Source: Thiothrix unzii (GTDB lineage Bacteria > Pseudomonadota > Gammaproteobacteria > Thiotrichales > Thiotrichaceae). Taken from it: a stretch of DNA of 64,000 nucleotides. The translations under genes were made by a program, and so were the position numbers. Positions 1-64,000 of the stretch are shown piece after piece. The stretch covers positions 1,736,001 through 1,800,000 of the forward strand of contig NZ_CP072793.1 of NCBI RefSeq assembly GCF_017901175.1, in the 5' to 3' direction. The notes beneath the pieces were generated by a model. It worked only from the letters and a program-made list of their open reading frames with translations, was not told the origin of the DNA and ran no database searches. Positions within the stretch are counted from its first letter, which is position 1, and every line of letters starts with the position of its first letter.

Positions 1-1700
1 CCCGAATTCGGCTGCATCGAAATCGCATCATAGCCCGTGATTTCCACCAACCAATCTTCCAACTCCTTGATCATGGCGCGATAACCCACGGTCTGCTCCT
101 GCGGCGCAAACGGGTGAATATCCGCAAACTCTGACCAAGTAACCGGCATCATTTCCGTGGTCGCATTCAACTTCATGGTGCAAGAACCCAACGGAATCAT
201 CCCATGCGCCAACGAGAAATCCTTATTCTCCAAGCGTTTCAAATAACGCAACATCTCCGATTCGGAATGGTGCGAATTGAACACGGGATGCGTCAGGAAC
301 TCGCTGGTGCGTTTGTAACCGGAAGGGATACCGCTGAAACCTTCCGCGACAACCGCAGCATCCAGCGCATCCACATCCAAACCATGCCCAGCACCGAGCA
401 GCACATCGAACAACTCGGCAATGTCAGCACGGGTTTTACGCTCATCAATACTGATCCCGATGTTGCCATTGGCAAAATGGCGGAAATTAACAAGATTCGC
501 TCCCTGAGCGAAGTCGAAGGGAGCAGCAATTGTCAGCGTGTCGAACCACGTATCATTCAGCAGTTGGACACCTTTCTGCTGCAAGCCCTTCGCCAGAATA
601 TTCGTCAGCCGATGAATCCGCCCCGCAATCGTCTGCAAACCCGCCGCGCCGTGATACACCGCATAAAACCCTGCCATATTCGCCAGCAACGCCTGCGCCG
701 TACAAATATTAGAAGTCGCCTTCTCACGCCGGATATGTTGCTCACGGGTTTGCATCGCCATGCGCAACGCTTGCTTGCCATGACTATCAATCGAAACCCC
801 GATCACCCGACCCGGCATGGTGCGCTTAAACGCATCCTTCACCGCAAAAAACGCCGCATGAGGCCCGCCGAAACCCATTGGCACGCCGAAACGCTGCGAG
901 TTACCGACCACCACATCCGCGCCCATGTCCCCTGGTGCTTTCAACATCACCAATGCCATCAGGTCGGAAGCCACACACACCAAGGCTTTTTGCGCGTGCG
1001 CCTGTTTGATCAGGGCTTCAATATCAACGACTTCACCCGTGGTGCTAGGGTATTGCAACATCACCCCAAACACTTCCTGCCCCGCCAACTCGCTATACGG
1101 GTTGCCGATAATGAGTTCAAAACCAAAGTATTCCGCCCGTGTTTTCAACACGTCGATAGTTTGCGGATGCACATCCGCACCCACAAAGAATTTATCCGAT
1201 TTGAGCTTGTTGGAACGTTTGCACAACGTCATCGCTTCCGCTGCTGCGGTCGCTTCATCCAACAAGGAGGCATTAGCAATGTCCATGCCCGTCAAATCCA
1301 TCACCATTTGCTGGTAATTGAGCAAGCCTTCCAGCCGCCCTTGGGAAATTTCCGGCTGATACGGCGTATACGCGGTGTACCAACCGGGGTTTTCCAAGAC
1401 ATTACGCAAAATGACGGGCGGTACGAACGTGTCGTAATAGCCCATGCCGATGTACGACTTGGCAACGGTGTTTTGCCCCGCCAGTTGCTTGAGGTAAGCC
1501 AGCGTTTCGGCTTCGGAACGGCTGCCGTCGATTGCTAACGGCACTGGCAGACGGATGCTTGCAGGCACGGTGCTGTCGATCAGCGCATCCAGCGATTCCG
1601 CACCCACGGTTTGCAGCATTGCCGCTGTGTCTGCCGCGTTGGGGCCGATGTGGCGGGCAATAAAATCGTCGTGTTGTTCAAGTTCGTACAAGGTTGTCAT
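1..1700 (-). CDS. gcvP: Glycine dehydrogenase (decarboxylating), P protein, partial at left edge
   Basis: This is the PLP-dependent P subunit of the glycine cleavage system, which decarboxylates glycine and passes the aminomethyl group to lipoyl-GcvH. Reading the minus strand from ATG at 1700 gives [20 protein letters not shown], followed by the family signatures [10 protein letters not shown] and [20 protein letters not shown]. The frame stays open to base 1, ending in [12 protein letters not shown], the conserved stretch shortly before the PLP-binding lysine. Only about 566 residues of a usual ~950 are present; the rest lies off the window. It is the last gene of gcvT-gcvH-gcvP, separated from gcvH by a 101-bp gap that holds a long palindrome. 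One oddity is residues encoded around 501-522, where a repeat-type palindrome reads in frame as APFDFAQGA. Confidence 0.97.
501..522. repeat. REP-like palindrome inside gcvP
   Basis: The core CCCTGAGCGAAGTCGAAGGG is an imperfect palindrome with complementary ends (TCCCT/AGGGA). It is read through in frame by gcvP as PFDFAQG, in a region that is variable in GcvP proteins. A variant of the same palindrome lies at 3381-3402 in the glycine riboswitch. Confidence 0.7.
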
Positions 1701-1720
1701 TCAAATATCTGCCTATTGAT

Positions 1721-1796
1721 GTAGGGGCAGACCTACGTGTCTGCCCTCTCTTTCTTTACCCGATTAAAGAGGGCAGACACATAGGTCTGCCCCTAC
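1721..1796. repeat. Double palindrome (two REP-like hairpins, inverted) between gcvH and gcvP
   Basis: Arms 1721-1749 and 1768-1796 are reverse complements with one mismatch, which becomes a G-U pair in RNA. Each arm is itself palindromic: GGGCAGAC, a short loop, then GTCTGCCC. The unit is flanked by GTAGGGGC on one side and GCCCTCT on the other. It fills almost the whole gap between the two genes and could act as an mRNA-stabilising or attenuating structure within the gcv transcript. A related unit with the same flanks but a different core lies at 21681-21707. Confidence 0.8.
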
Positions 1797-1801
1797 GCTA
1801 A

Positions 1802-2188
1802 TTACTCGTCACATTCCGCTTTGTATGCGTCTGCATCCATCAATTCGCCCAGCGCGTCTTCGTCATCCACACGCATCACGAACAGCCAGCCGTCGCCGTA
1901 AGGGTCAGAATTGATCAGTTCCGGCGAGTCTTGCACCGCTTCATTGCTCTCGATAATCACACCCGGAACAGGCGCGTAAATATCAGAAGCCGCTTTGACG
2001 GATTCGGCAACCGCACAACCGTCTTCTGCACCGAATTCAGTGCCAACTTCTGGTAAATCAACGTGTACCAAGTCACCCAGCAATTCTTGCGCATGGTCAG
2101 TAATCCCGACGGTAACAGTGCCGTCGCCGTTGTCGCGTACCCACTCGTGGGATTTGGTGTATTTCAAATCGGATGGAACATTGCTCAT
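1802..2188 (-). CDS. gcvH: Glycine cleavage system H protein
   Basis: GcvH is the small lipoylated shuttle protein that carries the aminomethyl group from GcvP to GcvT and is then reoxidised by lipoamide dehydrogenase. The 128-residue length is normal for the family. The lipoylation motif ESVKAASD puts the modified lysine at about K65. The N-terminus ([10 protein letters not shown]) and the C-terminal GDGWLFVMR are typical. The start at 2188 follows TTAGGAG with good spacing. It lies 17 bp after gcvT and upstream of gcvP in one minus-strand operon under the glycine riboswitch. The C-terminus is acidic, as is usual. Confidence 0.98.
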
Positions 2189-2205
2189 AAATAACTCCTA
2201 AAAAC

Positions 2206-3288
2206 TTAATTTAAAACAGATTTGCCATTGCGTGCGAAAACCGGCTTCACCACTTTTGCCGGGTGCAATTTGCCGCGAATATCCACCTCACAGGTGTCGC
2301 CACAGCTTGCTGGCACGCGTGCCAACGCAATCGCTACGCCGAGTGTAGGCGAAAAAGTACCACTGGTGGTTTCGCCTTCACCGCCTTCACAAATAACTTT
2401 CATGTGGCTGCGCAATACGCCCTTGCCTTCCAGCACCAACCCAACGAACTTTTGCGGAATACCGGCAGCTTTCTGTGCTTCCAACGCGCTGCGCCCAATA
2501 AAGTTACGGTCTTCCGGCTGCCAACCGATTGTCCAACCCAAACCCGACACTAATGGTGAAGTGGTTTCGTCCATGTCCGTGCCATAAAGGTTCATGCCCG
2601 CTTCCAAACGCAAGGTATCGCGTGCGCCCAAACCGATCGGCTTGATGCCAGCAGCCAGCAGCGCATCCCACACTTTGTGGGCTTGTGCATTGGGGAACAT
2701 CATTTCAAAGCCGTCTTCGCCAGTGTAGCCGGTGCGGGCAATGAACCAGTCGTTGACGAATGCGCCGTAGAACGTTTTCAGTGGTTCAACGATGGCGACT
2801 TCATCCGCAGGCATAATGCCCAGCACTTTAGCGCGTGCATTCGGGCCTTGTGCCGCGATCATGGAAAGGTCGTCACGTTCGGTCAGGGTTGCGTCGAAAT
2901 TGGCGATTTGTTTTTGCATCCACGCAATGTCTTTGTCGCGAGTGCCTGCGTTAACGACGATGCGCCATTGGGTGTCGGTGATGAAATACACGATCAAATC
3001 GTCAATCACCGTGCCTTCGGGGGTCAACATGCAGCTATACAACGCTTTGCCGGATTCTTTCAGCTTATCAACGTTATTGGCGAGCAGGTAGTGCAAAAAG
3101 GCTTTGGATTGCGCCCCCACGAGGTCGAGGATGACCATGTGCGACACGTCAAACATGCCCGCGTCATTGCGGACTTGGTGGTGTTCTTGCAGTTGTGAGC
3201 CGTAGTGAATGGGCATTTCCCAGCCCGCGAAATCGACCATCTTCGCACCGGATTCAAGGTGCTTGGCGTAAAGTGCAGTACGTTGCAT
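2206..3288 (-). CDS. gcvT: Glycine cleavage system T protein (aminomethyltransferase)
   Basis: GcvT transfers the one-carbon unit from aminomethyl-lipoyl-GcvH to tetrahydrofolate, giving 5,10-methylene-THF and ammonia. The 360-residue protein has the family N-terminus ([24 protein letters not shown], seen in part), the folate-binding region with FDVSHM, and the conserved YTGEDGFE and [11 protein letters not shown] segments. It is the first gene of gcvT-gcvH-gcvP. Its leader holds a tandem glycine riboswitch followed by a terminator that ends 26 bp before the start codon, so expression is probably switched on by glycine. Confidence 0.98.
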
Positions 3289-3314
3289 TAGGATTCTTCC
3301 AGTTTAACAGGCAC

Positions 3315-3349
3315 AAAAAAAGGGCGGCAAGCCGCTAAGCTTGCCGCCC
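3315..3349 (-). terminator. Intrinsic terminator of the glycine riboswitch expression platform
   Basis: On the minus strand a perfect 10-bp stem (GGGCGGCAAG paired with CTTGCCGCCC, 3322-3331 and 3340-3349) is followed by seven U residues (3315-3321). It lies directly after the second glycine aptamer and 26 bp before gcvT. This is the arrangement expected of a transcription-attenuating ON switch; the direction of control is inferred from known glycine riboswitches. Confidence 0.9.
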
Positions 3350-3555
3350 CTCTGTCCGTTTACCTGAGAGATTCCCACTGTGCCTTCGACTACGCTCAGG
3401 CAACGTGGTTACTACCCTTCGGTGAGTGCGTCCGCACTGCTCTCCAGAGTCAGATCTAGTACTGCCAGTCCTTTTGCCTGAGCGTTTCCGGGCGGAATTG
3501 CGCCTTCGGCGGTTGCAGCAACCTTGCGGTGTGCAACACTCTCCTGCCAGTGTTT
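3350..3555 (-). promoter_or_regulatory. Tandem glycine riboswitch (two aptamers)
   Basis: On the minus strand, aptamer I (about 3553-3463) has GGCAGGAGAG, then GCCGAAGGCGCAA, then CGCTCAGGCAAAAGGACTGG. Aptamer II (about 3449-3354) has CTGGAGAGC, CACCGAAGGGTAG, then TCTCTCAGGTAAACGGACAG. These are the hallmark GGAGAG, CCGAAGG and CTCAGG..AAGGAC blocks of the gcvT-type glycine riboswitch, present twice in the classic order. A terminator follows at once, then gcvT. The P3-type arm of aptamer II is lengthened by a REP-like palindrome (3381-3402) held between CCAC and GTGG. Confidence 0.95.
3381..3402. repeat. REP-like palindrome inside riboswitch aptamer II
   Basis: TGCCTTCGACTACGCTCAGG plus CA has complementary ends (TGCCT/AGGCA) and shares the CTTCGACT.CGCTCAGG core with the palindrome in gcvP at 501-522. 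It sits in the size-variable peripheral arm of the aptamer, so it would add a hairpin without touching the conserved core. Confidence 0.65.
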
Positions 3556-3568
3556 ACTGAATGCGGGC

Positions 3569-3658
3569 GATTGTAGCGGATGCAGTGCAGCAACTAAAGC
3601 ACCATTTACGCCTGCGAGGTGAAAAGGGGGTTGCCGATTGTATCTGATGCAGTGCAAC
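3569..3658 (-). promoter_or_regulatory. Candidate gcv promoter with a duplicated 23-bp segment
   Basis: On the minus strand a TACAAT -10-like hexamer (3575-3570) stands about 20 bases before aptamer I, a fitting place for the leader start site; the -35 match is poor. A very similar segment, also containing TACAATC, lies 67 bp further upstream. The two direct repeats are 3569-3591 and 3636-3658, both with GATTGTA and GATGCAGTGCA on the plus strand. They could be two promoters or operator sites. The rest of 3659-3808 shows nothing I recognise. Confidence 0.35.
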
Positions 3659-3808
3659 ACCCCAAGCAGACTTAGGGTAAACCTTGCTTTATGTCAGGAG
3701 ACTCGCATAAACCCCAACGCCCCCATTTATCCCTGAGCGCGGTAAGAACATAATCAAACCCTAATAAAGATACTTAAACACTGACCACAGTTAATAACGG
3801 AGAAAACC

Positions 3809-4321
3809 ATGTGTCAGGGCAAACCTAGCAAGCTGCGTGATACAGCCGTCCTGTTCGTCACTTTAATGCTGTTTTGGCTAATGCTAAGCGGCAAACTGGA
3901 CACTGATGTCCTCATCGTCGGCGCAGTCGCATCATTGATCATCGCTCTGCTCTACCGCGATGGTCTGTCGTTCTTCACCGAATTCCGTTTTACCCCGCAA
4001 GCGATTGTGGCGGGCTTCCGCTACTACGGCTACTTCTTGCAGGAGCTGTTTAAGTCCAACCTGAAAATGGCTGCCATTGTGTTATCGCCCTCACTCCCGA
4101 TTACGCCGGGTATCGTTAAAGTGCGCACCCGGCTCAAAAGTCGCATGGGGCGGTTGATGCTGGCGAATTCCATTACGCTGACACCGGGAACGCTGACGGT
4201 CGAGATGGCTGGTGAATGGCTGTACATACACTGCGTCACCGTGGGTGCAACGGATATTGAGGCAGCCACGGCGGAAATTGTCAGCGGGTTCGAGTCTTAC
4301 CTTGAGGTGATGTATGGTTGA
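3809..4321 (+). CDS. mrpE: MrpE/MnhE-type antiporter subunit (MbxA-like)
   Basis: This 170-residue membrane protein matches the MnhE family: two N-terminal hydrophobic helices (LFVTLMLFWLMLSG and VLIVGAVASLIIALLY), then a cytoplasmic domain with LANSITLTPGTLTV, the family signature. It opens the 13-gene Mbx/Mrp operon; in archaeal mbx/mbh operons the MnhE homologue is likewise the first subunit. A ribosome site (AACGGAG) precedes the ATG. Its stop overlaps the start of the next gene by 8 bp. In Mrp-type complexes this subunit is structural and belongs to the Na+/H+ antiporter module. Confidence 0.93.
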   Translation: MCQGKPSKLRDTAVLFVTLMLFWLMLSGKLDTDVLIVGAVASLIIALLYRDGLSFFTEFRFTPQAIVAGFRYYGYFLQELFKSNLKMAAIVLSPSLPITPGIVKVRTRLKSRMGRLMLANSITLTPGTLTVEMAGEWLYIHCVTVGATDIEAATAEIVSGFESYLEVMYG

Positions 4322-4574
4322 GGTGTTGATTGCCATTGCCGGAACGCTTGCCGGGCTGGCATTCCTACTGGCACTGGCGCGGTTTGTGCGCGGGCCATCG
4401 CGGGTAGACCGGGTGGTTGCGTTTGATGTGCTGACGGTAATTGCGATTACCTTCATCGTGCTGGTGGCCTTGGTGGAAAACCGGGGAATTTATCTGGATG
4501 CGGCGTTGGTCTACGCGCTGTTGTCATTCCTGGGGGTAATCGCCATTGCCCGCTATCTGGAGGGCAGGTTCTGA
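4314..4574 (+). CDS. mrpF: MrpF/MnhF-type antiporter subunit (MbxB-like)
   Basis: The 86-residue protein has three transmembrane helices and the MnhF signature RGPSRVDRVVAFDVL followed by an acidic NRGIYLDAALVYALLSFLG stretch. It overlaps mrpE by 8 bp and touches mrpG (its TGA shares the A of the next ATG). It is a small structural subunit of the cation/proton antiporter module of the complex. Confidence 0.93.
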   Translation: MVEVLIAIAGTLAGLAFLLALARFVRGPSRVDRVVAFDVLTVIAITFIVLVALVENRGIYLDAALVYALLSFLGVIAIARYLEGRF

Positions 4575-4912
4575 TGGGACTGCTAATCGACATTATCGGT
4601 GGTTTGCTGCTGGTCAGTGGCGCGGCATTTCTGCTGTTTGGCAGCCTGGGGCTGCTGCGGATGCCGGACGTTTTCAACCGCATTCAGGCAGGCACGAAAG
4701 CCACTACGCTGGGAACCTTGTTAACCCTTGCCGGAGCAGCTTGTTTGCAACCCGGATGGGGCTGGAAACTGTTGCTGATTGGGGTATTCCTGATTTTCAC
4801 CAACCCGGTTTCCTCTCAGGTGTTGGCAAACACTGCCCACCGACGCGGGGCGCAGAAAACCCCATTGACCAAGATTGACCAGTTGGCAGAAGACCAAGAG
4901 GGCAAAGCATGA
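4574..4912 (+). CDS. mrpG: MrpG/MnhG-type antiporter subunit (MbxC-like)
   Basis: The 112-residue protein matches MnhG: a first helix IIGGLLLVSGAAFLLFGSLGLLRMPDVFNRIQAG (seen in part), the conserved RMPDVFNRIQA motif, then two more helices. The C-terminal tail is polar and charged. It overlaps the next gene by 4 bp (ATGA), consistent with translational coupling through the whole operon. Confidence 0.93.
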   Translation: MGLLIDIIGGLLLVSGAAFLLFGSLGLLRMPDVFNRIQAGTKATTLGTLLTLAGAACLQPGWGWKLLLIGVFLIFTNPVSSQVLANTAHRRGAQKTPLTKIDQLAEDQEGKA

Positions 4913-5160
4913 ATACCGTATTACTGGGCATCGGCGTATTGCTGGCGGTTGCCATGATTGGCGTGGCATGGCTAACGATTCGTGCCACCCGGATTGCCAC
5001 CGCGATGTTGGCGGCGGGGCTGGTGAGCCTGTTTGCGTCGGTGCTGTTCCTGTTTCTCGCTGCCCCTGATGTGGCAATGACCGAAGCGGCGATTGGCAGC
5101 GGCTTGACCACTTTCCTGTTTTTCTTTGTGCTAGGGCGCGTGCGCGGAGGTCAGTCATGA
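4909..5160 (+). CDS. DUF4040/MbhD-like subunit
   Basis: This 83-residue three-helix protein has the MbhD signature AAPDVAMTEAAIGSGLTTFL, which corresponds to part of the C-terminal extension of MrpA. In MbhD/MrpA-type subunits this helix pair is thought to belong to the ion translocation path. It overlaps its neighbours on both sides by 4 bp. As a free-standing small subunit it matches the archaeal Mbh/Mbx arrangement rather than bacterial Mrp, where it is part of MrpA. Confidence 0.9.
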   Translation: MNTVLLGIGVLLAVAMIGVAWLTIRATRIATAMLAAGLVSLFASVLFLFLAAPDVAMTEAAIGSGLTTFLFFFVLGRVRGGQS

Positions 5161-5855
5161 TCCGACGTTTTGCGGTTTTCCTGCTGTTGCTGGGCTTGGG
5201 GGCAATCTTTGCCGACCTGTTGCTGGGCTATACGCCAAGCGAGGAACTCAACCTGACAGCACGTTACTACGCGGAACACACCGCGCAGGATTTGGGTGCT
5301 GCCAATATCGTCACCGCGATTGTGGTCACTTACCGGGGTCTGGATACGTTGGGTGAAGTCACGGTGCTGTTTTTGACCGCCACCATTATTGGCATGGTGT
5401 TGGCGCGTGGACGTAAACACCGCGCATTGCAACGTCAGTTACCGGCGGCAGGGGAATTGCTGACCACGGGTAGCCGCCTGTTAGTGCCGCTGATTTTATT
5501 GCTGGGCGTGTATGTGTTTGTCAACGGGCATCTGACTCCCGGCGGTGGTTTTCAGGGCGGGGCAATTGTGGCATCGGCGGCGTTGCTGTTGTTACTGACG
5601 GATCCGTTGAAACGCTTTAGTCACCGCCTGATCGCGGTCATGGAAGCGGTATCCGGGCTGTTTTTCATCGGGCTGGGCGTACTGGGGCTGGTGTATGCAG
5701 GCGGTTTCCTCGATAGCAGGGTGCTGCCCAACGGGGCGTTCGGCACACTGTTTTCGGCGGGTGTCATGCCCATCATTTACAGCTTTATCGGCCTCAAGGT
5801 CGGGGCTGAATTCACTTCCATGCTGACCCATCTGGCAGAAACGGAGCAATCATAA
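5157..5855 (+). CDS. MbhE-like segment fused to MrpB/MnhB-type subunit
   Basis: The 232-residue membrane protein has two parts. Residues 1-90 contain a first helix and DLGAANIVTAIVVTYRGLDT, the MbhE/MrpA C-terminal signature. Residues ~100-232 match MnhB, with VNGHLTPGGGFQGGAIVASA. In Mbh these are usually separate E and F subunits, so this is a fusion. It overlaps the MbhD-like gene by 4 bp and abuts the next gene by one base (TAATG). It is part of the antiporter-type module of the complex. Confidence 0.88.
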   Translation: MIRRFAVFLLLLGLGAIFADLLLGYTPSEELNLTARYYAEHTAQDLGAANIVTAIVVTYRGLDTLGEVTVLFLTATIIGMVLARGRKHRALQRQLPAAGELLTTGSRLLVPLILLLGVYVFVNGHLTPGGGFQGGAIVASAALLLLLTDPLKRFSHRLIAVMEAVSGLFFIGLGVLGLVYAGGFLDSRVLPNGAFGTLFSAGVMPIIYSFIGLKVGAEFTSMLTHLAETEQS

Positions 5856-6211
5856 TGGACTGGATCGCAATGGCAACAGGCTTCATCCTCATCCTGATGG
5901 GGCTGTATGGCGCACTCACCAACCGCAATATCCTGCGGATCATTGTCTCGTTCAGCGTCGCCAATACCGGCGTGAATCTGGTGCTGGTGGCGGTGGGGTA
6001 TATGCGCGGGCGTACTGCACCGATTCTGGATGAAGCCGTACCGATGGCGGATGCTGTCACCCGCATTATTGACCCCTTGCCGCAAGCGTTGGTGCTGACC
6101 GCCATCGTGATTGGGCTGGGGGTAACAGCCTTGATGCTGACGTATGCCTACAAGTTGTACGAAGAAAAAGGCACGCTCGATATTTCCAAATGCAGGGATT
6201 TGAAATGGTAA
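5855..6211 (+). CDS. mrpC: MrpC/MnhC-type (NuoK-like) subunit
   Basis: The 118-residue protein has three helices and the MnhC/NuoK pattern: GLYGALTNRNILRIIVSFSV, then VLTAIVIGLGVTALMLTYAYKLY. The NuoK family carries buried acidic residues that take part in proton transfer. Here the helix region includes MADAVTRIIDPLPQALVLTAIV, typical of MnhC. The stop at 6211 overlaps the start of the large channel gene. Confidence 0.93.
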   Translation: MDWIAMATGFILILMGLYGALTNRNILRIIVSFSVANTGVNLVLVAVGYMRGRTAPILDEAVPMADAVTRIIDPLPQALVLTAIVIGLGVTALMLTYAYKLYEEKGTLDISKCRDLKW

Positions 6212-9200
6212 GCCCACTCTACATCATTGCCGTCGGGCTGGGGGCAGCGTTCCTGCTCGGTCTGTTGCCGGAAAAATGGCAGCGGGCAGCCTATGGCGTA
6301 ACCCTCCTCGCACTCGCGCTCATGGGCTGGATTGCCGGAAGCTGGCTGTGGGCGTTTGCGCTGCAAGGGGCGGTGCCGGTTGAAATCTTCACCGCTGGGA
6401 CACAACCACCGTTTGCGATCAATTTCCGGGTCGGGCTGGCGGAAGCGTCACTGGCATTGCTAATGGCGTTGACGGGCTTGCACGCCGCACTGTACATGCG
6501 CGATACCCTGTTCAAGCAGGGGCGGCGGGCAATGGCGGTGCTGCTGATTTTCGTGATGGCCACCTGCGGGGTGATTTTCACTCGTGACCTGTTCAACCTG
6601 TTTGTATTCATGGAACTGGTGGTGATTTCTACCGGTGGGCTGGTGCTGCTGTCAGCAGATCGGCGGGCATTGGGGGCTGGTTTGAAATACCTGATTGTGT
6701 CGCAACTGGTGTCCATCCTGATGCTGGTGGGGATGGTATTTGCCTACCATGCCACTGGCACACTCAACATCGACGGCATGGCAGCGGCGCAAGCTGACCT
6801 ATTCAAAGGCGGGGCGTTGGCGTTTTTCCTGATGTTGATGGCGGTGCTGGCAGAGTTGAAACCCTTTCCTGCCAACGGTTGGGGGCTGGACATTTATGAA
6901 TCGGCACACCCTGCATTTGCGGCACTGTTTTCAGCAGCAACCGGGGCGGCAACTGTGTATGCGGCGGACAAACTGTTGCTGATTGGCGGGGCACAGTGGT
7001 TGCCACTGGCAAGTGCCATCGGGATTGTGACCTTTGTGGTTGCCAATATTTTTGCCTTGGTGCAAGACAATGACCGGCGGTTGCTGGGCTATTCCTCGAT
7101 AGCACAGGTGGGGCTGATCTTGACCGTGATTGGGCAGCGCGATTTACTGGGGGAACAGTATTATTTTGTGGCAGGCGGTATTTTGCTGGCTCATGCGGTT
7201 GCCAAAGCGGGCTTATTCTGGCTTTCTGGGTTGGTAGCAGCACGCGGCTTGAGTGATTGGGCTGCGTTGCGTGGGCATCCGGTGCTGGTGTTTGCATTTG
7301 TCACCTTTATTGCGTTGTTGGTGGGTTTGCCGCCCTTCCCCGGCTTTTATGCCAAGTGGGAACTGGCGCACGCGCTGGCAGCAAACGGGCAATTGTGGCT
7401 GTTGGGGCTGATCCTGTTCGGGGCATTGCTGGAAGCAGCGTATTTGTTCCGCTGGTTTGGCTACGTGCTTAAGCGCGAACAGCCGCAAGCGGGATTATTG
7501 CTGCAAGCCATCAAAGAAGATGTTGCCTTGAGTGCAGCGGTGGTCGCGTGGTTATTGGCTTATCTGTGGGGCGAACTTTCCGGGCACGGTAATCTGTTGC
7601 ACGCCATCCCCTTGCTGTTTGCGCTGCTGTTTTTGCCACTGGACTGGCTGCCTGCCAAGCTCAAAAACGGGTTGGCAATTGCTGGGCTGGTCGGCTGGTT
7701 TTACCTGCATTACCCCAGTTACGATGCGCTGCAATTGATTTTTGCAGCGGTAATGTTGCCGGGTGGCGCGATTATTTTGCTGGCAAGTTTCCAGACGCAG
7801 CAACGGCGGGTGGGGTTCTACCCGGCGGCAATGCTGATGTTTGCGGGTCTGGCGATGTTGATTGAAGCCAAAACCTCGTTTGCATTTTTTGCGGCGTGGG
7901 AATTGCTGACGGTGGGTTCGTACTTCCTGATTCTGCGCGGCAAGCATTCTGAACCGCACGCGCTGTCGTACATTGTGTTCTCGCTGGGCGGGGCATTCCT
8001 GATGCTGGCGGGGTTTGCACTGGCGGCGCAAGGTGTGCCGGACTTTAAGATCGCGGCCTTGGCACAGGTAGCAGAACCGTTTGCACCGTGGGTATTTGCG
8101 TTGTTGGCGATGGGTTTCATGACCAAAACGGCTGCGGTGGGCGTGCATATTTGGTTGCCCGGCGCACATGCCGAGGCAGAAACCGATGTATCGCCGCTGG
8201 TGTCCGGTATTTTGCTTAAGGCAGGGCTGTTCGGGCTGTTCGTGTTGCTAATGACGATGGGCAAGCAGCAATTGTACGGGGTGGAACTCACCCACGTGAT
8301 GCTGTGGATTGGCGCAATTTCGGCACTGATTGGTAACTTGCTGGCGATTTTCCAGGAAGATGCGAAACGCTTGCTGGCTTATTCTTCCATTGGGCAAATG
8401 GGTTACGCGCTGTTTGGGCTGGCAATGATGAACCATCTGGGCTGGCTGATGGCGTTGATGTTTGTCATTAACCATTACATTTACAAGTCGATGCTGTTCC
8501 TGTCAGTGGGCGGGGTTGCCAAACGTACCGGCACGCGCGATATGTACCGCATGGGCGGGCTGATTACGCTGATGCCGCTGTCGTTCATTGCCACTATGAT
8601 CGGGATTATTGCGGTGTCGGGTGTGCCGCCGCTTTCCGGGTTTGGCGGACGCTGGATTTTCTACAATGCGATTATGACGGCAGAATACCGTTTGCCGATG
8701 GTGATTATTTTCCTCGCAGGGCCGATTGCGTTCCTGTACCTGTTCCGCTTGATTCACACCATTTTCCTAGGGCAGTTGAAAGATGAATTGCGCACCGTGA
8801 AAGAAGCACCGTTCTGGATTGTGTTGCCGCAGATGATTTTTGTGGTTGCCTTATTGGTGTTCGCGCTGATTCCGGGCATGGCGTTGCGGCATGTGGATGC
8901 TTACCTTGCCCCATTCTTTGGTGGGCAGAATGGGCTGGATTGGGCAGGGTTGACCATTACCAGCGAATTCGGTTACTGGAGTCCGGTGTCGATCATGCTG
9001 GTGATCGGGGTGATTTTTGCCACGCTGTTTGCTTGGTTGCTGTTCGTCAACCGCAGGGCGCAGCCGGTGAAGCAGTTCAATATCGTGTTTGCCGGTGAAC
9101 GCCCGTTCCGCCCGGAAACCACCCATTTTGCTTGGAACTTCTTCGCACCGTACCGCAAGGCATTGGGCTTTTTGACCCAGCCGCTGGTCACGATTTTTTG

Positions 9201-9336
9201 GGAAACCCTCACGGAATTGCTGCATTCGGCGGCAGATATTTTACGGCGGATGTATACCGGGAATGGGCAGACTTACGCCATTCACCTGCTCGCCTTTGTG
9301 ATTATCGTCTACCTGTTGTGGATGGGGGGCTTGTGA
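6190..9336 (+). CDS. Fused double MrpD/NuoM-type proton-translocating subunit (MbxH-H' like)
   Basis: This 1,048-residue membrane protein joins two antiporter-like channels end to end. The first unit (about 1-470) has VFMELVVISTGG (helix-5 glutamate), ELKPFPANGWG (helix-7 lysine region) and DNDRRLLGYSSIAQVG. The second (about 510-1000) has FAAWELLTVGS, MTKTAAVGVHIWLPGAHAE and EDAKRLLAYSSIGQMGY. Both keep the charged residues used for proton movement in NuoL/M/N. A NuoM-type subunit is normally ~480-500 residues. Archaeal mbx has two adjacent genes, H and H'; here they are one polypeptide. ATG at 6190 is used, but ATG at 6205 is equally possible because this end overlaps mrpC. Its stop overlaps the next start (ATGA). 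Confidence 0.92.
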   Translation: MQGFEMVSPLYIIAVGLGAAFLLGLLPEKWQRAAYGVTLLALALMGWIAGSWLWAFALQGAVPVEIFTAGTQPPFAINFRVGLAEASLALLMALTGLHAALYMRDTLFKQGRRAMAVLLIFVMATCGVIFTRDLFNLFVFMELVVISTGGLVLLSADRRALGAGLKYLIVSQLVSILMLVGMVFAYHATGTLNIDGMAAAQADLFKGGALAFFLMLMAVLAELKPFPANGWGLDIYESAHPAFAALFSAATGAATVYAADKLLLIGGAQWLPLASAIGIVTFVVANIFALVQDNDRRLLGYSSIAQVGLILTVIGQRDLLGEQYYFVAGGILLAHAVAKAGLFWLSGLVAARGLSDWAALRGHPVLVFAFVTFIALLVGLPPFPGFYAKWELAHALAANGQLWLLGLILFGALLEAAYLFRWFGYVLKREQPQAGLLLQAIKEDVALSAAVVAWLLAYLWGELSGHGNLLHAIPLLFALLFLPLDWLPAKLKNGLAIAGLVGWFYLHYPSYDALQLIFAAVMLPGGAIILLASFQTQQRRVGFYPAAMLMFAGLAMLIEAKTSFAFFAAWELLTVGSYFLILRGKHSEPHALSYIVFSLGGAFLMLAGFALAAQGVPDFKIAALAQVAEPFAPWVFALLAMGFMTKTAAVGVHIWLPGAHAEAETDVSPLVSGILLKAGLFGLFVLLMTMGKQQLYGVELTHVMLWIGAISALIGNLLAIFQEDAKRLLAYSSIGQMGYALFGLAMMNHLGWLMALMFVINHYIYKSMLFLSVGGVAKRTGTRDMYRMGGLITLMPLSFIATMIGIIAVSGVPPLSGFGGRWIFYNAIMTAEYRLPMVIIFLAGPIAFLYLFRLIHTIFLGQLKDELRTVKEAPFWIVLPQMIFVVALLVFALIPGMALRHVDAYLAPFFGGQNGLDWAGLTITSEFGYWSPVSIMLVIGVIFATLFAWLLFVNRRAQPVKQFNIVFAGERPFRPETTHFAWNFFAPYRKALGFLTQPLVTIFWETLTELLHSAADILRRMYTGNGQTYAIHLLAFVIIVYLLWMGGL

Positions 9337-10241
9337 TGGAATTTGAATGGATGAGAATCCCCTGGGCGTTGCTGACATTGTTTATTGTCATCAACTACGG
9401 TTTGCTAATGACGGCTTTGGTGCAAAAAATCGGCGCACGGGTGGGGCGGCGGCATGGTATCCCCATTTGGCAGAATTACATTGATATGCTGAAGAACTAT
9501 GCGCTGCGTACCTCCATTACCCACGGGGTGATGTTCTATCTGGGGCCGGTGTTCCGGCTGTCCGGCGGGGTGGGCTTGTTGCTGTTTGTGCCGAGCATTT
9601 ACGGTTCGGAGATGTTCGCCAACTTTTCGTTTGCAGGCGATTTGATCCTCGCGCTGTATTTTGTGTTCTTTGGCACGCTGGGCATGGCATTGGGCGCGGC
9701 GGAAAGCGGGCATCCTTATTCCGCTATTGGCATTACACGTGGCTTGTCGCAGATGACGGCGGCGGAATTGCCGTTTGCGCTGGCGGTGTTTGCGGTGGCC
9801 TTGCAATACCAGACACTTTCCGTGACCGAAATTGTAGCGGCACAACAAGGTGGGGTGTTGCACTGGACATTGTTTACCAATCCGTTAGCGGTGGCAGCGG
9901 CGATGATGTCGTTCCTCGGTTCGATGATGCGCCCGCCGTTTGACGTGGTACTTGCGCCGCAGGAAATCCCCATTGGCCCGCCGACCGAATACCATTCCTC
10001 GTTTCTGGCGATGATGCAGACCAACCGGGCATTGTTCCCGGTCGCCAAGATCGTGGTGTACATGAACCTGTTCTTTGGCGGGGCAGGAAGCTGGCCGGAA
10101 TTTTTCCTCAAGGTATTCCTGATTTACATGGTGTCGGCGTTTGTCGGGGTGGTATTCCCGCGTTTCCGGGTGGAACAGTCGATCCGCTGGTTTTTAATCT
10201 GGGCAGTGCCGTTGGGCATCCTCGCCGTGGTACTGGTGTAA
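9336..10241 (+). CDS. NuoH-like membrane anchor subunit (MbxM-like)
   Basis: The 301-residue protein belongs to the complex I subunit 1/HyfC/EchB family, which ties the hydrophilic arm to the membrane. Signs are several hydrophobic helices, LGMALGAAESGHPYSAIGITRGL, and RPPFDVVLAPQEIPIGPPTEY, the conserved cytoplasmic loop (each seen in part). I chose the ATG at 9336 that overlaps the preceding TGA, rather than an upstream in-frame ATG inside the previous gene; ATG at 9351 is also possible. It lies 4 bp before the NuoB-like gene. Confidence 0.92.
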   Translation: MEFEWMRIPWALLTLFIVINYGLLMTALVQKIGARVGRRHGIPIWQNYIDMLKNYALRTSITHGVMFYLGPVFRLSGGVGLLLFVPSIYGSEMFANFSFAGDLILALYFVFFGTLGMALGAAESGHPYSAIGITRGLSQMTAAELPFALAVFAVALQYQTLSVTEIVAAQQGGVLHWTLFTNPLAVAAAMMSFLGSMMRPPFDVVLAPQEIPIGPPTEYHSSFLAMMQTNRALFPVAKIVVYMNLFFGGAGSWPEFFLKVFLIYMVSAFVGVVFPRFRVEQSIRWFLIWAVPLGILAVVLV

Positions 10242-10245
10242 TGAC

Positions 10246-10887
10246 ATGAAAGAAGAATTACTCAAACGCATCGTTAAAACGCCGGATGGTCAGGAAATCG
10301 AAATTGACCCGCTGCGCGATTATTACTGCGAAGCAGGCCCCACGGTACAACCGCCTGCTTACACCGCGATTATTGAAAAGCTGTTCAACTGGGCGCGTTC
10401 CGAATCGCTGTGGATTCTGGGCTTTGGCACGGGTTGCGGAGCCATCGAAATGCGCCCGCTAATGACACCGCGTTTCGACGCTTACCGTTATGGCATTCAG
10501 TGGCGGCCTACCCCGCGCCAGTCCAACCTGTTTGTTATTTCTGGCTATTTGTCGGTGAAAACCCTCAAGCGCGTGATCCGCTCCTACGAGCAGATGCAAG
10601 GGCCGAAATACGTGGTGGGGTTAGGGTCTTGCACCATTAACGGCGGCATGTACTGGGATTCCTACAATACCATCAAGCGGCTGGATGATTATTTGCCAGT
10701 GGATGTGTATATCGCGGGCTGTATGCCGCGCCCGGAAGCCTTGCTGGCAGGGTTTGAGGAACTGAAAAAAATCATCCGCGCTGGCAAAGCCGAAGGCGCG
10801 AACCAATACGCCGCCAACTTTGACTGGTACAAAGCCAACCAGAAAAGCGTCATCCACGACTGGGACATGCCGGACTATAACTGGTGA
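10246..10887 (+). CDS. NuoB-like iron-sulfur subunit (MbxJ-like), atypical N2 site
   Basis: The 213-residue protein is homologous to NuoB and the [NiFe]-hydrogenase small subunit, which hold the terminal [4Fe-4S] cluster (N2/proximal). It has FGTGCGAIEMRP, RPTPRQSNLFVISG, GLGSCTINGG and IAGCMPRPEALL. The likely ligands are C64, C129 and C159, with the same spacing as in NuoB. The tandem CC of complex I is C64-G65 here, so the usual second cysteine is missing; C28 is a further cysteine that could contribute. It overlaps the NuoC-like gene by 4 bp. The C-terminal 30 residues are polar. Confidence 0.92.
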   Translation: MKEELLKRIVKTPDGQEIEIDPLRDYYCEAGPTVQPPAYTAIIEKLFNWARSESLWILGFGTGCGAIEMRPLMTPRFDAYRYGIQWRPTPRQSNLFVISGYLSVKTLKRVIRSYEQMQGPKYVVGLGSCTINGGMYWDSYNTIKRLDDYLPVDVYIAGCMPRPEALLAGFEELKKIIRAGKAEGANQYAANFDWYKANQKSVIHDWDMPDYNW

Positions 10888-11429
10888 GCATTATGCAGCA
10901 ACTTTACGACACCCTCACACAACGTTTCTCACTGGGCGAATTCACCCGGCAACGCGCCGACCTCGCCTTTATCACGGTGGAAGCGGTACGCCTGCACGCC
11001 CTGTTACGGCATTTGCGTGATCAGGAAGGTTTCACCCATCTGGTGCTGTTAACGGCAGTGGATTGGCTGGAAGACGGGCAATTTCAGCTCACTTACCTGC
11101 TGAACAATCGCAGCAAGTGTCAGGATTTGGGTTTGCGGGTACTGATTGCCCGCGACAATGCCAGCATGGAAAGCATCCACGACCTGTGGGCAGCCGCAGC
11201 GACCTACCAACGTGAATTGCGCGAAATGTTCGGTATCGACTTCCCCGGTAGCCCACGCCTGATGGACGATTTCATTCTGGAAGGCTGGAACGCCGCCCCA
11301 CCCTACCGCCGTGATTTCGACACCCTCGAATACGCACGCGCCACCTACCGCGAACGCCCAGGGCGCGAAACCCGTGACCCGGCGGCGCACATGAAACAAC
11401 AACTGTACGGGGACAAAGGCGATGTTTGA
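10884..11429 (+). CDS. NuoC-like subunit (MbxK-like)
   Basis: The 181-residue soluble subunit matches the NuoC/30-kDa family: LVLLTAVDWLEDGQFQLTYLLNN, then TYQRELREMFGIDFPGSPRL, the diagnostic EMFGI motif (each seen in part), and a C-terminal RRDFDTLEY. It has no cofactor of its own and helps assemble the NuoD-like subunit. The start at 10884 (GTGAGCATTATGCAG region) overlaps the NuoB-like stop by 4 bp; ATG at 10893 is an alternative start. It overlaps the next gene by 8 bp. Confidence 0.92.
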   Translation: MSIMQQLYDTLTQRFSLGEFTRQRADLAFITVEAVRLHALLRHLRDQEGFTHLVLLTAVDWLEDGQFQLTYLLNNRSKCQDLGLRVLIARDNASMESIHDLWAAAATYQRELREMFGIDFPGSPRLMDDFILEGWNAAPPYRRDFDTLEYARATYRERPGRETRDPAAHMKQQLYGDKGDV

Positions 11430-12594
11430 GTTAGACCGCAGCCAGTACCCGCAGAAAAAAGCCGACGGCACACTGGACATTGACCTCACTTCCGGCAAAT
11501 ACCTGAAACTGTGGCAAGGCCCGCAACACCCCGGCATTACCGGCAATATGGCGATTGAACTGACCGTGTGCGGCGACGAAGTGGTGGACGCCACCACCCA
11601 CGTTGGCTATTTGCATCGCGGCTTTGAAAAGCTGATGGAACGCCGCACTTTCATGCAGTGCTTCCCGATTGTGTGCCGCATTTGCGTCCCCGAACCCGAT
11701 TTCAACGAATACTGCTACGCCGCTGCCGTCGAAGAACTCGCCGGGTTGGAAATCCCCGAACTGGCGCACTGGATTCGTACCCTGATTCTGGAAATGGGGC
11801 GCGTCAACAGCTACCTGATGTACCTCGGCGGGCAAGCCGGTGCCTTCGGGCAAGGCGTGATCGGGCAATGGACAACGTATGTGCGTGACCTGATGCTCGA
11901 CCGCTTCGAGGAACTGACTGGCGCACGTATTTACCACATGTTTATTATCCCCGGCGGAGTGCGCGATAACCTGCCAGACGGGTTTGCGGGGCGCATGGAA
12001 GAAACCTTGCGCGAAATCGAAAGCGTGCTGGCGGATGTGGATCGGGTCATGTTCCACAATGCCGTGTTCAAGAAACGTGCGGTCGGCGTGGGCGTGATTG
12101 ACACCGCATGGTTGGACAGTTACGGCATTACCGGCCCGAATGCCCGCGCTGCCGGAGTCGCCAAAGACGTGCGCAAAGACCAACCTTATCTGGTTTACCC
12201 CGAACTGGAATTTGAGGCGGTGACGGGCAAGGATTCCGACATTTACACCCGTGCGGATGTACGCCGCCGTGACTTGTTACTGTCGCTGGATCTGATCCGG
12301 CAAATCTTGGCGAAAATGCCCAAAACGGGTGCGGTGATGACCAAGTTGCCCAATGTGTTGCACTGGAAAATTCCGCGCGGTGAAACCTATGTCCGTGGCG
12401 AATGTTCACGCGGCGAATACGGTTATTACCTCGTCACCGATGGCAGCGGATACCCGCGCCGGGTGAATGTGCGCGGGCCGTCTTACACGCATTCGATTGC
12501 GCTGTTTGAACGCATGGTCATCAACGCCAATATTTCTGATGTTGCCGCTTTGCTGGTGTCGCTGCACACCTACCCGCCGGAGATCGAACGATGA
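11422..12594 (+). CDS. NuoD-like/hydrogenase large-subunit-like protein without a NiFe site (MbxL-like)
   Basis: The 390-residue subunit is homologous to NuoD and the [NiFe]-hydrogenase large subunit. GPQHPGITGN near residue 33, THVGYLHRGFEKLMERR, and GGVRDNLPDG are family features. One CxxC remains (CRIC, C85-C88), at the place of the N-terminal metal-binding pair of hydrogenases. The C-terminal pair is absent: the protein ends in HTYPPEIER. It should therefore not bind NiFe or make hydrogen. A quinone, polysulfide or other acceptor site is more likely, by analogy with Mbx/Mbs and complex I. It overlaps neighbours by 8 bp and 4 bp. Confidence 0.92.
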   Translation: MFELDRSQYPQKKADGTLDIDLTSGKYLKLWQGPQHPGITGNMAIELTVCGDEVVDATTHVGYLHRGFEKLMERRTFMQCFPIVCRICVPEPDFNEYCYAAAVEELAGLEIPELAHWIRTLILEMGRVNSYLMYLGGQAGAFGQGVIGQWTTYVRDLMLDRFEELTGARIYHMFIIPGGVRDNLPDGFAGRMEETLREIESVLADVDRVMFHNAVFKKRAVGVGVIDTAWLDSYGITGPNARAAGVAKDVRKDQPYLVYPELEFEAVTGKDSDIYTRADVRRRDLLLSLDLIRQILAKMPKTGAVMTKLPNVLHWKIPRGETYVRGECSRGEYGYYLVTDGSGYPRRVNVRGPSYTHSIALFERMVINANISDVAALLVSLHTYPPEIER

Positions 12595-14393
12595 GTATCA
12601 GTGACGTACTGTCCCCGTTTACCGCTTGGAAAAACCTGTTCCGCGACCCGGTAACGATCAAAGACCCGCTCAATGAACGCCCCGGTGCGGCGCGTTATCG
12701 CGGCTTCCACAAGAATGACATGGACAAGTGCATCGGCTGCGGAACCTGCGAAACGATTTGCCAAAACGGTGCTATTGACATGCTGCCGGTGGAAGGCATT
12801 CCGGCGGTGCAAGGTGATTCCGGCTTGCGCCCGCGCATCGACTACGGGCGTTGCTGCTGGTGTGCGCTGTGTGTAGACGTGTGCATGACCGGCTCACTCA
12901 CCATGTCCAATGAATACAAATGGGTAGAAAGCGACCCCGACTTGTTTCGCTTTACCCCCGGCGTGGACAAAAAATATTGGGACAATGCCGAACTCGGCTA
13001 CCAGCGTCATGATGAAAAGCATCTGATGCCCGTGGCACGCGAAGAAATGCCGGAATTGCACCCGGAAGCGCGGCTCGATTCGTTTGTTGAAATCGTTCAC
13101 GGTTACAGCATCGAACAGGCCAGACTGGAAGCCGACCGTTGCGTGTCTTGCGGGCTGTGCATTGCCACCTGCCCGGCGCACATGGCGATTCCCGATTACA
13201 TCAAAGCGGTGCGGGACGGCGATTACGAACGCGGTGTGCAATTGCTGTACGCAACCAACCCGTTTTCGCAAGTGTGCGGGCGGGTGTGTACTCACCGTTG
13301 CGAAGATTCCTGCGCCGCACGGCACGAAGGCGACCCGATTGCCATCCGCTGGCTCAAACGCCACATCATTGATCAAGTACCGCAAGAAAAAGTCATTGAA
13401 TTGATTGGCAAACCGGCAGCACCGACAGGCAAGCAAGTTGCCATTATTGGGGCGGGGCCTGCGGGTCTGACGGCGGCGTTTGATCTTGCTCGTTTGGGTC
13501 ACGCGGTCACGGTTTATGAAGCGCAAGCGGCTGGCGGCGGCATGACGCGCTACGGCATCCCCGAATACCGTTTGCCTTACGACGCGCTGGACAAGGATAT
13601 TGCCGTGATCACCGCGATGGGTGTGGATATCAAGTACAACCAGCGGGTCGGCACGGACATTGCCATGCAGCAACTGCAAAGCGATTATGACGCAGTAGTG
13701 CTGGCAATCGGCTTGCATCAAGGGCGTTCCACCCGCATTCCCGGTTCCGATCATCCGCAAGTACGCAAAGCGGTTGACCTGTTGCGCCAGATTACCGCTG
13801 GCGAAACCATTGACGTACCTAAATCCCTAGTCGTGATTGGCGGCGGCAACGTGGCGATGGACATTGCCCGCAGCATGGCACGCCTGCAATTGCAGCAATA
13901 CGGCGAAATCCGTGTGACCCTGACCGCATTGGAAGACAAAGCGCATTTCCTCGCCGATCCGGTGGAAATCAAGGAATCGCTGGAAGAGCAAATCAACATC
14001 CTCGACAGCCGTGGCCCACAAGCCTGCGTGATCGACGACAACGGCAAACTGCTTGGGCTAAAAACCTGGAAAGTCTTGTCGATATTCGATGCAGAACGCC
14101 GCTTCGCCCCAAAATACGACCCGGCAGACGAGCAACTCCACGAAGGTGAAATGATCGTCGAAGCCATCGGTCAAATGGCTGATGTCAGCCTGCTGGGTGA
14201 CGCACTCACCGAACGGCTGGAATGGAACCGTGGACGCATCCAGATTGACCCGAACGGACGCACTTCAGAAAGCTGGTTATGGTCAGCAGGTGATTGCGTC
14301 AAAGGCCCCGATGTCATCAACGCCGTTGCCGACGGACACCGTGTCGCCACCAGCATCCACCGCGCCCTTACCCCACAGGAGGCAACCGCATGA
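12591..14393 (+). CDS. NuoI-like ferredoxin fused to GltD/NfnL-like NAD(P)H flavoprotein
   Basis: This 600-residue fusion has three parts. Residues 1-110 are NuoI/MbxN-like with two [4Fe-4S] motifs (C47-C50-C53-C57 and C88-C91-C94-C98). Residues ~170-260 are the GltD-type iron-sulfur domain (C184-C187-C190-C194, then CGRVCTHRCEDSC, C229-C241). Residues ~280-600 are a two-dinucleotide flavoprotein: FAD site GAGPAGLTAA (287-296), NAD(P) site IGGGNVAMDIAR (416-427), and AGDCVKGPD with ADGHRVA at the C-terminus. The flavoprotein part resembles GltD and the NfnL/B subunit of NADH-dependent ferredoxin:NADP oxidoreductase. It would feed electrons from NAD(P)H, or return them, directly through four clusters to the NuoB-like subunit. 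Its stop overlaps the rubrerythrin start (ATGA). Confidence 0.93.
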   Translation: MSISDVLSPFTAWKNLFRDPVTIKDPLNERPGAARYRGFHKNDMDKCIGCGTCETICQNGAIDMLPVEGIPAVQGDSGLRPRIDYGRCCWCALCVDVCMTGSLTMSNEYKWVESDPDLFRFTPGVDKKYWDNAELGYQRHDEKHLMPVAREEMPELHPEARLDSFVEIVHGYSIEQARLEADRCVSCGLCIATCPAHMAIPDYIKAVRDGDYERGVQLLYATNPFSQVCGRVCTHRCEDSCAARHEGDPIAIRWLKRHIIDQVPQEKVIELIGKPAAPTGKQVAIIGAGPAGLTAAFDLARLGHAVTVYEAQAAGGGMTRYGIPEYRLPYDALDKDIAVITAMGVDIKYNQRVGTDIAMQQLQSDYDAVVLAIGLHQGRSTRIPGSDHPQVRKAVDLLRQITAGETIDVPKSLVVIGGGNVAMDIARSMARLQLQQYGEIRVTLTALEDKAHFLADPVEIKESLEEQINILDSRGPQACVIDDNGKLLGLKTWKVLSIFDAERRFAPKYDPADEQLHEGEMIVEAIGQMADVSLLGDALTERLEWNRGRIQIDPNGRTSESWLWSAGDCVKGPDVINAVADGHRVATSIHRALTPQEATA

Positions 14394-14884
14394 GCGAAGC
14401 CAGCATCCAACGGCTGCAAAGCAAAACCACCCTCAAGGAAATCCTAGCAGTGGCGACCGAGTTTGAACGCACTGCCCGAGATTTTTACACCGACCTGATC
14501 CCCAAGGTACACAAAAGTATCCGCTATCTGGTGGAAGAACTCGCGGCGGAGGAACAAGGCCATTACGACCTGTTTACCCAAATGGCAGCGCGTGACGATC
14601 TGGAACAGCAACTCAAAGCCGAAGTGGAACGGCCTGCCAGTGACCACAAGTTTTCCGACTGCATCCACCTGCCCGACCTTGGCGAACAGCCGGACGATCA
14701 GGCAGTGTTACAATATGCCTTGCGGCGCGAACACGCGGCGATGGAGCAATACCACGCCTTGGCGCAAGGCACGGAAGCGGGGCCGATTCACGACCTGTTC
14801 CTGTACCTTGCGAATGAAGAAACCAAGCATAAAAATGAGCTGGAGAAGTTGTACTACGCGACGGTGCATAGTGGTGGGGTTTGA
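14390..14884 (+). CDS. Rubrerythrin/ferritin-like di-iron protein
   Basis: The 164-residue four-helix protein has the di-iron ligand pattern of rubrerythrin-like ferritins: EFERTARDFY (helix 1 Glu), EELAAEEQGHYDLF (ExxH), RREHAAMEQY, and ANEETKHKNELE (ExxH). There is no C-terminal rubredoxin domain. The start at 14390 was chosen because it follows ACAGGAGG and overlaps the previous stop by 4 bp; the frame extends further upstream but only inside the preceding gene. Co-translation with the redox complex suggests peroxide or oxygen protection of its iron-sulfur clusters, which is inference. Confidence 0.88.
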   Translation: MSEASIQRLQSKTTLKEILAVATEFERTARDFYTDLIPKVHKSIRYLVEELAAEEQGHYDLFTQMAARDDLEQQLKAEVERPASDHKFSDCIHLPDLGEQPDDQAVLQYALRREHAAMEQYHALAQGTEAGPIHDLFLYLANEETKHKNELEKLYYATVHSGGV

Positions 14885-14905
14885 GACATCAAGCGGCGTG
14901 GCAAC

Positions 14906-15121
14906 TCAGTGTTGCACCATCGGTGTAATGCCGGTCTGCCGCCCTTGCTTGTCATAGCTGTATAACAATGCGCCTTTTTGCACGCTAATGCTGTGCTCGT
15001 TATAAGCCTTCAGACCATCAGTGGGTAAACGACCGGGGGCTGAAATGGAGGTCACTGCTTCGCCATTTTGGTCATAAATGTAAATCAATGTACCGCGCTG
15101 CACGGCTTTGCTGATCGCCAT
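14906..15121 (-). CDS. Small protein with two internal repeats, unknown function
   Basis: The 71-residue protein begins MAISKAVQRGTLIYIYDQNG. The segment RGTLIYIYDQNGEAVTSI is echoed later by KGALLYSYDKQGRQTGIT, so the protein looks like two copies of a beta-hairpin unit. I do not recognise the family. A good ribosome site (AAGGAGA) lies 7 bases before the ATG. It has no signal peptide or membrane segment. An FNR-type box lies about 90 bp upstream, which suggests control by oxygen. It converges with the rubrerythrin gene, 21 bp apart. Confidence 0.7.
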   Translation of the reverse strand: MAISKAVQRGTLIYIYDQNGEAVTSISAPGRLPTDGLKAYNEHSISVQKGALLYSYDKQGRQTGITPMVQH

Positions 15122-15212
15122 ATTGTATCTCCTTATGTGGTGTAATCATTTCGTTAATATTTTCGGTCATTCTATCTCTCTTGGTAGGGTATCATATAAC
15201 CCTTCTTGGTAT

Positions 15213-15226
15213 TTGACTTAGGTCAA
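15213..15226. promoter_or_regulatory. FNR/ANR-type binding site
   Basis: TTGACTTAGGTCAA is a perfect inverted repeat (TTGAC-N4-GTCAA) close to the FNR/ANR consensus TTGAT-N4-ATCAA. It sits in the divergent region between the 71-residue gene and the YceI gene. A TATGAT -10-like hexamer for the minus-strand gene lies at 15196-15191, slightly closer than an ideal class II spacing. Confidence 0.5.
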
Positions 15227-15342
15227 GCGAAGTTCACCCCAAAGAAAATTTCCATGTTATTACCGCAGTATATCCGACCAACAGTATCGTTCAGTTAAGC
15301 TACCGTAGAACCAATATTAACCATTATGGGGAAAAACAAATC

Positions 15343-15942
15343 ATGCAACATACCTTACCATTTATCTGCAACACCGTTCTCAGCTTCGCCTTGCTCTCTG
15401 GTACAGCAATGGCTGATTGGGCACTCAATAATCAGCAATCTGCACTGTATTTCGTCTCTATCAAGAAAGATCACATTGCCGAAACCCACACTTTCAAAAC
15501 CCTGTCTGGTGGAATTACCAAAGCTGGGCAAGGTTCTTTGAACATTGATTTGGCAAGCGTAAGCACCAATATCGACATACGCGATCAACGAATGCGCGAA
15601 CAATTGTTCGATACCAAAAAGTTTGCTATGGCAAGCGTTAGTGTGGACTTGAGCAAAACTGGCGTAAAACCGGGCATCCAAACCGTTAACGTCACTTTGG
15701 ATTTGCATGGCGTGAAAAAGGAAATACCTGCCACTGTTGCCATCACCGAAGTCGGCAACATTGTGCAAGTGACTACCGTTGCGCCGATTGTGTTGAATGC
15801 GGCGGATTTTGACCTAGCCGCTGGCCTGACTGCCTTGCGTGAAATTGCGGGACTCACCAGCATTAGCAATGCTGTGCCTGTCACCTTTTTCCTGAGTTTT
15901 GTGAAACAAGCTGAGGCTAACGTGCCGCCAAACCCTGCGTAA
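15343..15942 (+). CDS. YceI-family periplasmic protein
   Basis: The 199-residue protein has a signal peptide (hydrophobic FICNTVLSFALLSG, then a cleavage site near AMA-DW) and the YceI lipid-binding beta-barrel pattern: DHIAETHTFKTLSGGI, DIRDQRMREQLFDTKKFAMA, VNVTLDLHGVKKEIP (each seen in part). YceI proteins bind polyisoprenoids or other amphiphiles in the periplasm, and some act in base or stress responses; the ligand here is unknown. ATG at 15343 is preferred, being just before the signal sequence. Its 3' end overlaps the convergent pqiC gene by 26 bp. Confidence 0.9.
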   Translation: MQHTLPFICNTVLSFALLSGTAMADWALNNQQSALYFVSIKKDHIAETHTFKTLSGGITKAGQGSLNIDLASVSTNIDIRDQRMREQLFDTKKFAMASVSVDLSKTGVKPGIQTVNVTLDLHGVKKEIPATVAITEVGNIVQVTTVAPIVLNAADFDLAAGLTALREIAGLTSISNAVPVTFFLSFVKQAEANVPPNPA

Positions 15943-16495
15943 TCTGATCAGCCAAATCCGCCAGCAAACCGCTTTGCGCCTTGACTAACCCTGTCACCCC
16001 CGCTTCAGGGGTTTGGCGGGTCAGCGTCACTGGCTCGCCGCTCAAGATTTTTCCATCACCCGCCTGAAGCTGCCACATCCCACGCAACCAAGCCTTACCC
16101 CCCGGCGTACCATCAAACTGATCCAATTTAACCACCACCTGATATTGCGGCGTTTGGCTAAGTTCCCAAGGCACGCTTTGCACCCGTGTGGCAGGCAAAC
16201 GGCTTTGCAACTGTTGAGCTAAGGTGCGCAGGAATTCGTCTTCCAACTGCCCGCCCCATAAGTGCGTGTCGGATACCTCCAAAGTCGTCGCATCTTTGCG
16301 AATCACCATGCCCTCTCGATCCAGCAAGGTTGGCAGGGTAATCGGCCCCACCCCCACGCTCTTGATGGGCTTAGTCATCACAACCGCTTGCGCATTGCCG
16401 CTCGGCGTTGACAGGGTGTGATATTGGGTCGGCGTACTGGAGCAGGCACTCAATATCACCACCATCCACAAACTCAGCCATTGTTTCATTATCAC
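15917..16495 (-). CDS. pqiC: PqiC-type outer-membrane lipoprotein
   Basis: The 192-residue lipoprotein has a lipobox LSACSS after a short signal sequence (MKQWLSLWMVVILSAC). Its body matches the ABC-type transport auxiliary/PqiC family: VGVGPITLPTLLDREGMVIR and WGGQLEDEFLRTLAQQL. PqiC anchors the PqiB tunnel at the outer membrane in the Pqi phospholipid transport system. The start overlaps the pqiB stop by 4 bp, completing pqiA-pqiB-pqiC. Its 3' end runs 26 bp into the convergent yceI-like gene. Confidence 0.92.
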   Translation of the reverse strand: MIMKQWLSLWMVVILSACSSTPTQYHTLSTPSGNAQAVVMTKPIKSVGVGPITLPTLLDREGMVIRKDATTLEVSDTHLWGGQLEDEFLRTLAQQLQSRLPATRVQSVPWELSQTPQYQVVVKLDQFDGTPGGKAWLRGMWQLQAGDGKILSGEPVTLTRQTPEAGVTGLVKAQSGLLADLADQITQGLAAR

Positions 16496-18135
16496 TCTCC
16501 TTGTTTACCGCGAATCAATGCGCTGGGCTGACGTTGCAAGGTTTCCGCTAAGGTGCGCACACTGCGCGAAGCCGCCGTGACCTCTTCCAACATTTCCTGT
16601 AATTGGTATTGTGTCGGGGAATTTTGCGCGGTCAAACGGTCAATATGCGACAGCGAACCCTGTAACTTTTGCAAGGTTTTGCTCATTTCTTGGGTAACAG
16701 TTGGCAGGGTTTGCTTATCCACGGTTTCCAGCACTTTTTTCGCCGCACGCACCGCTTGTTCGGCCTCGCTCAATACCCCGTTGAGGTTATCAACCGCTTT
16801 ATCCAACTTGCCGCTGTTCACCAGTTTTTTCACGCCATCCAAGGTTTCTTGCAAGCTGCCCATGATTTCCGTGGCTAACAACGGTAAATCGTCCAATGCG
16901 GAACCAATGGTCGGAAACTCGCTATAAAATTGCGTGGCAATGATTTCGGCCGGTGGCGGGTCTTTTTCCATGCTGAGTGTTACCAGTTTTTGCCCGGTCA
17001 ACAAACTGGCGGTTTCCATGCGAGCGCGTAAGCCTTTGCTTACCAGCTTGCTCATCATCGCGTGTGCTGCGTCTTTGCTAATGTTCTCATCGAAACGTTG
17101 CGGTTGAATGGACACCAAGACCGGAATACGGATTTCCTGTGATTTCATATCCATTTTCAGGTCAATGTTTTCGACTTTGCCCAACGGAATGCCTTGAAAC
17201 TCTACCGGCGCACCCACCGCTAAACCGCGCACCGAACCATTAAAATACATGACGTAATACAATTTCTGGGTAAATTGCTTTTCCTGAATCGCGGCGAAAT
17301 TCTTATACAATACGAATTCCGCATCCGCCGCGCTGATTTCACCCGCACCAATGGCTTTCGGGGTTTCAAAGGCCACGCCCCCGACTAATAACGAAGTCAG
17401 GGATTCCATCCGAAACTCCGCACCCGCCGCACTCATTTTAAATTCCGCACCGCTGGCATTCCAAAAGCGCGTAGTGGTGCGCACAAAATCGTAGTAAGGG
17501 TCACGGATAAACACTTCAAGTCTTACTTGATCTTGTTCCGGTAATAGCTTGTAATCTATGACTTCACCGACTTGCAATTGCTTGTAAAAAACCGGCGCAC
17601 CAATATCCATCGAGCCTAACGAATCCGACAGCAGGAAAAACCGCCGCCCGCTTTCCGAAGGCGCGATCACTGGCGGACGCTCTTCCCCTTGGTAAAAACT
17701 CAAATCATCGGTATTACTGCCCGGATCCATGCCAATATACGTGCCGGAAAACAGTGTGGTTAACCCGGAAACACCCGAACGGTTAATATTCGGTTTGACC
17801 ACCCAAAACCGCGCATCACTACCCAAATGTTGCCCGATTTCCTTATTTAACTCGATAGCCGCTTCAATGTATTTCAGGTCATCACTGAGTTTAAGTTCCT
17901 TCACTTTACCCACCGTGACCGCTTTGAAACGCACTTCGGTTTTGCCGGAAATAATGCCTTCCGCACTGGTGAACTGCACCACGATTTCCGGGCCTTTCGC
18001 GTACCAAATCTGGAACAATAACCAGAAACCCACCAATAAAGCGGTCAAAGGAATCAACCATACCGGCGAAGGCCAGCGTTGCTCACGCACATTCACCTCT
18101 GCCAATGGTATTAACTGATCCGTCGACGTACTCAT
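16492..18135 (-). CDS. pqiB: PqiB-type MCE protein (intermembrane lipid transport)
   Basis: The 547-residue protein has one N-terminal membrane helix (VWLIPLTALLVGFWLLFQIW) followed by three MCE domains. The first opens GPEIVVQFTSAEGIISGKTEVRF, the second around GSMDIGAPVFYKQLQVGEV, and the third GSVRGLAVGAPVEFQGIPLGKV (in part). The C-terminal ~150 residues are helical and likely coiled-coil (LNGVLSEAEQAVRAAKKVLE), forming the needle that spans the periplasm in PqiB. Length matches E. coli PqiB (546). It overlaps pqiA and pqiC by 4 bp each. Confidence 0.96.
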   Translation of the reverse strand: MSTSTDQLIPLAEVNVREQRWPSPVWLIPLTALLVGFWLLFQIWYAKGPEIVVQFTSAEGIISGKTEVRFKAVTVGKVKELKLSDDLKYIEAAIELNKEIGQHLGSDARFWVVKPNINRSGVSGLTTLFSGTYIGMDPGSNTDDLSFYQGEERPPVIAPSESGRRFFLLSDSLGSMDIGAPVFYKQLQVGEVIDYKLLPEQDQVRLEVFIRDPYYDFVRTTTRFWNASGAEFKMSAAGAEFRMESLTSLLVGGVAFETPKAIGAGEISAADAEFVLYKNFAAIQEKQFTQKLYYVMYFNGSVRGLAVGAPVEFQGIPLGKVENIDLKMDMKSQEIRIPVLVSIQPQRFDENISKDAAHAMMSKLVSKGLRARMETASLLTGQKLVTLSMEKDPPPAEIIATQFYSEFPTIGSALDDLPLLATEIMGSLQETLDGVKKLVNSGKLDKAVDNLNGVLSEAEQAVRAAKKVLETVDKQTLPTVTQEMSKTLQKLQGSLSHIDRLTAQNSPTQYQLQEMLEEVTAASRSVRTLAETLQRQPSALIRGKQGE

Positions 18136-19277
18136 TTACCCTGCTCCCGCTGGCGCGAAATATTCCAAATCAAATGTTCATCCAAAGTGCGTGCCGCTAA
18201 CATCGTCAATACCACCACCGCTGCGAAGGAAAAACTACCCGCATTCGCTTCCACCCGCGCTAAATTACCGAACTGCACCAACCCTATCAAAATCGCAATC
18301 ACAAATATATCCACCATTGACCAGCGTCCTAAATACTCAATGATATGATACAAACGCATTCGTTCCTGTTGCCGCCAACTGGATTTCCACTGAATCGTGA
18401 TTAATAAAAAACTCAAGGTAATCAACTTCATCAAAGGCACAACAACGCTCGCGGCGAACACAATTAATGCCAACGGCCATTGCCCCGTCGCCCATAAATA
18501 AAACACCCCGCTGACAATGGTATCAGGCTGCCCCAACCCCAGTTTGTAAGCACTCATAATCGGCAAAACATTCGCAGGGATGTACAAAATCATGGCGGCA
18601 ATCAGCAACGCCCAAGTCACTTCAATACTGTTAGCACGCACAACACGGGCTGGTGGCTCCATCCCTAATTCACGCCAAACGCTCGAAGGTTCCAGCGTAG
18701 CTGTTGCCGCCGCCATCACCACAATCAACCCGGCAAACGACCAAAACGCAGGCCCCACAATCAACGTTGCCACCGTCCCCAATTTGACTAGGGAAACCAA
18801 AATGCTCAACATGAATACTTCGAGCATTCCCCACGGACGTAATTCCCGTTGCCAGTGAAATAAAAATGCTGCCATTTGCGGTCGCCAGCGGTAGCGAATC
18901 GTCAAGCTAATCACCAGCAACGACAGCAACTCAAACAACGGAAAAATCACCAGATTCAGCACCAGTAAAACCGCCACAATCGGATAATCCTGATCCCAAA
19001 ACGCAATACTTGCACCGAACAAATGCAACTCTTGCTCCATGCCCTGAGTGCTCAACCCCAACAACGGCCAGACATTGCTAATGCTAAACAACACCAAACC
19101 CGCAATGGTCAGTGCCAACACCGTTTCCATCATGCGCGGGCGATTGCGGTACAACACCGCATTGCAACGGCGGCACGTCGCGACTTGCCCCGCCGCTACC
19201 GGACGGTAATGGTGTACTTGACCACACGCCTGACACGTCATGTTGCTAGGAAAACTCGCCATGATAAACGTTGTCAT
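18132..19277 (-). CDS. pqiA: PqiA-type inner-membrane protein
   Basis: The 381-residue protein has an N-terminal zinc ribbon (C15-x2-C18 and C35-x2-C38) and two repeats of the four-helix PqiA domain. The first domain starts at ETVLALTIAGLVLFSISNVWP and the second at VTWALLIAAMILYIPANVLP (each in part). It is the inner-membrane partner of PqiB in lipid transport between membranes. Start choice is uncertain: ATG at 19277 or the internal Met at 19262 (MASFPSNMTCQACG), which sits closer to the zinc ribbon. Confidence 0.94.
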   Translation of the reverse strand: MTTFIMASFPSNMTCQACGQVHHYRPVAAGQVATCRRCNAVLYRNRPRMMETVLALTIAGLVLFSISNVWPLLGLSTQGMEQELHLFGASIAFWDQDYPIVAVLLVLNLVIFPLFELLSLLVISLTIRYRWRPQMAAFLFHWQRELRPWGMLEVFMLSILVSLVKLGTVATLIVGPAFWSFAGLIVVMAAATATLEPSSVWRELGMEPPARVVRANSIEVTWALLIAAMILYIPANVLPIMSAYKLGLGQPDTIVSGVFYLWATGQWPLALIVFAASVVVPLMKLITLSFLLITIQWKSSWRQQERMRLYHIIEYLGRWSMVDIFVIAILIGLVQFGNLARVEANAGSFSFAAVVVLTMLAARTLDEHLIWNISRQREQGK

Positions 19278-19485
19278 ATTCCAAAATAATGGGGGGTCAG
19301 TATAGCCAGATTGACGAATACCAACCAGTTACAAACCGGCATCCCCGAAAAATGCCCGGTTGCATCAAGAAATTTAGCAAAAATACCCCGATTATCAGGG
19401 TAAAAGCCCCCTGAAATCCGTTAAAATACCGCCGTACTGATCGTTACCCGATTACCGCAATTACATAGGAAGGAGTTTCAACTAC

Positions 19486-21663
19486 ATGGCAACCCGCGAA
19501 GAACTCAGCGCACAAGCATCCGCCTGCAACGATGCAGAATCCTACGCCGCCCTTGCTAAGCAAGCAGCAGCCGCACCCGCCGATTTGGACTACGCCAAAG
19601 AACTGCTTGCAAAGGGCGAATCCAACTGCTCCTTCCCCGCGCATTATGTCGCTGTTGCGGAAGGCTATGTGGCGGCTGGTGATAACGACAAAGCCGCTGC
19701 CCTGTACGACGAAGCCGCCAATGCGTGCTTTGATGCCAAAGAAAAAGCTGAAACTGGCTACAGCATTGCCAAATTCCTCGGCGACCGCGACAAAGGCCGC
19801 GCCCTGTTGGAAGAAGCCATCAGCGAAACCACCAACACCACCGAGCTGCTGTCTTACGCCGGTTACGTGCAAGACGCGCTGCAAGACAACGCGCTGGCGA
19901 ACAAACTGTTCAGCAAAGTCACTGCCAACTGCAAAAGCATTGCCGACTACCAGAAACTGGCGAGCGACATTAAAAACAGCGGCAACCCCACTACCGCGCT
20001 GATGGTCTTCAAAAAGGCCGCACCTTCCAGCAGCGAAACTGCCGATGTGGTGAGCTTCGCTAAGGGTTTGAAAGACCTGTTCAGCGATGATAAAGAAGTC
20101 GCAGCAACACTGGGCGATGCGGAAAGCAACTGCATGTTCCCCGCGCAATTCGTGGTGCTCGCAGGCGGTTTCATGAACCTGCTCGGCGACAAAGCCAAAG
20201 CCGAAGATTTGCTGGAACAAGGTAAAAACTTCGCCATGAGCGGTGAAGAAAACCTCGATCTGGCAACCGGTTACGCCAGCTTGCTGAACGATCAAGCCAC
20301 CGCTAAAGATATGTACGGTGTTGCCCTGAACGAATTCAGCGGCAAAGAAGACCTGCTGAAACTCGCCAGTGCCGTTGCCGCCAACATGGATGACAAAACC
20401 ATCGCAGGCAAAGCTTACGACAAACTCGCCAGCAAACTCAGCACCCCTACCGATTTGGCAATGTTGGCAAAAGCTGTCAACGACAACCTCGGTGATAAAG
20501 ACCGCGTTGCCAGCATTTACGCCGCCGCCGAAAGCAAAGCCACTAACGCTGCCGCCTTGGTATCACTCGCAGGCGAAGTCAACGCCAACCTGCAAGACCC
20601 TGCTAAAACCAACGCGCTGTACGCCAAAGCGGTGGACGCTTGCAAAGTTTACACTGACGCAACCAGCATCCTCGAAGCACTGGCGAAAAATCCAGCCGAT
20701 GCCGCACTCGCAGCCACTTCCCTGCAAAAAGCCTTGGAACTGACCGAAACCAACGCACAAGTGTTAGACGTAGCGCAACGCGCACAAAAACTGACACCGG
20801 GCGACAATACCGTGGTTATCCAGGCTCTCGACAAAGCCGAAGCTAACGTCAGTTCCCTCGATGAAATGCGCAAACTGGCCAATGCCTCCAAGCAATTGCT
20901 GGCGGATGATGCCGAGCGCAACGACCGTATTAGCGGGAAATTGGCAAAACGTGAAGCTAGCCAAGCGCGTTACACCGAATTCCAAAATCAGGAAAAAACC
21001 CTGACGCGCCCCAACCAGTTCATTGCACTGGCAAGCGCGGTGGTCGAAGAACTGGAAGACACCTCCTACGCCAGCCAATTGCTGACCACGGCGGAAGAAA
21101 AGATGCAGGATGCAGGTACATTCAGCTTTGCCGCTTACCAGCCACTGATCGTTTCCGTCGGCAACCTGGTCAAAGACAAAGCATGGTTAGCGCGTTTGCT
21201 CGACTTAGCCGCGAACAACAGCAATACCTTTGCCCAAGTGCGCAACCTCGGCGAAACCGTCAGCAAGCAACTCAGCGACACCGAGTTTGGTAAAACCTGG
21301 ACGCAGCAATTCTACGCCGCACAACTGGAAAAACTGGATGCCAGCAACGCCAGTACTTTCGAGTACAACAAGCTTGCCAAAGCGGTGAAAGAGCATTTGG
21401 ATGACGACGCGCAAGCACAAACCATTTTGGACAAAGGCGAAGCCAAAGCCGAAAACCATTTCCACTTTGCTTACATGGCAGAACTGGCGCAAAAATGGGG
21501 CAATAGCAGCAAAGCCGAAAGCCTGTATGCCAAAGCCACGGCTGCGTGTCAGGATGCCAGCCAGCAACGCGAATTGGCGGATTTGATGCGTAAAGCGGGT
21601 GTGGTTAGCACAGTGGCGCAAGCGGCAATGCAGAGCCAAGGTGGTAAGGGTACTTACTGGTAA
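19486..21663 (+). CDS. Large cytosolic alpha-helical repeat (TPR/Sel1-like) protein, unknown function
   Basis: The 725-residue protein is Ala-, Lys-, Asp- and Glu-rich and built of helical hairpins of ~35-40 residues. Units repeat patterns such as KAAALYDEAANAC, KAEDLLEQGKNFA, and KAESLYAKATAAC, which resemble TPR units. Two segments are clearly related: ESNCSFPAHYVAVAEGY (about 45) and ESNCMFPAQFVVLAGGF (about 208). There is no signal peptide or membrane helix. A strong ribosome site (GGAAGGAG) precedes the ATG. Single-gene unit with a terminator at 21709. A scaffold role is plausible but unproven. Confidence 0.85.
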   Translation: MATREELSAQASACNDAESYAALAKQAAAAPADLDYAKELLAKGESNCSFPAHYVAVAEGYVAAGDNDKAAALYDEAANACFDAKEKAETGYSIAKFLGDRDKGRALLEEAISETTNTTELLSYAGYVQDALQDNALANKLFSKVTANCKSIADYQKLASDIKNSGNPTTALMVFKKAAPSSSETADVVSFAKGLKDLFSDDKEVAATLGDAESNCMFPAQFVVLAGGFMNLLGDKAKAEDLLEQGKNFAMSGEENLDLATGYASLLNDQATAKDMYGVALNEFSGKEDLLKLASAVAANMDDKTIAGKAYDKLASKLSTPTDLAMLAKAVNDNLGDKDRVASIYAAAESKATNAAALVSLAGEVNANLQDPAKTNALYAKAVDACKVYTDATSILEALAKNPADAALAATSLQKALELTETNAQVLDVAQRAQKLTPGDNTVVIQALDKAEANVSSLDEMRKLANASKQLLADDAERNDRISGKLAKREASQARYTEFQNQEKTLTRPNQFIALASAVVEELEDTSYASQLLTTAEEKMQDAGTFSFAAYQPLIVSVGNLVKDKAWLARLLDLAANNSNTFAQVRNLGETVSKQLSDTEFGKTWTQQFYAAQLEKLDASNASTFEYNKLAKAVKEHLDDDAQAQTILDKGEAKAENHFHFAYMAELAQKWGNSSKAESLYAKATAACQDASQQRELADLMRKAGVVSTVAQAAMQSQGGKGTYW

Positions 21664-21680
21664 ACAACCGGCAAGCTCCA

Positions 21681-21707
21681 GTAGGGGCGTATCGCATACG
21701 CCCTCTT
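21681..21707. repeat. REP-like palindrome, GTAGGGGC...GCCCTCT family
   Basis: GGGCGTAT, a CGC loop, and ATACGCCC form a hairpin. It shares the outer GTAGGGGC and GCCCTCT with the double palindrome at 1721-1796, while the inner stem sequence differs (GTAT here, AGAC there) yet stays self-complementary. It lies between the helical-repeat gene and its terminator. Confidence 0.65.
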
Positions 21708-21708
21708 C

Positions 21709-21740
21709 AAAAAAAACCCCGCAATGCGGGGTTTTTTATT
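21709..21740. terminator. Bidirectional intrinsic terminator
   Basis: AACCCCGC and GCGGGGTT pair around a three-base loop, with A-runs on the left and a T-run on the right. It can serve the plus-strand helical-repeat gene and the convergent cytochrome c peroxidase gene. Confidence 0.9.
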
Positions 21741-21754
21741 ACGGTCACATAACC

Positions 21755-22834
21755 TTACGATTTTTTCGCAGCGTCGTCTGTTTTAGCTGCATCGCCTTTA
21801 CCGAACGGATCAGGGCGTGGGGTATCGTTAGTAGACGGTGGCAAAATCGGCAACTTAATGTCAGGTTGCTTACCGGTCAGAGTTTTCAGGAATGACACGA
21901 TGTCAGCCGTTTCAGCATCAGAGAATTTCTTACCCAACTGGATTTGGCCCATAATGGTGACAGCTTCTTCCAAGGTTTTCGCAGCACCATCGTGGAAGTA
22001 CGGGTAAGTCATTTCTACGTTGCGCAGTGTAGGCACTTTGAACTTGAAGCGGTCAGCATCTTTGCCGGTAACGCCTACTAAACCTTCCGCTTTGCTGTCG
22101 GTTTTGTACGGTTCAACTGCACCCATTTTCTGGAAGCTAGAGCCGCCAACTGCCGGGCCATTGTGGCACGCTACGCAACCGCTATCCTTGAACAACTTGT
22201 AACCGTTGAGTTCTTTGTCATTCATCGCGGTGGCATCGCCTTTCAACCAACGGTCAAATTTAGAATCAGGCGTGACTAAGGTTTCTTCAAACGCAGCAAT
22301 CGCGTCAGTCACCATGTCAATGTCGATTTTGTCTTTGCCGAAAGCCATTTTGAACTCGTCCTTATACGCTGGAATGGATTCCAGTACGTCGATAGCGAGT
22401 TCATGGGTGAACGCCATTTCGCCGGGGTTGGCAATCGGGCCGCCCGCTTGGGCTTTCAGGTCTTTCGCACGACCATCCCAGAATTGCGCAACGTTCATGC
22501 TGGAATTAAGGACGGTTGGGGAGTTGATCGGGCCTTGTTGCCAATGGTCGCCGATAGAGGTCGGCAGGTTATCCGTACCGCCCATGCTCAAGTTATGGCA
22601 AGAGTTGCAGGAAATGAAACCGGATTTGGAAAGGCGTGGGTCGAAATACAGCTTTTTGCCCAGTTCAACCATCGCTTCTTTAGGAACGTAAGATGGCAAC
22701 GGTTTAATCGGTTCATCTTTAACCGTAGATGCGGCAGCAGCTTCGGCGGGCTTAGCTGGCTCTTCTTTCGAAGCCCAGACAGCGGTTGCGACACTGAGGG
22801 CTAATACGGAAACCGCGAGCATTTTGATCTTCAT
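21755..22834 (-). CDS. ccp: Di-haem cytochrome c peroxidase (CcpA/MauG family)
   Basis: The 359-residue periplasmic protein reduces hydrogen peroxide to water with electrons from small cytochromes. It has a signal peptide (LAVSVLALSVATAVWA), a Pro/Ala-rich spacer, and two haem c motifs, CNSCH at 76-80 and CVACH at 220-224. FWDGRA and the FKVPTLRNVEMTYPYFHDG segment are typical of bacterial CCPs. An AGGAGA ribosome site precedes the start, and an FNR-type box lies 68 bp upstream, as is common for ccp genes used when oxygen is low. The C-terminal ~30 residues are Pro/Asp/Lys-rich and likely disordered. Confidence 0.95.
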   Translation of the reverse strand: MKIKMLAVSVLALSVATAVWASKEEPAKPAEAAAASTVKDEPIKPLPSYVPKEAMVELGKKLYFDPRLSKSGFISCNSCHNLSMGGTDNLPTSIGDHWQQGPINSPTVLNSSMNVAQFWDGRAKDLKAQAGGPIANPGEMAFTHELAIDVLESIPAYKDEFKMAFGKDKIDIDMVTDAIAAFEETLVTPDSKFDRWLKGDATAMNDKELNGYKLFKDSGCVACHNGPAVGGSSFQKMGAVEPYKTDSKAEGLVGVTGKDADRFKFKVPTLRNVEMTYPYFHDGAAKTLEEAVTIMGQIQLGKKFSDAETADIVSFLKTLTGKQPDIKLPILPPSTNDTPRPDPFGKGDAAKTDDAAKKS

Positions 22835-22901
22835 GACTATCTCCTGTTCTTATGAGTAAAGCGTGACAGGACTCATGGTAGACACTAGGAGAAACCCTTG
22901 C

Positions 22902-22915
22902 TTGACACACATCAA
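22902..22915 (-). promoter_or_regulatory. FNR/ANR-type activator site upstream of ccp
   Basis: On the minus strand TTGATGTGTGTCAA matches TTGAT-N4-ATCAA with one mismatch. A TACCAT -10-like hexamer begins about 28 bases downstream (22880-22875), close to the class II activation spacing. This suggests oxygen-limited induction of the peroxidase. Confidence 0.7.
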
Positions 22916-22990
22916 GAAATTTCCCCACAAATGATAGGTTTTTTAGCTCATATCAATCGGTTTTTTAGATAAACACTCAGTAGCAGGCAT

Positions 22991-23024
22991 AAAAAAAGCG
23001 GACAACACCAGCGCGTTACCCGCT
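22991..23024 (-). terminator. Intrinsic terminator of dsbC
   Basis: On the minus strand AGCGGGTAAC pairs with GTTGTCCGCT (10 bp with a G-U pair) and is followed by a U-run (22997-22991). It lies 22 bp after the dsbC-like stop. Confidence 0.85.
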
Positions 23025-23045
23025 CTTCATTATCGTTTTTGACGA

Positions 23046-23786
23046 TTAATTGGCTTTATTTTTGGACTCAGATTCCAACATTTGCACCAATTGATCAGCA
23101 GGGCGGAAGCCCGGAATCATCATGCCATCAACCGTTATTAACGCTGGCGTGCCGTTTACGCCCAGTTTTTGACCGAGTTCAAACTGGTCTTTCACTGGAT
23201 TTGTGCATTCTTTAGCGGGCAATTCCTTACCTTCGTTTTTCACTTGGTTAAGTGCCGCAACCTTATCATCTGAACACCAAATGTTAACCATTTTCTTGTA
23301 AGCTGGTGAGCCTACGCCAGCACGCGGGTATGCCAAATAACGTACTGTTACGCCTTTTTCATTTAAGGCCGGAACTTCTTTGTGCAACTTCACGCAGAAA
23401 GGGCAATCAACGTCGGTGAACGCATAAACAATGTGTTTTTCATCGCCTTTCGCTTTGAATTCAATGGCGGATGCCGCGTCAATTTTCGCAACCACTTCTT
23501 TACGATCACCGGAGCGGGACAATTCTGTCAGGTTGCTTTTGCTTTGCGCATCAATGAGATCGCCTGCAAATACATAACGCGCGTCGCCACTGACGTAAAT
23601 CACTTCGCCGCCGAATTTCGCTTCAAACACGCCCGCTACCGGGGTTGCTTTCAACGAGTCTGGTGCGCCACCAAACATCGGTTTCATTTTTTCGCCCAAA
23701 TCTGCCGGAACAGCGGTTTCCGCAACTGCCCAACTGCTAGCCAATGCGATGCTAATAGCAGCACCCAAAATCAGTTTTTTATACAT
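23046..23786 (-). CDS. dsbC: DsbC-type thiol:disulfide isomerase
   Basis: The 246-residue periplasmic protein corrects wrong disulfides. The start at MYKKLILGAAISIALASSWA is preferred over the upstream in-frame ATG because it begins a clean signal peptide, cleaved near AVAET. Residues ~25-95 are the dimerisation domain; residues ~115-246 are the thioredoxin fold with the active site C128-P-F-C131 (DVDCPFCVKLH) and the cis-Pro loop GVNGTPALI. A further cysteine pair (IWCSD and KECTN) matches the second disulfide of DsbC. DsbC substrates are multi-cysteine exported proteins; the giant repeat protein at the right edge is a possible one, but that is speculation. Confidence 0.94.
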   Translation of the reverse strand: MYKKLILGAAISIALASSWAVAETAVPADLGEKMKPMFGGAPDSLKATPVAGVFEAKFGGEVIYVSGDARYVFAGDLIDAQSKSNLTELSRSGDRKEVVAKIDAASAIEFKAKGDEKHIVYAFTDVDCPFCVKLHKEVPALNEKGVTVRYLAYPRAGVGSPAYKKMVNIWCSDDKVAALNQVKNEGKELPAKECTNPVKDQFELGQKLGVNGTPALITVDGMMIPGFRPADQLVQMLESESKNKAN

Positions 23787-23920
23787 CGTTTCTCTAGTCC
23801 TGAATGAAATCAAATCGGTTTTTGTATTGTCAAGCCAATGGCTTGCAACCTTATCACGCTTGATAATCGCTGTATATCTTCACTGAAAAAGCGGGTAAAA
23901 GGTCGTTCCATGCGCCGCTA

Positions 23921-24451
23921 TTAATCCTGTTTCACAAAAATCAGTTTGTCGGTGGCAAAACCCAAGCTTTTCGCTTTATTGACTAACCGCTGTTGTACTG
24001 CTGGATCCAATTTCGGGGTGCGTGACAGCAACCACAAGTACTCGCGGTCATTGCCTGCAATCAACACGTATTGGTAATTCGGGTCGAGTTCCACGATGTT
24101 GTAACCGCCGTAGAACGGGCCAAAGAACGACACTTTCAGTTGCCCGACATCTTTTGCACCGACGAATTTAGCGCGGCCTTCCGCCTCTTCCCATTGCTGC
24201 TTGGCGGTGTTGTAACCCCGATTCATGACGCGAATATCACCATCGTCACGCGGACTGTATTCCGCCGTCACCTGCTCCAAACCGCGCTCGAAGGAATGAT
24301 CCAGCCGCGCTACTTCATACCATTTGCCCAGATAACGCTCAACTTGGAAACCTGTGACTGGTGTTATGCCGTCTGGAATCCCGACACAAGCGGATAACAA
24401 CAGTGCCAAACCCAGCAACCCTACGTAAGATAATTTTTTGTACAATTTCAT
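23921..24451 (-). CDS. blc: Bacterial lipocalin (Blc-like outer-membrane lipoprotein)
   Basis: The 176-residue lipoprotein has a signal with lipobox LLLSAC (C22) and the lipocalin signature VTGFQVERYLGKWYEVARLD followed by QVTAEYSPRDDG and the YVLIAGNDREYLWLLSRTP segment. Blc-type lipocalins bind lysophospholipids and serve membrane repair. The start at 24451 follows AAGGAG at good spacing; the longer frame from 24487 lacks such a site. Unlinked to its neighbours except by proximity. Confidence 0.94.
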   Translation of the reverse strand: MKLYKKLSYVGLLGLALLLSACVGIPDGITPVTGFQVERYLGKWYEVARLDHSFERGLEQVTAEYSPRDDGDIRVMNRGYNTAKQQWEEAEGRAKFVGAKDVGQLKVSFFGPFYGGYNIVELDPNYQYVLIAGNDREYLWLLSRTPKLDPAVQQRLVNKAKSLGFATDKLIFVKQD

Positions 24452-24563
24452 CACTAAACTCCTTGTAAACTGTAACCATAATAGCACTGAAGTTGTACAT
24501 TATTGATAATCGGTAGTAATAATGCGGTTTTGTAACGGCCCAAGACAAAAGGTTAATCACCCC

Positions 24564-24935
24564 ATGACAACCCCGAAAGTCACCTGTTTCCATGACGGCG
24601 AATGCCCCTTATGCAATCTTGAAATCAACGGCATGAAAAAACTCGACAAGGCGGGCAATATCCAGTGGGTCGACATCACCAAAGAACCTGAAGCATTAGC
24701 GGCGGCGGGCATTACCTACAAGCAGGCGATGGCTCGCATCCACGTTATCGACGCGGGGCAACAAATGCAAACTGGCGTGCGCGGTTTTATTGCGGTGTGG
24801 AAACAACTTCCCTACTACCACCTCATCGCCGGACTGCTTGAACGTTTGCCGTTTTTGATTGCAATAATGGACGCGGGGTATCGGGTGTTTGCGTATTACC
24901 GTTTGCCGTTGACTGGAAAAAAACGGGTGGAATAA
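24564..24935 (+). CDS. DUF393 (YuxK-like) thiol-disulfide-type protein
   Basis: The 123-residue protein belongs to the DCC/DUF393 family, a thioredoxin-like fold named for its DxxCxxC motif. Here it reads FHDGECPLCNLEI near the start. Further family features are IQWVDITKEPEAL and GVRGFIAVWKQLP. The start at MTTPKVTC is preferred; the frame extends 14 residues upstream without a convincing ribosome site. Function in the family is not settled. Confidence 0.85.
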   Translation: MTTPKVTCFHDGECPLCNLEINGMKKLDKAGNIQWVDITKEPEALAAAGITYKQAMARIHVIDAGQQMQTGVRGFIAVWKQLPYYHLIAGLLERLPFLIAIMDAGYRVFAYYRLPLTGKKRVE

Positions 24936-24993
24936 GACTGCATCTGTTGGCGCATCAAACACCTCCGTTTCGTTCAAACCGTGTAGCGTGTGA

Positions 24994-25554
24994 TTACCCC
25001 GTGAATGCTTCTTTGGAAGCCAGATACACTAATTCCTCCGCTGTACTTTCACGTTTTAGCACCACGTTACGGTGTGGAAAACGCCCAAAGCGGCGCACAA
25101 TCTCGTGGTGATGCCGTGCAAACCGCGCATTCGCTTCCAAACCAGCGAGTTCAAACAAGCGCACGGACTCATCCTGATCTGCCAGATGTTCGCTATGCAT
25201 TAACGGCATATAAAGAAAGCTGCGGCGTTCCTGCGGCAACAACGAGTCAAAGCCGCGAGCTACTGCGTATTTTGCGACCGCAACCGCTTGCTGTTCGGTA
25301 GCAAAACTACGGGCTTCCCCACGGAACATATTCAACGGGAACTGATCCAGCACGATACACAAAGCAAGACAACCTTCGGGTGTTGCTTGCCAAGCGTCCA
25401 TTTCACCAGCCGCTGCTTTTTCCCACAACACGCTGAAACGCTCGCGGATGTCGGCATCAATGACCGGGGTGGAAGCAAACCAATACTGTGGCATGGGCGG
25501 GGTATACCAAAAATCGAGAATGTCAGTTGGGGTAAACGGCGGTATTGGGTTCAT
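24994..25554 (-). CDS. DUF924 family protein
   Basis: The 186-residue protein matches DUF924: DILDFWYTPPMPQYWFAS at the N-terminus, LALCIVLDQFPLNMFRG, YMPLMHSEHLADQ, and RFGRFPHRN. The family is an all-helical, TPR-like fold of unknown role, widespread in proteobacteria. It stands alone on the minus strand; no signal peptide is seen. Confidence 0.9.
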   Translation of the reverse strand: MNPIPPFTPTDILDFWYTPPMPQYWFASTPVIDADIRERFSVLWEKAAAGEMDAWQATPEGCLALCIVLDQFPLNMFRGEARSFATEQQAVAVAKYAVARGFDSLLPQERRSFLYMPLMHSEHLADQDESVRLFELAGLEANARFARHHHEIVRRFGRFPHRNVVLKRESTAEELVYLASKEAFTG

Positions 25555-25788
25555 AGAGTTAGCCAGTCATATGTAGGGAGCAATGGGTCGGATACTAGAC
25601 GCAACACAAGCGATGGGCAACATTCAAAATATGTACAAATACCGTAGTGCGATTCGGGCGCAAGCAGCAACGATCAGAACAGAGCACTGTCACACTCTTG
25701 TACAATTACCCGATACAAAGCATGATTAATTGCAAGTCTTGTCCAGAATTACGACACTCAAGCCACAATCATTAGGAGGAACTCGACC

Positions 25789-26007
25789 ATGCGCATTTCG
25801 ACCCTTGACCCGATTAGCCTAGAAGACGTAACCGACGTTGCAAACGCCCCCTTTATTATGGACGGCGACCTCAAAATCTATTTCCAGTCCGAAGCCAACA
25901 AAGCCGAATACCTCGACATCCCCATGCACACGGGTGAAAACAGCCCCGGTTTGAAAAAGATTTTCGACGACATTGCTGATTGCCCGATCACCGGCAGCAT
26001 TAACTAG
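25789..26007 (+). CDS. Small conserved-looking protein, unknown function
   Basis: The 72-residue acidic protein (MRISTLDPISLEDVTDVANA at its start) has a strong ribosome site, AGGAGG, 10 bases before the ATG. I do not recognise a family. It lacks a signal peptide or membrane segment. It ends 49 bp before the ABC1-kinase gene and may be co-transcribed with it. The 234 bp upstream (25555-25788) hold no gene or clear promoter that I can support. Confidence 0.65.
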   Translation: MRISTLDPISLEDVTDVANAPFIMDGDLKIYFQSEANKAEYLDIPMHTGENSPGLKKIFDDIADCPITGSIN

Positions 26008-26056
26008 CGATGTACCTGTGCATTAATCCTGAACACCTCGAATTGATGAAACTGCC

Positions 26057-27379
26057 ATGACCACTATCGACGAAAAACACAATGCCAGCGTCCCCGCCGG
26101 ACGCTTTGCCCGCATGGCACGCCTCGGCTCACTCGCCACGGGTGTCGCAGGTGGCATGATCGCCGAAGGTGCACGGCAGCTTGCGCAAGGTAATCGTCCC
26201 AAAGTCAGCGATCTGCTGCTGACTCCCGCCAATGCCAAGCGCGTTGCCGACGAGTTGGCGCGTTTACGCGGGGCTGCGATGAAAGTTGGGCAACTGCTGT
26301 CGATGGACGCGGGTGATATGTTGCCCGCCGAACTCACCGAGATTCTTTCGCGACTGCGCTCCGCTGCCAAACCCATGCCCTTGAGCCAATTGGCAAAAGT
26401 GCTGGATGACAACTGGGGCAAAGGCTGGAACACACGTTTTCAACAATTTTCGTTCCAACCCTTAGCGGCAGCTTCGATTGGGCAAGTGCATTCGGCGCAC
26501 ACTAAAGACGGGCGGCATCTCGCGCTGAAAATACAGTACCCCGGCGTGCGCGAAAGCATCAGCAGTGATGTGGATAATGTCGCGGCATTACTGCGGATTT
26601 CGGGGCTAATTCCCAAAGGCATCGACTACCAACCGCTGCTCGAAGAAGCCAAACAGCAATTGCACCAAGAAGCCGATTACTTGCAGGAAGCGGCATATAT
26701 CCGCCGTTACCAAGAGCTATTGGCGGATAGCCCCGAATTTGCGTTGACCGCTGTGCATGATGATTTCACCACGGTGAACATTCTGGCAATGACGCACATT
26801 GGCGGCGTGCCGATTGAATCGCTGGCACACGCGCCGCAGGAAGAACGTGATCGCGTAATGCACTTACTGCTGGGTTTATTATTCCGCGAAATTTTCAGCT
26901 TCCGGTTGGTGCAGACCGACCCGAATTTCGCCAATTACCGCTATGATCGTGAAGCGCAGCAACTGATTTTGCTGGACTTTGGCGCAACACGGGAATACCC
27001 CGAATCCATTGCGGAAGGCTATCGGCAAGTGATGCAAGGCGCAGTGCAACGGGATCGTACCATGATGGATGCGGGTGCTGCGCAAATTGGTTTCTTTCAA
27101 GCCTTCATCAAGCCGGAACAGCGGGCAGCAGTGCTGGATTTGTTTGAGCAGGCGTGCGAGCCGTTGCGTTGGAAAGGCGTGTATGACTTTGGCACATCGA
27201 GTTTGGCAAGCCGGATTCGTGACGCGGGCATGGCGTTGAGCATGGAGCAGGATTATTGGCATACACCGCCTGCGGATGCGTTGTTTTTACATCGCAAGCT
27301 AGGCGGGTTGTATTTGCTGTCGGCGAAACTGCGGGCGCGGGTGGATGTCGGCGGGTTGTTTGCGCAATACGCGCTATAG
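26057..27379 (+). CDS. AarF/ABC1/UbiB-family kinase-like protein
   Basis: The 440-residue protein has the features of the ABC1 atypical kinase family: the KxGQ motif (AAMKVGQLLSMD, near 76), the Ala-rich loop (PLAAASIGQVHSA) in place of a glycine-rich loop, the VAIK-like lysine (LALKIQYPGV), the catalytic-loop-like VQTDPNFANYR and the metal-binding LLDFGATREY. UbiB relatives act as ATPases in ubiquinone synthesis; this shorter version without obvious C-terminal membrane helices is closer to other ABC1 paralogues, so the exact role is open. Its 3' end overlaps hsdR (convergent) by 6 bp. Confidence 0.9.
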   Translation: MTTIDEKHNASVPAGRFARMARLGSLATGVAGGMIAEGARQLAQGNRPKVSDLLLTPANAKRVADELARLRGAAMKVGQLLSMDAGDMLPAELTEILSRLRSAAKPMPLSQLAKVLDDNWGKGWNTRFQQFSFQPLAAASIGQVHSAHTKDGRHLALKIQYPGVRESISSDVDNVAALLRISGLIPKGIDYQPLLEEAKQQLHQEADYLQEAAYIRRYQELLADSPEFALTAVHDDFTTVNILAMTHIGGVPIESLAHAPQEERDRVMHLLLGLLFREIFSFRLVQTDPNFANYRYDREAQQLILLDFGATREYPESIAEGYRQVMQGAVQRDRTMMDAGAAQIGFFQAFIKPEQRAAVLDLFEQACEPLRWKGVYDFGTSSLASRIRDAGMALSMEQDYWHTPPADALFLHRKLGGLYLLSAKLRARVDVGGLFAQYAL

Positions 27380-29824
27380 CGGCGCGTACAAGCGTTGCTG
27401 AAATTCGACAAACAGCTTCTTCACATCAGCGGCTTTGCCCAATTCTTCGGGCATATCGCGGATGCCTTGGTATTTCAAGTCGATGAAGGTTTTCAATTTG
27501 GTCGGGGCTAATTCGGTAATGCCATCATCCACGTAATGCCCCAATACAAACTCGATAAATTCACGTTGTTTATAGTTGTAGCCTTGGTAAATCCGCGTCT
27601 TGTGCGTAGCAACACGCTCTTCACGGGTTTTAGCAGGTAATGAAAACGCGATATGCGCCAACACATCAAACAAATCACTGCGTTCGGCATTCACCGCACG
27701 GCTGATCACTTGTAATTGTGCTGCTGCGTAACCTTTTGTCTGCAAGCCATCCAGCAAGCCTTGGCGGGTTTCGGGCTGACTCCACAAGGCACGTAATTCT
27801 TCCTCGTCCTTAAAAAATTCCGGCAGGGCAGTGTAAAACTGTTGCAGGTAATCTTGCACGCTCATCGGTTTGCCATCGTCGCCCAAGAATTCGGTGGAAA
27901 TCAGGTTTTGAATCTGGTCGGCTTTGCCTGCTGCCAATTTTACTTTGGCGCGTTTGGGTGGTTGTAGGCAGTTGCAGGGCGTTGCGCCGCACACTTCACA
28001 TTGCTCCGGTTCGCACACACATGGCGATTGTTCGCACTTTTTGCACGGCTTCGGTGGGCAAACACACGGGCGTTGTTGGCACTTGGAGCAAGGTTCTGCT
28101 TCGCAGATACACACCCGTTCATTACAGACTTTGCACACTTCCGGCTCGCCATCCCACTCTGGGTCTTTGAAATGTTCGTAGGCTTTCACAAAGTCATACA
28201 GGGTGAAGTAGTCTTTGAAATCGAATAGGCGCGTACCACGCCCGACGATTTGCTTGAATTCGATCATACTTGTGACGGGGCGCATCAGGATGATATTGCG
28301 CACATTCCGCGCATCCACGCCGGTAGAAAGTTTGCGGGAAGTGGTCAAAATCGTCGGGATGTTTTTTTCGTTATCCTGAAACGCACTCAGCAGGCGTTCG
28401 CCTTCTTTGCCATCATCCGCCGCGACGCGCACGCAGTAATTCGGTTGGGTGCTGCGTTTCATCTGGTTGATGAGGTTGCGCACCGCTAAAGCGTGTTGTT
28501 GGGTGGCGCAGAACACCAAGGTTTTTTCGCTTTGGTCGATCAGGTTCATGAAAGTTTTCACCCGATGGCGTTCGCGGTCTTCGATTTCCAGCACTCGATT
28601 CATTTCGGCTTCGGTGTAAGTTCTGCCCTCTTCAACTTCACCTTCCAGCACTTCGTCGTCGGCGACATGGGTGTATTCGTCGAGGGTGCTGACAATGCGC
28701 TTGATCCTGAACGGGGTCAGGAAGCCGTCATTAATGCCTTCTTTGAGCGAGTAGGTATAGACCGCTTCGCCAAAATATTTGTAGGTGTCGACATTGCCAT
28801 CGCGCTTGGGCGTGGCGGTCAGACCGATTTGTACCGCTGTGCGGAAATACTCCATGATGCCACGCCAACTGCCTTCGTCGTTCGCGCCGCCACGGTGGCA
28901 TTCGTCAATAATGATCAGGTCGAAAAAGTCGGGCGGGTAATCACCAAAGCTGGGAGCCGGGTTGCCCGCCGCGTCCTTGGTGTCAGTCATGAAGGTTTGG
29001 AAAATGGTGAAAAACAGGTTGCCGTTCTTGGGCACGGCTTTTTTCTTGCGGATCGCGTTGGGCGAAATTCGCACCATTGCATCTTCGGGGAAGACGGAAA
29101 AGGCGTTGTAGGCTTGATTGGCGAGGATATTGCGATCCGCCAGAAACAGGATGCGCGGCTGGCGGTCAACGCTGGTATCGCCGCGCCATGCTTTGACGTT
29201 CCAGCGGCTGTGGAACAATTTCCACGCAATTTGGAACGCTATTGCGGTTTTGCCTGTGCCGGTTGCCAGTGTCAGCAGGATGCGGTCTTTGCCGTTGATG
29301 AGGGCTTCGAGGGCTGCTTCAATGGCGTTGTGTTGGTAGTAGCGCGGTTGCCATGAGCCGCTTTTGTCTTCAAACGGGATGGTGCTGAAACGGTCGCGCC
29401 AGTCGTTCGGCTGGGCAAAAGTGGCGTGCCATAGCTCTTCTGGGGTTGGGTAGCGGTCGACGTAGGTTTCTTGCGCGGTGAGCATGTCGATGCGGTAAAT
29501 CTGCTTACCGTTGGTGGCATAGGCAAAACGAATTTTCAACAGTGCGGCGTAATCTTTGGCTTGTTGCACACCTTCGGTGGGGTGAAGACGTACTCGTTTG
29601 GCTTCGATGACGGCGAGTTTGTGAGTTTTGTACATCAGTACGAAATCGGCAGGGCGGGTGCTGGCGCGTTGTCCGCCACCAAGCAATTTACCGATGGAAA
29701 TGACGTGTTCGCGGTCAATGCGTGAATGGCGTGTGTGGCGTTCGCCCCATTGCGCTTCCCGCAAGTGTTCCTCGATGAATTCGGCGCGGGTATTGGCTTC
29801 GTTGAGGTCGAGTTCTGGAGTCAT
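27374..29824 (-). CDS. hsdR: Type I restriction enzyme R subunit with a Cys-rich repeat insert
   Basis: The 816-residue motor/nuclease subunit has an N-terminal PD-(D/E)XK nuclease (D60; E74-A-K76), helicase motif I ATGTGKT (187-193), motif II DECH (307-310), motif III TATP, and motif VI around QIVGRGTRLFD. The C-terminal part (~640-816) resembles the EcoEI-type R C-terminal domain. Residues 564-619 hold four tandem 15-residue units of CxxC-x4-CxC, an unusual possible zinc-binding insert just after the helicase core. It is the last gene of hsdM-hsdS-orf-hsdR. Start: ATG at 29824. Confidence 0.96.
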   Translation of the reverse strand: MTPELDLNEANTRAEFIEEHLREAQWGERHTRHSRIDREHVISIGKLLGGGQRASTRPADFVLMYKTHKLAVIEAKRVRLHPTEGVQQAKDYAALLKIRFAYATNGKQIYRIDMLTAQETYVDRYPTPEELWHATFAQPNDWRDRFSTIPFEDKSGSWQPRYYQHNAIEAALEALINGKDRILLTLATGTGKTAIAFQIAWKLFHSRWNVKAWRGDTSVDRQPRILFLADRNILANQAYNAFSVFPEDAMVRISPNAIRKKKAVPKNGNLFFTIFQTFMTDTKDAAGNPAPSFGDYPPDFFDLIIIDECHRGGANDEGSWRGIMEYFRTAVQIGLTATPKRDGNVDTYKYFGEAVYTYSLKEGINDGFLTPFRIKRIVSTLDEYTHVADDEVLEGEVEEGRTYTEAEMNRVLEIEDRERHRVKTFMNLIDQSEKTLVFCATQQHALAVRNLINQMKRSTQPNYCVRVAADDGKEGERLLSAFQDNEKNIPTILTTSRKLSTGVDARNVRNIILMRPVTSMIEFKQIVGRGTRLFDFKDYFTLYDFVKAYEHFKDPEWDGEPEVCKVCNERVCICEAEPCSKCQQRPCVCPPKPCKKCEQSPCVCEPEQCEVCGATPCNCLQPPKRAKVKLAAGKADQIQNLISTEFLGDDGKPMSVQDYLQQFYTALPEFFKDEEELRALWSQPETRQGLLDGLQTKGYAAAQLQVISRAVNAERSDLFDVLAHIAFSLPAKTREERVATHKTRIYQGYNYKQREFIEFVLGHYVDDGITELAPTKLKTFIDLKYQGIRDMPEELGKAADVKKLFVEFQQRLYAPL

Positions 29825-29930
29825 GGATTAGCCTTGTTTTTGCGCCAATATCGCGCAAGATGGCTTGAATAGTAGCATTATCAGCCTTTCTTATCATGGT
29901 TTTGTGTCAGTTCGGTGGTTGAATTGACTA

Positions 29931-29996
29931 CTTCACTCCGAACATTCCCCCCATCCCCAGCCCTTCCCCCGCAAGGGGTGAAGGGTGCAAGAAGGC
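29931..29996. repeat. Solo diverged copy of the 68-bp DUF559-unit terminal repeat
   Basis: This segment, in the gap between hsdR and the small gene upstream, matches the left repeat at 31929-31996 over nearly its full length (shared CATCCCCAGCCCTTCCCCCG and CAAGGGGTGAAGGG), with a handful of substitutions. It has no DUF559 gene beside it. The rest of 29825-30034 shows nothing else. Confidence 0.85.
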
Positions 29997-30034
29997 AGTA
30001 GATTGCGTTTATTGTGGATGCGGATGGTTAGCTG

Positions 30035-30523
30035 TCAAAACCAATAAGGCTGCGCCACTGCTTCCCAGTCCAACCCTTGCAGGTGCTTAATAATGTCGGC
30101 ATCAATCGGCATGGCGAACTGATCCTGAAACCACACAACTGATAACTGCGATATATCCATTTCCCGCTCATCGACCACTGGGGCGGATAAAAACGTTGCG
30201 CAGCAGGTAATCAACGGCAAGCGTTCTAGCGTGCTGTTACGCCATTTCAGCGGCTTATCAGAGCGGCACTCCATTGCACGTTGATAAGGGTCTTCCACTA
30301 AAGCGATATTTCCGAAAAACTCGCGTGTCGTCCACGTTCTGACAGGCTCAATCAGATACACGGATTCGGTGTTTAATTTTTTCTTGGCGTATTCGCAGCT
30401 TTGCTCAATTTGCTCATTGTTATCTTTTTCGGTCGCGCTCCCCAAGAGCAAACCACCGTAGGTGTAGTATTGAATCAAATCACTGAGGCGGATGGTGTAT
30501 TTTTCGTTAAGTTGGATTTGCAT
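30035..30523 (-). CDS. Unknown protein within the hsd operon
   Basis: The 162-residue protein lies between hsdS and hsdR, the usual place for accessory genes of type I systems. It begins MQIQLNEKYTIRLSDLIQYY and contains YLIEPVRTWTTREFFGN and WRNSTLERLPLITCCATF. I do not recognise a family. The start at 30523 follows AGGAGCG; a longer in-frame version starts at 30544. It begins 31 bp after hsdS ends. A regulatory, inhibitor or defence-associated role is possible from its place only. Confidence 0.7.
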   Translation of the reverse strand: MQIQLNEKYTIRLSDLIQYYTYGGLLLGSATEKDNNEQIEQSCEYAKKKLNTESVYLIEPVRTWTTREFFGNIALVEDPYQRAMECRSDKPLKWRNSTLERLPLITCCATFLSAPVVDEREMDISQLSVVWFQDQFAMPIDADIIKHLQGLDWEAVAQPYWF

Positions 30524-30554
30524 AAACGCTCCTGTGCTGCTCAAAAATTCAAGG

Positions 30555-31844
30555 TTAAGTGGGTTGGTCTGCGGCGGTTAACTCGCCCGTAAACGCCTTC
30601 TGCAATAACGCCTGCTTCAACTCTGCCAACGCAGCCAACTTCCGCCGATAAATATCCTCAAGCTCTTCACATTCGCAAGAGAGCTTCTTGATTTTATTAG
30701 AAATAAACTTCTGTTTTTCTATGCTGGGATGTACGGGTATTTTAAAATTATTTATAGTCTTAATAGGCAATTGAGGTTGCGCAGCACCAGAAACTGAAGC
30801 ATTTATTTGTTTTTTTATAAAATTTGAACGTAGAACCTCAAATAAATACTCTGACAAAATTAATGATTGATTTGGACGAAATATTAGCATACCTGAATTA
30901 ATGCGGATATTTTCAAAATCAACTTTTTCATCATAAATTGCAACGTTTCCGATAGTGCCTCTTGTTGTTAAAACAACATCAAGTCGTTGCAACTTCCCCT
31001 TTCTCAAGGCTTGATCCTTTTCTTTTGTTATAAACATTGTCTCATTAAATTTAAATCCATCTGGTCTGACATTTTTAGTGCTCAAAAACAAGCAGTATTC
31101 TTCAGGAAAAAATTCAGATGCTGTAGGATAATTACTCCCTCTATCTCCATCAATGATTTTAAGCAGCTCTCCATCACTTAAATATTTCTCTTCCCATCCC
31201 TCGCCCTTGTGCGTAAATACTTCATTCAAATAGCTGTCGAACAACTCGCGGGCGTTCGCAAGGTTCTTTTCAGCGTTGGCAACCGTTTGGCTGATGTTGG
31301 CAAAGGCTTCATCGAGAATGGCGACAATGCGTTTTTGTTCGGGGAGTGGCGGAAGTAATATTTCTACCTCTCCTAAATTTTTTCTACTAATTCGTTTTCT
31401 TGTAGCACCTGAACATTTGCTTTCCACTTCCTCTAAATATTTAGCTGACTGAGTATAGTAGTTAAAAAAGTCAGCGATAATAAAAGACCTGTTCAACCTG
31501 ATAATTGAGCAGTCAACGGACGTAATCATCTTATCTCCCGTCTCAGGAATAAGACATGAACGCCCTACTGGATCAGGCAAACGTGAAATCAAGCAATCGT
31601 CAGGAAAAACCTCTTCACATTTCAACTTTTCAAAAGTTTCTTGAGAAATCCATCTGGCTTTATCTCTTCTGTCTTTGAATTCGCCACACCCAACATTGCC
31701 AGTTTGTATTAAACGTATGCCATCTAAAGATTGATCTTTGCTTTCTATCCAATCTCCATCAGTAAATAGCGTACAAAGTTGTACAAGAGGCTTTGCCTGC
31801 CACCCTTTAGGCAGTTGATGATTCACCATACGTTCTTTAAGCAT
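30555..31844 (-). CDS. hsdS: Type I restriction-modification specificity subunit
   Basis: The 429-residue S subunit sets the DNA target. It has two target recognition domains: the first ends in the conserved helix entry LPPLPEQKRIVAILDEAFA, followed by a long helical spacer (TVANAEKNLANARELFDSYL); the second is ~230-380, followed by the second helix region KLAALAELKQALLQKAFTGEL. The spacer motif PPLPEQ is diagnostic. The central and N-terminal TRDs are AT-rich compared with the flanks, as often seen in exchanged specificity domains. Confidence 0.96.
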   Translation of the reverse strand: MLKERMVNHQLPKGWQAKPLVQLCTLFTDGDWIESKDQSLDGIRLIQTGNVGCGEFKDRRDKARWISQETFEKLKCEEVFPDDCLISRLPDPVGRSCLIPETGDKMITSVDCSIIRLNRSFIIADFFNYYTQSAKYLEEVESKCSGATRKRISRKNLGEVEILLPPLPEQKRIVAILDEAFANISQTVANAEKNLANARELFDSYLNEVFTHKGEGWEEKYLSDGELLKIIDGDRGSNYPTASEFFPEEYCLFLSTKNVRPDGFKFNETMFITKEKDQALRKGKLQRLDVVLTTRGTIGNVAIYDEKVDFENIRINSGMLIFRPNQSLILSEYLFEVLRSNFIKKQINASVSGAAQPQLPIKTINNFKIPVHPSIEKQKFISNKIKKLSCECEELEDIYRRKLAALAELKQALLQKAFTGELTAADQPT

Positions 31845-31928
31845 CGTCGTTGCTCCCGTTTAGCATCATCCGTTGGCGGGCGCGGGCGGAAGAAACGTAT
31901 CGACATAAGTTTGAGGGAGTATTCACCA

Positions 31929-31996
31929 CCTCACTCCGAACGCTCCCCCATCCCCAGCCCTTCCCCCGCAAGGGGTGAAGGGGGCAAGAGGTGCTG
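31929..31996. repeat. Left 68-bp terminal inverted repeat of the DUF559 unit
   Basis: Starts CCTCACTCCGAACGCT and ends CAAGAGGTGCTG; exact reverse complement of 32400-32467. Non-coding here, lying 84 bp upstream of the hsdS start on the other strand. Confidence 0.95.
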
Positions 31997-32045
31997 TCTA
32001 TCGGTGAATGTTGCGTAACAAGGCGAGGTTGCTGACACTGGCAGA

Positions 32046-32465
32046 ATGGAAAGACAAAACAACAAAATTCATCGTGATCTTGCCCGGAATTTGCGCAGGA
32101 ATATGACTGTGCCAGAACAGCAGTTATGGAATGCCTTGAGAAAACGCCAGCTCGACGGCTACCGCTTTCGCCGCCAAACCCCTGTAGGGCGTTACATTGC
32201 TGATTTTGTTTGCTTGGAAGCACGTTTAGTGATTGAACTGGATGGCAACCATCACCACGAACAAAAAGGCTACGACCGCGAACGCGACCATTGGATGCAA
32301 CAACAACATTTTCAGGTGTTACGTTTTTGGAATCACGAAATTCTGAATCATCAGGAAACCGTTTTACAACAAATCCGCCACGTTTTACACCAACAACCGC
32401 AGCACCTCTTGCCCCCTTCACCCCTTGCGGGGGAAGGGCTGGGGATGGGGGAGCGTTCGGAGTGA
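32046..32465 (+). CDS. DUF559 endonuclease-like protein
   Basis: The 139-residue protein matches DUF559, a Vsr-like PD-(D/E)XK fold: ARNLRRNMTVPEQQLWNALR, then RRQTPVGRYIADFVC (D53), LVIELDGNHH (E64, D66, H69-71), and VLRFWNHEIL. These residues fit a nuclease active site. From residue 119 to the stop, all 21 residues (QHLLPPSPLAGEGLGMGERS plus E) are encoded inside the right terminal repeat, starting exactly at the repeat boundary. The ATG at 32046 has no strong ribosome site. Family members are common in bacteria, with unclear function. Confidence 0.9.
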   Translation: MERQNNKIHRDLARNLRRNMTVPEQQLWNALRKRQLDGYRFRRQTPVGRYIADFVCLEARLVIELDGNHHHEQKGYDRERDHWMQQQHFQVLRFWNHEILNHQETVLQQIRHVLHQQPQHLLPPSPLAGEGLGMGERSE

Positions 32466-32467
32466 GG
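32400..32467. repeat. Right 68-bp terminal inverted repeat of the DUF559 unit
   Basis: Exact reverse complement of 31929-31996. It supplies the last 21 codons and the stop (32463-32465) of the DUF559 gene. Confidence 0.95.
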
Positions 32468-32504
32468 CAGCGAATATAGCCATCAAACTCATGAATATTC
32501 CTCA

Positions 32505-33971
32505 TCACAACAACCCCCGAATCACATCCAAAATCTCCTTACTCTCCGCATCCAACCCCGCAATCTCGTCAAGAATAGCCTGCGGATCGCGCAACGCCGC
32601 CGCTTCCTGCTTATTGGGATTCTTCACGGAAAGGTCGAAGTTGTCTTTGTCGACATCGGCAATCTTCACCGACCACGATTTTTCCGAGTCGGCAAACGTG
32701 CGTTGCAGCGCGATAAATTCTTTCAGGTCGTTGTCGTTGAGCGGGTTGGTTTTGCCCATATTACGACCGGGATCAAGTTGGTAATACCAAACCTGTTGCG
32801 TTGGCTCGCCCTTGTCAAAAAACAGCACCACCGTTTTGACACCCGCACCAATGAACGTCCCGCTAGGGCAATCCAGCACGGTATGCAGATTGCAATTTTC
32901 CAGCAATTCCTGCCGCAAGGCTTTGGAGGCATTATCCGAATTCGACAGGAAGGTGTTCTTAATCACCACCGCCGCCCGCCCCTTCGCCTTGAGGTATTTG
33001 ATGAAATGTTGCAGGAACAAAAACGCGGTTTCACCTGTTTTGATCGGGAAATTCTGCTGGATTTCCGGGCGTTCCTTACCCCCAAACGGCGGATTGGCAA
33101 GGATGACGTTATAGCGGTCTTTTTCCTGCACATCCGCCAGATTTTCTGCCAGCGTATTGGTGTGGATAATGTTCGGCGCATCCACCCCGTGCAAAATCAG
33201 GTTCATAATTGCAATCACATACGCGAGGCTCTTTTTTTCCTTGCCGTACAGCGTGCGCGTTTCCAACGCATCGAGTTCATCGGTTTTGAGCGGGCGGCTA
33301 GAACCATCCGGCGCGTAACGCAAATAGTTGAACGCCTCGCACAAAAACCCCGCCGAACCACACGCCCCGTCATACACACGCTCACCAATGCGCGGCTGCA
33401 CCACCTGAATCATCGCCCGAATCAGCGGACGCGGCGTGTAATATTCGCCACCATTGCGCCCCGCATTCCCCATGTTCTTGATCTTGGATTCATACAACGC
33501 CGAAAGCTCGTGCTTTTCAGCCTGCGACCCAAACGTGAGTTGATCCACCAACTCCAGCGCATCACGCAAAGAATAGCCGCTGGCAAACTTGTTCTTGATC
33601 TCGCTGAAAATCTCGCCGATTTTGTACTCAATCGTCTCTGGTGACGACGCGGATTCCTTGAAGCTCTGCAAATACGGAAACAGCTTGTTATCCACGAAGC
33701 GGATCAAATCAGTGCCCGTTTTGGCATTATCGCGGTCAGGCTTGCCGTCTTTTTTGGGTGCTGCCCAGGTTGACCAACGATATTCCGCATCAATAATGTA
33801 TTCGTAAGGAATGTCGCCGAGTTCAGCTTCCTGCTCGTATTCCTGTTCCAAATCATCAAGGTATTTTAAAAACAGAATCCACGACGATTGTTCGGTGTAA
33901 TCGAGTTCCGAGGAGCAACCCGCCTCTTTCCACAATACGTCATCGAGATTTTTAAAAGTTTGTTCAAACAT
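32505..33971 (-). CDS. hsdM: Type I restriction-modification N6-adenine methyltransferase
   Basis: The 488-residue M subunit methylates adenine in the target. It has the HsdM N-terminal helical domain (ending near LVDQLTFGS), GEYYTPRPLIRAMIQVVQP, SAM motif I DGACGSAGFL, and catalytic motif IV NPPFGG. The C-terminal helices bind HsdS. It is the first gene of the locus on the minus strand. The gap of 660 bp to hsdS is explained by the inserted DUF559 unit; both genes are intact. Confidence 0.97.
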   Translation of the reverse strand: MFEQTFKNLDDVLWKEAGCSSELDYTEQSSWILFLKYLDDLEQEYEQEAELGDIPYEYIIDAEYRWSTWAAPKKDGKPDRDNAKTGTDLIRFVDNKLFPYLQSFKESASSPETIEYKIGEIFSEIKNKFASGYSLRDALELVDQLTFGSQAEKHELSALYESKIKNMGNAGRNGGEYYTPRPLIRAMIQVVQPRIGERVYDGACGSAGFLCEAFNYLRYAPDGSSRPLKTDELDALETRTLYGKEKKSLAYVIAIMNLILHGVDAPNIIHTNTLAENLADVQEKDRYNVILANPPFGGKERPEIQQNFPIKTGETAFLFLQHFIKYLKAKGRAAVVIKNTFLSNSDNASKALRQELLENCNLHTVLDCPSGTFIGAGVKTVVLFFDKGEPTQQVWYYQLDPGRNMGKTNPLNDNDLKEFIALQRTFADSEKSWSVKIADVDKDNFDLSVKNPNKQEAAALRDPQAILDEIAGLDAESKEILDVIRGLL

Positions 33972-34101
33972 GCGTGGAGCTTTGTCAGCAATAGGGGCGG
34001 CTATGATAACCCAAAAAACTCCCTGATACCCGCGCCGCTTGATTATGGCATGATGCGCTGGTGCTAACTATCCACGCATTATCAACCAAGGAGTCTCACG
34101 A

Positions 34102-34476
34102 ATGCCCGAACCCCAACCATTGCTATTAAGTATCGTCGAAATCGGCGGCTACCCGGACTTTAGCGCGTTATATCAGCAACTCGGCTTTCAGGTCGAAAAG
34201 CACACCAGTATGCGCAAAGTGCTGCAATTTCTGAAGAAAAATACCCCGCAAGTGATTGTCGCGGAGTTCAATTTCCAATCCGATTTTCGGGATCGCACCA
34301 GTAGTTTAGAGTCGATGATGGCAGTGGTGCAGCGGATGCCCAATACGCGGGTCGTGGTATTTTATGACAAGGAACAAGCACACCAATTAGCGCGGCTGAC
34401 AGAGCGGTTTCCATTGGTGACGCTGGCGTTTCCGATTACCGCAACCGCGCTCGAAAACGCCTTACGCAGCCTTTAA
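34102..34476 (+). CDS. Degenerate receiver-like (REC fold) protein, unknown function
   Basis: The 124-residue protein shows an alternating beta-alpha pattern like a response-regulator receiver: LLLSIVEIGG, then QVEKHTS, PQVIVAEFNF (where the phosphorylated Asp would lie), RVVVFYDKE, and VTLAFPIT (where the conserved Lys-Pro would lie). The phospho-acceptor Asp and the Lys are not evident, so if it is a receiver it is a pseudo-receiver. Ribosome site AAGGAGT precedes the ATG. Its end overlaps the convergent hydrolase gene by 4 bp. Family assignment is tentative. Confidence 0.6.
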   Translation: MPEPQPLLLSIVEIGGYPDFSALYQQLGFQVEKHTSMRKVLQFLKKNTPQVIVAEFNFQSDFRDRTSSLESMMAVVQRMPNTRVVVFYDKEQAHQLARLTERFPLVTLAFPITATALENALRSL

Positions 34477-36149
34477 CGCTTCCAAAAATCGGTGTACGAC
34501 ATGAACGTATCGGTGCTGCACCCCGCCCACCAGCACGGATTGGTGCGCATAAACGCGAGGATCGCCTGATATTTCGGCGCGTCTTCGGTGGCTTGGGTAA
34601 TGTATTCTTTGGTTCCCCACGTACCGTATTTTTGATAAGTGCGCGGCGAAGAATAGTGCATAAACAATTGCCCGCCCGCTGTTTTCCAACCCGTTAAAAA
34701 CTCGCCGTATAAATCCGCCATGCGTGAATCACGATTCGCCGCGTATAATAAAGGATTCGGGTGTGCGTTATTATCGCTGGTTTTAAAATCTACTAAACCT
34801 TGCCCGCCCTCGTAAGCGATTAATGCAACTTTGTATTTATCCGTCAAGGCTTTTTGCTCACTGATATAATCTAACACTTTACGCAAAGAATAGCGGTATT
34901 GCGGGTCGGTAAGTAATTGAAATATGTCATCCACCGTTTTAACCCGGCGAATTTCTTCATGCCCACCGAAAAAATACGGGCCAATGGCAAATGCATCCGC
35001 GTGCCGGTAAGCATCGCGATGCGTCAAAATCAATTGGGTCAACTCCGGGTTAATCGTCCAGCCAGAAAGAATTCGCACCAACCGCTGTTTACCCCCGAAC
35101 ACATTCTCCCACAACTTGAAGATTTCCACCGAACGTTCTGAATAATAACGATAACCGGCGCGGCCAGCATTGCTATCTAAACCGCGTTGCACCCCTTGTT
35201 CACGCACGTAATTGCCTTGCAAAAACAAAGTATTCCAAGTTTCATTGCTGTATTCGAGATGCGGTTTCAAATCAGGGTTTAAATGCTGGCGCACATAACG
35301 CGCATATTGCGTAACAAAATCATCATCGGCGGCGTGCGGAATCACTAACCACGGGTGCGCATTTAAACGATTCGCCAGTTCCACCATGATTTCTAACGGT
35401 GCGCCACGCTGCCCTTCTTTACCACCCCAAGTCGCTTGCGTTAAATGCGGACGCTGTTCCCAAGCTTGCAACGGATTTTGAGTGATACCGCCCATATTCA
35501 TAAAGCGGATTACTTTAAAATCCTTCATAAAATGCAAATAATCGGGGTTAAATAAGATTTTCGCATAATGCTCACTAAACGCACGGTAACTCCCGGTGGC
35601 GCAATCACCCTCCCCCGTCACCCGCTTAAACGGATCATCTTCACAAATACCACCGGGCGGTAAAATGCGGATATTGCGTAACGGATTTTGCGGATTGGTG
35701 CGCGTAATCAACAACGTCGCATTCAACATGGCATCCGCACCCGCGCTGATTTGAATCGTATCCTTACCCTGCGCGTGGGTGATTAACTTCGCGTCGTTGG
35801 CGTAGGTCATGTCACCATCGCCCTCAAACAACACCGTGTACGCCCCGTCCGGCACGGTATTCGCAGGCAAATTCGCCAAAAACCGCGTTCCCGCCTGCCC
35901 ACCCCGCAAATCCACCGGCCAGCCATCCGCATCGTATTGCACCTCCCCCTTTGTCAACCAAGGGCGTGCATCCTCAAACGGCAACGCAGCACGGAACAAA
36001 TCCACAAACGGCACACTGCTATCGGTTTCGCTGACCTCATTGGTGTTGGTTCCCAATGCCGCATCCAGATTGTAATACGCCCACCCCGACGAAAAACCGC
36101 CCAGCAGTAGGACACATACCACACCGGCACGTACAAAAAGCTCTCGCAT
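34473..36149 (-). CDS. Secreted glycoside hydrolase-like protein (clan GH-A-like features)
   Basis: The 558-residue protein starts with a signal peptide (VVCVLLLGGFSSGWA). Residues ~60-165 look like a beta-rich domain. The rest resembles a (beta/alpha)8 barrel: LEYSNETWN places an Asn-Glu pair at N302-E303, the pattern of the clan GH-A acid/base, and ALIAYEGGQG puts a possible nucleophile at E447. Both lie at ends of predicted strands at suitable spacing. The substrate cannot be told. ATG at 36149 is preferred over GTG at 36152. Two cysteine pairs (GGICEDDP, EGDCATG; PCWWAGCS) may form disulfides. Confidence 0.6.
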   Translation of the reverse strand: MRELFVRAGVVCVLLLGGFSSGWAYYNLDAALGTNTNEVSETDSSVPFVDLFRAALPFEDARPWLTKGEVQYDADGWPVDLRGGQAGTRFLANLPANTVPDGAYTVLFEGDGDMTYANDAKLITHAQGKDTIQISAGADAMLNATLLITRTNPQNPLRNIRILPPGGICEDDPFKRVTGEGDCATGSYRAFSEHYAKILFNPDYLHFMKDFKVIRFMNMGGITQNPLQAWEQRPHLTQATWGGKEGQRGAPLEIMVELANRLNAHPWLVIPHAADDDFVTQYARYVRQHLNPDLKPHLEYSNETWNTLFLQGNYVREQGVQRGLDSNAGRAGYRYYSERSVEIFKLWENVFGGKQRLVRILSGWTINPELTQLILTHRDAYRHADAFAIGPYFFGGHEEIRRVKTVDDIFQLLTDPQYRYSLRKVLDYISEQKALTDKYKVALIAYEGGQGLVDFKTSDNNAHPNPLLYAANRDSRMADLYGEFLTGWKTAGGQLFMHYSSPRTYQKYGTWGTKEYITQATEDAPKYQAILAFMRTNPCWWAGCSTDTFMSYTDFWKR

Positions 36150-36289
36150 CACCCTCGCCCCCGTTTATTATCGTGATTTTACGCTGGAATAAGAGTGTAA
36201 AACGGCATTCCATGCTGTTGGATTAATATGCATCGCTAGTTAGCAGGTATTCATAATTAACGCTTGCCCAGATATAACGGGGCTTTTAG

Positions 36290-36532
36290 ACTACAAAGCA
36301 TCAATCAAACAATGACAAATGGATAGAAAATAACATCCCGACCAAAGATATTGAGCGGCGTTTTGCCCGCAGTTTGCGCAACTTGCTGAATGATTTCAGC
36401 TATCGCGTAGAGCGTACCCGTTGCTTTATGAACAGTGACATTGCCGAACCTATTTTTGAACAGCAAGGCAGCCAACGTATCATATTGAACGAGGTTTACT
36501 ATCAACAGATTCTGAAGGAAGCCGACTCGTGA
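36290..36532 (+). pseudogene. 5'-truncated gene remnant
   Basis: An open frame from a stop at 36287 reads DKWIENNIPTKDIERRFARS and continues to ILKEADS before the stop at 36532. It has no start codon in its first 100 bases, and stops at 36254, 36275 and 36287 block the frame upstream. The protein-like composition and the GTGA overlap with the next small gene suggest the tail of a formerly longer gene in an operon. I do not recognise the family. Upstream 36153-36289 shows no gene. Confidence 0.5.
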
Positions 36533-36693
36533 ACACACCATCCCAAGACACCCAAAAAATGCTAAATGTCATGCGCAAAGCCGTTGAAAAAGCACTGGAG
36601 CGTAAAAAACGCCTCGGTCAATACGCAGTTGTCTGGCAAAACGGCAAACCCGTACTAATTGGCAAAGAAACCGAAAACTCAGCCAACAAGTAG
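36529..36693 (+). CDS. Small basic protein, GTG start, unknown
   Basis: The 54-residue frame starts at GTG (36529), overlapping the stop of the preceding remnant by 4 bp, and reads VNTPSQDTQKMLNVMRKAVE, then RKKRLGQYAVVWQNGKPVLI. The helix followed by a two-strand end resembles short proteins of toxin-antitoxin-like pairs, but no family is recognised. The remnant before it may be its lost partner. Confidence 0.5.
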   Translation: MNTPSQDTQKMLNVMRKAVEKALERKKRLGQYAVVWQNGKPVLIGKETENSANK

Positions 36694-36747
36694 GGTGAGA
36701 ATACAGTGTGCTAAACTGTTGCCATAAACATTGATGGATGCCGCACC

Positions 36748-38445
36748 ATGCACCTGAAAATCCCTTACGGACTAAGTAACTTCAAGCAAGTCATCAGCGA
36801 AGGCTATACCTACGTTGACAAGACTGAGTACATCGCCAAGTTGGAAGATGCTGGTCGTCACTTGTTTTTAATGCGCCCACGTCGTTTCGGGAAAAGCCTG
36901 CTGTTATCGGCGATGGAGTACTATTATGACGTGGGTTGCAAAGACGACTTTGATGCTCTTTTTTCAAACCTTTACATCGGCAAGCATCCCACCCCGCTAA
37001 AAAACAGCTACCAAGTGCTGTTCATGGAATTCAGCGGAATTGACACGGATAGAGGGCTTGACTCCATTTATCTGGCGTTCGACCGTAAAATTGCTAATGC
37101 ACTGCAAACATTCCTGCAACGGTATGGTTATCCTGCCGACACACACCATCTGATTGAAGCTGAGCCAACACCACAGAGCCGGATGGAAGCCTTTTTCCGG
37201 GTTGTTAGTGGGCAAAAGCTGTTGTTACTGATCGATGAATACGATCACTTTGCCAATGCCATTTTGTCGCAAGACCTGACGTTGTTTCAGCGTATCATGG
37301 GCAAAGGCGGGTTCGTGCGTAGCTTCTACGAAACCCTCAAGACCGCCACCCAGCGCGGCACACTTGACCGCCTGTTCGTTACTGGGGTCACGCCCATCAT
37401 GCTCGACAGCATGACCAGTGGTTTCAATATCGGCGAGAATCTTTCCCTGCACAAAGGTTTTAACGCGGCGGTAGGATTCACCAAGGCGGAAGTAGCCCAG
37501 TTGCTGCAACCACTGGTGGAAAGCTGCCAACTTGAACCGCAAGCCTTAATGGGTGCTGTAACCCAATGGTACAACGGCTACCGTTTTCACGCCCAAGCCC
37601 TCGAAACCGTTTATAATGCCAATATGGTACTGTATTTCCTGAAGAATTTTGATACAGAAACGTGTAGTTCGCCTAGGCAAATGCTGGATGACAACATCGC
37701 TTCCGACTACGGCAAGATTTTGGGAATGTTCAGCATTGGCGACCGCGACACCAATTTTACGGTGTTGGATGAACTCATCAGCGGCGGCGAAGTGACCGCC
37801 GAACAACGCCGTAAATTTGACTTTGAAAAAGGCTTTGACCGCGACGATTTCATCAGCCTGTTAGCGTACATGGGATTTGTGTCATTACAGCGCGAAACGT
37901 TATCTGGTGAAGTGTTTGGCATCCCCAATCATGTGATGCGCGAACTGTATTTTCGCTACTTCAAGGTGGAATTAGAACGCCGTAACCAGATGACCATTTC
38001 CAACCGTGCAATAGCCGTGGCGGTGGAAACACTCGCGTTGCGTGACGACATCCAACCGCTGGTGGAGGAAATGGTGCAGGCACTGCAACTGCTTTCCAAC
38101 CGTGACGCAATGGGAATGGATGAGAAACACATCAAAGTGCTGTTACTCACGTTGTTGTACCAATCCTCGGTGTATTTCATCCAAAGCGAGCGGGAAATCG
38201 ACCGTAAATACCCTGACATCCTGCTGCTGGAGCGCAGCCCGATTGAGGTTGACCACCAACATTTGATCGAGCTGAAATACAGCAAGGTCAGTGACGGTGA
38301 AACAGGCTGGGCAACCAAACGTCAAGCAGGAACCGAACAGGTCCAAGGCTATTTGCAATTACCAACGATTGCCGCACTCCCCAAACTCAGTGCTTGGTTA
38401 CTTATCAGTGACGGGATAAAAGTAGAAGTCGTAAAGGTACAATAA
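36748..38445 (+). CDS. AAA-ATPase-like protein with C-terminal PD-(D/E)XK nuclease domain
   Basis: The 565-residue protein has the AAA-ATPase_like (PF09820-type) N-terminus: IPYGLSNFKQVISEGYTYVD, Walker A-like RPRRFGKS (43-50), and Walker B-like LLIDEYD (D163-D166). The C-terminus matches PDDEXK_9: KYPDILLLE (D490) and LIELKYSK (E508, K510). Such proteins occur in many copies in Bacteroidetes and in Thiotrichales and are suspected mobile or defence-related genes, but the role is unproven. It starts 54 bp after the small ORF. All active-site residues appear intact. Confidence 0.92.
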   Translation: MHLKIPYGLSNFKQVISEGYTYVDKTEYIAKLEDAGRHLFLMRPRRFGKSLLLSAMEYYYDVGCKDDFDALFSNLYIGKHPTPLKNSYQVLFMEFSGIDTDRGLDSIYLAFDRKIANALQTFLQRYGYPADTHHLIEAEPTPQSRMEAFFRVVSGQKLLLLIDEYDHFANAILSQDLTLFQRIMGKGGFVRSFYETLKTATQRGTLDRLFVTGVTPIMLDSMTSGFNIGENLSLHKGFNAAVGFTKAEVAQLLQPLVESCQLEPQALMGAVTQWYNGYRFHAQALETVYNANMVLYFLKNFDTETCSSPRQMLDDNIASDYGKILGMFSIGDRDTNFTVLDELISGGEVTAEQRRKFDFEKGFDRDDFISLLAYMGFVSLQRETLSGEVFGIPNHVMRELYFRYFKVELERRNQMTISNRAIAVAVETLALRDDIQPLVEEMVQALQLLSNRDAMGMDEKHIKVLLLTLLYQSSVYFIQSEREIDRKYPDILLLERSPIEVDHQHLIELKYSKVSDGETGWATKRQAGTEQVQGYLQLPTIAALPKLSAWLLISDGIKVEVVKVQ

Positions 38446-38463
38446 ACCAACCAAAGGCAATGT

Positions 38464-38492
38464 TTGCTACCACGCCGCCTACCCATTACAAT
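38464..38492 (+). promoter_or_regulatory. Sigma-70-type promoter of ndk
   Basis: TTGCTA (38464-38469) and TACAAT (38487-38492) are separated by 17 bases, about 45 bp before the ndk start codon. Confidence 0.6.
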
Positions 38493-38536
38493 TGCGCCCT
38501 CTTTAGGACTCAACACTTATATTTGGAGTACACACC

Positions 38537-38968
38537 GTGGCTATCGAACAAACCATTTCCATCATTAAACCTGACGCTGTTGCTAAAAACGTTATTGGTC
38601 AGATCTACAGCCGTTTTGAAAACGCTGGCCTGAAAATCGTTGCTGCTAAAATGGTTCACCTGAGCCAAGAACGCGCTGAAGGCTTCTACGCTGTTCACAA
38701 AGAGCGTCCTTTCTTCAAGGATTTAGTGGCATTTATGACTTCTGGCCCTGTCATGGTACAAGTGTTGGAAGGTGAAAACGCCGTCACTAAAAACCGCGAA
38801 CTGATGGGTGCAACCAACCCTAAGAATGCTGACGCTGGCACTATCCGCGCTGATTTTGCGGATTCCATCGACGAAAACGCGGTTCACGGCTCTGATAGCG
38901 CGGAAAATGCTGCTATCGAAATCGCCTACTTCTTCGGTGAAGAAGGTCTGTGCCCACGCACACGCTAA
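38537..38968 (+). CDS. ndk: Nucleoside diphosphate kinase
   Basis: The 143-residue enzyme exchanges the terminal phosphate between nucleoside tri- and diphosphates. The active-site histidine is H117 in the signature [14 protein letters not shown] near the N-terminus and [17 protein letters not shown] are conserved. It starts with GTG at 38537 after TTGGAG. It heads the ndk-rlmN-pilW-rodZ-hisS-yfgM-bamB series seen in gammaproteobacteria. Confidence 0.98.
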
Positions 38969-38998
38969 TCGGCGTTTTACTAAAAGGTAACATCATCT

Positions 38999-40108
38999 GT
39001 GTCCAACACCGCTAACAAAGTCAATTTACTGGATTTTAGCCACGCAACGCTAAAAGATTATTTCATCAGCATTGGTGAAAAACCTTTCCGCGCCACGCAA
39101 GTGATTAAATGGCTACACCAAATGACTGCTGGCAGTGTTGACCAGATGACCAACCTAAGTAAGTCGTTACGCACGCTACTGGAAGAAAAGGCGGAAATTC
39201 GCGCCCCCGAAATCGTCATTGACCAGCAATCCGCCGATGGCACTCACAAATGGTTGTTGCGCCTAGCCGATGGCAATGCGATTGAAACCGTGTTTATCCC
39301 CGAAGATGATCGCGGAACCTTGTGCATTTCCACCCAAGTGGGCTGCGCGTTGGATTGCACTTTTTGTTCCACCGCCCGCCAAGGCTTTAACCGCAATCTC
39401 ACGACTGCCGAAATTATCGGGCAACTCTGGGTCGCCAAACGCACCCTGCAAGCCGACCCCAAAGCCCCACGAGTTGTCAGCAATGTGGTACTGATGGGCA
39501 TGGGCGAACCCTTACTGAATTTTGATAATACCGTCAATGCGTTAAGCCTGATGCTTGACGACAACGCTTACGGTTTAAGTAAACGTCGCGTTACTGTCAG
39601 CACTTCCGGGGTGTTACCCGCGTTAGAACGTTTGGGCAAAACCATCGACGTATCGTTAGCGGTATCGCTGCACGCCCCGAATGATGAGCTACGTGATCAA
39701 CTGGTTCCATTGAACCGCAAATACCCGATTAAGGAATTACTCGCAACCTGTCGGCAATTCCTTGCAAACAAAACCACCGAGCGCAACCATATTACGTGGG
39801 AATACGTCATGCTGGATGGCGTGAATGACCGCGATGAACACGCGCACCAATTGGCGCAACTGCTGCGAGGGATTCCATCGAAAGTGAATTTAATTCCTTT
39901 CAACCCGTTTCCTTCCACCCGTTATGCGCGTTCCAGCAATAACCGTATCCACCGTTTCCGCGATATTTTAACGGAAGCGGGGTACACCGTGATAACAAGA
40001 AAAACACGTGGCGATGATATTGACGCGGCCTGTGGGCAATTAGCCGGGCAGGTAAATGATAAAAGTCGCAGAGATGTCCATTTCGCACGTATTGAGCGGA
40101 ATAACTAA
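38999..40108 (+). CDS. rlmN: 23S rRNA (adenine2503-C2)/tRNA methyltransferase
   Basis: The 369-residue radical-SAM enzyme methylates A2503 of 23S rRNA and A37 of some tRNAs. The radical-SAM cysteines are C116, C120 and C123 ([11 protein letters not shown]). [12 protein letters not shown] and [11 protein letters not shown] are family motifs. Start GTG at 38999. It lies 30 bp after ndk and 3 bp before pilW, so probably co-transcribed. Confidence 0.98.
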
Positions 40109-40111
40109 ACA

Positions 40112-40861
40112 ATGAAAGCAACAACAATGTACGCCCTGACAGCTTTGTTGGCTGCCAGCAGCGTGACTGGCTGCTCTAGCACGCCTGAGGGTTCCAGCGC
40201 GTCTGCCAGCAGTAAAGCCACCGGCTATTACACCCAATTGGGCGTAGCTTACCTGCAAAAAGACCGTTTGGATTTAGCTTCATTAAACCTTGAAAAAGCC
40301 TTGAAACAAGACGGCGATTCGGCGGATGTCCACCATTATTACGCGCTATTGCAAGACCGTTTAGGCAACCCCGGTAAGGCTGGCGAACATTTCCGGCAAG
40401 CCTTAAAACGCGATGGCAAAAATCCCGATCTGTTGAATAACTACGGCTCATTCCAATGCAAAAGCGGCAATATTAGCGACGCGGAAAGTGCGTTTATGGC
40501 AGCAGTACGTGACCCGCTTTACAAAACCCCGGCTTTTGCTTATACCAATGCAGGCATTTGTGTGCGTAAGCGTGGTGATAATGCCGCTGCGGAAAGTTAC
40601 TTCCGCCAAGCCTTACAAGCGGACGGGCATTTTTCCGAAGCCTTGTATCAAATGGCAAAATTAAGCCACGAAAAAGGTGATAACGCCAAAGCACAGGCTT
40701 TCCTTTATCGCTATAATGAGAGCGCACCCGCCACAGCGGACGCATTGCTGCTATGCTATCAAATAGAAACAGCTATGCACGAAACGGAAAAAGCTGAAAG
40801 TTGTGCGGTCGCATTACGCGCTCGCTTCCCCGATAGCGCAGCTAACAGCCACATTAATTGA
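40112..40861 (+). CDS. pilW: Type IV pilus biogenesis lipoprotein PilW/PilF (TPR)
   Basis: The 249-residue protein has a lipoprotein signal ending in VTGCSS and about six TPR units (YYTQLGVAYLQKDRLDLASL, VHHYYALLQDRLGNPGKAGE). PilW/PilF helps the PilQ secretin assemble in the outer membrane. Position between rlmN and rodZ is the standard one in gammaproteobacteria. It implies type IV pili encoded elsewhere. Confidence 0.93.
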   Translation: MKATTMYALTALLAASSVTGCSSTPEGSSASASSKATGYYTQLGVAYLQKDRLDLASLNLEKALKQDGDSADVHHYYALLQDRLGNPGKAGEHFRQALKRDGKNPDLLNNYGSFQCKSGNISDAESAFMAAVRDPLYKTPAFAYTNAGICVRKRGDNAAAESYFRQALQADGHFSEALYQMAKLSHEKGDNAKAQAFLYRYNESAPATADALLLCYQIETAMHETEKAESCAVALRARFPDSAANSHIN

Positions 40862-40887
40862 CACAGTAGAACGATTTAGGAGGAACT

Positions 40888-42228
40888 GTGACGGAGACCA
40901 CCACCCCGGTTGAAGAACAAACTTCTGCGATACAAGCTGGCGATTTGGGCAAACAGCTCATAGCGTGCCGCGAAAAAGCAGGATTAGATTTGGAACAAGC
41001 CGCTGATGAAATGCACCTGTCTACCAGCCTCCTGCGTTCACTGGAAAAGGAAGAATTTGCCCGCTTGCCAGAGCCGCCTTACGTGCGTGGCTATTTGCGC
41101 GGCTATGCAAAGTTCTCCGACACTGATCCCAAAGAGCTGATCCGCACTTACGAAGCGTTGCGCGGTGCAAACCCGGATGAGATTGCTCACCACTTTGCGC
41201 CCTCCCGTTCGTTACATCGTGTAGCACAACAACCTTCGATGTCACCCACTATCATCAAGTTGCTGGGTGTTGGGGTGATAGTACTGGGTTTAGGCATGTT
41301 ATCGCTGTTGCCCAGCGTGCGTGATTGGACGAGCAGCACTTGGGCAGCTTTTTCTGCCAAGACCGCACCACCGCCAGTTGTGCGCCCTGCGCCTGCGTTG
41401 GAAACTTTTACCGCTCAAAAAGACGCGGAAGAGCAAGCAGTCGTCGCCACACCAGCGGCTACCACAACCCCTGATGCACCTGCGTCGACCAGTAGCGATG
41501 CAACACCCGCAGTTGCCAGTGCTGCCAGCACCCCTGAAACTGCCGCGCCTGCCGCCGATGCTGCTGCACCGCCTACTGCACCAGAAGGCACAACCACGCC
41601 AACTGCCAGCACGGATACCACTGCGACCACAAAACCAAGTGATGCAGCAACCGCGACAACTTCCGACACTGCCCCAACAACCGTAGCCACCGCCAGCAGC
41701 ACGCAAGATACCGCGACAACTACGCCAACGGATAGCACCACGGTTTCCACCGCGACACCTGCCGCGCCCACCACCACCGATGCCAGCGCAACAACCCTCA
41801 GTACACCAGCGACGGCAACTACGGGCGATGCAACAACAACGGCTGCTACTACGCCAGCAACGGCTCCAGACGCAGCGACTGCAACCACCGCCGATGCCAC
41901 AACCCCGGCGCAACCGATTGCGGGCGAAGTGAATATCAAACTGGAATTCACCGAAGACGTGTGGATGCAGGTCAAAGACGGCGGCAAGAAAACCTTGTAT
42001 GAATCCCTCAATGCGTCAGGTTCAACCAAGGAGCTGAAAGCCACTACGCCACTCAATTTCAAAGTGGGCAATGCGCGTGGCGTGAAAATCTACCTCAATG
42101 GTCAATTGTACGACCAGGCTCCCCACACCAAGGAACGGCTGCTACTACGCCAGCAACGGCTCCAGACGCAGCGACTGCAACCACCGCCGATGCCACAACC
42201 CCGGCGCAACCGATTGCGGGCGAAGTGA
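40888..42228 (+). CDS. rodZ: RodZ-like cytoskeletal protein, C-terminus altered by a frameshifting tandem duplication
   Basis: The 446-residue frame has an N-terminal HTH_25 domain (LIACREKAGLDLEQAADEMH and PYVRGYLRGYAKFSDTDP, residues ~25-95), a membrane helix (IIKLLGVGVIVLGLGMLSLL, ~123-142), a Thr/Ala/Pro-rich linker of ~190 residues, and a C-terminal DUF4115 beta domain from ~348 (VNIKLEFTEDVWMQVKDGG). RodZ links MreB to the envelope and sets rod shape. A 296-bp tandem duplication shifts the frame after QLYDQAPHTK, replacing the natural ending (GSVSRFKVE) with about 29 foreign residues. Most of the domain survives, so it may still work. Confidence 0.93.
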   Translation: MTETTTPVEEQTSAIQAGDLGKQLIACREKAGLDLEQAADEMHLSTSLLRSLEKEEFARLPEPPYVRGYLRGYAKFSDTDPKELIRTYEALRGANPDEIAHHFAPSRSLHRVAQQPSMSPTIIKLLGVGVIVLGLGMLSLLPSVRDWTSSTWAAFSAKTAPPPVVRPAPALETFTAQKDAEEQAVVATPAATTTPDAPASTSSDATPAVASAASTPETAAPAADAAAPPTAPEGTTTPTASTDTTATTKPSDAATATTSDTAPTTVATASSTQDTATTTPTDSTTVSTATPAAPTTTDASATTLSTPATATTGDATTTAATTPATAPDAATATTADATTPAQPIAGEVNIKLEFTEDVWMQVKDGGKKTLYESLNASGSTKELKATTPLNFKVGNARGVKIYLNGQLYDQAPHTKERLLLRQQRLQTQRLQPPPMPQPRRNRLRAK

Positions 42229-42429
42229 ATATCAAACTGGAATTCACCGAAGACGTGTGGATGCAGGTCAAAGACGGCGGCAAGAAAACCTTGTATGAAT
42301 CCCTCAATGCGTCAGGTTCAACCAAGGAGCTGAAAGCCACTACGCCACTCAATTTCAAAGTGGGCAATGCGCGTGGCGTGAAAATCTACCTCAATGGTCA
42401 ATTGTACGACCAGGCTCCCCACACCAAGG
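41838..42429 (+). repeat. Perfect 296-bp tandem duplication in rodZ
   Basis: Copies 41838-42133 and 42134-42429 read as identical throughout. The unit covers the end of the linker and nearly all of the DUF4115 domain. Because 296 is not a multiple of three, the second copy is read in a different frame and the original C-terminus is cut off from the gene. Confidence 0.95.
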
Positions 42430-42458
42430 GCAGCGTTTCCCGCTTCAAAGTTGAATAA
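42225..42458 (+). pseudogene. Displaced second copy of the RodZ C-terminal domain
   Basis: The second copy keeps the authentic end of RodZ (77 codons; ends [12 protein letters not shown]). It begins with an ATG formed at GTGAATATC (4-bp ATGA-type overlap region with the rodZ stop at 42228), so it could in principle be translated by reinitiation. As a cytoplasmic free domain it would be non-functional. More likely it is the stranded 3' end of rodZ. Confidence 0.7.
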
Positions 42459-42460
42459 TC

Positions 42461-43756
42461 ATGGCTAAAAATATCCAATCTATCCGGGGGATGCACGACA
42501 TCCTGCCGGACGCTACCCCCGCTTGGCAGTATTTTGAAAGTAGCGTGCGTACCTTATTGAAGCGTTACGGCTACCACGAAATCCGTATGCCAATCGTCGA
42601 ACAAACTGACTTGTTCAAACGGGCGGTTGGTGAAGTGACCGACATTGTTGAAAAAGAAATGTACACGCTGGAAAGCCGCAGCGATGCCGACAGCAGCGAA
42701 GCCTTTGGTATGGCCTTGCGCCCGGAAGGGACGGCTGGTTGCGTGCGTGCCGGGATTCAAGCAGGTTTAATCTTTAACCAACAACAACGTCTGTGGTACG
42801 CAGGCCCGATGTTCCGCGCCGAACGCCCACAAAAAGGACGTTATCGCCAGTTCACCCAGGTTGGGGTAGAAACATTCGGCATTACCGGCCCGGATATTGA
42901 TGCGGAATTAATCGCAATCGGTGCGCGTTTGTGGCAGCAATTGGGTTTAAAAAATATTCACTTGGAGCTCAACTCCCTCGGCACACTGGAAGCACGCCAA
43001 GCTTACCGTGAATTGCTGGTGGCGTATTTCAATGGGCATCACGCTTTGTTGGATGAAGATTCCAAACGCCGCTTGCACACCAACCCGTTACGCATTTTGG
43101 ATACGAAAAATCCGGCAATGCGCGAGTTGGTTGCCGCCGCACCGAATTTACACGAACACCTCGACAGCGAATCCGCGACGCATTTTGCCCAATTGCAAAC
43201 GCTGTTAGACGGTATGGGCATCCCGTATCGCATTAACCCGCGTTTGGTGCGTGGCTTAGATTACTATTCGCGCACCGTGTTTGAATGGGTGACGGATGAA
43301 CTGGGTTCACAAGGAACAGTGTGTGCCGGTGGACGCTACGACGGCTTAGTGGAACAACTCGGTGGCAAACCAACCCCGGCGTGCGGTTTCGCAATGGGTG
43401 TGGAACGCCTGATTTTATTACTGGAAGCGCAAGGCATTACCCCACCGAGCAGCGCACCAGACGTGTTCCTGATTATGGCAGGTGAAACGGCAGTGCAAGC
43501 CGGTTTAGCGATTGCTGAACGCCTGCGCACTGCATTGCCTGACCTCAACCTAATCAGTAACTGTGGCGGCGGTAATTTCAAAACCCAAATGAAACGCGCC
43601 GATAAATCCGGGGCGGGATTCGCGCTGATTTTGGGCGATGATGAAGTGGCACGCGGTGAAATTAGCCTGAAACCCTTGCGCACGGGTGGCGAGCAGATTA
43701 ACCTGCCCGTCAGCGACCTTGTGTCAACATTACCGCAACTGCTGGAAAAGCGATAA
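42461..43756 (+). CDS. hisS: Histidyl-tRNA synthetase
   Basis: The 431-residue class II aminoacyl-tRNA synthetase has motif 2 in [16 protein letters not shown], the histidine-specific [14 protein letters not shown] and [14 protein letters not shown], and motif 3 GFAMGVERL. The C-terminal anticodon-binding domain starts near DVFLIMAGE. It begins 2 bp after the end of the displaced rodZ 3' end. The ispG gene that often lies between rodZ and hisS in gammaproteobacteria is absent here. Confidence 0.98.
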
Positions 43757-43786
43757 CAACATCTCTTTATGTAAAAGGGCGAACTG

Positions 43787-44410
43787 ATGAGCGATTACAA
43801 AACTGACGACGAAAAAGTCGAAGAACTCAAAGCTTGGTGGAAAGAAAACGGCACTTCCGTCATCGCAGGCATAGCTTTAGCCATTGCAGGCTTATTCGGT
43901 TGGGAATATTGGAAAGATTACCAAACCAGCACCGCCGCAGCGGCCTCTGATCTGTACGCGAAAGTTAGTAAAGTTGATGCAGCCGCACTGGAACAGGCTC
44001 TGCCAACAGTACAAACACTGCAAAAAGATTACGCATCCACGCCGTATGCAGCAACTGCCAGCCTCAAACTGGCGCAACAACACGCAGAAAAAGGCGATTA
44101 TGAAGCCGCTGTAACCGCGTTACGCTGGGTCATCGACAACAGCAAAGAAGCTGCTTTTACCCAAGTGGCGAACGTGCGTTTAGCGCGGGTATTTTTAGCA
44201 ATGGGCAAAACCGATGATGCGTTAGCGTTAACCACGCAAACCTACCCTGCGGCTTATCAGTCCTTAATCGAAGAGCTGAAAGGCGATGTTTACACCGCAA
44301 AAAACAACCTCGCAGAAGCGCGTGCGGCGTATGACAAAGCCATCCTGAGCAGCTCTGGCGGTTCCACGGAACTGATCAAACTCAAGCGCGACAATTTAGG
44401 CGAAGGCTAA
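43787..44410 (+). CDS. yfgM: YfgM-like membrane-anchored TPR protein
   Basis: The 207-residue protein has a short cytoplasmic N-terminus (DDEKVEELKAWWKENGTSVI), one membrane helix (IAGIALAIAGLFGWEYW) and a periplasmic TPR domain (TPR_21 type). YfgM is a partner of the SecYEG translocon and PpiD and helps deliver outer-membrane proteins. Order hisS-yfgM-bamB is standard. Confidence 0.94.
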   Translation: MSDYKTDDEKVEELKAWWKENGTSVIAGIALAIAGLFGWEYWKDYQTSTAAAASDLYAKVSKVDAAALEQALPTVQTLQKDYASTPYAATASLKLAQQHAEKGDYEAAVTALRWVIDNSKEAAFTQVANVRLARVFLAMGKTDDALALTTQTYPAAYQSLIEELKGDVYTAKNNLAEARAAYDKAILSSSGGSTELIKLKRDNLGEG

Positions 44411-44415
44411 TCCGC

Positions 44416-45579
44416 ATGAAATCCGTTGTTGGATTTTTACTGGCAAGTAGCTTACTTGCCGGTTGCAGCAGCGTTCAAGAAGTCACCTCAACCGTGCTTC
44501 CGGCATCAGAAGCACGCCAACCGCAAAAGCTGCAAGATTTTTCACCGCAAGCCAAAGTACGCACCTTGTGGCAGGTGGAAACCGGCAGCAGCAACCGTGA
44601 CGTTCATGTACGCATTCACCCTTACCTTAACGGCAATACCCTCATCGTGGCGGGTGGTCAAAGCGTTAGTGCGTGGGATAAAACCAACGGCAAACGCCTT
44701 TGGCAAACCCCCATCAATCAAGCCACAATCAGTGGCGGCGTAAGTGGCGGCGACGCGCAAGTTTATCTTGGAACCAGCAACGGTAACGTGATTGCCCTCG
44801 ACGCGAACACCGGGCAAGAACGTTGGCGTACCGCGCTCAATAGCGAAGTGTTGGGCATTTCCACCGCACAAACCGGCAAAGTGGTATTTCGTACCAGTGA
44901 CGGGCGATTGCACGGCATTTCCACGGCTAACGGCGCAACCCTGTGGCAGCAAGCACGCCCCGGCAAAAGCTTGTCGTTACGCGGTGCGGGCGTACCGCTG
45001 GTGGTCGGCGGCATGGTCATTGCCGGATTCGACAGCGGTGTCGTTACCGCTTTCGACCTGCAAAGCGGCACAGCGTTATGGGAAGCCACCCTCGCCATCC
45101 CCAACGGCGCGGATGATTTAAGCCGGATGATTGACGTTGACGGCAAACTTAAAGCCATTGGCGAAGCCTTATTTGCCAGCAGTTACAACGGGCAAATTGC
45201 AGGCATTAATATGCGCAATGGAAATATTGCATGGTCTGCGCCTTACTCCAGCAATACCGGGGTTGATGCCGATGCGAATGGCTTATACACCACCAATGCC
45301 ACTGGCGATGTCTGGCGTTTAGAGCCGCGCACCGGTAATCCGTTGTGGAAAATGGATGATTTGGAAGGTCGCCAACCTACCGTTCCCAGCATTGTCGGCG
45401 ATTACCTCTTGGTGGGCGATCAGCAAGGTTATCTGCATTGGATTAATGCCCGCAGCGGGCAGTTAGCTGCACGAGTGCGCGGTGATTCTGCTGGTTACGT
45501 CGTGCCCGCGTTAACGGATGGCAATGTCAGTTACAGTTTAGGGCGCGATGGGCTGTTATCCGCATTTGTAGTGGAATAA
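44416..45579 (+). CDS. bamB: Outer-membrane protein assembly factor BamB
   Basis: The 387-residue lipoprotein has lipobox LLAGCSS and an eight-bladed PQQ-type propeller (repeats such as GNVIALDANTGQERWRTALN and GVVTAFDLQSGTALWEATLA). BamB is the scaffold of the BAM complex. It starts 6 bp after yfgM. The der/engA gene usually next is not here; a large hairpin follows at 45604. Confidence 0.96.
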   Translation: MKSVVGFLLASSLLAGCSSVQEVTSTVLPASEARQPQKLQDFSPQAKVRTLWQVETGSSNRDVHVRIHPYLNGNTLIVAGGQSVSAWDKTNGKRLWQTPINQATISGGVSGGDAQVYLGTSNGNVIALDANTGQERWRTALNSEVLGISTAQTGKVVFRTSDGRLHGISTANGATLWQQARPGKSLSLRGAGVPLVVGGMVIAGFDSGVVTAFDLQSGTALWEATLAIPNGADDLSRMIDVDGKLKAIGEALFASSYNGQIAGINMRNGNIAWSAPYSSNTGVDADANGLYTTNATGDVWRLEPRTGNPLWKMDDLEGRQPTVPSIVGDYLLVGDQQGYLHWINARSGQLAARVRGDSAGYVVPALTDGNVSYSLGRDGLLSAFVVE

Positions 45580-45603
45580 CCCCTTGCTCTGCAAAGAGTT
45601 TAT

Positions 45604-45646
45604 CATCCTGCACCCTTCCCCCCTTGCGGGGGAAGGGTGCAGGATG
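45604..45646. repeat. Perfect 19-bp-stem palindrome after bamB
   Basis: Arms 45604-45622 and 45628-45646 pair perfectly around a CTTGC loop. The core (CCCTTCCCCC, TTGC, GGGGGAAGGG) matches the hairpin in the 68-bp repeats of the DUF559 unit. It lies between the convergent ends of bamB and the next minus-strand gene and may act as a terminator or 3'-end stabiliser, although it lacks a T-run. Confidence 0.75.
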
Positions 45647-45651
45647 GGGGG

Positions 45652-46077
45652 TTATTTCGCTGGTGCTGCGACTTGGGGTTTCGCTTCAATCTTGGTTTCT
45701 TGCTTTTCGCTGTCGCAATAGCTCCAGATGGCTTCCCAACGTGATGGGAAATCCTTGTCGATGAATTTCACCTGCATCCGTCCCCAATAGCGGGTCATTT
45801 TGCCGTAAATTCCAGGACGTGCGGTGGTGCATTCCACTTTGGATTTGTCTTTTGCCCAATAACCGTCGTAAGTCCCGCGATTTTGGTAAACCTTCGCCAA
45901 ACCCACCAAATAAATCACGCCCGGATCTTCTTTGGGGCCGTAAGCGAATACCGCAGTGGGGCCAATTTCATCGGCGTAAATCACCCGACCTACGTTGGTG
46001 TCCCACACTTCATCCGCCATTGCCTGCCCAGTACCAGCTAACAGAGCGACCAGCCCTACGATTTTTAACAATTTCAT
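45652..46077 (-). CDS. Secreted small protein, unknown function
   Basis: The 141-residue protein has a signal peptide (MKLLKIVGLVALLAGTGQAM, cleaved near AMA-DE). The mature part has VWDTNVGRVIYADEIGPTAV, RPGIYGKMTRYWGRMQVKF and two cysteines (VECTT, SYCDS) that may pair. I do not recognise a family. The start at 46077 follows TTAAGGAG; the frame runs further upstream into the neighbouring gene. It forms a two-gene operon with the gene ending at 46082. Confidence 0.75.
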   Translation of the reverse strand: MKLLKIVGLVALLAGTGQAMADEVWDTNVGRVIYADEIGPTAVFAYGPKEDPGVIYLVGLAKVYQNRGTYDGYWAKDKSKVECTTARPGIYGKMTRYWGRMQVKFIDKDFPSRWEAIWSYCDSEKQETKIEAKPQVAAPAK

Positions 46078-46081
46078 CAAA

Positions 46082-46792
46082 TTACTCCTTAACGGGTTGT
46101 GCTTTTTCACTATTGCCCAGCTCACCAGCAAATTCTGCATAACCTTGCATGAACGCCAATGTTTGCCAAGCTTCCTCTACATGGATGCCATTCTGCTGCA
46201 AATGTTCCAAGCGTTTTACGCCATCGGTTAACATTGCTAACAATTGCACCTCATCAAATATCTGCAATGCCAATTGCAATTCATCTTTGCTGGATGATAA
46301 CAGGGTAGGAATCAATTCGTCAGGTTGAATCGGGGATTCCGGGTTGAGCAAATCCGCCACAAGCGTTGAACCCAGCAAGCTAAAATGTGCCTCACGTGCC
46401 ATTTCTTCCTGATCCAGCTCGTGATGTGCCTGAGCATCGTTACCTGCACCCTGACGCACTGCCATCATGATAAAACTCAGCAGTTTACGGATAGCTTGTT
46501 TGGCTGGTGTTTGGTCATCCATCAGGTGTGATGCCGTTTCATAGGCGCGGTCAAAACGGTCTTTGAGTTGCAGCACCACATCGCTCTCAACCGTGCCTTT
46601 GAGGGTGGTGGCAGCTTCCAGTAACTGATGAAATTCGGCTTGGAACGCTACCAGTTCATCATGGTCACGGCGTTGCGCATCCAGCAAATTATCGTCGTCT
46701 AATACCAACGCATTTTCAAACAAAGGATTCGCCACTTTACGCAACAAATGGCGTTCGTGCGAACCGGGGTGTTCGGCACGTTGTATGATCAT
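46082..46792 (-). CDS. Conserved-looking helical protein, unknown function
   Basis: The 236-residue protein is acidic and largely alpha-helical (RRDHDELVAFQAEFHQLLEA; KQAIRKLLSFIMMAVRQGAG). It has no signal peptide. I do not recognise a family. It lies 4 bp upstream of the secreted small protein and diverges from trpD, 144 bp apart. Confidence 0.75.
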   Translation of the reverse strand: MIIQRAEHPGSHERHLLRKVANPLFENALVLDDDNLLDAQRRDHDELVAFQAEFHQLLEAATTLKGTVESDVVLQLKDRFDRAYETASHLMDDQTPAKQAIRKLLSFIMMAVRQGAGNDAQAHHELDQEEMAREAHFSLLGSTLVADLLNPESPIQPDELIPTLLSSSKDELQLALQIFDEVQLLAMLTDGVKRLEHLQQNGIHVEEAWQTLAFMQGYAEFAGELGNSEKAQPVKE

Positions 46793-46936
46793 TGGGTATC
46801 CTCCAGCTAAAATGAGGGGTAACTATCGCACAAAGGACGACGGCCTCTCTAGGGTTTTTACGTATTGCGCTTTAGCAAGCTCACGAAATCATGTAGCATC
46901 GCCACATCCAATCGTCAGCAACACCACGAAGAAATT

Positions 46937-47962
46937 ATGGACTTTCAGGACACTATCAAAAAAATCATCAGCCAACAGCCGTTAACCGCTGAAGAAATGA
47001 CCAACGCCATGCGCACCCTGATGACGGGGCAAGCGACACCTGCGCAAATCGGTGCTTTCCTCGTGGGTTTACGGATGCGTGGTGAAACCGTTACCGAAAT
47101 CAGTGCCGCCACGCACGTGATGCGCGAGCTTTCCACCCGTGTCACGGTTAACCCTGAATATTTGGTGGATACCTGCGGTACGGGGGGTGACTCTTCCGGG
47201 ACATTTAATATCTCTACCGCCAGTAGCTTTGTAGCCGCCGCCGCCGGAGCGCGAGTGGCTAAACATGGCAATCGCTCGATTTCCAGCAAATCAGGCAGTG
47301 CTGATGTATTGGAAGCCGCCGGAATTAATCTTGCGATTACCCCGCAACAAGTGGCGCAATGCATTGATGAGGTTGGGGTCGGGTTCTTGTTTGCACAACG
47401 TCACCATAGCGCGATGGGTCATGCCAGTGCGCCGCGTCGTGAGTTGGGCATCCGCACTATTTTCAACTTGCTGGGGCCGATGGCAAACCCTGCGAACGCA
47501 CCCAACCAAGTGTTAGGGGTATTTGCGCTAGAATGGGTACGCCCAATGGCGGAAGTGCTGCAAGCCCTGGGCAGTCGGCATGTTATGGTGGTTCACGCGC
47601 AAGACGGCTTAGACGAAATCAGTGTTGCCGCACCCACTTTTGTCGCTGAACTCAAAGACGGCGTGATTCACGAATACACGATTCAGCCGGAAGACTTTGG
47701 TTTGCAACGCGCCAGCCTTGACAGTTTACGGGTAAATACCGCACAGGAAAGCCTCGCAATGATTCAACAAGTGTTTGCCGGAGCCACGGGTGCTGCGCGT
47801 GACATTGTTTGCCTGAATGCTGGTGCTGCGATTTATGTTGCCGGTTGTGCCGATAGCCATGCGCAAGGCATTAACAAAGCGCAGCAAGCGATTGATTCCG
47901 GTGTCGCAGCACAACGCCTGCAACAATTGATTGACCTAACCCAGAGCTTTAACGCCGGATGA
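46937..47962 (+). CDS. trpD: Anthranilate phosphoribosyltransferase
   Basis: The 341-residue enzyme transfers phosphoribose from PRPP to anthranilate in tryptophan synthesis. The PRPP-binding motif [18 protein letters not shown] and [19 protein letters not shown] (in part) are diagnostic. The start at 46937 ([20 protein letters not shown]) is preferred over an in-frame upstream ATG because it matches the family's N-terminus. It overlaps trpC by 4 bp. Confidence 0.96.
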
Positions 47963-48753
47963 GTACCCCAGACATTTTACAAAAAATCCTCAATACCAAG
48001 CAGGAAGAAATTGCCAGCCGTTCGGCTTTAGTCAGCCTTGCGCAGTTACAAATACAGGCTGTCAGTGCTGATCCGGTGCGCGGTTTTGTGCGTTCTATGC
48101 AGCAACAGGTGGCACTGGGTAATCCGGCGATTATTGCAGAAATTAAGAAGGCATCGCCCAGTAAAGGCGTGATACGCGAGGATTTTGACCCGCCAGCGAT
48201 TGCACAAAGTTATGCACAAGCAGGCGCGGCGTGCCTGTCTGTATTAACCGATGCGCAATACTTCCAAGGGCATGAAACTTACCTGCAAGCAGCGCGTGCG
48301 GCCTGTCAGTTGCCGGTTATCCGTAAGGATTTTATCGTTGATCCGTATCAGGTGTACGAAGCACGGGCAATGGGTGCAGACTGCATCTTATTGATTGTTT
48401 CAGCATTAGACGATGTGCAACTGACAAGCCTTTACCAGCTTGCCACCGAATTGGGCATGGATGTGCTGATTGAAGTACACGACCGCGCCGAATTACACCG
48501 CGCCCTACCGTTAAACGCACCGTTGATTGGGATTAATAACCGCAATTTACGCACCTTTGCCACCAGCTTAGATACCACGCTGGAATTATTAGCCGACGTA
48601 CCTAGTGATGTGCTGGTTGTCACTGAAAGCGGTATCCACACCCAAGCCGATGTTGCTTTAATGCGCGAACATCAGGTTCATGCGTTTTTAGTGGGGGAAG
48701 CTTTTATGCGAGCGCAAGACCCCGGTGCGGCCTTGAAAACTTTGTTTTTTTAG
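47959..48753 (+). CDS. trpC: Indole-3-glycerol-phosphate synthase
   Basis: The 264-residue (beta/alpha)8 enzyme closes the indole ring in tryptophan synthesis. [50 protein letters not shown] and VTESGI are family motifs containing the catalytic lysines and glutamates. It overlaps trpD by 4 bp and precedes lgt by 9 bp. Confidence 0.97.
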
Positions 48754-48762
48754 CGAGCGACT

Positions 48763-49545
48763 ATGTTCATTCACCCACAAATTGACCCTATCGCCTTATC
48801 CCTTGGCCCGTTAAAGGTGCATTGGTACGGCTTGATGTATGTGATTGGTTTCTTAGGTTTTCTGCTGATTGGAAAAATGCGTTCCCGTGAACCGGGAAGC
48901 GTGATGAATCCTGATCGGGTGGATGACATGATGTTCTGGGGAGCCATCGGCGTGGTGGCGGGCGGGCGCACTGGCTACATGCTGTTTTATAACCTCAAAG
49001 GGTTACTGGCTGATCCCTTGTCGTTTTTCCACGTTTGGGATGGCGGCATGAGTTTTCACGGCGGCTTGCTGGGGGTAATTCTGGCCATGTTTTTGCTGGC
49101 ACGCCGTTGGAATCTGCGCTTTTTCGAGGTCAGTGATTTCGTCGCACCACTGGTTCCGATTGGCTTGTTTGCAGGACGCATTGGTAACTTTATTAACGCG
49201 GAACTGTGGGGCAGACAAACTGATGTGCCGTGGGGCGTGGTGTTCCCAAACGTAGACAATGTGCCGCGTCACCCTTCGCAGTTATATCAGGCATTTTTGG
49301 AAGGCTTGGTACTGTTCGTGTTATTGCATTTTTACCGCAAAGCGTCGCCGCCAGTGGGTGCTATTTCCGGGCTATTTTTAGTCGGTTACGGCATTGCACG
49401 TATTCTGGCGGAATTTGTACGTGAGCCGGATGCGCACATTGGTTATTTAGCGGGCGGCATTACCCAAGGACAGTTATTGAGCTTACCGATGGTGTTACTG
49501 GGGCTGTTTTTCATGTGGGGCGCGTATAAAAAGGCGAAAGCATGA
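48763..49545 (+). CDS. lgt: Prolipoprotein diacylglyceryl transferase
   Basis: The 260-residue inner-membrane enzyme puts diacylglycerol on the lipobox cysteine of prolipoproteins. Seven hydrophobic segments and the signature [14 protein letters not shown] are present, along with [11 protein letters not shown] and [12 protein letters not shown]. It overlaps thyA by 4 bp, the usual lgt-thyA pairing. Confidence 0.97.
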
Positions 49546-50336
49546 AGCAATACCTTGATTTAATGCGTCATGTACGTGATCACGGGGTCAAAAAAACCGA
49601 CCGCACCGGCACAGGAACGCTGTCGGTATTCGGGCATCAAATGCGCTTTGATTTAAGTCAGGGCTTTCCGGTGGTTACCACCAAAAAGTTGCACTTGCGC
49701 TCCATCATTCATGAGTTGCTGTGGTTTTTACAAGGCGACACCAATATCCGCTATTTGAAAGCCAATGGTGTGCGCATTTGGGATGAATGGGCGGATGAAA
49801 ACGGTGATTTAGGCCCGGTTTATGGCTATCAATGGCGCAACTGGCCTACCCCGGATGGTCGTCACATTGACCAAATCAGCCAAGTGATTGCGCAATTACA
49901 GAATAATCCAGACTCGCGCCGGATTATTGTTAGCGCGTGGAATGTCGCCGATGTAGACAATATGGCATTGCCACCGTGCCATGCGTTTTTCCAGTTTTAC
50001 GTGGCAGAAGGTAAACTGTCTTGCCAACTGTACCAGCGCAGTGCGGATATTTTCCTTGGTGTGCCGTTTAATATTGCCTCTTACGCTTTGCTGACGTTGA
50101 TGATGGCGCAAGTGACGGGCTTAAAACCGGGTGAATTCGTGCATACCTTGGGCGATGCGCACTTGTACCTGAATCATTTGGAGCAGGTGGAGTTACAATT
50201 ATCGCGTGAACCACACCCCTTACCACAGATGAAACTAAACCCGCAAATCACGGATTTATTTGCATTTACCTACGACGATTTTGAGCTAGTGGGGTACGAA
50301 CATCACCCACATATCAAGGCCGATGTAGCAGTTTAA
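49542..50336 (+). CDS. thyA: Thymidylate synthase
   Basis: The 264-residue enzyme makes dTMP from dUMP with methylene-THF. The catalytic cysteine is C146 ([14 protein letters not shown]); [32 protein letters not shown] and the C-terminal [11 protein letters not shown] are conserved. It uses the folate product of the glycine cleavage system. It ends 3 bp before the convergent metA-type gene. Confidence 0.98.
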
Positions 50337-50339
50337 CAC

Positions 50340-51416
50340 TTAACCCTGACCGCGCAACCCTAATGGATCATCCGGGTTTACCCAATCCATAAACGGTTTG
50401 CGACGGTCATTGTTGGTGATTTGGTAAACTTTCCCAATCCAGTTGCTGTAGAATACTTTGGCCGTATCACGCCAAGTATTGTTAACCATGGTTAACAGCA
50501 GTTTTTCGGGAAAATCCGGCAATGGCTGCCCCAAACGTTTCGCCGCCATTAGCTCAAGACGGTATTCACTCAAAATTGCTTTAGCTTTAGGGCGTAAATA
50601 ATTTTCGGGAAATGGCGGATAATCGTCGCGCACACCGCTAAACCAGCGTTGCGTTTCGCGCCGGTATTCTTTCAACAAACTGATTTGATCGTATTCGGGA
50701 TGCCCCTGCATGAAAACCATCCGAAACAAATCAGGGCTTACCGCCAAATGCACCCCGCCCTCGGCACTTTCCGCTAACACCTGAACCCCAACAGATTCCA
50801 AGTCTGCCCGATCCACTTGATTAAAGCGTGAATGTGGTACATCAAAGCGCGTATTCAAATCATTAACCAACGGATGCGCCGGGGAAGTCACCACATGGTC
50901 ATATACGCCCCAGCGTTTAAAACCCAAAGGACGACGACGAATTCCCCACAAATGCTGCACCAGCGCGTGACTGGCAAGACACGAACATAAGGTCGAAGTC
51001 ACATTTTGCTGCGCCCAAGCCGCCACTTCACAAAGCCCATCCCAAAAAGGCTCATCCTCCAAACGTGCCTGCGAGGGATTCGCGCCGGTAATAATCAGCG
51101 CGTCCAGCCCCTGCTCCTGCAAATTCGCAAAGGTATCGTAATGCCGCGCAATGTGCGCCTGCGCTTTTTCACCACGGGGCAACGTATCCAGCGTAAACGG
51201 GTGGATATGAAATTGTGCAATGTGATTGGACGCGCCCACCAAACGGAAAAATTGCCGCTCGGTGGCTTCCATCGCCGCATCCGGCATCATATTGAGGAAC
51301 CCAATATGCAACTCACGAATATCCTGATGAAAAGCATAATCTTCACTCAAGACCGTTTGACCTTCCTGACGCAGACGGTCAAACGTAGGCAAGGCAGAAT
51401 GCGCGACCAATGGCAT
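50340..51416 (-). CDS. metA: Homoserine O-succinyltransferase (MetA/MetAS family)
   Basis: The 358-residue enzyme acylates homoserine in methionine synthesis. The catalytic triad is visible: C146 (STLCSCLASHA), H239 and E241 (FMQGHPEYD). LHIGFLNMMPDAAMEATERQ at 36-55 is the family N-terminus. The acyl donor (succinyl- or acetyl-CoA) cannot be told with certainty from sequence by eye. It lies 6 bp downstream of an ATPase gene, probably in one transcript. Confidence 0.94.
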   Translation of the reverse strand: MPLVAHSALPTFDRLRQEGQTVLSEDYAFHQDIRELHIGFLNMMPDAAMEATERQFFRLVGASNHIAQFHIHPFTLDTLPRGEKAQAHIARHYDTFANLQEQGLDALIITGANPSQARLEDEPFWDGLCEVAAWAQQNVTSTLCSCLASHALVQHLWGIRRRPLGFKRWGVYDHVVTSPAHPLVNDLNTRFDVPHSRFNQVDRADLESVGVQVLAESAEGGVHLAVSPDLFRMVFMQGHPEYDQISLLKEYRRETQRWFSGVRDDYPPFPENYLRPKAKAILSEYRLELMAAKRLGQPLPDFPEKLLLTMVNNTWRDTAKVFYSNWIGKVYQITNNDRRKPFMDWVNPDDPLGLRGQG

Positions 51417-51422
51417 GGCTAA

Positions 51423-52274
51423 TTACTTCCCGTGACGTTCAATGGCCATTTCGACCAAAGCGTTGAAATCGTTTTCATCGCGCACCTGCGCCGCCTCTTC
51501 CGAAGTCACGGTATAACCATAATCCCGTGCAATCGCTTCGTAACGTGGCAAGCGCGAATGGAATAAACGCGGGAAAATCCAGCGGGTAAAATCATCAGGA
51601 ATCATTTCAGCCGCGTATTGCAAGCCCTGCTCTTCCAGATAAATCCCCAAATGTTCACGCAAGAAAGTTGGGCGGTAATACAGCGGCTTAGGATCACTGC
51701 GGGCGCGGTCAATCAGCTTTTGCTCTTCTTCTGGCGTGGTGACTTTAATGTATAAAATCAGGGTACTTTCCGCCAATAACTCAAATACTGACGGCTCTTC
51801 CAACTCACATAAACTACCGCCAGCATCATTCACAAAGTGTGAATAGCCGTAAATCAACTGCGCTTTGCGGATAAATTCCGGTACGTCACGCATCGCCGCA
51901 ATTTCAGCCTGACGGTATTGCGCTTGGCGTTGGGTAAAGTCGTCGAGTGGCACGCCACCCAACTCTGGGTTGCCCAATTTTCCAACAAAAGACAATACCG
52001 GCCCCAAGTCATTGACGCGGATATTATTGCGAATGTAGATCCAGTCGTTGCGCAACAAATCGCGCAAAAATGGCACTTTCATCGCCTGCTCTTTAATCAG
52101 GTCGAGAATATCTTCATCCAGATAGCAAGTGCCAATACGGTAGTCACCAGAATAGTGAAACCAATTATGTCCACGTAACATACTGGAAATATGGGTTTTT
52201 CCAACACCGGACATTCCCAACAAGGTGACTTTTTTATGTTCCCATTGACGGTATTGTTCTTTATTTAGACGCAC
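51423..52274 (-). CDS. P-loop ATPase/kinase-like protein linked to metA
   Basis: The 283-residue protein has a Walker A site LLGMSGVGKTHISSMLR (20-27 for GMSGVGKT) near its start, like a small nucleotide kinase, and SGDYRIGTCYLDEDILDLIK next to it. The rest, including LVDRARSDPKPLYYRP-like and RWIFPRLFHSRLPRYEAIA segments, has no function I can name. Its place 6 bp upstream of metA suggests co-expression. Confidence 0.8.
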   Translation of the reverse strand: MRLNKEQYRQWEHKKVTLLGMSGVGKTHISSMLRGHNWFHYSGDYRIGTCYLDEDILDLIKEQAMKVPFLRDLLRNDWIYIRNNIRVNDLGPVLSFVGKLGNPELGGVPLDDFTQRQAQYRQAEIAAMRDVPEFIRKAQLIYGYSHFVNDAGGSLCELEEPSVFELLAESTLILYIKVTTPEEEQKLIDRARSDPKPLYYRPTFLREHLGIYLEEQGLQYAAEMIPDDFTRWIFPRLFHSRLPRYEAIARDYGYTVTSEEAAQVRDENDFNALVEMAIERHGK

Positions 52275-52541
52275 ACTGATTCTCCGTGCAGGTGGTTAAC
52301 TTCGGACGATACTTTACCACAACTCATTCAGCTTGCGATGGGCGAGATTAGGCTATATACCGTTCCTCGGAACATCTTTTGAGCAACAGATCGACGCTGT
52401 TAAACTGAAGCGGTGATTGTACTTGGCAGTTTTGCTGATGCTGTGTAGAATTGCCATTGATAGATTAATTTAATTAAAGTCATCACTAATTATTATAAAT
52501 ACGTCATGTTGGCTGCATGATGATGGAATGGGGCTGATACA
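52275..52541. other. Intergenic region between the divergent ATPase gene and the giant repeat protein gene
   Basis: The 267 bp hold no convincing gene. The right half (about 52457-52500) is markedly AT-rich (TTGATA at 52457, TATTAT/TATAAA at 52491-52499), fitting a promoter for the giant gene, but no -35/-10 pair has correct spacing. The ribosome site before 52542 is weak (GGGG, 8 bases upstream). Confidence 0.5.
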
Positions 52542-55500
52542 ATGAAAACAAGCAAGGTTTTACTCTGGATAGGGGTTTTATGGATGGTGGTTGCTGCGCA
52601 AGCAAGCTGGGCCGCATCCATCACCAACTGTACGCAAGTTATCCAGGCTTCACCGGACGACATCAACTCAACACCGAATAATCTCGGCGCGACACCAGCG
52701 GAAAATGATGAATCGTGCGTCACCATTACCTTGCAAGACGATAGTTACGACCTTGGCGATGCCCCAGACCCTAGTTATGCCACCTTGCTCAGCAGCAATG
52801 GCGCACGCCATATCCAAAAAGACAATACGCTCCACCTCGGTAGTTGCGTTGACAAAGACGAAGACGGTCAACCCAGCAGCGATGCCCTCGGTGATGACAC
52901 AGGCAACGGTGCATCGGTCGTCGGTACGTGTGCCAACGGCGATGACGAAGATGGCGTAACGTTCACCGAACTCAAAGTCGGTGCACAAGATGTCACGATC
53001 AACGTTGCTGCCAATAAAGCCTGCCGCCTGAATGCGTGGGTCGACTGGAGCGGCAACGGCACATGGGGTGACGTAGGTGATCAAATAGCCACTGATCAAC
53101 TGCTCGCTATCGGCAATAACACTCTCACTTTAGACGTGCCTGCCTCTGCACGTCCCGGTGCAACCTATGCGCGTTTCCGCTGTTCAACCGCAGGCGGTGA
53201 TGGCGTAACCGGCGAAGCAGCCGACGGTGAAATTGAAGACTACCGTATTACGATTGCTGCCGCTGTTCCCAAGATAGACCTCAAAAAATACGTTCAAAAT
53301 AAAGCGGGCGCACCGGCTTACGATAATGCCAATGAAAGTGCGACCTTGGGCGATGATGCACAAGAATTCGTGAGCGGCTTGATTCTGCCCTACGGTTCTG
53401 ACGCGCTGTACCGCATTCGTGTGGAAAATACTGGCTCCACCAAACTGAATGAAGTGACGGTTGATGATCAAATCGAAGCTTGCGACCCTCTGACCAAAAT
53501 TTACGACAGCAATGCCACCACACCTAACGGCACTATGAGCCAAGGTGAAGTCTGGGTGCTCGAATGTACCTTGCCTGCACTAAAGCAAGACATTGTTAAT
53601 ACCGCAAAAGTCCGTGGTATTCCTGTCAACGAAGACGACACACCTACCGGACAAAGCCCTGTAGACAGCCATGACCCAGCGAATGTACGCATTCCAATCA
53701 ACCAACCGGCCATTAGCCTGAAAAAATACGTAGTCGCAGGCGGCACAGATAACGATGCGCAAGACGCAGGCAAAGCCGTGATGATTAACGCGGGGGCTAC
53801 GGTCAATTACAAGTTTGTCATTACCAACATTGGTAACACGGTACTAGGCAACATTGACTTAGAAGAGCAATTGGAAGACTGCGTAGTTGGTGCTGTTTCC
53901 GGCGACACTGGCAATGACGCACGCATGGCGGTGGGCGAAGCTTGGACTTACACCTGTAGTAAAGCCAACGTGCGCGTGGATACTCAAAACTACGCCACTG
54001 TCATCGGCACACCAGTCAATCCTGATGGCACACCAACCGGTCAATCCCCAGTAAACGATGGTGATCCGGCGAATGTACGCATTACCTTAGGCCAACCAGC
54101 GATTGAACTGAAAAAGTACGTGCGTCCAGTAGGCGCGGCGGCAGGTGCGGCAACCGAGAAAGACGCAGAAGACATGAGCGCGGCCTTGGTGGTTGACCAT
54201 AACGCCAGCGTCACTTACCGCATGGTGGTGCGCAACATCGGCAACACCCCGTTAACCAACGTGGTACTCACTGAGCACATGGACGGCTGCGCAGTAGCCC
54301 AAACCGTCGGTGCTGGCGATACCCTGCTTGACCCTAATGAGTTCTGGGAATACGAATGTACAAAGGCCAACATGATTGTGGCGATGGAAAACGTTGCCGA
54401 CGTAGAAGCCAAACCTGCTAACCCGGATGGCACGCCGACTACCCAATCGCCAGTACGTGACCTTGACCCGGCGAATGTGAAATTGCGTGAAGGTGCACCG
54501 GCCATCAGCCTGAAAAAGTACGTAGTTGCTAATGGCACGGATAACGATGCCCAAGATGCGGCAGCGGCGGTGATGATTGATGCTGGGGCAACCGTTAACT
54601 ACAAACTGGTAGTGACCAACACCGGTAATACCGCATTAGGCACAGTTGACGTACAGGACAACCTCACCGGCTGTAACCTCAGCACCGTCGCAGGCGATTC
54701 CGGCAACGACAGCATCATGAGTGTGGGTGAAGTCTGGACTTACACCTGTAGCGTCGCAAACATGCGGGTGGATACCCTCAACTTGGCGACGGTTACCGCT
54801 AAACCGGTCAATGCCGACGGCACACCAACCAACCAATCACCCGTGTCTTCCGAAGACCCTGCGAATGTGCGTGTCCTTGTGGAACGCCCGGCGATTAGCC
54901 TGAAGAAATACGTGCGGGTTGACGGCACACCGGAAAACACCGAAGTCGATGCTCAAGACATGGGTGCTGCCCTGATGGTGAGCCACGGCGATAAAGTGAC
55001 TTACCGCATGGTTGTTACCAATACTGGCAATAGTTTGTTGGCGGATGTCGTGCTGGATGACCAACTGGAAGGTTGTACCAATCCGGTACGCACCGACACC
55101 AGCAATGCGGATGCGTTCCTGTCGCCGAATGAAGCCTGGGTTTACCAATGTACCGGTGTGGTCACGAAAGTGGATACCTACAACCTAGCTACCGTTACTG
55201 CGAAACCGGCGAATGCTGACGGTACACCGACCACACAAAGTCCGGTGTCTGACGAAGACCCAGCGAATGTACGCATTACCTTAGGCCAGCCTGCGATTGA
55301 ACTGAAAAAGTATGTGCGTCCGGTAGCAGCAGCGGCTGGCTCTGCACAAGAGCTGGATGCAGAAGACATGAGCGCGGCCTTGGTGGTCGACCATAAAGCC
55401 AGCGTCACTTACCGCATGGTGGTGCGCAACGTCGGCAATACCCCGCTGACCAGCGTGGTACTCACTGAGCATATGGACGGCTGCGCTGTCACCAAAACGG

Positions 55501-58500
55501 TTGGCGTGGGCGACACCCTGCTTGACCCGGCGGAGTTCTGGGAATACGAATGTACTAAAGCCAACATGATTGTGGCGATGGAAAACATTGCCGACGTGGA
55601 AGCCAAACCCGCTAACCCGGATGGCACGCCTACCACGCAATCGCCAGTACGTGACCTTGACCCGGCGAATGTGAAATTGCGTGAAGGTGCGCCTACCATC
55701 AGCCTGAAAAAGTACGTAGTTGCTAATGGCACGGATAACGATGCCCAAGACGCTGCCGCTGCGGTGATGATTGATGCGGGTGCAACCGTTAACTACAAAC
55801 TGGTAGTGACCAACACCGGTAATACCGCATTAGGCACAGTTGACGTACAGGACAACCTCACCGGCTGCAACCTCAGCACCGTCGTAGGCGATACCGGCAA
55901 CGACAGCATCATGAGTGTGGGTGAAGTCTGGACTTACACTTGTAGCGTCGCGAATATGCGGGTGGATACCCTCAACTTGGCAACGGTTACTGCTAAACCC
56001 GTCAATGCTGATGGCACACCAACCAACCAATCACCCGTGTCTTCCGAAGACCCGGCGAATGTGCGTGTCCGTGTGGAACGCCCGGCGATTAGCCTGAAGA
56101 AATACGTGCGGGTTGACGGCACACCGGAAAACACCGAAGTCGATGCCCAAGACATGGGTGCTGCTCTGATGGTGAGCCACGGCGATAAAGTGACTTACCG
56201 CATGGTTGTTACCAATACAGGCAACAGTTTGTTGGCTGATGTCATGCTAGATGACCAACTGGAAGGTTGCACCAATCCAGTACGCACCGACACCAGCACT
56301 GCGGATGCGTTCCTGTCGCCAAATGAAGCCTGGGTTTACCAATGTAGCGGTGTGGTCACGAAAGTGGATACCTACAACTTGGCTACCGTTACTGCGAAAC
56401 CGGCAAATGCTGACGGTACACCGACCACACAAAGTCCGGTGTCTGACGAAGATCCTGCGAATGTACGCATCCGTATTAACCAACCTGCCATTAGCCTGAA
56501 GAAATACGTGGTAGCAGGCGGCGTGGATAACGATGCGCAAGACGCAGGCAAAGCTGTAATGATTAACGCGGGGGCTACAGTCAATTACAAACTGGTAGCC
56601 ACCAATATTGGTAATACCGCACTGGGCAGCGTGGTGTTAGATGAGCAATTATCAGATTGTGCCATTAGTGCGCCACAAGGTGACACTGGCAACGACGCAC
56701 GCATGGCGGTAGGTGAAGTGTGGACTTACACTTGTAGCAAAGCCAATGTACGTGAAGATACCCACAACTACGCCACTGTTGTTGCAACACCTGTCAATGC
56801 CGACGGCACACCAACTGGTCAATCCCCGGTAAACGATGGTGATCCGGCTAATGTACGCATTACCTTAGGCCAACCGGCGATTGAACTGAAAAAGTACGTG
56901 CGTCCAGTAGGCGCGGCAGCAGGTGCGGCAACCGAGAAAGACGCAGAAGACATGAGCGCAGCGTTGGTAGTCGACCATAACGCCAGTGTCACCTACCGCA
57001 TGGTTGTACGCAACATCGGCAACACCCCGTTAACCAATGTGGTACTCACTGAGCACATGGACGGCTGTGCAGTAGCCAAAACTGTCGGTGCAGGCGATAC
57101 CCTGCTTGACCCTAACGAGTTCTGGGAATACGAATGTACGAAGGCTAACATGATTGTGGCGATGGAAAACATTGCCGACGTGGAAGCCAAACCCGCTAAC
57201 CCGGATGGCACACCGACTACCCAATCGCCAGTACGTGACCTTGACCCGGCGAATGTGAAATTGCGTGAAGGCGCACCGGCTATCAGCCTGAAAAAGTACG
57301 TGGTTGCTAATGGCACGGATAACGATGCTCAAGATGCGGCAGCGGCGGTGATGATTGATGCGGGTGCAACCGTTAACTACAAACTGGTAGTGACCAACAC
57401 CGGCAATACCGCATTAGGCACAGTTGACGTACAAGACAATCTCACCGGCTGTAACCTCAGCACCGTCGCAGGCGATACCGGCAGCGACAGCATCATGAGT
57501 GTGGGTGAAGTCTGGACTTACACTTGTAGCGTCGCGGATGTGCGGGTGGATACGCTCAACTTGGCGACTGTTACCGCTAAACCGGTGAACGCCGATGGCA
57601 CGCCCACCAATCAATCGCAAGTGTCTTCTGAAGACCCCGCGAATGTACGCATTCCATTGGGTCAACCTGCGATTGAACTGAAAAAGTACGTACAAAATGC
57701 GGCTACTGCACCTGCATTCAATGCTGCAACTCCGCTGGTGGGCTTAGGCCAAGAAGCGCAAGACATGAGCACTGCGGTGGTACTGCCACACGGCGCGACG
57801 GCTATATACCGCATGGTCGTAACCAATATCGGCAATACGCCGCTGGCACAAGTGCAGTTGACTGAGCATCTGGAAGGCTGTGCAGTAAACCGCGTTTACA
57901 ACGGTGACGCTGATGCGAAGGATTTACTCAAATCGGGTGAATTCTGGATTTATCAATGCACCAAAGCCAACATTACGCTGGATATGCAAAACGTCGCTTC
58001 AGTAGAAGCCAAACCCGCTAATCCAGACGGTTCTTTGACCACGCAATCGCCAGTTGACGACGAAGATCCCGCAAACGTGCGCATCGGTCAAAATCTGCCT
58101 GCGATTGAACTGATCAAGTACGTGCGTAAAGCGGGCGACCCTGCACCGGGCAATGACGCGCAAGACAACTTACACGCACTGCCTGTCAAGCACGGCGATA
58201 ACGTTACTTACCGTATTGAAGTGCGCAACACCGGTTCAACCGCGTTGGCAAGTGTTAAAGTCGACGACCATCTGCCAGACTGCAACTTGCCAAGCAAGCC
58301 AGTCTCTGGCGATGCAGGCACGACCGATCTGTTAGAAACAGGTGAAGTCTGGGTCTATGAGTGCAACCAGAATAACGTCACTACTGACGTTTACAATCTG
58401 GCTACTGTGACTGCGGTTCCGGCTCACCCCAATGGCACACCAACCGGTCAAAGCCCAGTCAACGACGAAGACCCGGCAAACGTGAGCATTCCACTGGCGC

Positions 58501-61500
58501 AACCTGCGATTGCCCTGCAAAAGTATGTACGTTTGGAAGGCACGCCAGCACCGGGTTCCGATGCACAAGATGCGCTCCATGCCCTGTTGGTCAACCACAA
58601 TAGCAACGTGATTTACCGCATTGTGGTACGTAATACGGGTAACACCGCGTTGGCAAACGTTGACGTGGAAGACTCCCTCGAAGGCTGTGACTTGCCAACT
58701 AACCCTGTGGGTGACGACGGCGACAAACTGTTAGAAACGGGTGAACTGTGGTCATACGAATGTACCCAAACCGGTGTCACCACCGATGTGTACAACCTCG
58801 CCACCGTAGTTGCACAACCGGCTCATGACAACGGCACGCCGACCACTCAAAGCCCAGTTATGGCACAGGATGCTGCGAATGTACGCATTCCATCCAAACA
58901 ACCCGCGCTGGAACTGAAAAAGTACGTGCGTTTGGATGGCACAGCGGCTCCGGGTATTGACGCGCAAGACAATCTCAACGCCTTGCTGGTCAAACACGGC
59001 GACACTGTGACTTACCGCATTACCGTGCGTAACACCGGCAGCACCGCATTGAGCAACGTCAAGGTTGATGATCACTTGCGTGATTGCACCCTGCCTGATT
59101 CCCCGCAATCCGGTGATAACGGCAATGACTTGCTGGATGTTGGCGAACTGTGGGTTTACGAATGCAGTCAAGCCGACGTAACTCAAGATGTTTACAACTT
59201 GGCTACCGTGGTTGCAACGCCAGCCAATGCGGATGGCTCACCTACCGGACAATCTCCGATTACGGATGAAGACCCGGCTAACGTGCGCATCCCACTGGCA
59301 CAACCGGCAATTGAACTCAAAAAATACGTGCGTGTTGCCGGTACAGCCGTTGGCACAGAACTGGATGCTCAAGATGCCAGTGCTGCATTGATGGTTGAAC
59401 ACAATACCAACGTCACCTACCGCATTACCGTGCGTAACCTAGGTAACGCGCTGCTTGGTGATGTAAAAGTTGATGATCACCTTGAAAACTGCGCCTTAGC
59501 ACCGGTAGATCTGGGCGATTTGGATGCAGCTAACACCTTAAAACAAGGTGAAACTTGGATCTTTGAATGCACCCAAACTGGCGTAAAAGTCGACACCTAC
59601 AACTTGGCAACCGTGGAAGCTGTACCGCTACACGATGATGGCACACCAACCAACCAAAGCCCGGTTGATGATGAAGACCCCGCGAATGTACGGATTCGCA
59701 AAGAACTGCCAGCGATCAGCCTGAAAAAGTACGTGCGTCCACAAGGTGCAGTCACGCCGGGTAACGATGCACAAGATGCCTTACACGCGGAAACTGTCGC
59801 TTACGGCAGCAACGTGACCTATCGCATTGAAGTACGCAATATCGGCAAGACTCCATTGATTAACGTCAAGGTCGACGATCATCTGGAAGCTTGTAACCTG
59901 CCTGCCAATCCGCAATCCGGTGATACCGGCAACGATGGCAAGCTGGATTTGACTGAAGTTTGGGTTTACGAATGTGACCAAACCAACGTCACCACCGACG
60001 TTTACAACTTGGCAACCGTGGAAGCAGTTCCGGCAAATGCGGATGGCACACCGACCAACCAATCGCCAGTGGATGACGAAGATCCGGCAAACGTTCATGT
60101 TCAGGTAACTGGCCCAGCCATTACCCTGAAAAAGCACGTGCAACCGGCAGCCAACGCACCTGCTTACGATGCCAACAACAGCACGACACTGGGTCTGGAC
60201 GCACAAGACACCCTGCACGCGCAAATGCTGGAATTCGGCGATACCGCCCTATTCCGCACGGTGGTAAAAAATACTGGCACAACATGGCTGGATAGCGTGA
60301 AAGTCGAAGACCATCTCGACACTTGCAACCCGTTCACCCGCATTCATAGCAGCGTCAATAACGACGAAGTGATGTCACCGGGCGAATTCTGGGTATACGA
60401 ATGCAGTGTGCCGAATGTCACCGAAAACTTGGCTAACTTGGCAAGTGTGGAAGCACGCCCGGTTCAGGAAGACGGTAAGCCAACCGGTCAAAGCCCGGTC
60501 GATGCGAAAGACATGGCCAACGTAATGATTCCGGTCAAGCAGCCTGCGATTGCCATGAAGAAATACGTGCGCAAAGTCGGCGATGCCGCACCGGGTAACG
60601 ATGCGCAAGACAACTTAAACGCGCTGACCGTTGCACACGGTGAAAACGTCATTTACCACATTGAAGTGCGCAATATCGGGGATACCGTATTGGGTTACGT
60701 CAAAGTGGATGACTACCTGAAAGATTGCGCCTTGAATCCGCTGAGTTTGGCAGACGGCGATAACCTGCTGGGCATTAACGAAGCATGGACGTATGAATGT
60801 ACCCAAGCCAACGTTACCCAAGACGTGTACAACCTCGCAGCGGTTGAAGCGACTCCGGTATTTGCGAACGGCACACCAACCGGTCAAAGCCCGGTCGATG
60901 CCAAAGATCCGGCGAATGTACGCATTCCATTGGACGGCCCTAGCATTACTGTGAAAAAGTACGTGCAAGCGGCGGCTGGTGCTCCGACTTATGTTTCCGG
61001 CGATGTCGCTACCTTGGGTAAAGATGCGCAAGATGCAACGACGGCAGCTTACGTGCAGTACGATAGCGACGCGCTCTACCGCATTGTGGTGAAAAACACC
61101 GGTACAACCTGGTTAGATCAAGTTGCGGTTGACGACAGCATTGAGAATTGCGCAGTGACTCGCATTGATCGCGGTGATAACGATGTTAACGACACCCTGA
61201 AGCCGGATGAGTCATGGGTGTACGAATGTCAGTTAGCCAAGGTCAACGAAGATATTCGTAACCTCGCTACCGCCAGTGCACGGCCTATTCATGCCGATTT
61301 GGCTCCGACGGGTCAAAGCCCTGTCAGCAGTTCCGATCCGGCACACGTGACTACGGAACTTGCGCCGAAAATTGCCCTGAAAAAGTACGTGCAAGCGGCG
61401 GATGGTGCTTTGGTTTACAACGCACTGGACGATGCAACCTTGGGCTTTGACGCACAAGATGCCAGTGCTGCGACATTCATTACTAAAGACAAATCAGCCT

Positions 61501-64000
61501 TGTACCGCATTACTGTGACTAACACCGGTAATACTTGGTTGGATCAAGTGGTCGTGGATGATCAGTTAACCAACTGCGCCATCAGCAACATTGACCAAGG
61601 CGACAATGATGCGGCTAAAACCTTGAAACCGGGCGAACGTTGGGTTTACCAATGCACACTGGCGAACATCAAGGAAAACATCCGCAACACTGCGACAGTG
61701 GAAGCACGTCCGATTAACCCGAATGGTACGCCGACCAATCAATCGCCAGTGGATGACAGTGATGTTGCGCACGTTACGACTGAACTTGCACCAAAAATCG
61801 CTTTGAAAAAGTACGTGCAAGCGGCAACAGGCGCGGTAGCTTACAGCGCAGCAGACGATGCGAGCTTAGGTGTTGACGCACAAGATGCGACTACCGCAAC
61901 GTTTATCACTAAGGATGCTTCAGCACTGTACCGCATTACCGTGATCAATACCGGCAACACTTGGCTGGATCAAGTGGTCGTGGATGATCAATTAGCCAAC
62001 TGCGATTTGGGCACTGCCCCGATTGACCAAGGCGACAATGATGCGGCTAAAACCCTGAAACCGGGCGAACGTTGGGTTTACCAATGCACATTGGCGAACA
62101 TCAAGGAAAACATCCGTAACACTGCGACAGTGGAAGCACGTCCGATTAACCCGGATGGCACGCCGACCAATCAATCGCCCGTGGATGACAGCGATGTGGC
62201 CCACGTCACGACTGAACTTGCACCGAAAATTGCTTTGAAGAAATACGTGCAAGCAGCCGATGGGGCGATGGCTTACGATCCAGCCAACAATGCAAGCTTG
62301 GGTGTTGACGCACAAGACGCAACTTCTGCGGCCTTTATCGTCAAAGACAAGTCAGCGTTGTATCGCATTGCGGTCACTAACACCGGCAACACTTGGTTGG
62401 ATCAAGTGGTCGTGGATGATCAGTTAGCCAACTGCGATTTGGGCACTGCCCCGATTGACCAAGGCGACAATGATGCGGCTAAAACCTTGAAACCGGGCGA
62501 ACGTTGGGTTTACCAATGCACGCTGGCGAATATCAAGGAAAACATCCGCAATACCGCCACGGTGGAAGCACGTCCGATTAACCCGGATGGCACGCCAACC
62601 AACCAATCGCCCGTGGATGACAGCGATGTGGCCCACGTCACGACTGAACTTGCACCGAAAATTGCTTTGAAGAAGTACGTGCAAGCCGCTGATGGTGCGG
62701 TGGATTACGACCCGGCAAACATTGCAAGCTTGGGTGTTGACGCACAAGACGCAACTTCTGCGGCCTTTATCGTCAAAGACAAGTCAGCGTTGTATCGCAT
62801 TGCGATCACTAACACCGGTAACACGTGGTTGGATCAAGTGGTGGTAGATGATCAGTTAGCCAACTGCGATTTGGGCACTGCCCCGATTGACCAAGGCGAC
62901 GATGATGCGGCTAAAACCTTGAAACCGGGCGAACGTTGGGTTTACCAATGCACGCTGGCGAATATCAAGGAAAACATCCGTAACACTGCGACAGTGGAAG
63001 CACGTCCGATTAACCCGGATGGTACGCCGACCAATCAATCGCCCGTGGATGACAGCGATGTTGCCCACATCACGACTGAACTTGCGCCGAAAATTGCTCT
63101 GAAAAAGTACGTGCAACCACTGGAGGGTGCGCCAGAGTTTGATAAAAACGATGCCACCACCTTGGGCTACGATGCACAAGACGTAACATCTGCGGTTCAT
63201 GTTCCGTATGACAAAGCCGCCTTGTATCGCATTGTTGTTACCAATAAAGGCAACACTTGGTTGGATACAGTCACTGTTGATGATCAACTCGACAACTGCG
63301 TACTGGCTTCAATCGACGATGGTAACGGTAATAACACGCTGCAACCGGAAGAAAGCTGGGTGTACGAATGTACCCTCGCCAAGGTCAACGAAGACATTCG
63401 TAACACTGCGACCGTGCAAGCACGTCCAGTCAACCCGGATGGCACACCAACCAACCAGTCTCCGGTTGATGCCAGCGATGTTGCACACGTTACCACCGAG
63501 TTGCGCCCTAGCATCCTGTTGAAGAAATACGCACAAGCGGCTGATAAAGCGAAAGATTACGCCCCTGCCGACGACAGCACTTTAGGACTGGATGCACAAG
63601 ATGAAACCAGTGCAGCTTACGTCATGTATGACGCACCCGCGCGGTATTACATCACTGTCACCAATACCGGTAACACTTGGCTGAAAGAAATTGTGGTGGA
63701 TGACAAGCTGGCGGGTTGCAACGTTGAAGTTAAGGATGACGCTGACGGTGACGCATTCCTCGCGCCGGAAGAACGCTGGGTTTACACCTGTCAACTTGCC
63801 AAGGCCACTCAGCCGATCAGCAATCTGGCAACCGTCAGTGCGAAACCGATTAACCCGGACGGCACGCCGACCAACCAATCGCCTGTCACCAGCGAAGACG
63901 TTGCTCACATCCGTACCCACAAAGGGCACAGTTTGGGTAACTACCTGTGGATTGACGACGGTAACGGCATTGCGCTTAACCGCGACAATGGCAAAGTCGA
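52542..64000 (+). CDS. Giant exported DUF11-repeat surface protein, partial at right edge
   Basis: One open frame runs from ATG at 52542 to the window end: at least 3,819 residues. A signal peptide (VLLWIGVLWMVVAAQASWA) is followed by a GEVED-like domain (~75-240; DLGDAPDPSY, WVDWSGNGTWGDVGDQ, GEIEDYRI). From residue 247 come 26 DUF11-type repeats of 130-144 residues, each opening with (I/L)xLKKYV and closing with TxQSPVxxxDPANV. The last starts near residue 3660. After it, GNYLWIDDGNG opens an SdrD-type B domain. Each repeat carries two cysteines (such as MDGCAV and WEYECTKA), probably one disulfide per unit. The role is likely adhesin, sheath or filament surface; the anchor lies off the window. 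Confidence 0.93.
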   Translation, partial: MKTSKVLLWIGVLWMVVAAQASWAASITNCTQVIQASPDDINSTPNNLGATPAENDESCVTITLQDDSYDLGDAPDPSYATLLSSNGARHIQKDNTLHLGSCVDKDEDGQPSSDALGDDTGNGASVVGTCANGDDEDGVTFTELKVGAQDVTINVAANKACRLNAWVDWSGNGTWGDVGDQIATDQLLAIGNNTLTLDVPASARPGATYARFRCSTAGGDGVTGEAADGEIEDYRITIAAAVPKIDLKKYVQNKAGAPAYDNANESATLGDDAQEFVSGLILPYGSDALYRIRVENTGSTKLNEVTVDDQIEACDPLTKIYDSNATTPNGTMSQGEVWVLECTLPALKQDIVNTAKVRGIPVNEDDTPTGQSPVDSHDPANVRIPINQPAISLKKYVVAGGTDNDAQDAGKAVMINAGATVNYKFVITNIGNTVLGNIDLEEQLEDCVVGAVSGDTGNDARMAVGEAWTYTCSKANVRVDTQNYATVIGTPVNPDGTPTGQSPVNDGDPANVRITLGQPAIELKKYVRPVGAAAGAATEKDAEDMSAALVVDHNASVTYRMVVRNIGNTPLTNVVLTEHMDGCAVAQTVGAGDTLLDPNEFWEYECTKANMIVAMENVADVEAKPANPDGTPTTQSPVRDLDPANVKLREGAPAISLKKYVVANGTDNDAQDAAAAVMIDAGATVNYKLVVTNTGNTALGTVDVQDNLTGCNLSTVAGDSGNDSIMSVGEVWTYTCSVANMRVDTLNLATVTAKPVNADGTPTNQSPVSSEDPANVRVLVERPAISLKKYVRVDGTPENTEVDAQDMGAALMVSHGDKVTYRMVVTNTGNSLLADVVLDDQLEGCTNPVRTDTSNADAFLSPNEAWVYQCTGVVTKVDTYNLATVTAKPANADGTPTTQSPVSDEDPANVRITLGQPAIELKKYVRPVAAAAGSAQELDAEDMSAALVVDHKASVTYRMVVRNVGNTPLTSVVLTEHMDGCAVTKTVGVGDTLLDPAEFWEYECTKANMIVAMENIADVEAKPANPDGTPTTQSPVRDLDPANVKLREGAPTISLKKYVVANGTDNDAQDAAAAVMIDAGATVNYKLVVTNTGNTALGTVDVQDNLTGCNLSTVVGDTGNDSIMSVGEVWTYTCSVANMRVDTLNLATVTAKPVNADGTPTNQSPVSSEDPANVRVRVERPAISLKKYVRVDGTPENTEVDAQDMGAALMVSHGDKVTYRMVVTNTGNSLLADVMLDDQLEGCTNPVRTDTSTADAFLSPNEAWVYQCSGVVTKVDTYNLATVTAKPANADGTPTTQSPVSDEDPANVRIRINQPAISLKKYVVAGGVDNDAQDAGKAVMINAGATVNYKLVATNIGNTALGSVVLDEQLSDCAISAPQGDTGNDARMAVGEVWTYTCSKANVREDTHNYATVVATPVNADGTPTGQSPVNDGDPANVRITLGQPAIELKKYVRPVGAAAGAATEKDAEDMSAALVVDHNASVTYRMVVRNIGNTPLTNVVLTEHMDGCAVAKTVGAGDTLLDPNEFWEYECTKANMIVAMENIADVEAKPANPDGTPTTQSPVRDLDPANVKLREGAPAISLKKYVVANGTDNDAQDAAAAVMIDAGATVNYKLVVTNTGNTALGTVDVQDNLTGCNLSTVAGDTGSDSIMSVGEVWTYTCSVADVRVDTLNLATVTAKPVNADGTPTNQSQVSSEDPANVRIPLGQPAIELKKYVQNAATAPAFNAATPLVGLGQEAQDMSTAVVLPHGATAIYRMVVTNIGNTPLAQVQLTEHLEGCAVNRVYNGDADAKDLLKSGEFWIYQCTKANITLDMQNVASVEAKPANPDGSLTTQSPVDDEDPANVRIGQNLPAIELIKYVRKAGDPAPGNDAQDNLHALPVKHGDNVTYRIEVRNTGSTALASVKVDDHLPDCNLPSKPVSGDAGTTDLLETGEVWVYECNQNNVTTDVYNLATVTAVPAHPNGTPTGQSPVNDEDPANVSIPLAQPAIALQKYVRLEGTPAPGSDAQDALHALLVNHNSNVIYRIVVRNTGNTALANVDVEDSLEGCDLPTNPVGDDGDKLLETGELWSYECTQTGVTTDVYNLATVVAQPAHDNGTPTTQSPVMAQDAANVRIPSKQPALELKKYVRLDGTAAPGIDAQDNLNALLVKHGDTVTYRITVRNTGSTALSNVKVDDHLRDCTLPDSPQSGDNGNDLLDVGELWVYECSQADVTQDVYNLATVVATPANADGSPTGQSPITDEDPANVRIPLAQPAIELKKYVRVAGTAVGTELDAQDASAALMVEHNTNVTYRITVRNLGNALLGDVKVDDHLENCALAPVDLGDLDAANTLKQGETWIFECTQTGVKVDTYNLATVEAVPLHDDGTPTNQSPVDDEDPANVRIRKELPAISLKKYVRPQGAVTPGNDAQDALHAETVAYGSNVTYRIEVRNIGKTPLINVKVDDHLEACNLPANPQSGDTGNDGKLDLTEVWVYECDQTNVTTDVYNLATVEAVPANADGTPTNQSPVDDEDPANVHVQVTGPAITLKKHVQPAANAPAYDANNSTTLGLDAQDTLHAQMLEFGDTALFRTVVKNTGTTWLDSVKVEDHLDTCNPFTRIHSSVNNDEVMSPGEFWVYECSVPNVTENLANLASVEARPVQEDGKPTGQSPVDAKDMANVMIPVKQPAIAMKKYVRKVGDAAPGNDAQDNLNALTVAHGENVIYHIEVRNIGDTVLGYVKVDDYLKDCALNPLSLADGDNLLGINEAWTYECTQANVTQDVYNLAAVEATPVFANGTPTGQSPVDAKDPANVRIPLDGPSITVKKYVQAAAGAPTYVSGDVATLGKDAQDATTAAYVQYDSDALYRIVVKNTGTTWLDQVAVDDSIENCAVTRIDRGDNDVNDTLKPDESWVYECQLAKVNEDIRNLATASARPIHADLAPTGQSPVSSSDPAHVTTELAPKIALKKYVQAADGALVYNALDDATLGFDAQDASAATFITKDKSALYRITVTNTGNTWLDQVVVDDQLTNCAISNIDQGDNDAAKTLKPGERWVYQCTLANIKENIRNTATVEARPINPNGTPTNQSPVDDSDVAHVTTELAPKIALKKYVQAATGAVAYSAADDASLGVDAQDATTATFITKDASALYRITVINTGNTWLDQVVVDDQLANCDLGTAPIDQGDNDAAKTLKPGERWVYQCTLANIKENIRNTATVEARPINPDGTPTNQSPVDDSDVAHVTTELAPKIALKKYVQAADGAMAYDPANNASLGVDAQDATSAAFIVKDKSALYRIAVTNTGNTWLDQVVVDDQLANCDLGTAPIDQGDNDAAKTLKPGERWVYQCTLANIKENIRNTATVEARPINPDGTPTNQSPVDDSDVAHVTTELAPKIALKKYVQAADGAVDYDPANIASLGVDAQDATSAAFIVKDKSALYRIAITNTGNTWLDQVVVDDQLANCDLGTAPIDQGDDDAAKTLKPGERWVYQCTLANIKENIRNTATVEARPINPDGTPTNQSPVDDSDVAHITTELAPKIALKKYVQPLEGAPEFDKNDATTLGYDAQDVTSAVHVPYDKAALYRIVVTNKGNTWLDTVTVDDQLDNCVLASIDDGNGNNTLQPEESWVYECTLAKVNEDIRNTATVQARPVNPDGTPTNQSPVDASDVAHVTTELRPSILLKKYAQAADKAKDYAPADDSTLGLDAQDETSAAYVMYDAPARYYITVTNTGNTWLKEIVVDDKLAGCNVEVKDDADGDAFLAPEERWVYTCQLAKATQPISNLATVSAKPINPDGTPTNQSPVTSEDVAHIRTHKGHSLGNYLWIDDGNGIALNRDNGKV
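54108..56495 (+). repeat. Higher-order tandem duplication (two 1,194-bp units) inside the giant gene
   Basis: Three successive DUF11 repeats A-B-C (starting at LKK codons 54108, 54510, 54900) are repeated as A-B-C at 55302, 55704 and 56094, an exact 1,194-bp offset for all three. Most differences are synonymous. A-B occurs a third time at 56886 and 57288, after a copy (56496) of the repeat that precedes the first A (53718). The array is therefore D-A-B-C-A-B-C-D-A-B. Confidence 0.9.
61803..63098 (+). repeat. Three exact 432-bp tandem repeats inside the giant gene
   Basis: LKK codons at 61803, 62235, 62667 and 63099 are spaced exactly 432 bp (144 residues). The units share long identical runs such as the region encoding LKPGERWVYQCTLANIKENI. 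This is a second, separate expansion of a different repeat type from the one at 54-57 kb. Confidence 0.92.

What the first reader, a model, noticed from the sequence alone, without database searches (positions are those of the whole stretch)
3809..14884. Mbx-like ion-pumping complex with an NfnL/GltD-type NAD(P)H module fused to its ferredoxin subunit
Thirteen overlapping genes follow the subunit order I recall for the archaeal mbx/mbs operon (A-B-C-D-F-G-H-H'-M-J-K-L-N), with three fusions: MbhE+MrpB, H+H' (1,048 residues), and NuoI-like + GltD/NfnL-like flavoprotein (600 residues). In Pyrococcus furiosus Mbs takes electrons from ferredoxin and reduces sulfane sulfur. Here the flavoprotein offers a direct NAD(P)H entry or exit, so the complex could be an NAD(P)H-dependent, ion-coupled polysulfide or quinone reductase, or run in reverse to make NAD(P)H. 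In a sulfur oxidiser this would matter. I recall a GltD-like gene near an mbx-type operon in Thermotoga, but not this fusion.
Basis: partly seen in the sequence, partly recalled or inferred. Interest (0 to 1): 0.88.

Follow-up and report, generated by a model that had tools for sequence, protein, structure and literature searches.

The report
Ion pump with built-in NADH module
A sulfur-oxidising bacterium (Thiothrix) carries a gene cluster for a complex I-like, ion-pumping enzyme that probably passes electrons between NADH and sulfur-sulfur bonds; relatives occur in many sulfur bacteria, but no paper we found describes how they work.

Summary
Window 3809-14393 holds 12 packed genes for an MBS/MBX-type complex (sulfane-sulfur reductase relative of complex I) with MbhE+MrpB, H+H' and NuoI+Fer4_20+pyridine-nucleotide-flavoprotein fusions; a 13th gene (14390-14884) encodes a rubrerythrin-like protein, conserved beside the flavoprotein. 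The host is a Thiothrix. Trees put the NuoD-like subunit with Pyrococcus MbsL, not with hydrogenases or complex I. The three-cysteine catalytic cluster of MBS is kept; both quinone residues of complex I are absent. The flavoprotein lacks the NADPH-binding YRR motif (A-L-E instead), so NADH is predicted, and has the StnC-type lysine ligand, which suggests a linear, non-bifurcating wire.

The fusion itself is not new: NCBI model PRK13984 spans it, Thermotoga maritima rings that model, and 80 fused relatives were fetched. New here, as far as I searched: the NADH prediction, the rubrerythrin partner, exchange of the NAD half between two MBS-like engines, and a close link to dsrA (13 of 13 and 6 of 6 carriers in two genome draws, both holding the own genome; twelve of 50 named carriers lack it). 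Best reading: reversible, ion-coupled NADH:sulfane-sulfur oxidoreductase. Direction and activity are untested.

The parts
3809..4321 (+). MrpE-like subunit (A)
   Evidence: PF01899 1.1e-37
4314..4574 (+). MrpF-like subunit (B)
   Evidence: PF04066 2.3e-18
4574..4912 (+). MrpG-like subunit (C)
   Evidence: PF03334 2.8e-24
4909..5160 (+). MbhD-like subunit (D)
   Evidence: PF13244 1.7e-16
5157..5855 (+). MbhE + MrpB fusion (E/F)
   Evidence: PF20501 4.6e-9 and PF04039 2.5e-22 in one 232-aa frame
5855..6211 (+). MrpC/NuoK-like subunit (G)
   Evidence: PF00420 1.1e-23
6190..9336 (+). Fused antiporter-like pumps H + H' (1048 aa)
   Evidence: two PF00361 stretches; charged residues E142, E222, H335, K389 and E571, K646, K677, H762, R821 by alignment with E. 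coli NuoL/M/N; H1 and H2 in one frame in 45 of 65 testable relatives
9336..10241 (+). NuoH-like membrane anchor (M)
   Evidence: PF00146 4.9e-44
10246..10887 (+). NuoB/MbsJ-like subunit (J), three-Cys proximal [4Fe-4S] site, about 40-aa N-terminal extension with an extra Cys
   Evidence: PF01058; 6u8y_J 224 bits, next best 132; MbsJ C28, C93, C123 kept and C25 replaced by Gly
10884..11429 (+). NuoC-like subunit (K)
   Evidence: PF00329 2.1e-25
11422..12594 (+). NuoD/MbsL-like subunit (L)
   Evidence: 6u8y_L 327 bits, Nqo4 205, MbhL 141, FHL 101; tree; H38 to T and Y87 to V
12591..14393 (+). Fused NuoI-like (about aa 1-150) + Fer4_20 (aa 163-266) + FAD/NAD(H) flavoprotein (aa 282-580)
   Evidence: Pfam; NF010590 887 bits over positions 7-609 of 611, cut-off 946; fold match to NfnL, StnC, GltD
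14390..14884 (+). Rubrerythrin-like diiron protein, overlaps the flavoprotein stop by 4 nt
   Evidence: PF02915 1.3e-10; downstream of the flavoprotein in 68 of 75 loci with room

Best explanation
A reversible, ion-coupled NADH:sulfane-sulfur oxidoreductase of the MBS/MBX type. NADH is oxidised (or NAD+ reduced) at the FAD of the C-terminal flavoprotein domain. Single electrons pass through two [4Fe-4S] clusters of the Fer4_20 part and two of the NuoI-like part to the three-cysteine proximal cluster between J and L. There an S-S bond (polysulfide, persulfide or sulfur drawn from stored globules) is cleaved or formed. The redox step is coupled through L and M to the antiporter-like subunits H, H' and the Mrp-type subunits. 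Shown by sequence: gene order, fusions, kinship of L and J to MBS, cluster ligands, loss of the quinone residues, loss of the NADPH motif, pump residues. Inferred: sulfur as substrate, NADH as cofactor, continuous wire, coupling, direction. I think it works near equilibrium: in anoxia or darkness NADH disposes of electrons on stored sulfur; with sulfide present and a high ion gradient it can push electrons back onto NAD+.
For: L and J are closest to MBS; L in a tree with MbsL at 100/99, hydrogenases apart at 100/100. The MBS three-Cys ligand set is kept; MBS's proximal cluster is the site shown to be catalytic (PMC7684303 section 10). Quinone residues absent in 54 of 54 aligned clade I rows (3 of 57 gapped) and 21 of 21 clade II rows. 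YRR replaced, E448 in 36 of 37; DsrL enzymes without YRR prefer NAD(H), the one tested with it uses NADP(H) (PMC7596348 passages). Lys256 invariant in 37 of 37, aligned with StnC K170 (alignment), whose FAD is non-bifurcating (PMC10482914 passages). dsrA in 6 of 6 and 13 of 13 carriers of two genome draws, own genome in both. T. maritima mbxA rises 4.36-fold with S0 (PMC9431562 passages). The Riftia symbiont's putative Mrp-Mbx genes share network neighbours with the rTCA cycle and not the CBB cycle (PMC11636981 passages).
Against: I found no measured activity for a bacterial member. NADH gives little driving force for polysulfide (recalled potentials about -320 and -260 mV), so pumping per NADH would be small. 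Of 50 named carriers, 12 lack dsrA: nine Rhodobacterales, one gammaproteobacterial MAG (L030), Delongbacteria and Neomarinimicrobiota; three of these (L079, L082, L094) lack soxB too. The AF2 model of the NuoI part is poor (pLDDT under 50 for aa 1-42), so the wire was not measured. L066 has R-K in place of L-E, so cofactor use may vary. Clade I also lost MbsL C385 and MbsJ C25 (both dispensable in MBS), so its site is not identical to that of MBS.
Confidence: 0.55

Rival explanations
1. Ion-pumping ferredoxin:NAD(+) oxidoreductase (Rnf-like job). The NuoI-like part docks ferredoxin, the flavoprotein takes the electrons to NAD+, and the proximal cluster only gates the pump or confurcates.
For: Pyrococcus MBS takes electrons from ferredoxin (PMC7684303). 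PMC6349859 cites Pyrococcus Mbx as a ferredoxin:NADP+ oxidoreductase (passage). Co-expression with the ferredoxin-dependent rTCA cycle in the Riftia symbiont.
Against: The three-Cys proximal site and the loss of quinone residues are kept as in MBS, which this job does not need. The flavoprotein is fused to the subunit where ferredoxin would dock. Carriers track dsrA.
Confidence: 0.2
2. NADH:quinone oxidoreductase, an alternative complex I with a GltD-type input module.
For: Complex I-like architecture, NuoH-like subunit and pump residues.
Against: Nqo4 H38 and Y87 are T and V; the own genome's ordinary NuoD keeps H and Y. The proximal cluster lacks the tandem Cys of complex I (complex I motif from PMC7684303). 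L does not group with complex I.
Confidence: 0.08
3. Uphill use only: ion-motive force drives electrons from sulfide, persulfide or DsrC-type carriers onto NAD+ to supply autotrophy.
For: NAD(H)-type motif as in DsrL-1 of sulfur oxidisers, for which NAD+ is a suitable acceptor (PMC7596348 passages). dsrA in 13 of 13 and 6 of 6 carriers. A small potential gap makes the reverse cheap (recalled values).
Against: Direction cannot be read from sequence. Thermotoga maritima, an anaerobic heterotroph that rings the same fusion model, raises mbxA with S0. The Riftia Mrp-Mbx genes pair with rTCA, not with the CBB/sulfide-oxidation set.
Confidence: 0.15

Closest known systems
MBS, sulfane sulfur reductase of Pyrococcus furiosus (PDB 6u8y; the name is recalled, chain residues C25 and C28 agree with PMC7684303)
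   Same: Subunit set with H and H', L and J closest in sequence, three-Cys proximal cluster, no quinone residues, TMH7 Glu in H (E222 here, E219 in MbsH)
   Different: Electron input fused on (predicted NADH flavoprotein instead of free ferredoxin), H+H' and MbhE+MrpB fused, MbsJ C25 and MbsL C385 lost, extra Cys-bearing N-terminus on J, rubrerythrin-like partner
MBX of Thermotoga maritima and NCBIfam PRK13984/NF010590
   Same: Same full-length NuoI + flavoprotein model; T. maritima scores over the model's cut-off; PMC9431562 describes a 13-subunit MBX there (passages)
   Different: Our protein scores 887 bits, below the curated 946; I did not see the T. maritima sequence, nor that its fused gene lies in the mbx operon
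Putative Mrp-Mbx of the Riftia symbiont (PMC11636981)
   Same: Gammaproteobacterial sulfur oxidiser; symbionts of related tubeworms (L072, L073, L076) carry clade II operons with the same kind of flavoprotein and rubrerythrin gene
   Different: Clade II engine, only 43-48% identical in L to the window; the passages of that paper that I saw mention no fusion
StnC of the Stn transhydrogenase
   Same: GltD-type FAD module that feeds a Nuo-like Fe-S chain linearly, with a Lys cluster ligand
   Different: StnC uses NADPH and feeds a separate bifurcating module
DsrL-1 of sulfur oxidisers
   Same: NfnL-related flavoprotein without YRR, prefers NAD(H), in dsr bacteria
   Different: Partner of DsrAB with a C-terminal ferredoxin domain; no pump

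Membership tests
MBS/MBX (Mrp-type energy-converting complexes without NiFe) | NuoD-like subunit groups with MbsL, apart from hydrogenases and complex I | tested here: met
   100/99 with MbsL and the bacterial relatives; MbhL, HycE, HyfG apart at 100/100. Bootstrap had not fully settled and MbsL is a long branch, so its exact place within the group is unsure
MBS/MBX (Mrp-type energy-converting complexes without NiFe) | Proximal cluster with three Cys ligands | tested here: met
   for relatives
MBS/MBX (Mrp-type energy-converting complexes without NiFe) | Mrp-type subunits plus two pump subunits H and H' | tested here: met
MBS/MBX (Mrp-type energy-converting complexes without NiFe) | Reduces sulfane sulfur | not testable with these tools
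   needs enzyme assay
MBS/MBX (Mrp-type energy-converting complexes without NiFe) | Ferredoxin as electron donor | not testable with these tools
   flavoprotein fused at that subunit; docking not modelled
Respiratory complex I | Quinone head-group His and Tyr in NuoD | tested here: not met
   T and V
Group 4 [NiFe] hydrogenase | Four Cys ligands of NiFe in the large subunit | tested here: not met
   only the MbsL C85 position is Cys, C385 is Tyr; the other two positions read by eye from the printouts are not Cys
NfnL / bifurcating Nfn | YRR motif for the NADPH phosphate | tested here: not met
   A-L-E
NfnL / bifurcating Nfn | NfnS partner encoded alongside | tested here: not met
   no such gene among the 13 genes; flank genes recur only among close kin in the fetched loci
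NCBIfam PRK13984 (putative oxidoreductase) | Score over the curated cut-off of 946 bits | tested here: not met
   887 bits, positions 7-609 of 611: same architecture, below the naming threshold

The most novel reading that the evidence does not exclude
The complex works as an ion-gradient-driven sulfide/persulfide:NAD+ oxidoreductase that lets Dsr-type sulfur bacteria make NADH straight from sulfane-sulfur chemistry without the quinone pool, and runs the other way as the missing enzyme for respiration of stored sulfur in anoxia; the rubrerythrin-like protein shields the open iron site of the proximal cluster from oxygen or peroxide, fed by the same flavoprotein.
Probability: 0.2. Interest if true: 0.85.

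Novelty: new variant of a known kind. Interest (0 to 1): 0.57.

Why it matters
Beggiatoa reduces stored sulfur in anoxia (PMC4959497, passages seen; they name no enzyme for it), and purple sulfur bacteria are said to do so in the dark (recalled). If this complex does it, a knockout in a cultured carrier would test it. It would also give a bacterial, NADH-linked version of MBS, which is a key step in current accounts of complex I evolution, in free-living and symbiotic sulfur bacteria. The natural exchange of the NAD half between two engines, and the L066 variant, offer built-in tests of which part sets cofactor use.

Tried and rejected
Unique fusion: rejected, NF010590 spans it and T. maritima rings it. 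Hydrogenase or ordinary complex I: rejected by tree and residues. NADPH as cofactor: disfavoured. Cys229 as a special fourth cluster ligand: dropped, E. coli GltD has it too. Wire distances from an AF2 model: not usable, low confidence in the NuoI part. Flank genes as functional clue: nothing beyond the cassette recurs outside close kin. Literature for the fusion: search listings and passages gave no description of it; the library lacks most subscription journals. One search stopped on a script error. One search ranked hits by E-value by mistake, so its operon and rubrerythrin counts are void and replaced (its count of the N-terminal Cys of J does not use that ranking). After a recheck, G344 (L018), one of the six carriers of the Pseudomonadota draw, proved to have its NuoI and flavoprotein parts in two different frames; it is still counted because L, N, flavoprotein and rubrerythrin parts lie side by side.
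Full report
What is there. The window lies in a 3.7 Mb genome (G000) of a Thiothrix: the fused protein is 98% identical over 600 residues to that of T. caldifontis (L019). From 3809 to 14393, 12 genes on the + strand encode MrpE, MrpF, MrpG, MbhD, MbhE+MrpB, MrpC, two fused antiporter-like pumps, NuoH-, NuoB-, NuoC- and NuoD-like subunits and a 600-residue NuoI + Fer4_20 + pyridine-nucleotide flavoprotein. A rubrerythrin-like gene overlaps the last stop codon by 4 nt. The genome also has an ordinary NuoD elsewhere.

Not a one-off. NCBI model NF010590 (PRK13984, 'putative oxidoreductase') aligns to the fused protein over positions 7-609 of 611 with 887 bits, under its cut-off of 946; of 14 control genomes only Thermotoga maritima rings it, over the cut-off. 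The best 80 were kept. In all 80 the NuoI and flavoprotein parts share one frame, but they were ranked by match to the full protein, so this is no independent count. Carriers of the model: 10 of 57 relatives, 6 of 398 Pseudomonadota (one, G344, with the two parts in different frames), 13 of 274 of the class (all matches from position 4-10 to 605-609), 27 of 77 of the family of Thiohalocapsa marina (two of them partial matches). The neighbourhood of the carriers was not looked at, save G050 and the own genome.

The engine. Against the PDB chains the NuoD-like protein scores 327 bits with MbsL, 205 with Nqo4, 141 with MbhL and 101 with E. coli FHL; the NuoB-like protein 224 bits with MbsJ and 132 with the next best. 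In a tree with MbhL, HycE, HyfG, Nqo4, E. coli and Thiothrix NuoD, the NuoD-like protein falls with MbsL and the other bacterial members at 100/99. The bootstrap had not settled and MbsL is a long branch. MbsJ ligands C28, C93 and C123 are kept, and the non-ligand C25 is Gly (roles from PMC7684303 section 10). Complex I H38 and Y87 are T and V in 54 of 54 aligned clade I rows (3 of 57 gapped) and E and V in 21 of 21 clade II rows; MbsL C385 is Tyr in 56 of 57 clade I rows and Cys in 21 of 21 clade II rows. All 46 clade I NuoB-like proteins with enough upstream sequence share a Cys in an N-terminal extension absent from MbsJ; its role is unknown. Pump residues are largely in place, with the MbsH-type Glu in TMH7 (MbsH residues from PMC7684303 passages); the TMH12 Lys of H' is Arg.

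The NADH module. The best fold matches are NfnL, Nfn/StnC and GltD chains (model pLDDT 76.5, poor in the first 42 residues). The eight Cys of the NuoI-like part (two CxxCxxCxxxC sets) and those of the Fer4_20 part are invariant in 37 of 37 rows. Lys256, invariant, aligns with K170 of StnC (numbering counted on the printout), where NfnB has a Glu; StnC's FAD does not bifurcate (PMC10482914 passages). The YRR motif of NfnL, GltD and NfnA is A-L-E here, with Glu448 in 36 of 37 rows; L066 has R-K. In DsrL enzymes, absence of YRR goes with NAD(H) and presence with NADP(H), measured on three proteins (PMC7596348 passages). So I predict NADH and a linear wire. This is inference.

Two engines, one module. 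By identity of the NuoD-like subunit to the window the relatives fall in clade I (57 loci; Thiothrix, Sedimenticola, Chromatiaceae, Rhodobacterales, Gallionellaceae and others, with Delongbacteria and Neomarinimicrobiota) and clade II (21 loci; tubeworm and lucinid symbionts and others; L 43-48% identical); two loci lack L. In trees of 37 members, the FAD/NAD half (residues 301-600) of clade II lies in one set with six gammaproteobacterial clade I members (95/85), and clade II is not one group there; for residues 128-600 the same set has 100/98. The NuoD-like tree rejects that grouping (AU p = 5e-5; the group was named from the other tree). The NuoI and Fer4_20 parts alone do not reject it (p = 0.37 and 0.11), so the break point is not fixed. 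Identity along the protein fits a switch near residue 300. The rubrerythrin tree also mixes the clades (quick tree, no bootstrap). I read this as recombination that moves the NAD half, and the rubrerythrin gene, between two MBS-like engines.

Rubrerythrin-like gene. It follows the flavoprotein within 1.5 kb in 68 of 75 loci with at least 700 bases of room, within 250 bases in 67 of these; two loci have it upstream of the operon and in five none was found. Two of the 68 are weak matches (L092, L094). It is also next to the flavoprotein in all 15 unnamed-genome loci L004-L018, own genome included; in L018 it is in frame with the flavoprotein. The putative iron ligands E55, H58, E144 and H147 are kept in 68-69 of 69 rows. 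NCBIfam knows a GltD-ferritin fusion (PRK12775). Protection of an oxygen-sensitive cluster, or a peroxidase fed by the flavoprotein, is a guess.

Link to sulfur oxidation. dsrA is present in 6 of 6 carriers against 47 of 392 non-carriers in the Pseudomonadota draw (Fisher p = 4e-6; 5 of 5 without the own genome, p = 3e-5). soxB: 3 of 6 against 57 of 392 (p = 0.05). In the class draw dsrA is in 13 of 13 carriers (12 over the cut-off) and in 92 of 274 genomes in all; the own genome is in both draws. Of 50 carriers chosen from the 80 loci, 38 have dsrA (36 over the cut-off); the 12 without are nine Rhodobacterales, one gammaproteobacterial MAG, a Delongbacteria and a Neomarinimicrobiota MAG; nine of these 12 have soxB matches (8 over the cut-off), three have neither. 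Some are incomplete MAGs, and related genomes are not independent, so the p-values overstate. dsrA alone does not tell oxidative from reductive use. Within the genus 9 of 16 genomes carry the operon, and 0 of 20 family members outside it, so it is an optional trait.

How it most likely works, and what is known. NADH to FAD to four [4Fe-4S] clusters to a three-Cys cluster that cleaves S-S bonds, coupled to ion pumping; reversible because the potentials are close (recalled values). Experimental support exists only for relatives: Pyrococcus MBS (ferredoxin to polysulfide), mbxA induction by S0 in T. maritima, co-expression of the Riftia symbiont's putative Mrp-Mbx with the rTCA cycle. Papers were seen as passages (PMC9431562, PMC7684303 with its section 10, PMC6085437, PMC3534657, PMC11636981 with its outline and abstract, PMC6349859, PMC3368242, PMC4959497, PMC10482914, PMC7596348, PMC6405883), none in full. 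Nothing I found describes the fusion's function; subscription papers, including the main MBX reviews I recall, were not available, so prior discussion of the Thermotoga fusion is possible.

Noticed in passing
window 10246-10887, first 40 residues: NuoB-like subunits of clade I carry an N-terminal extension with a Cys ([DE]Y[YF]C), 46 of 46 rows with enough sequence, absent from MbsJ; possible sulfur carrier or fourth cluster ligand.
   Followed up: partly
L066:10001-11770: A Siculibacillus MAG member has R-K where the other 36 rows have L-E (one M-E) at the NAD phosphate site: a possible natural switch towards NADP(H).
   Followed up: no
L018:1180-3290, - strand: In this clade II operon the NuoI part and the flavoprotein lie in two frames, and the flavoprotein frame runs on into the rubrerythrin-like protein; sequencing error or a real flavoprotein-rubrerythrin fusion.
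   Followed up: partly
window 19486-21663: 725-aa frame without any Pfam family at 1e-8.
   Followed up: no
window 27374-33971: Type I restriction-modification genes hsdR, hsdS, hsdM by Pfam, with a predicted AAA-ATPase-like protein at 36748-38445.
   Followed up: no
window 34473-36152: 559-aa frame next to the restriction-modification genes with no Pfam match at 1e-8.
   Followed up: no
window 1802-3288, - strand: The operon is divergent from two frames that look like glycine cleavage H and T proteins (read by eye); the T protein was found in the fetched flank of L019 and L020 only.
   Followed up: partly
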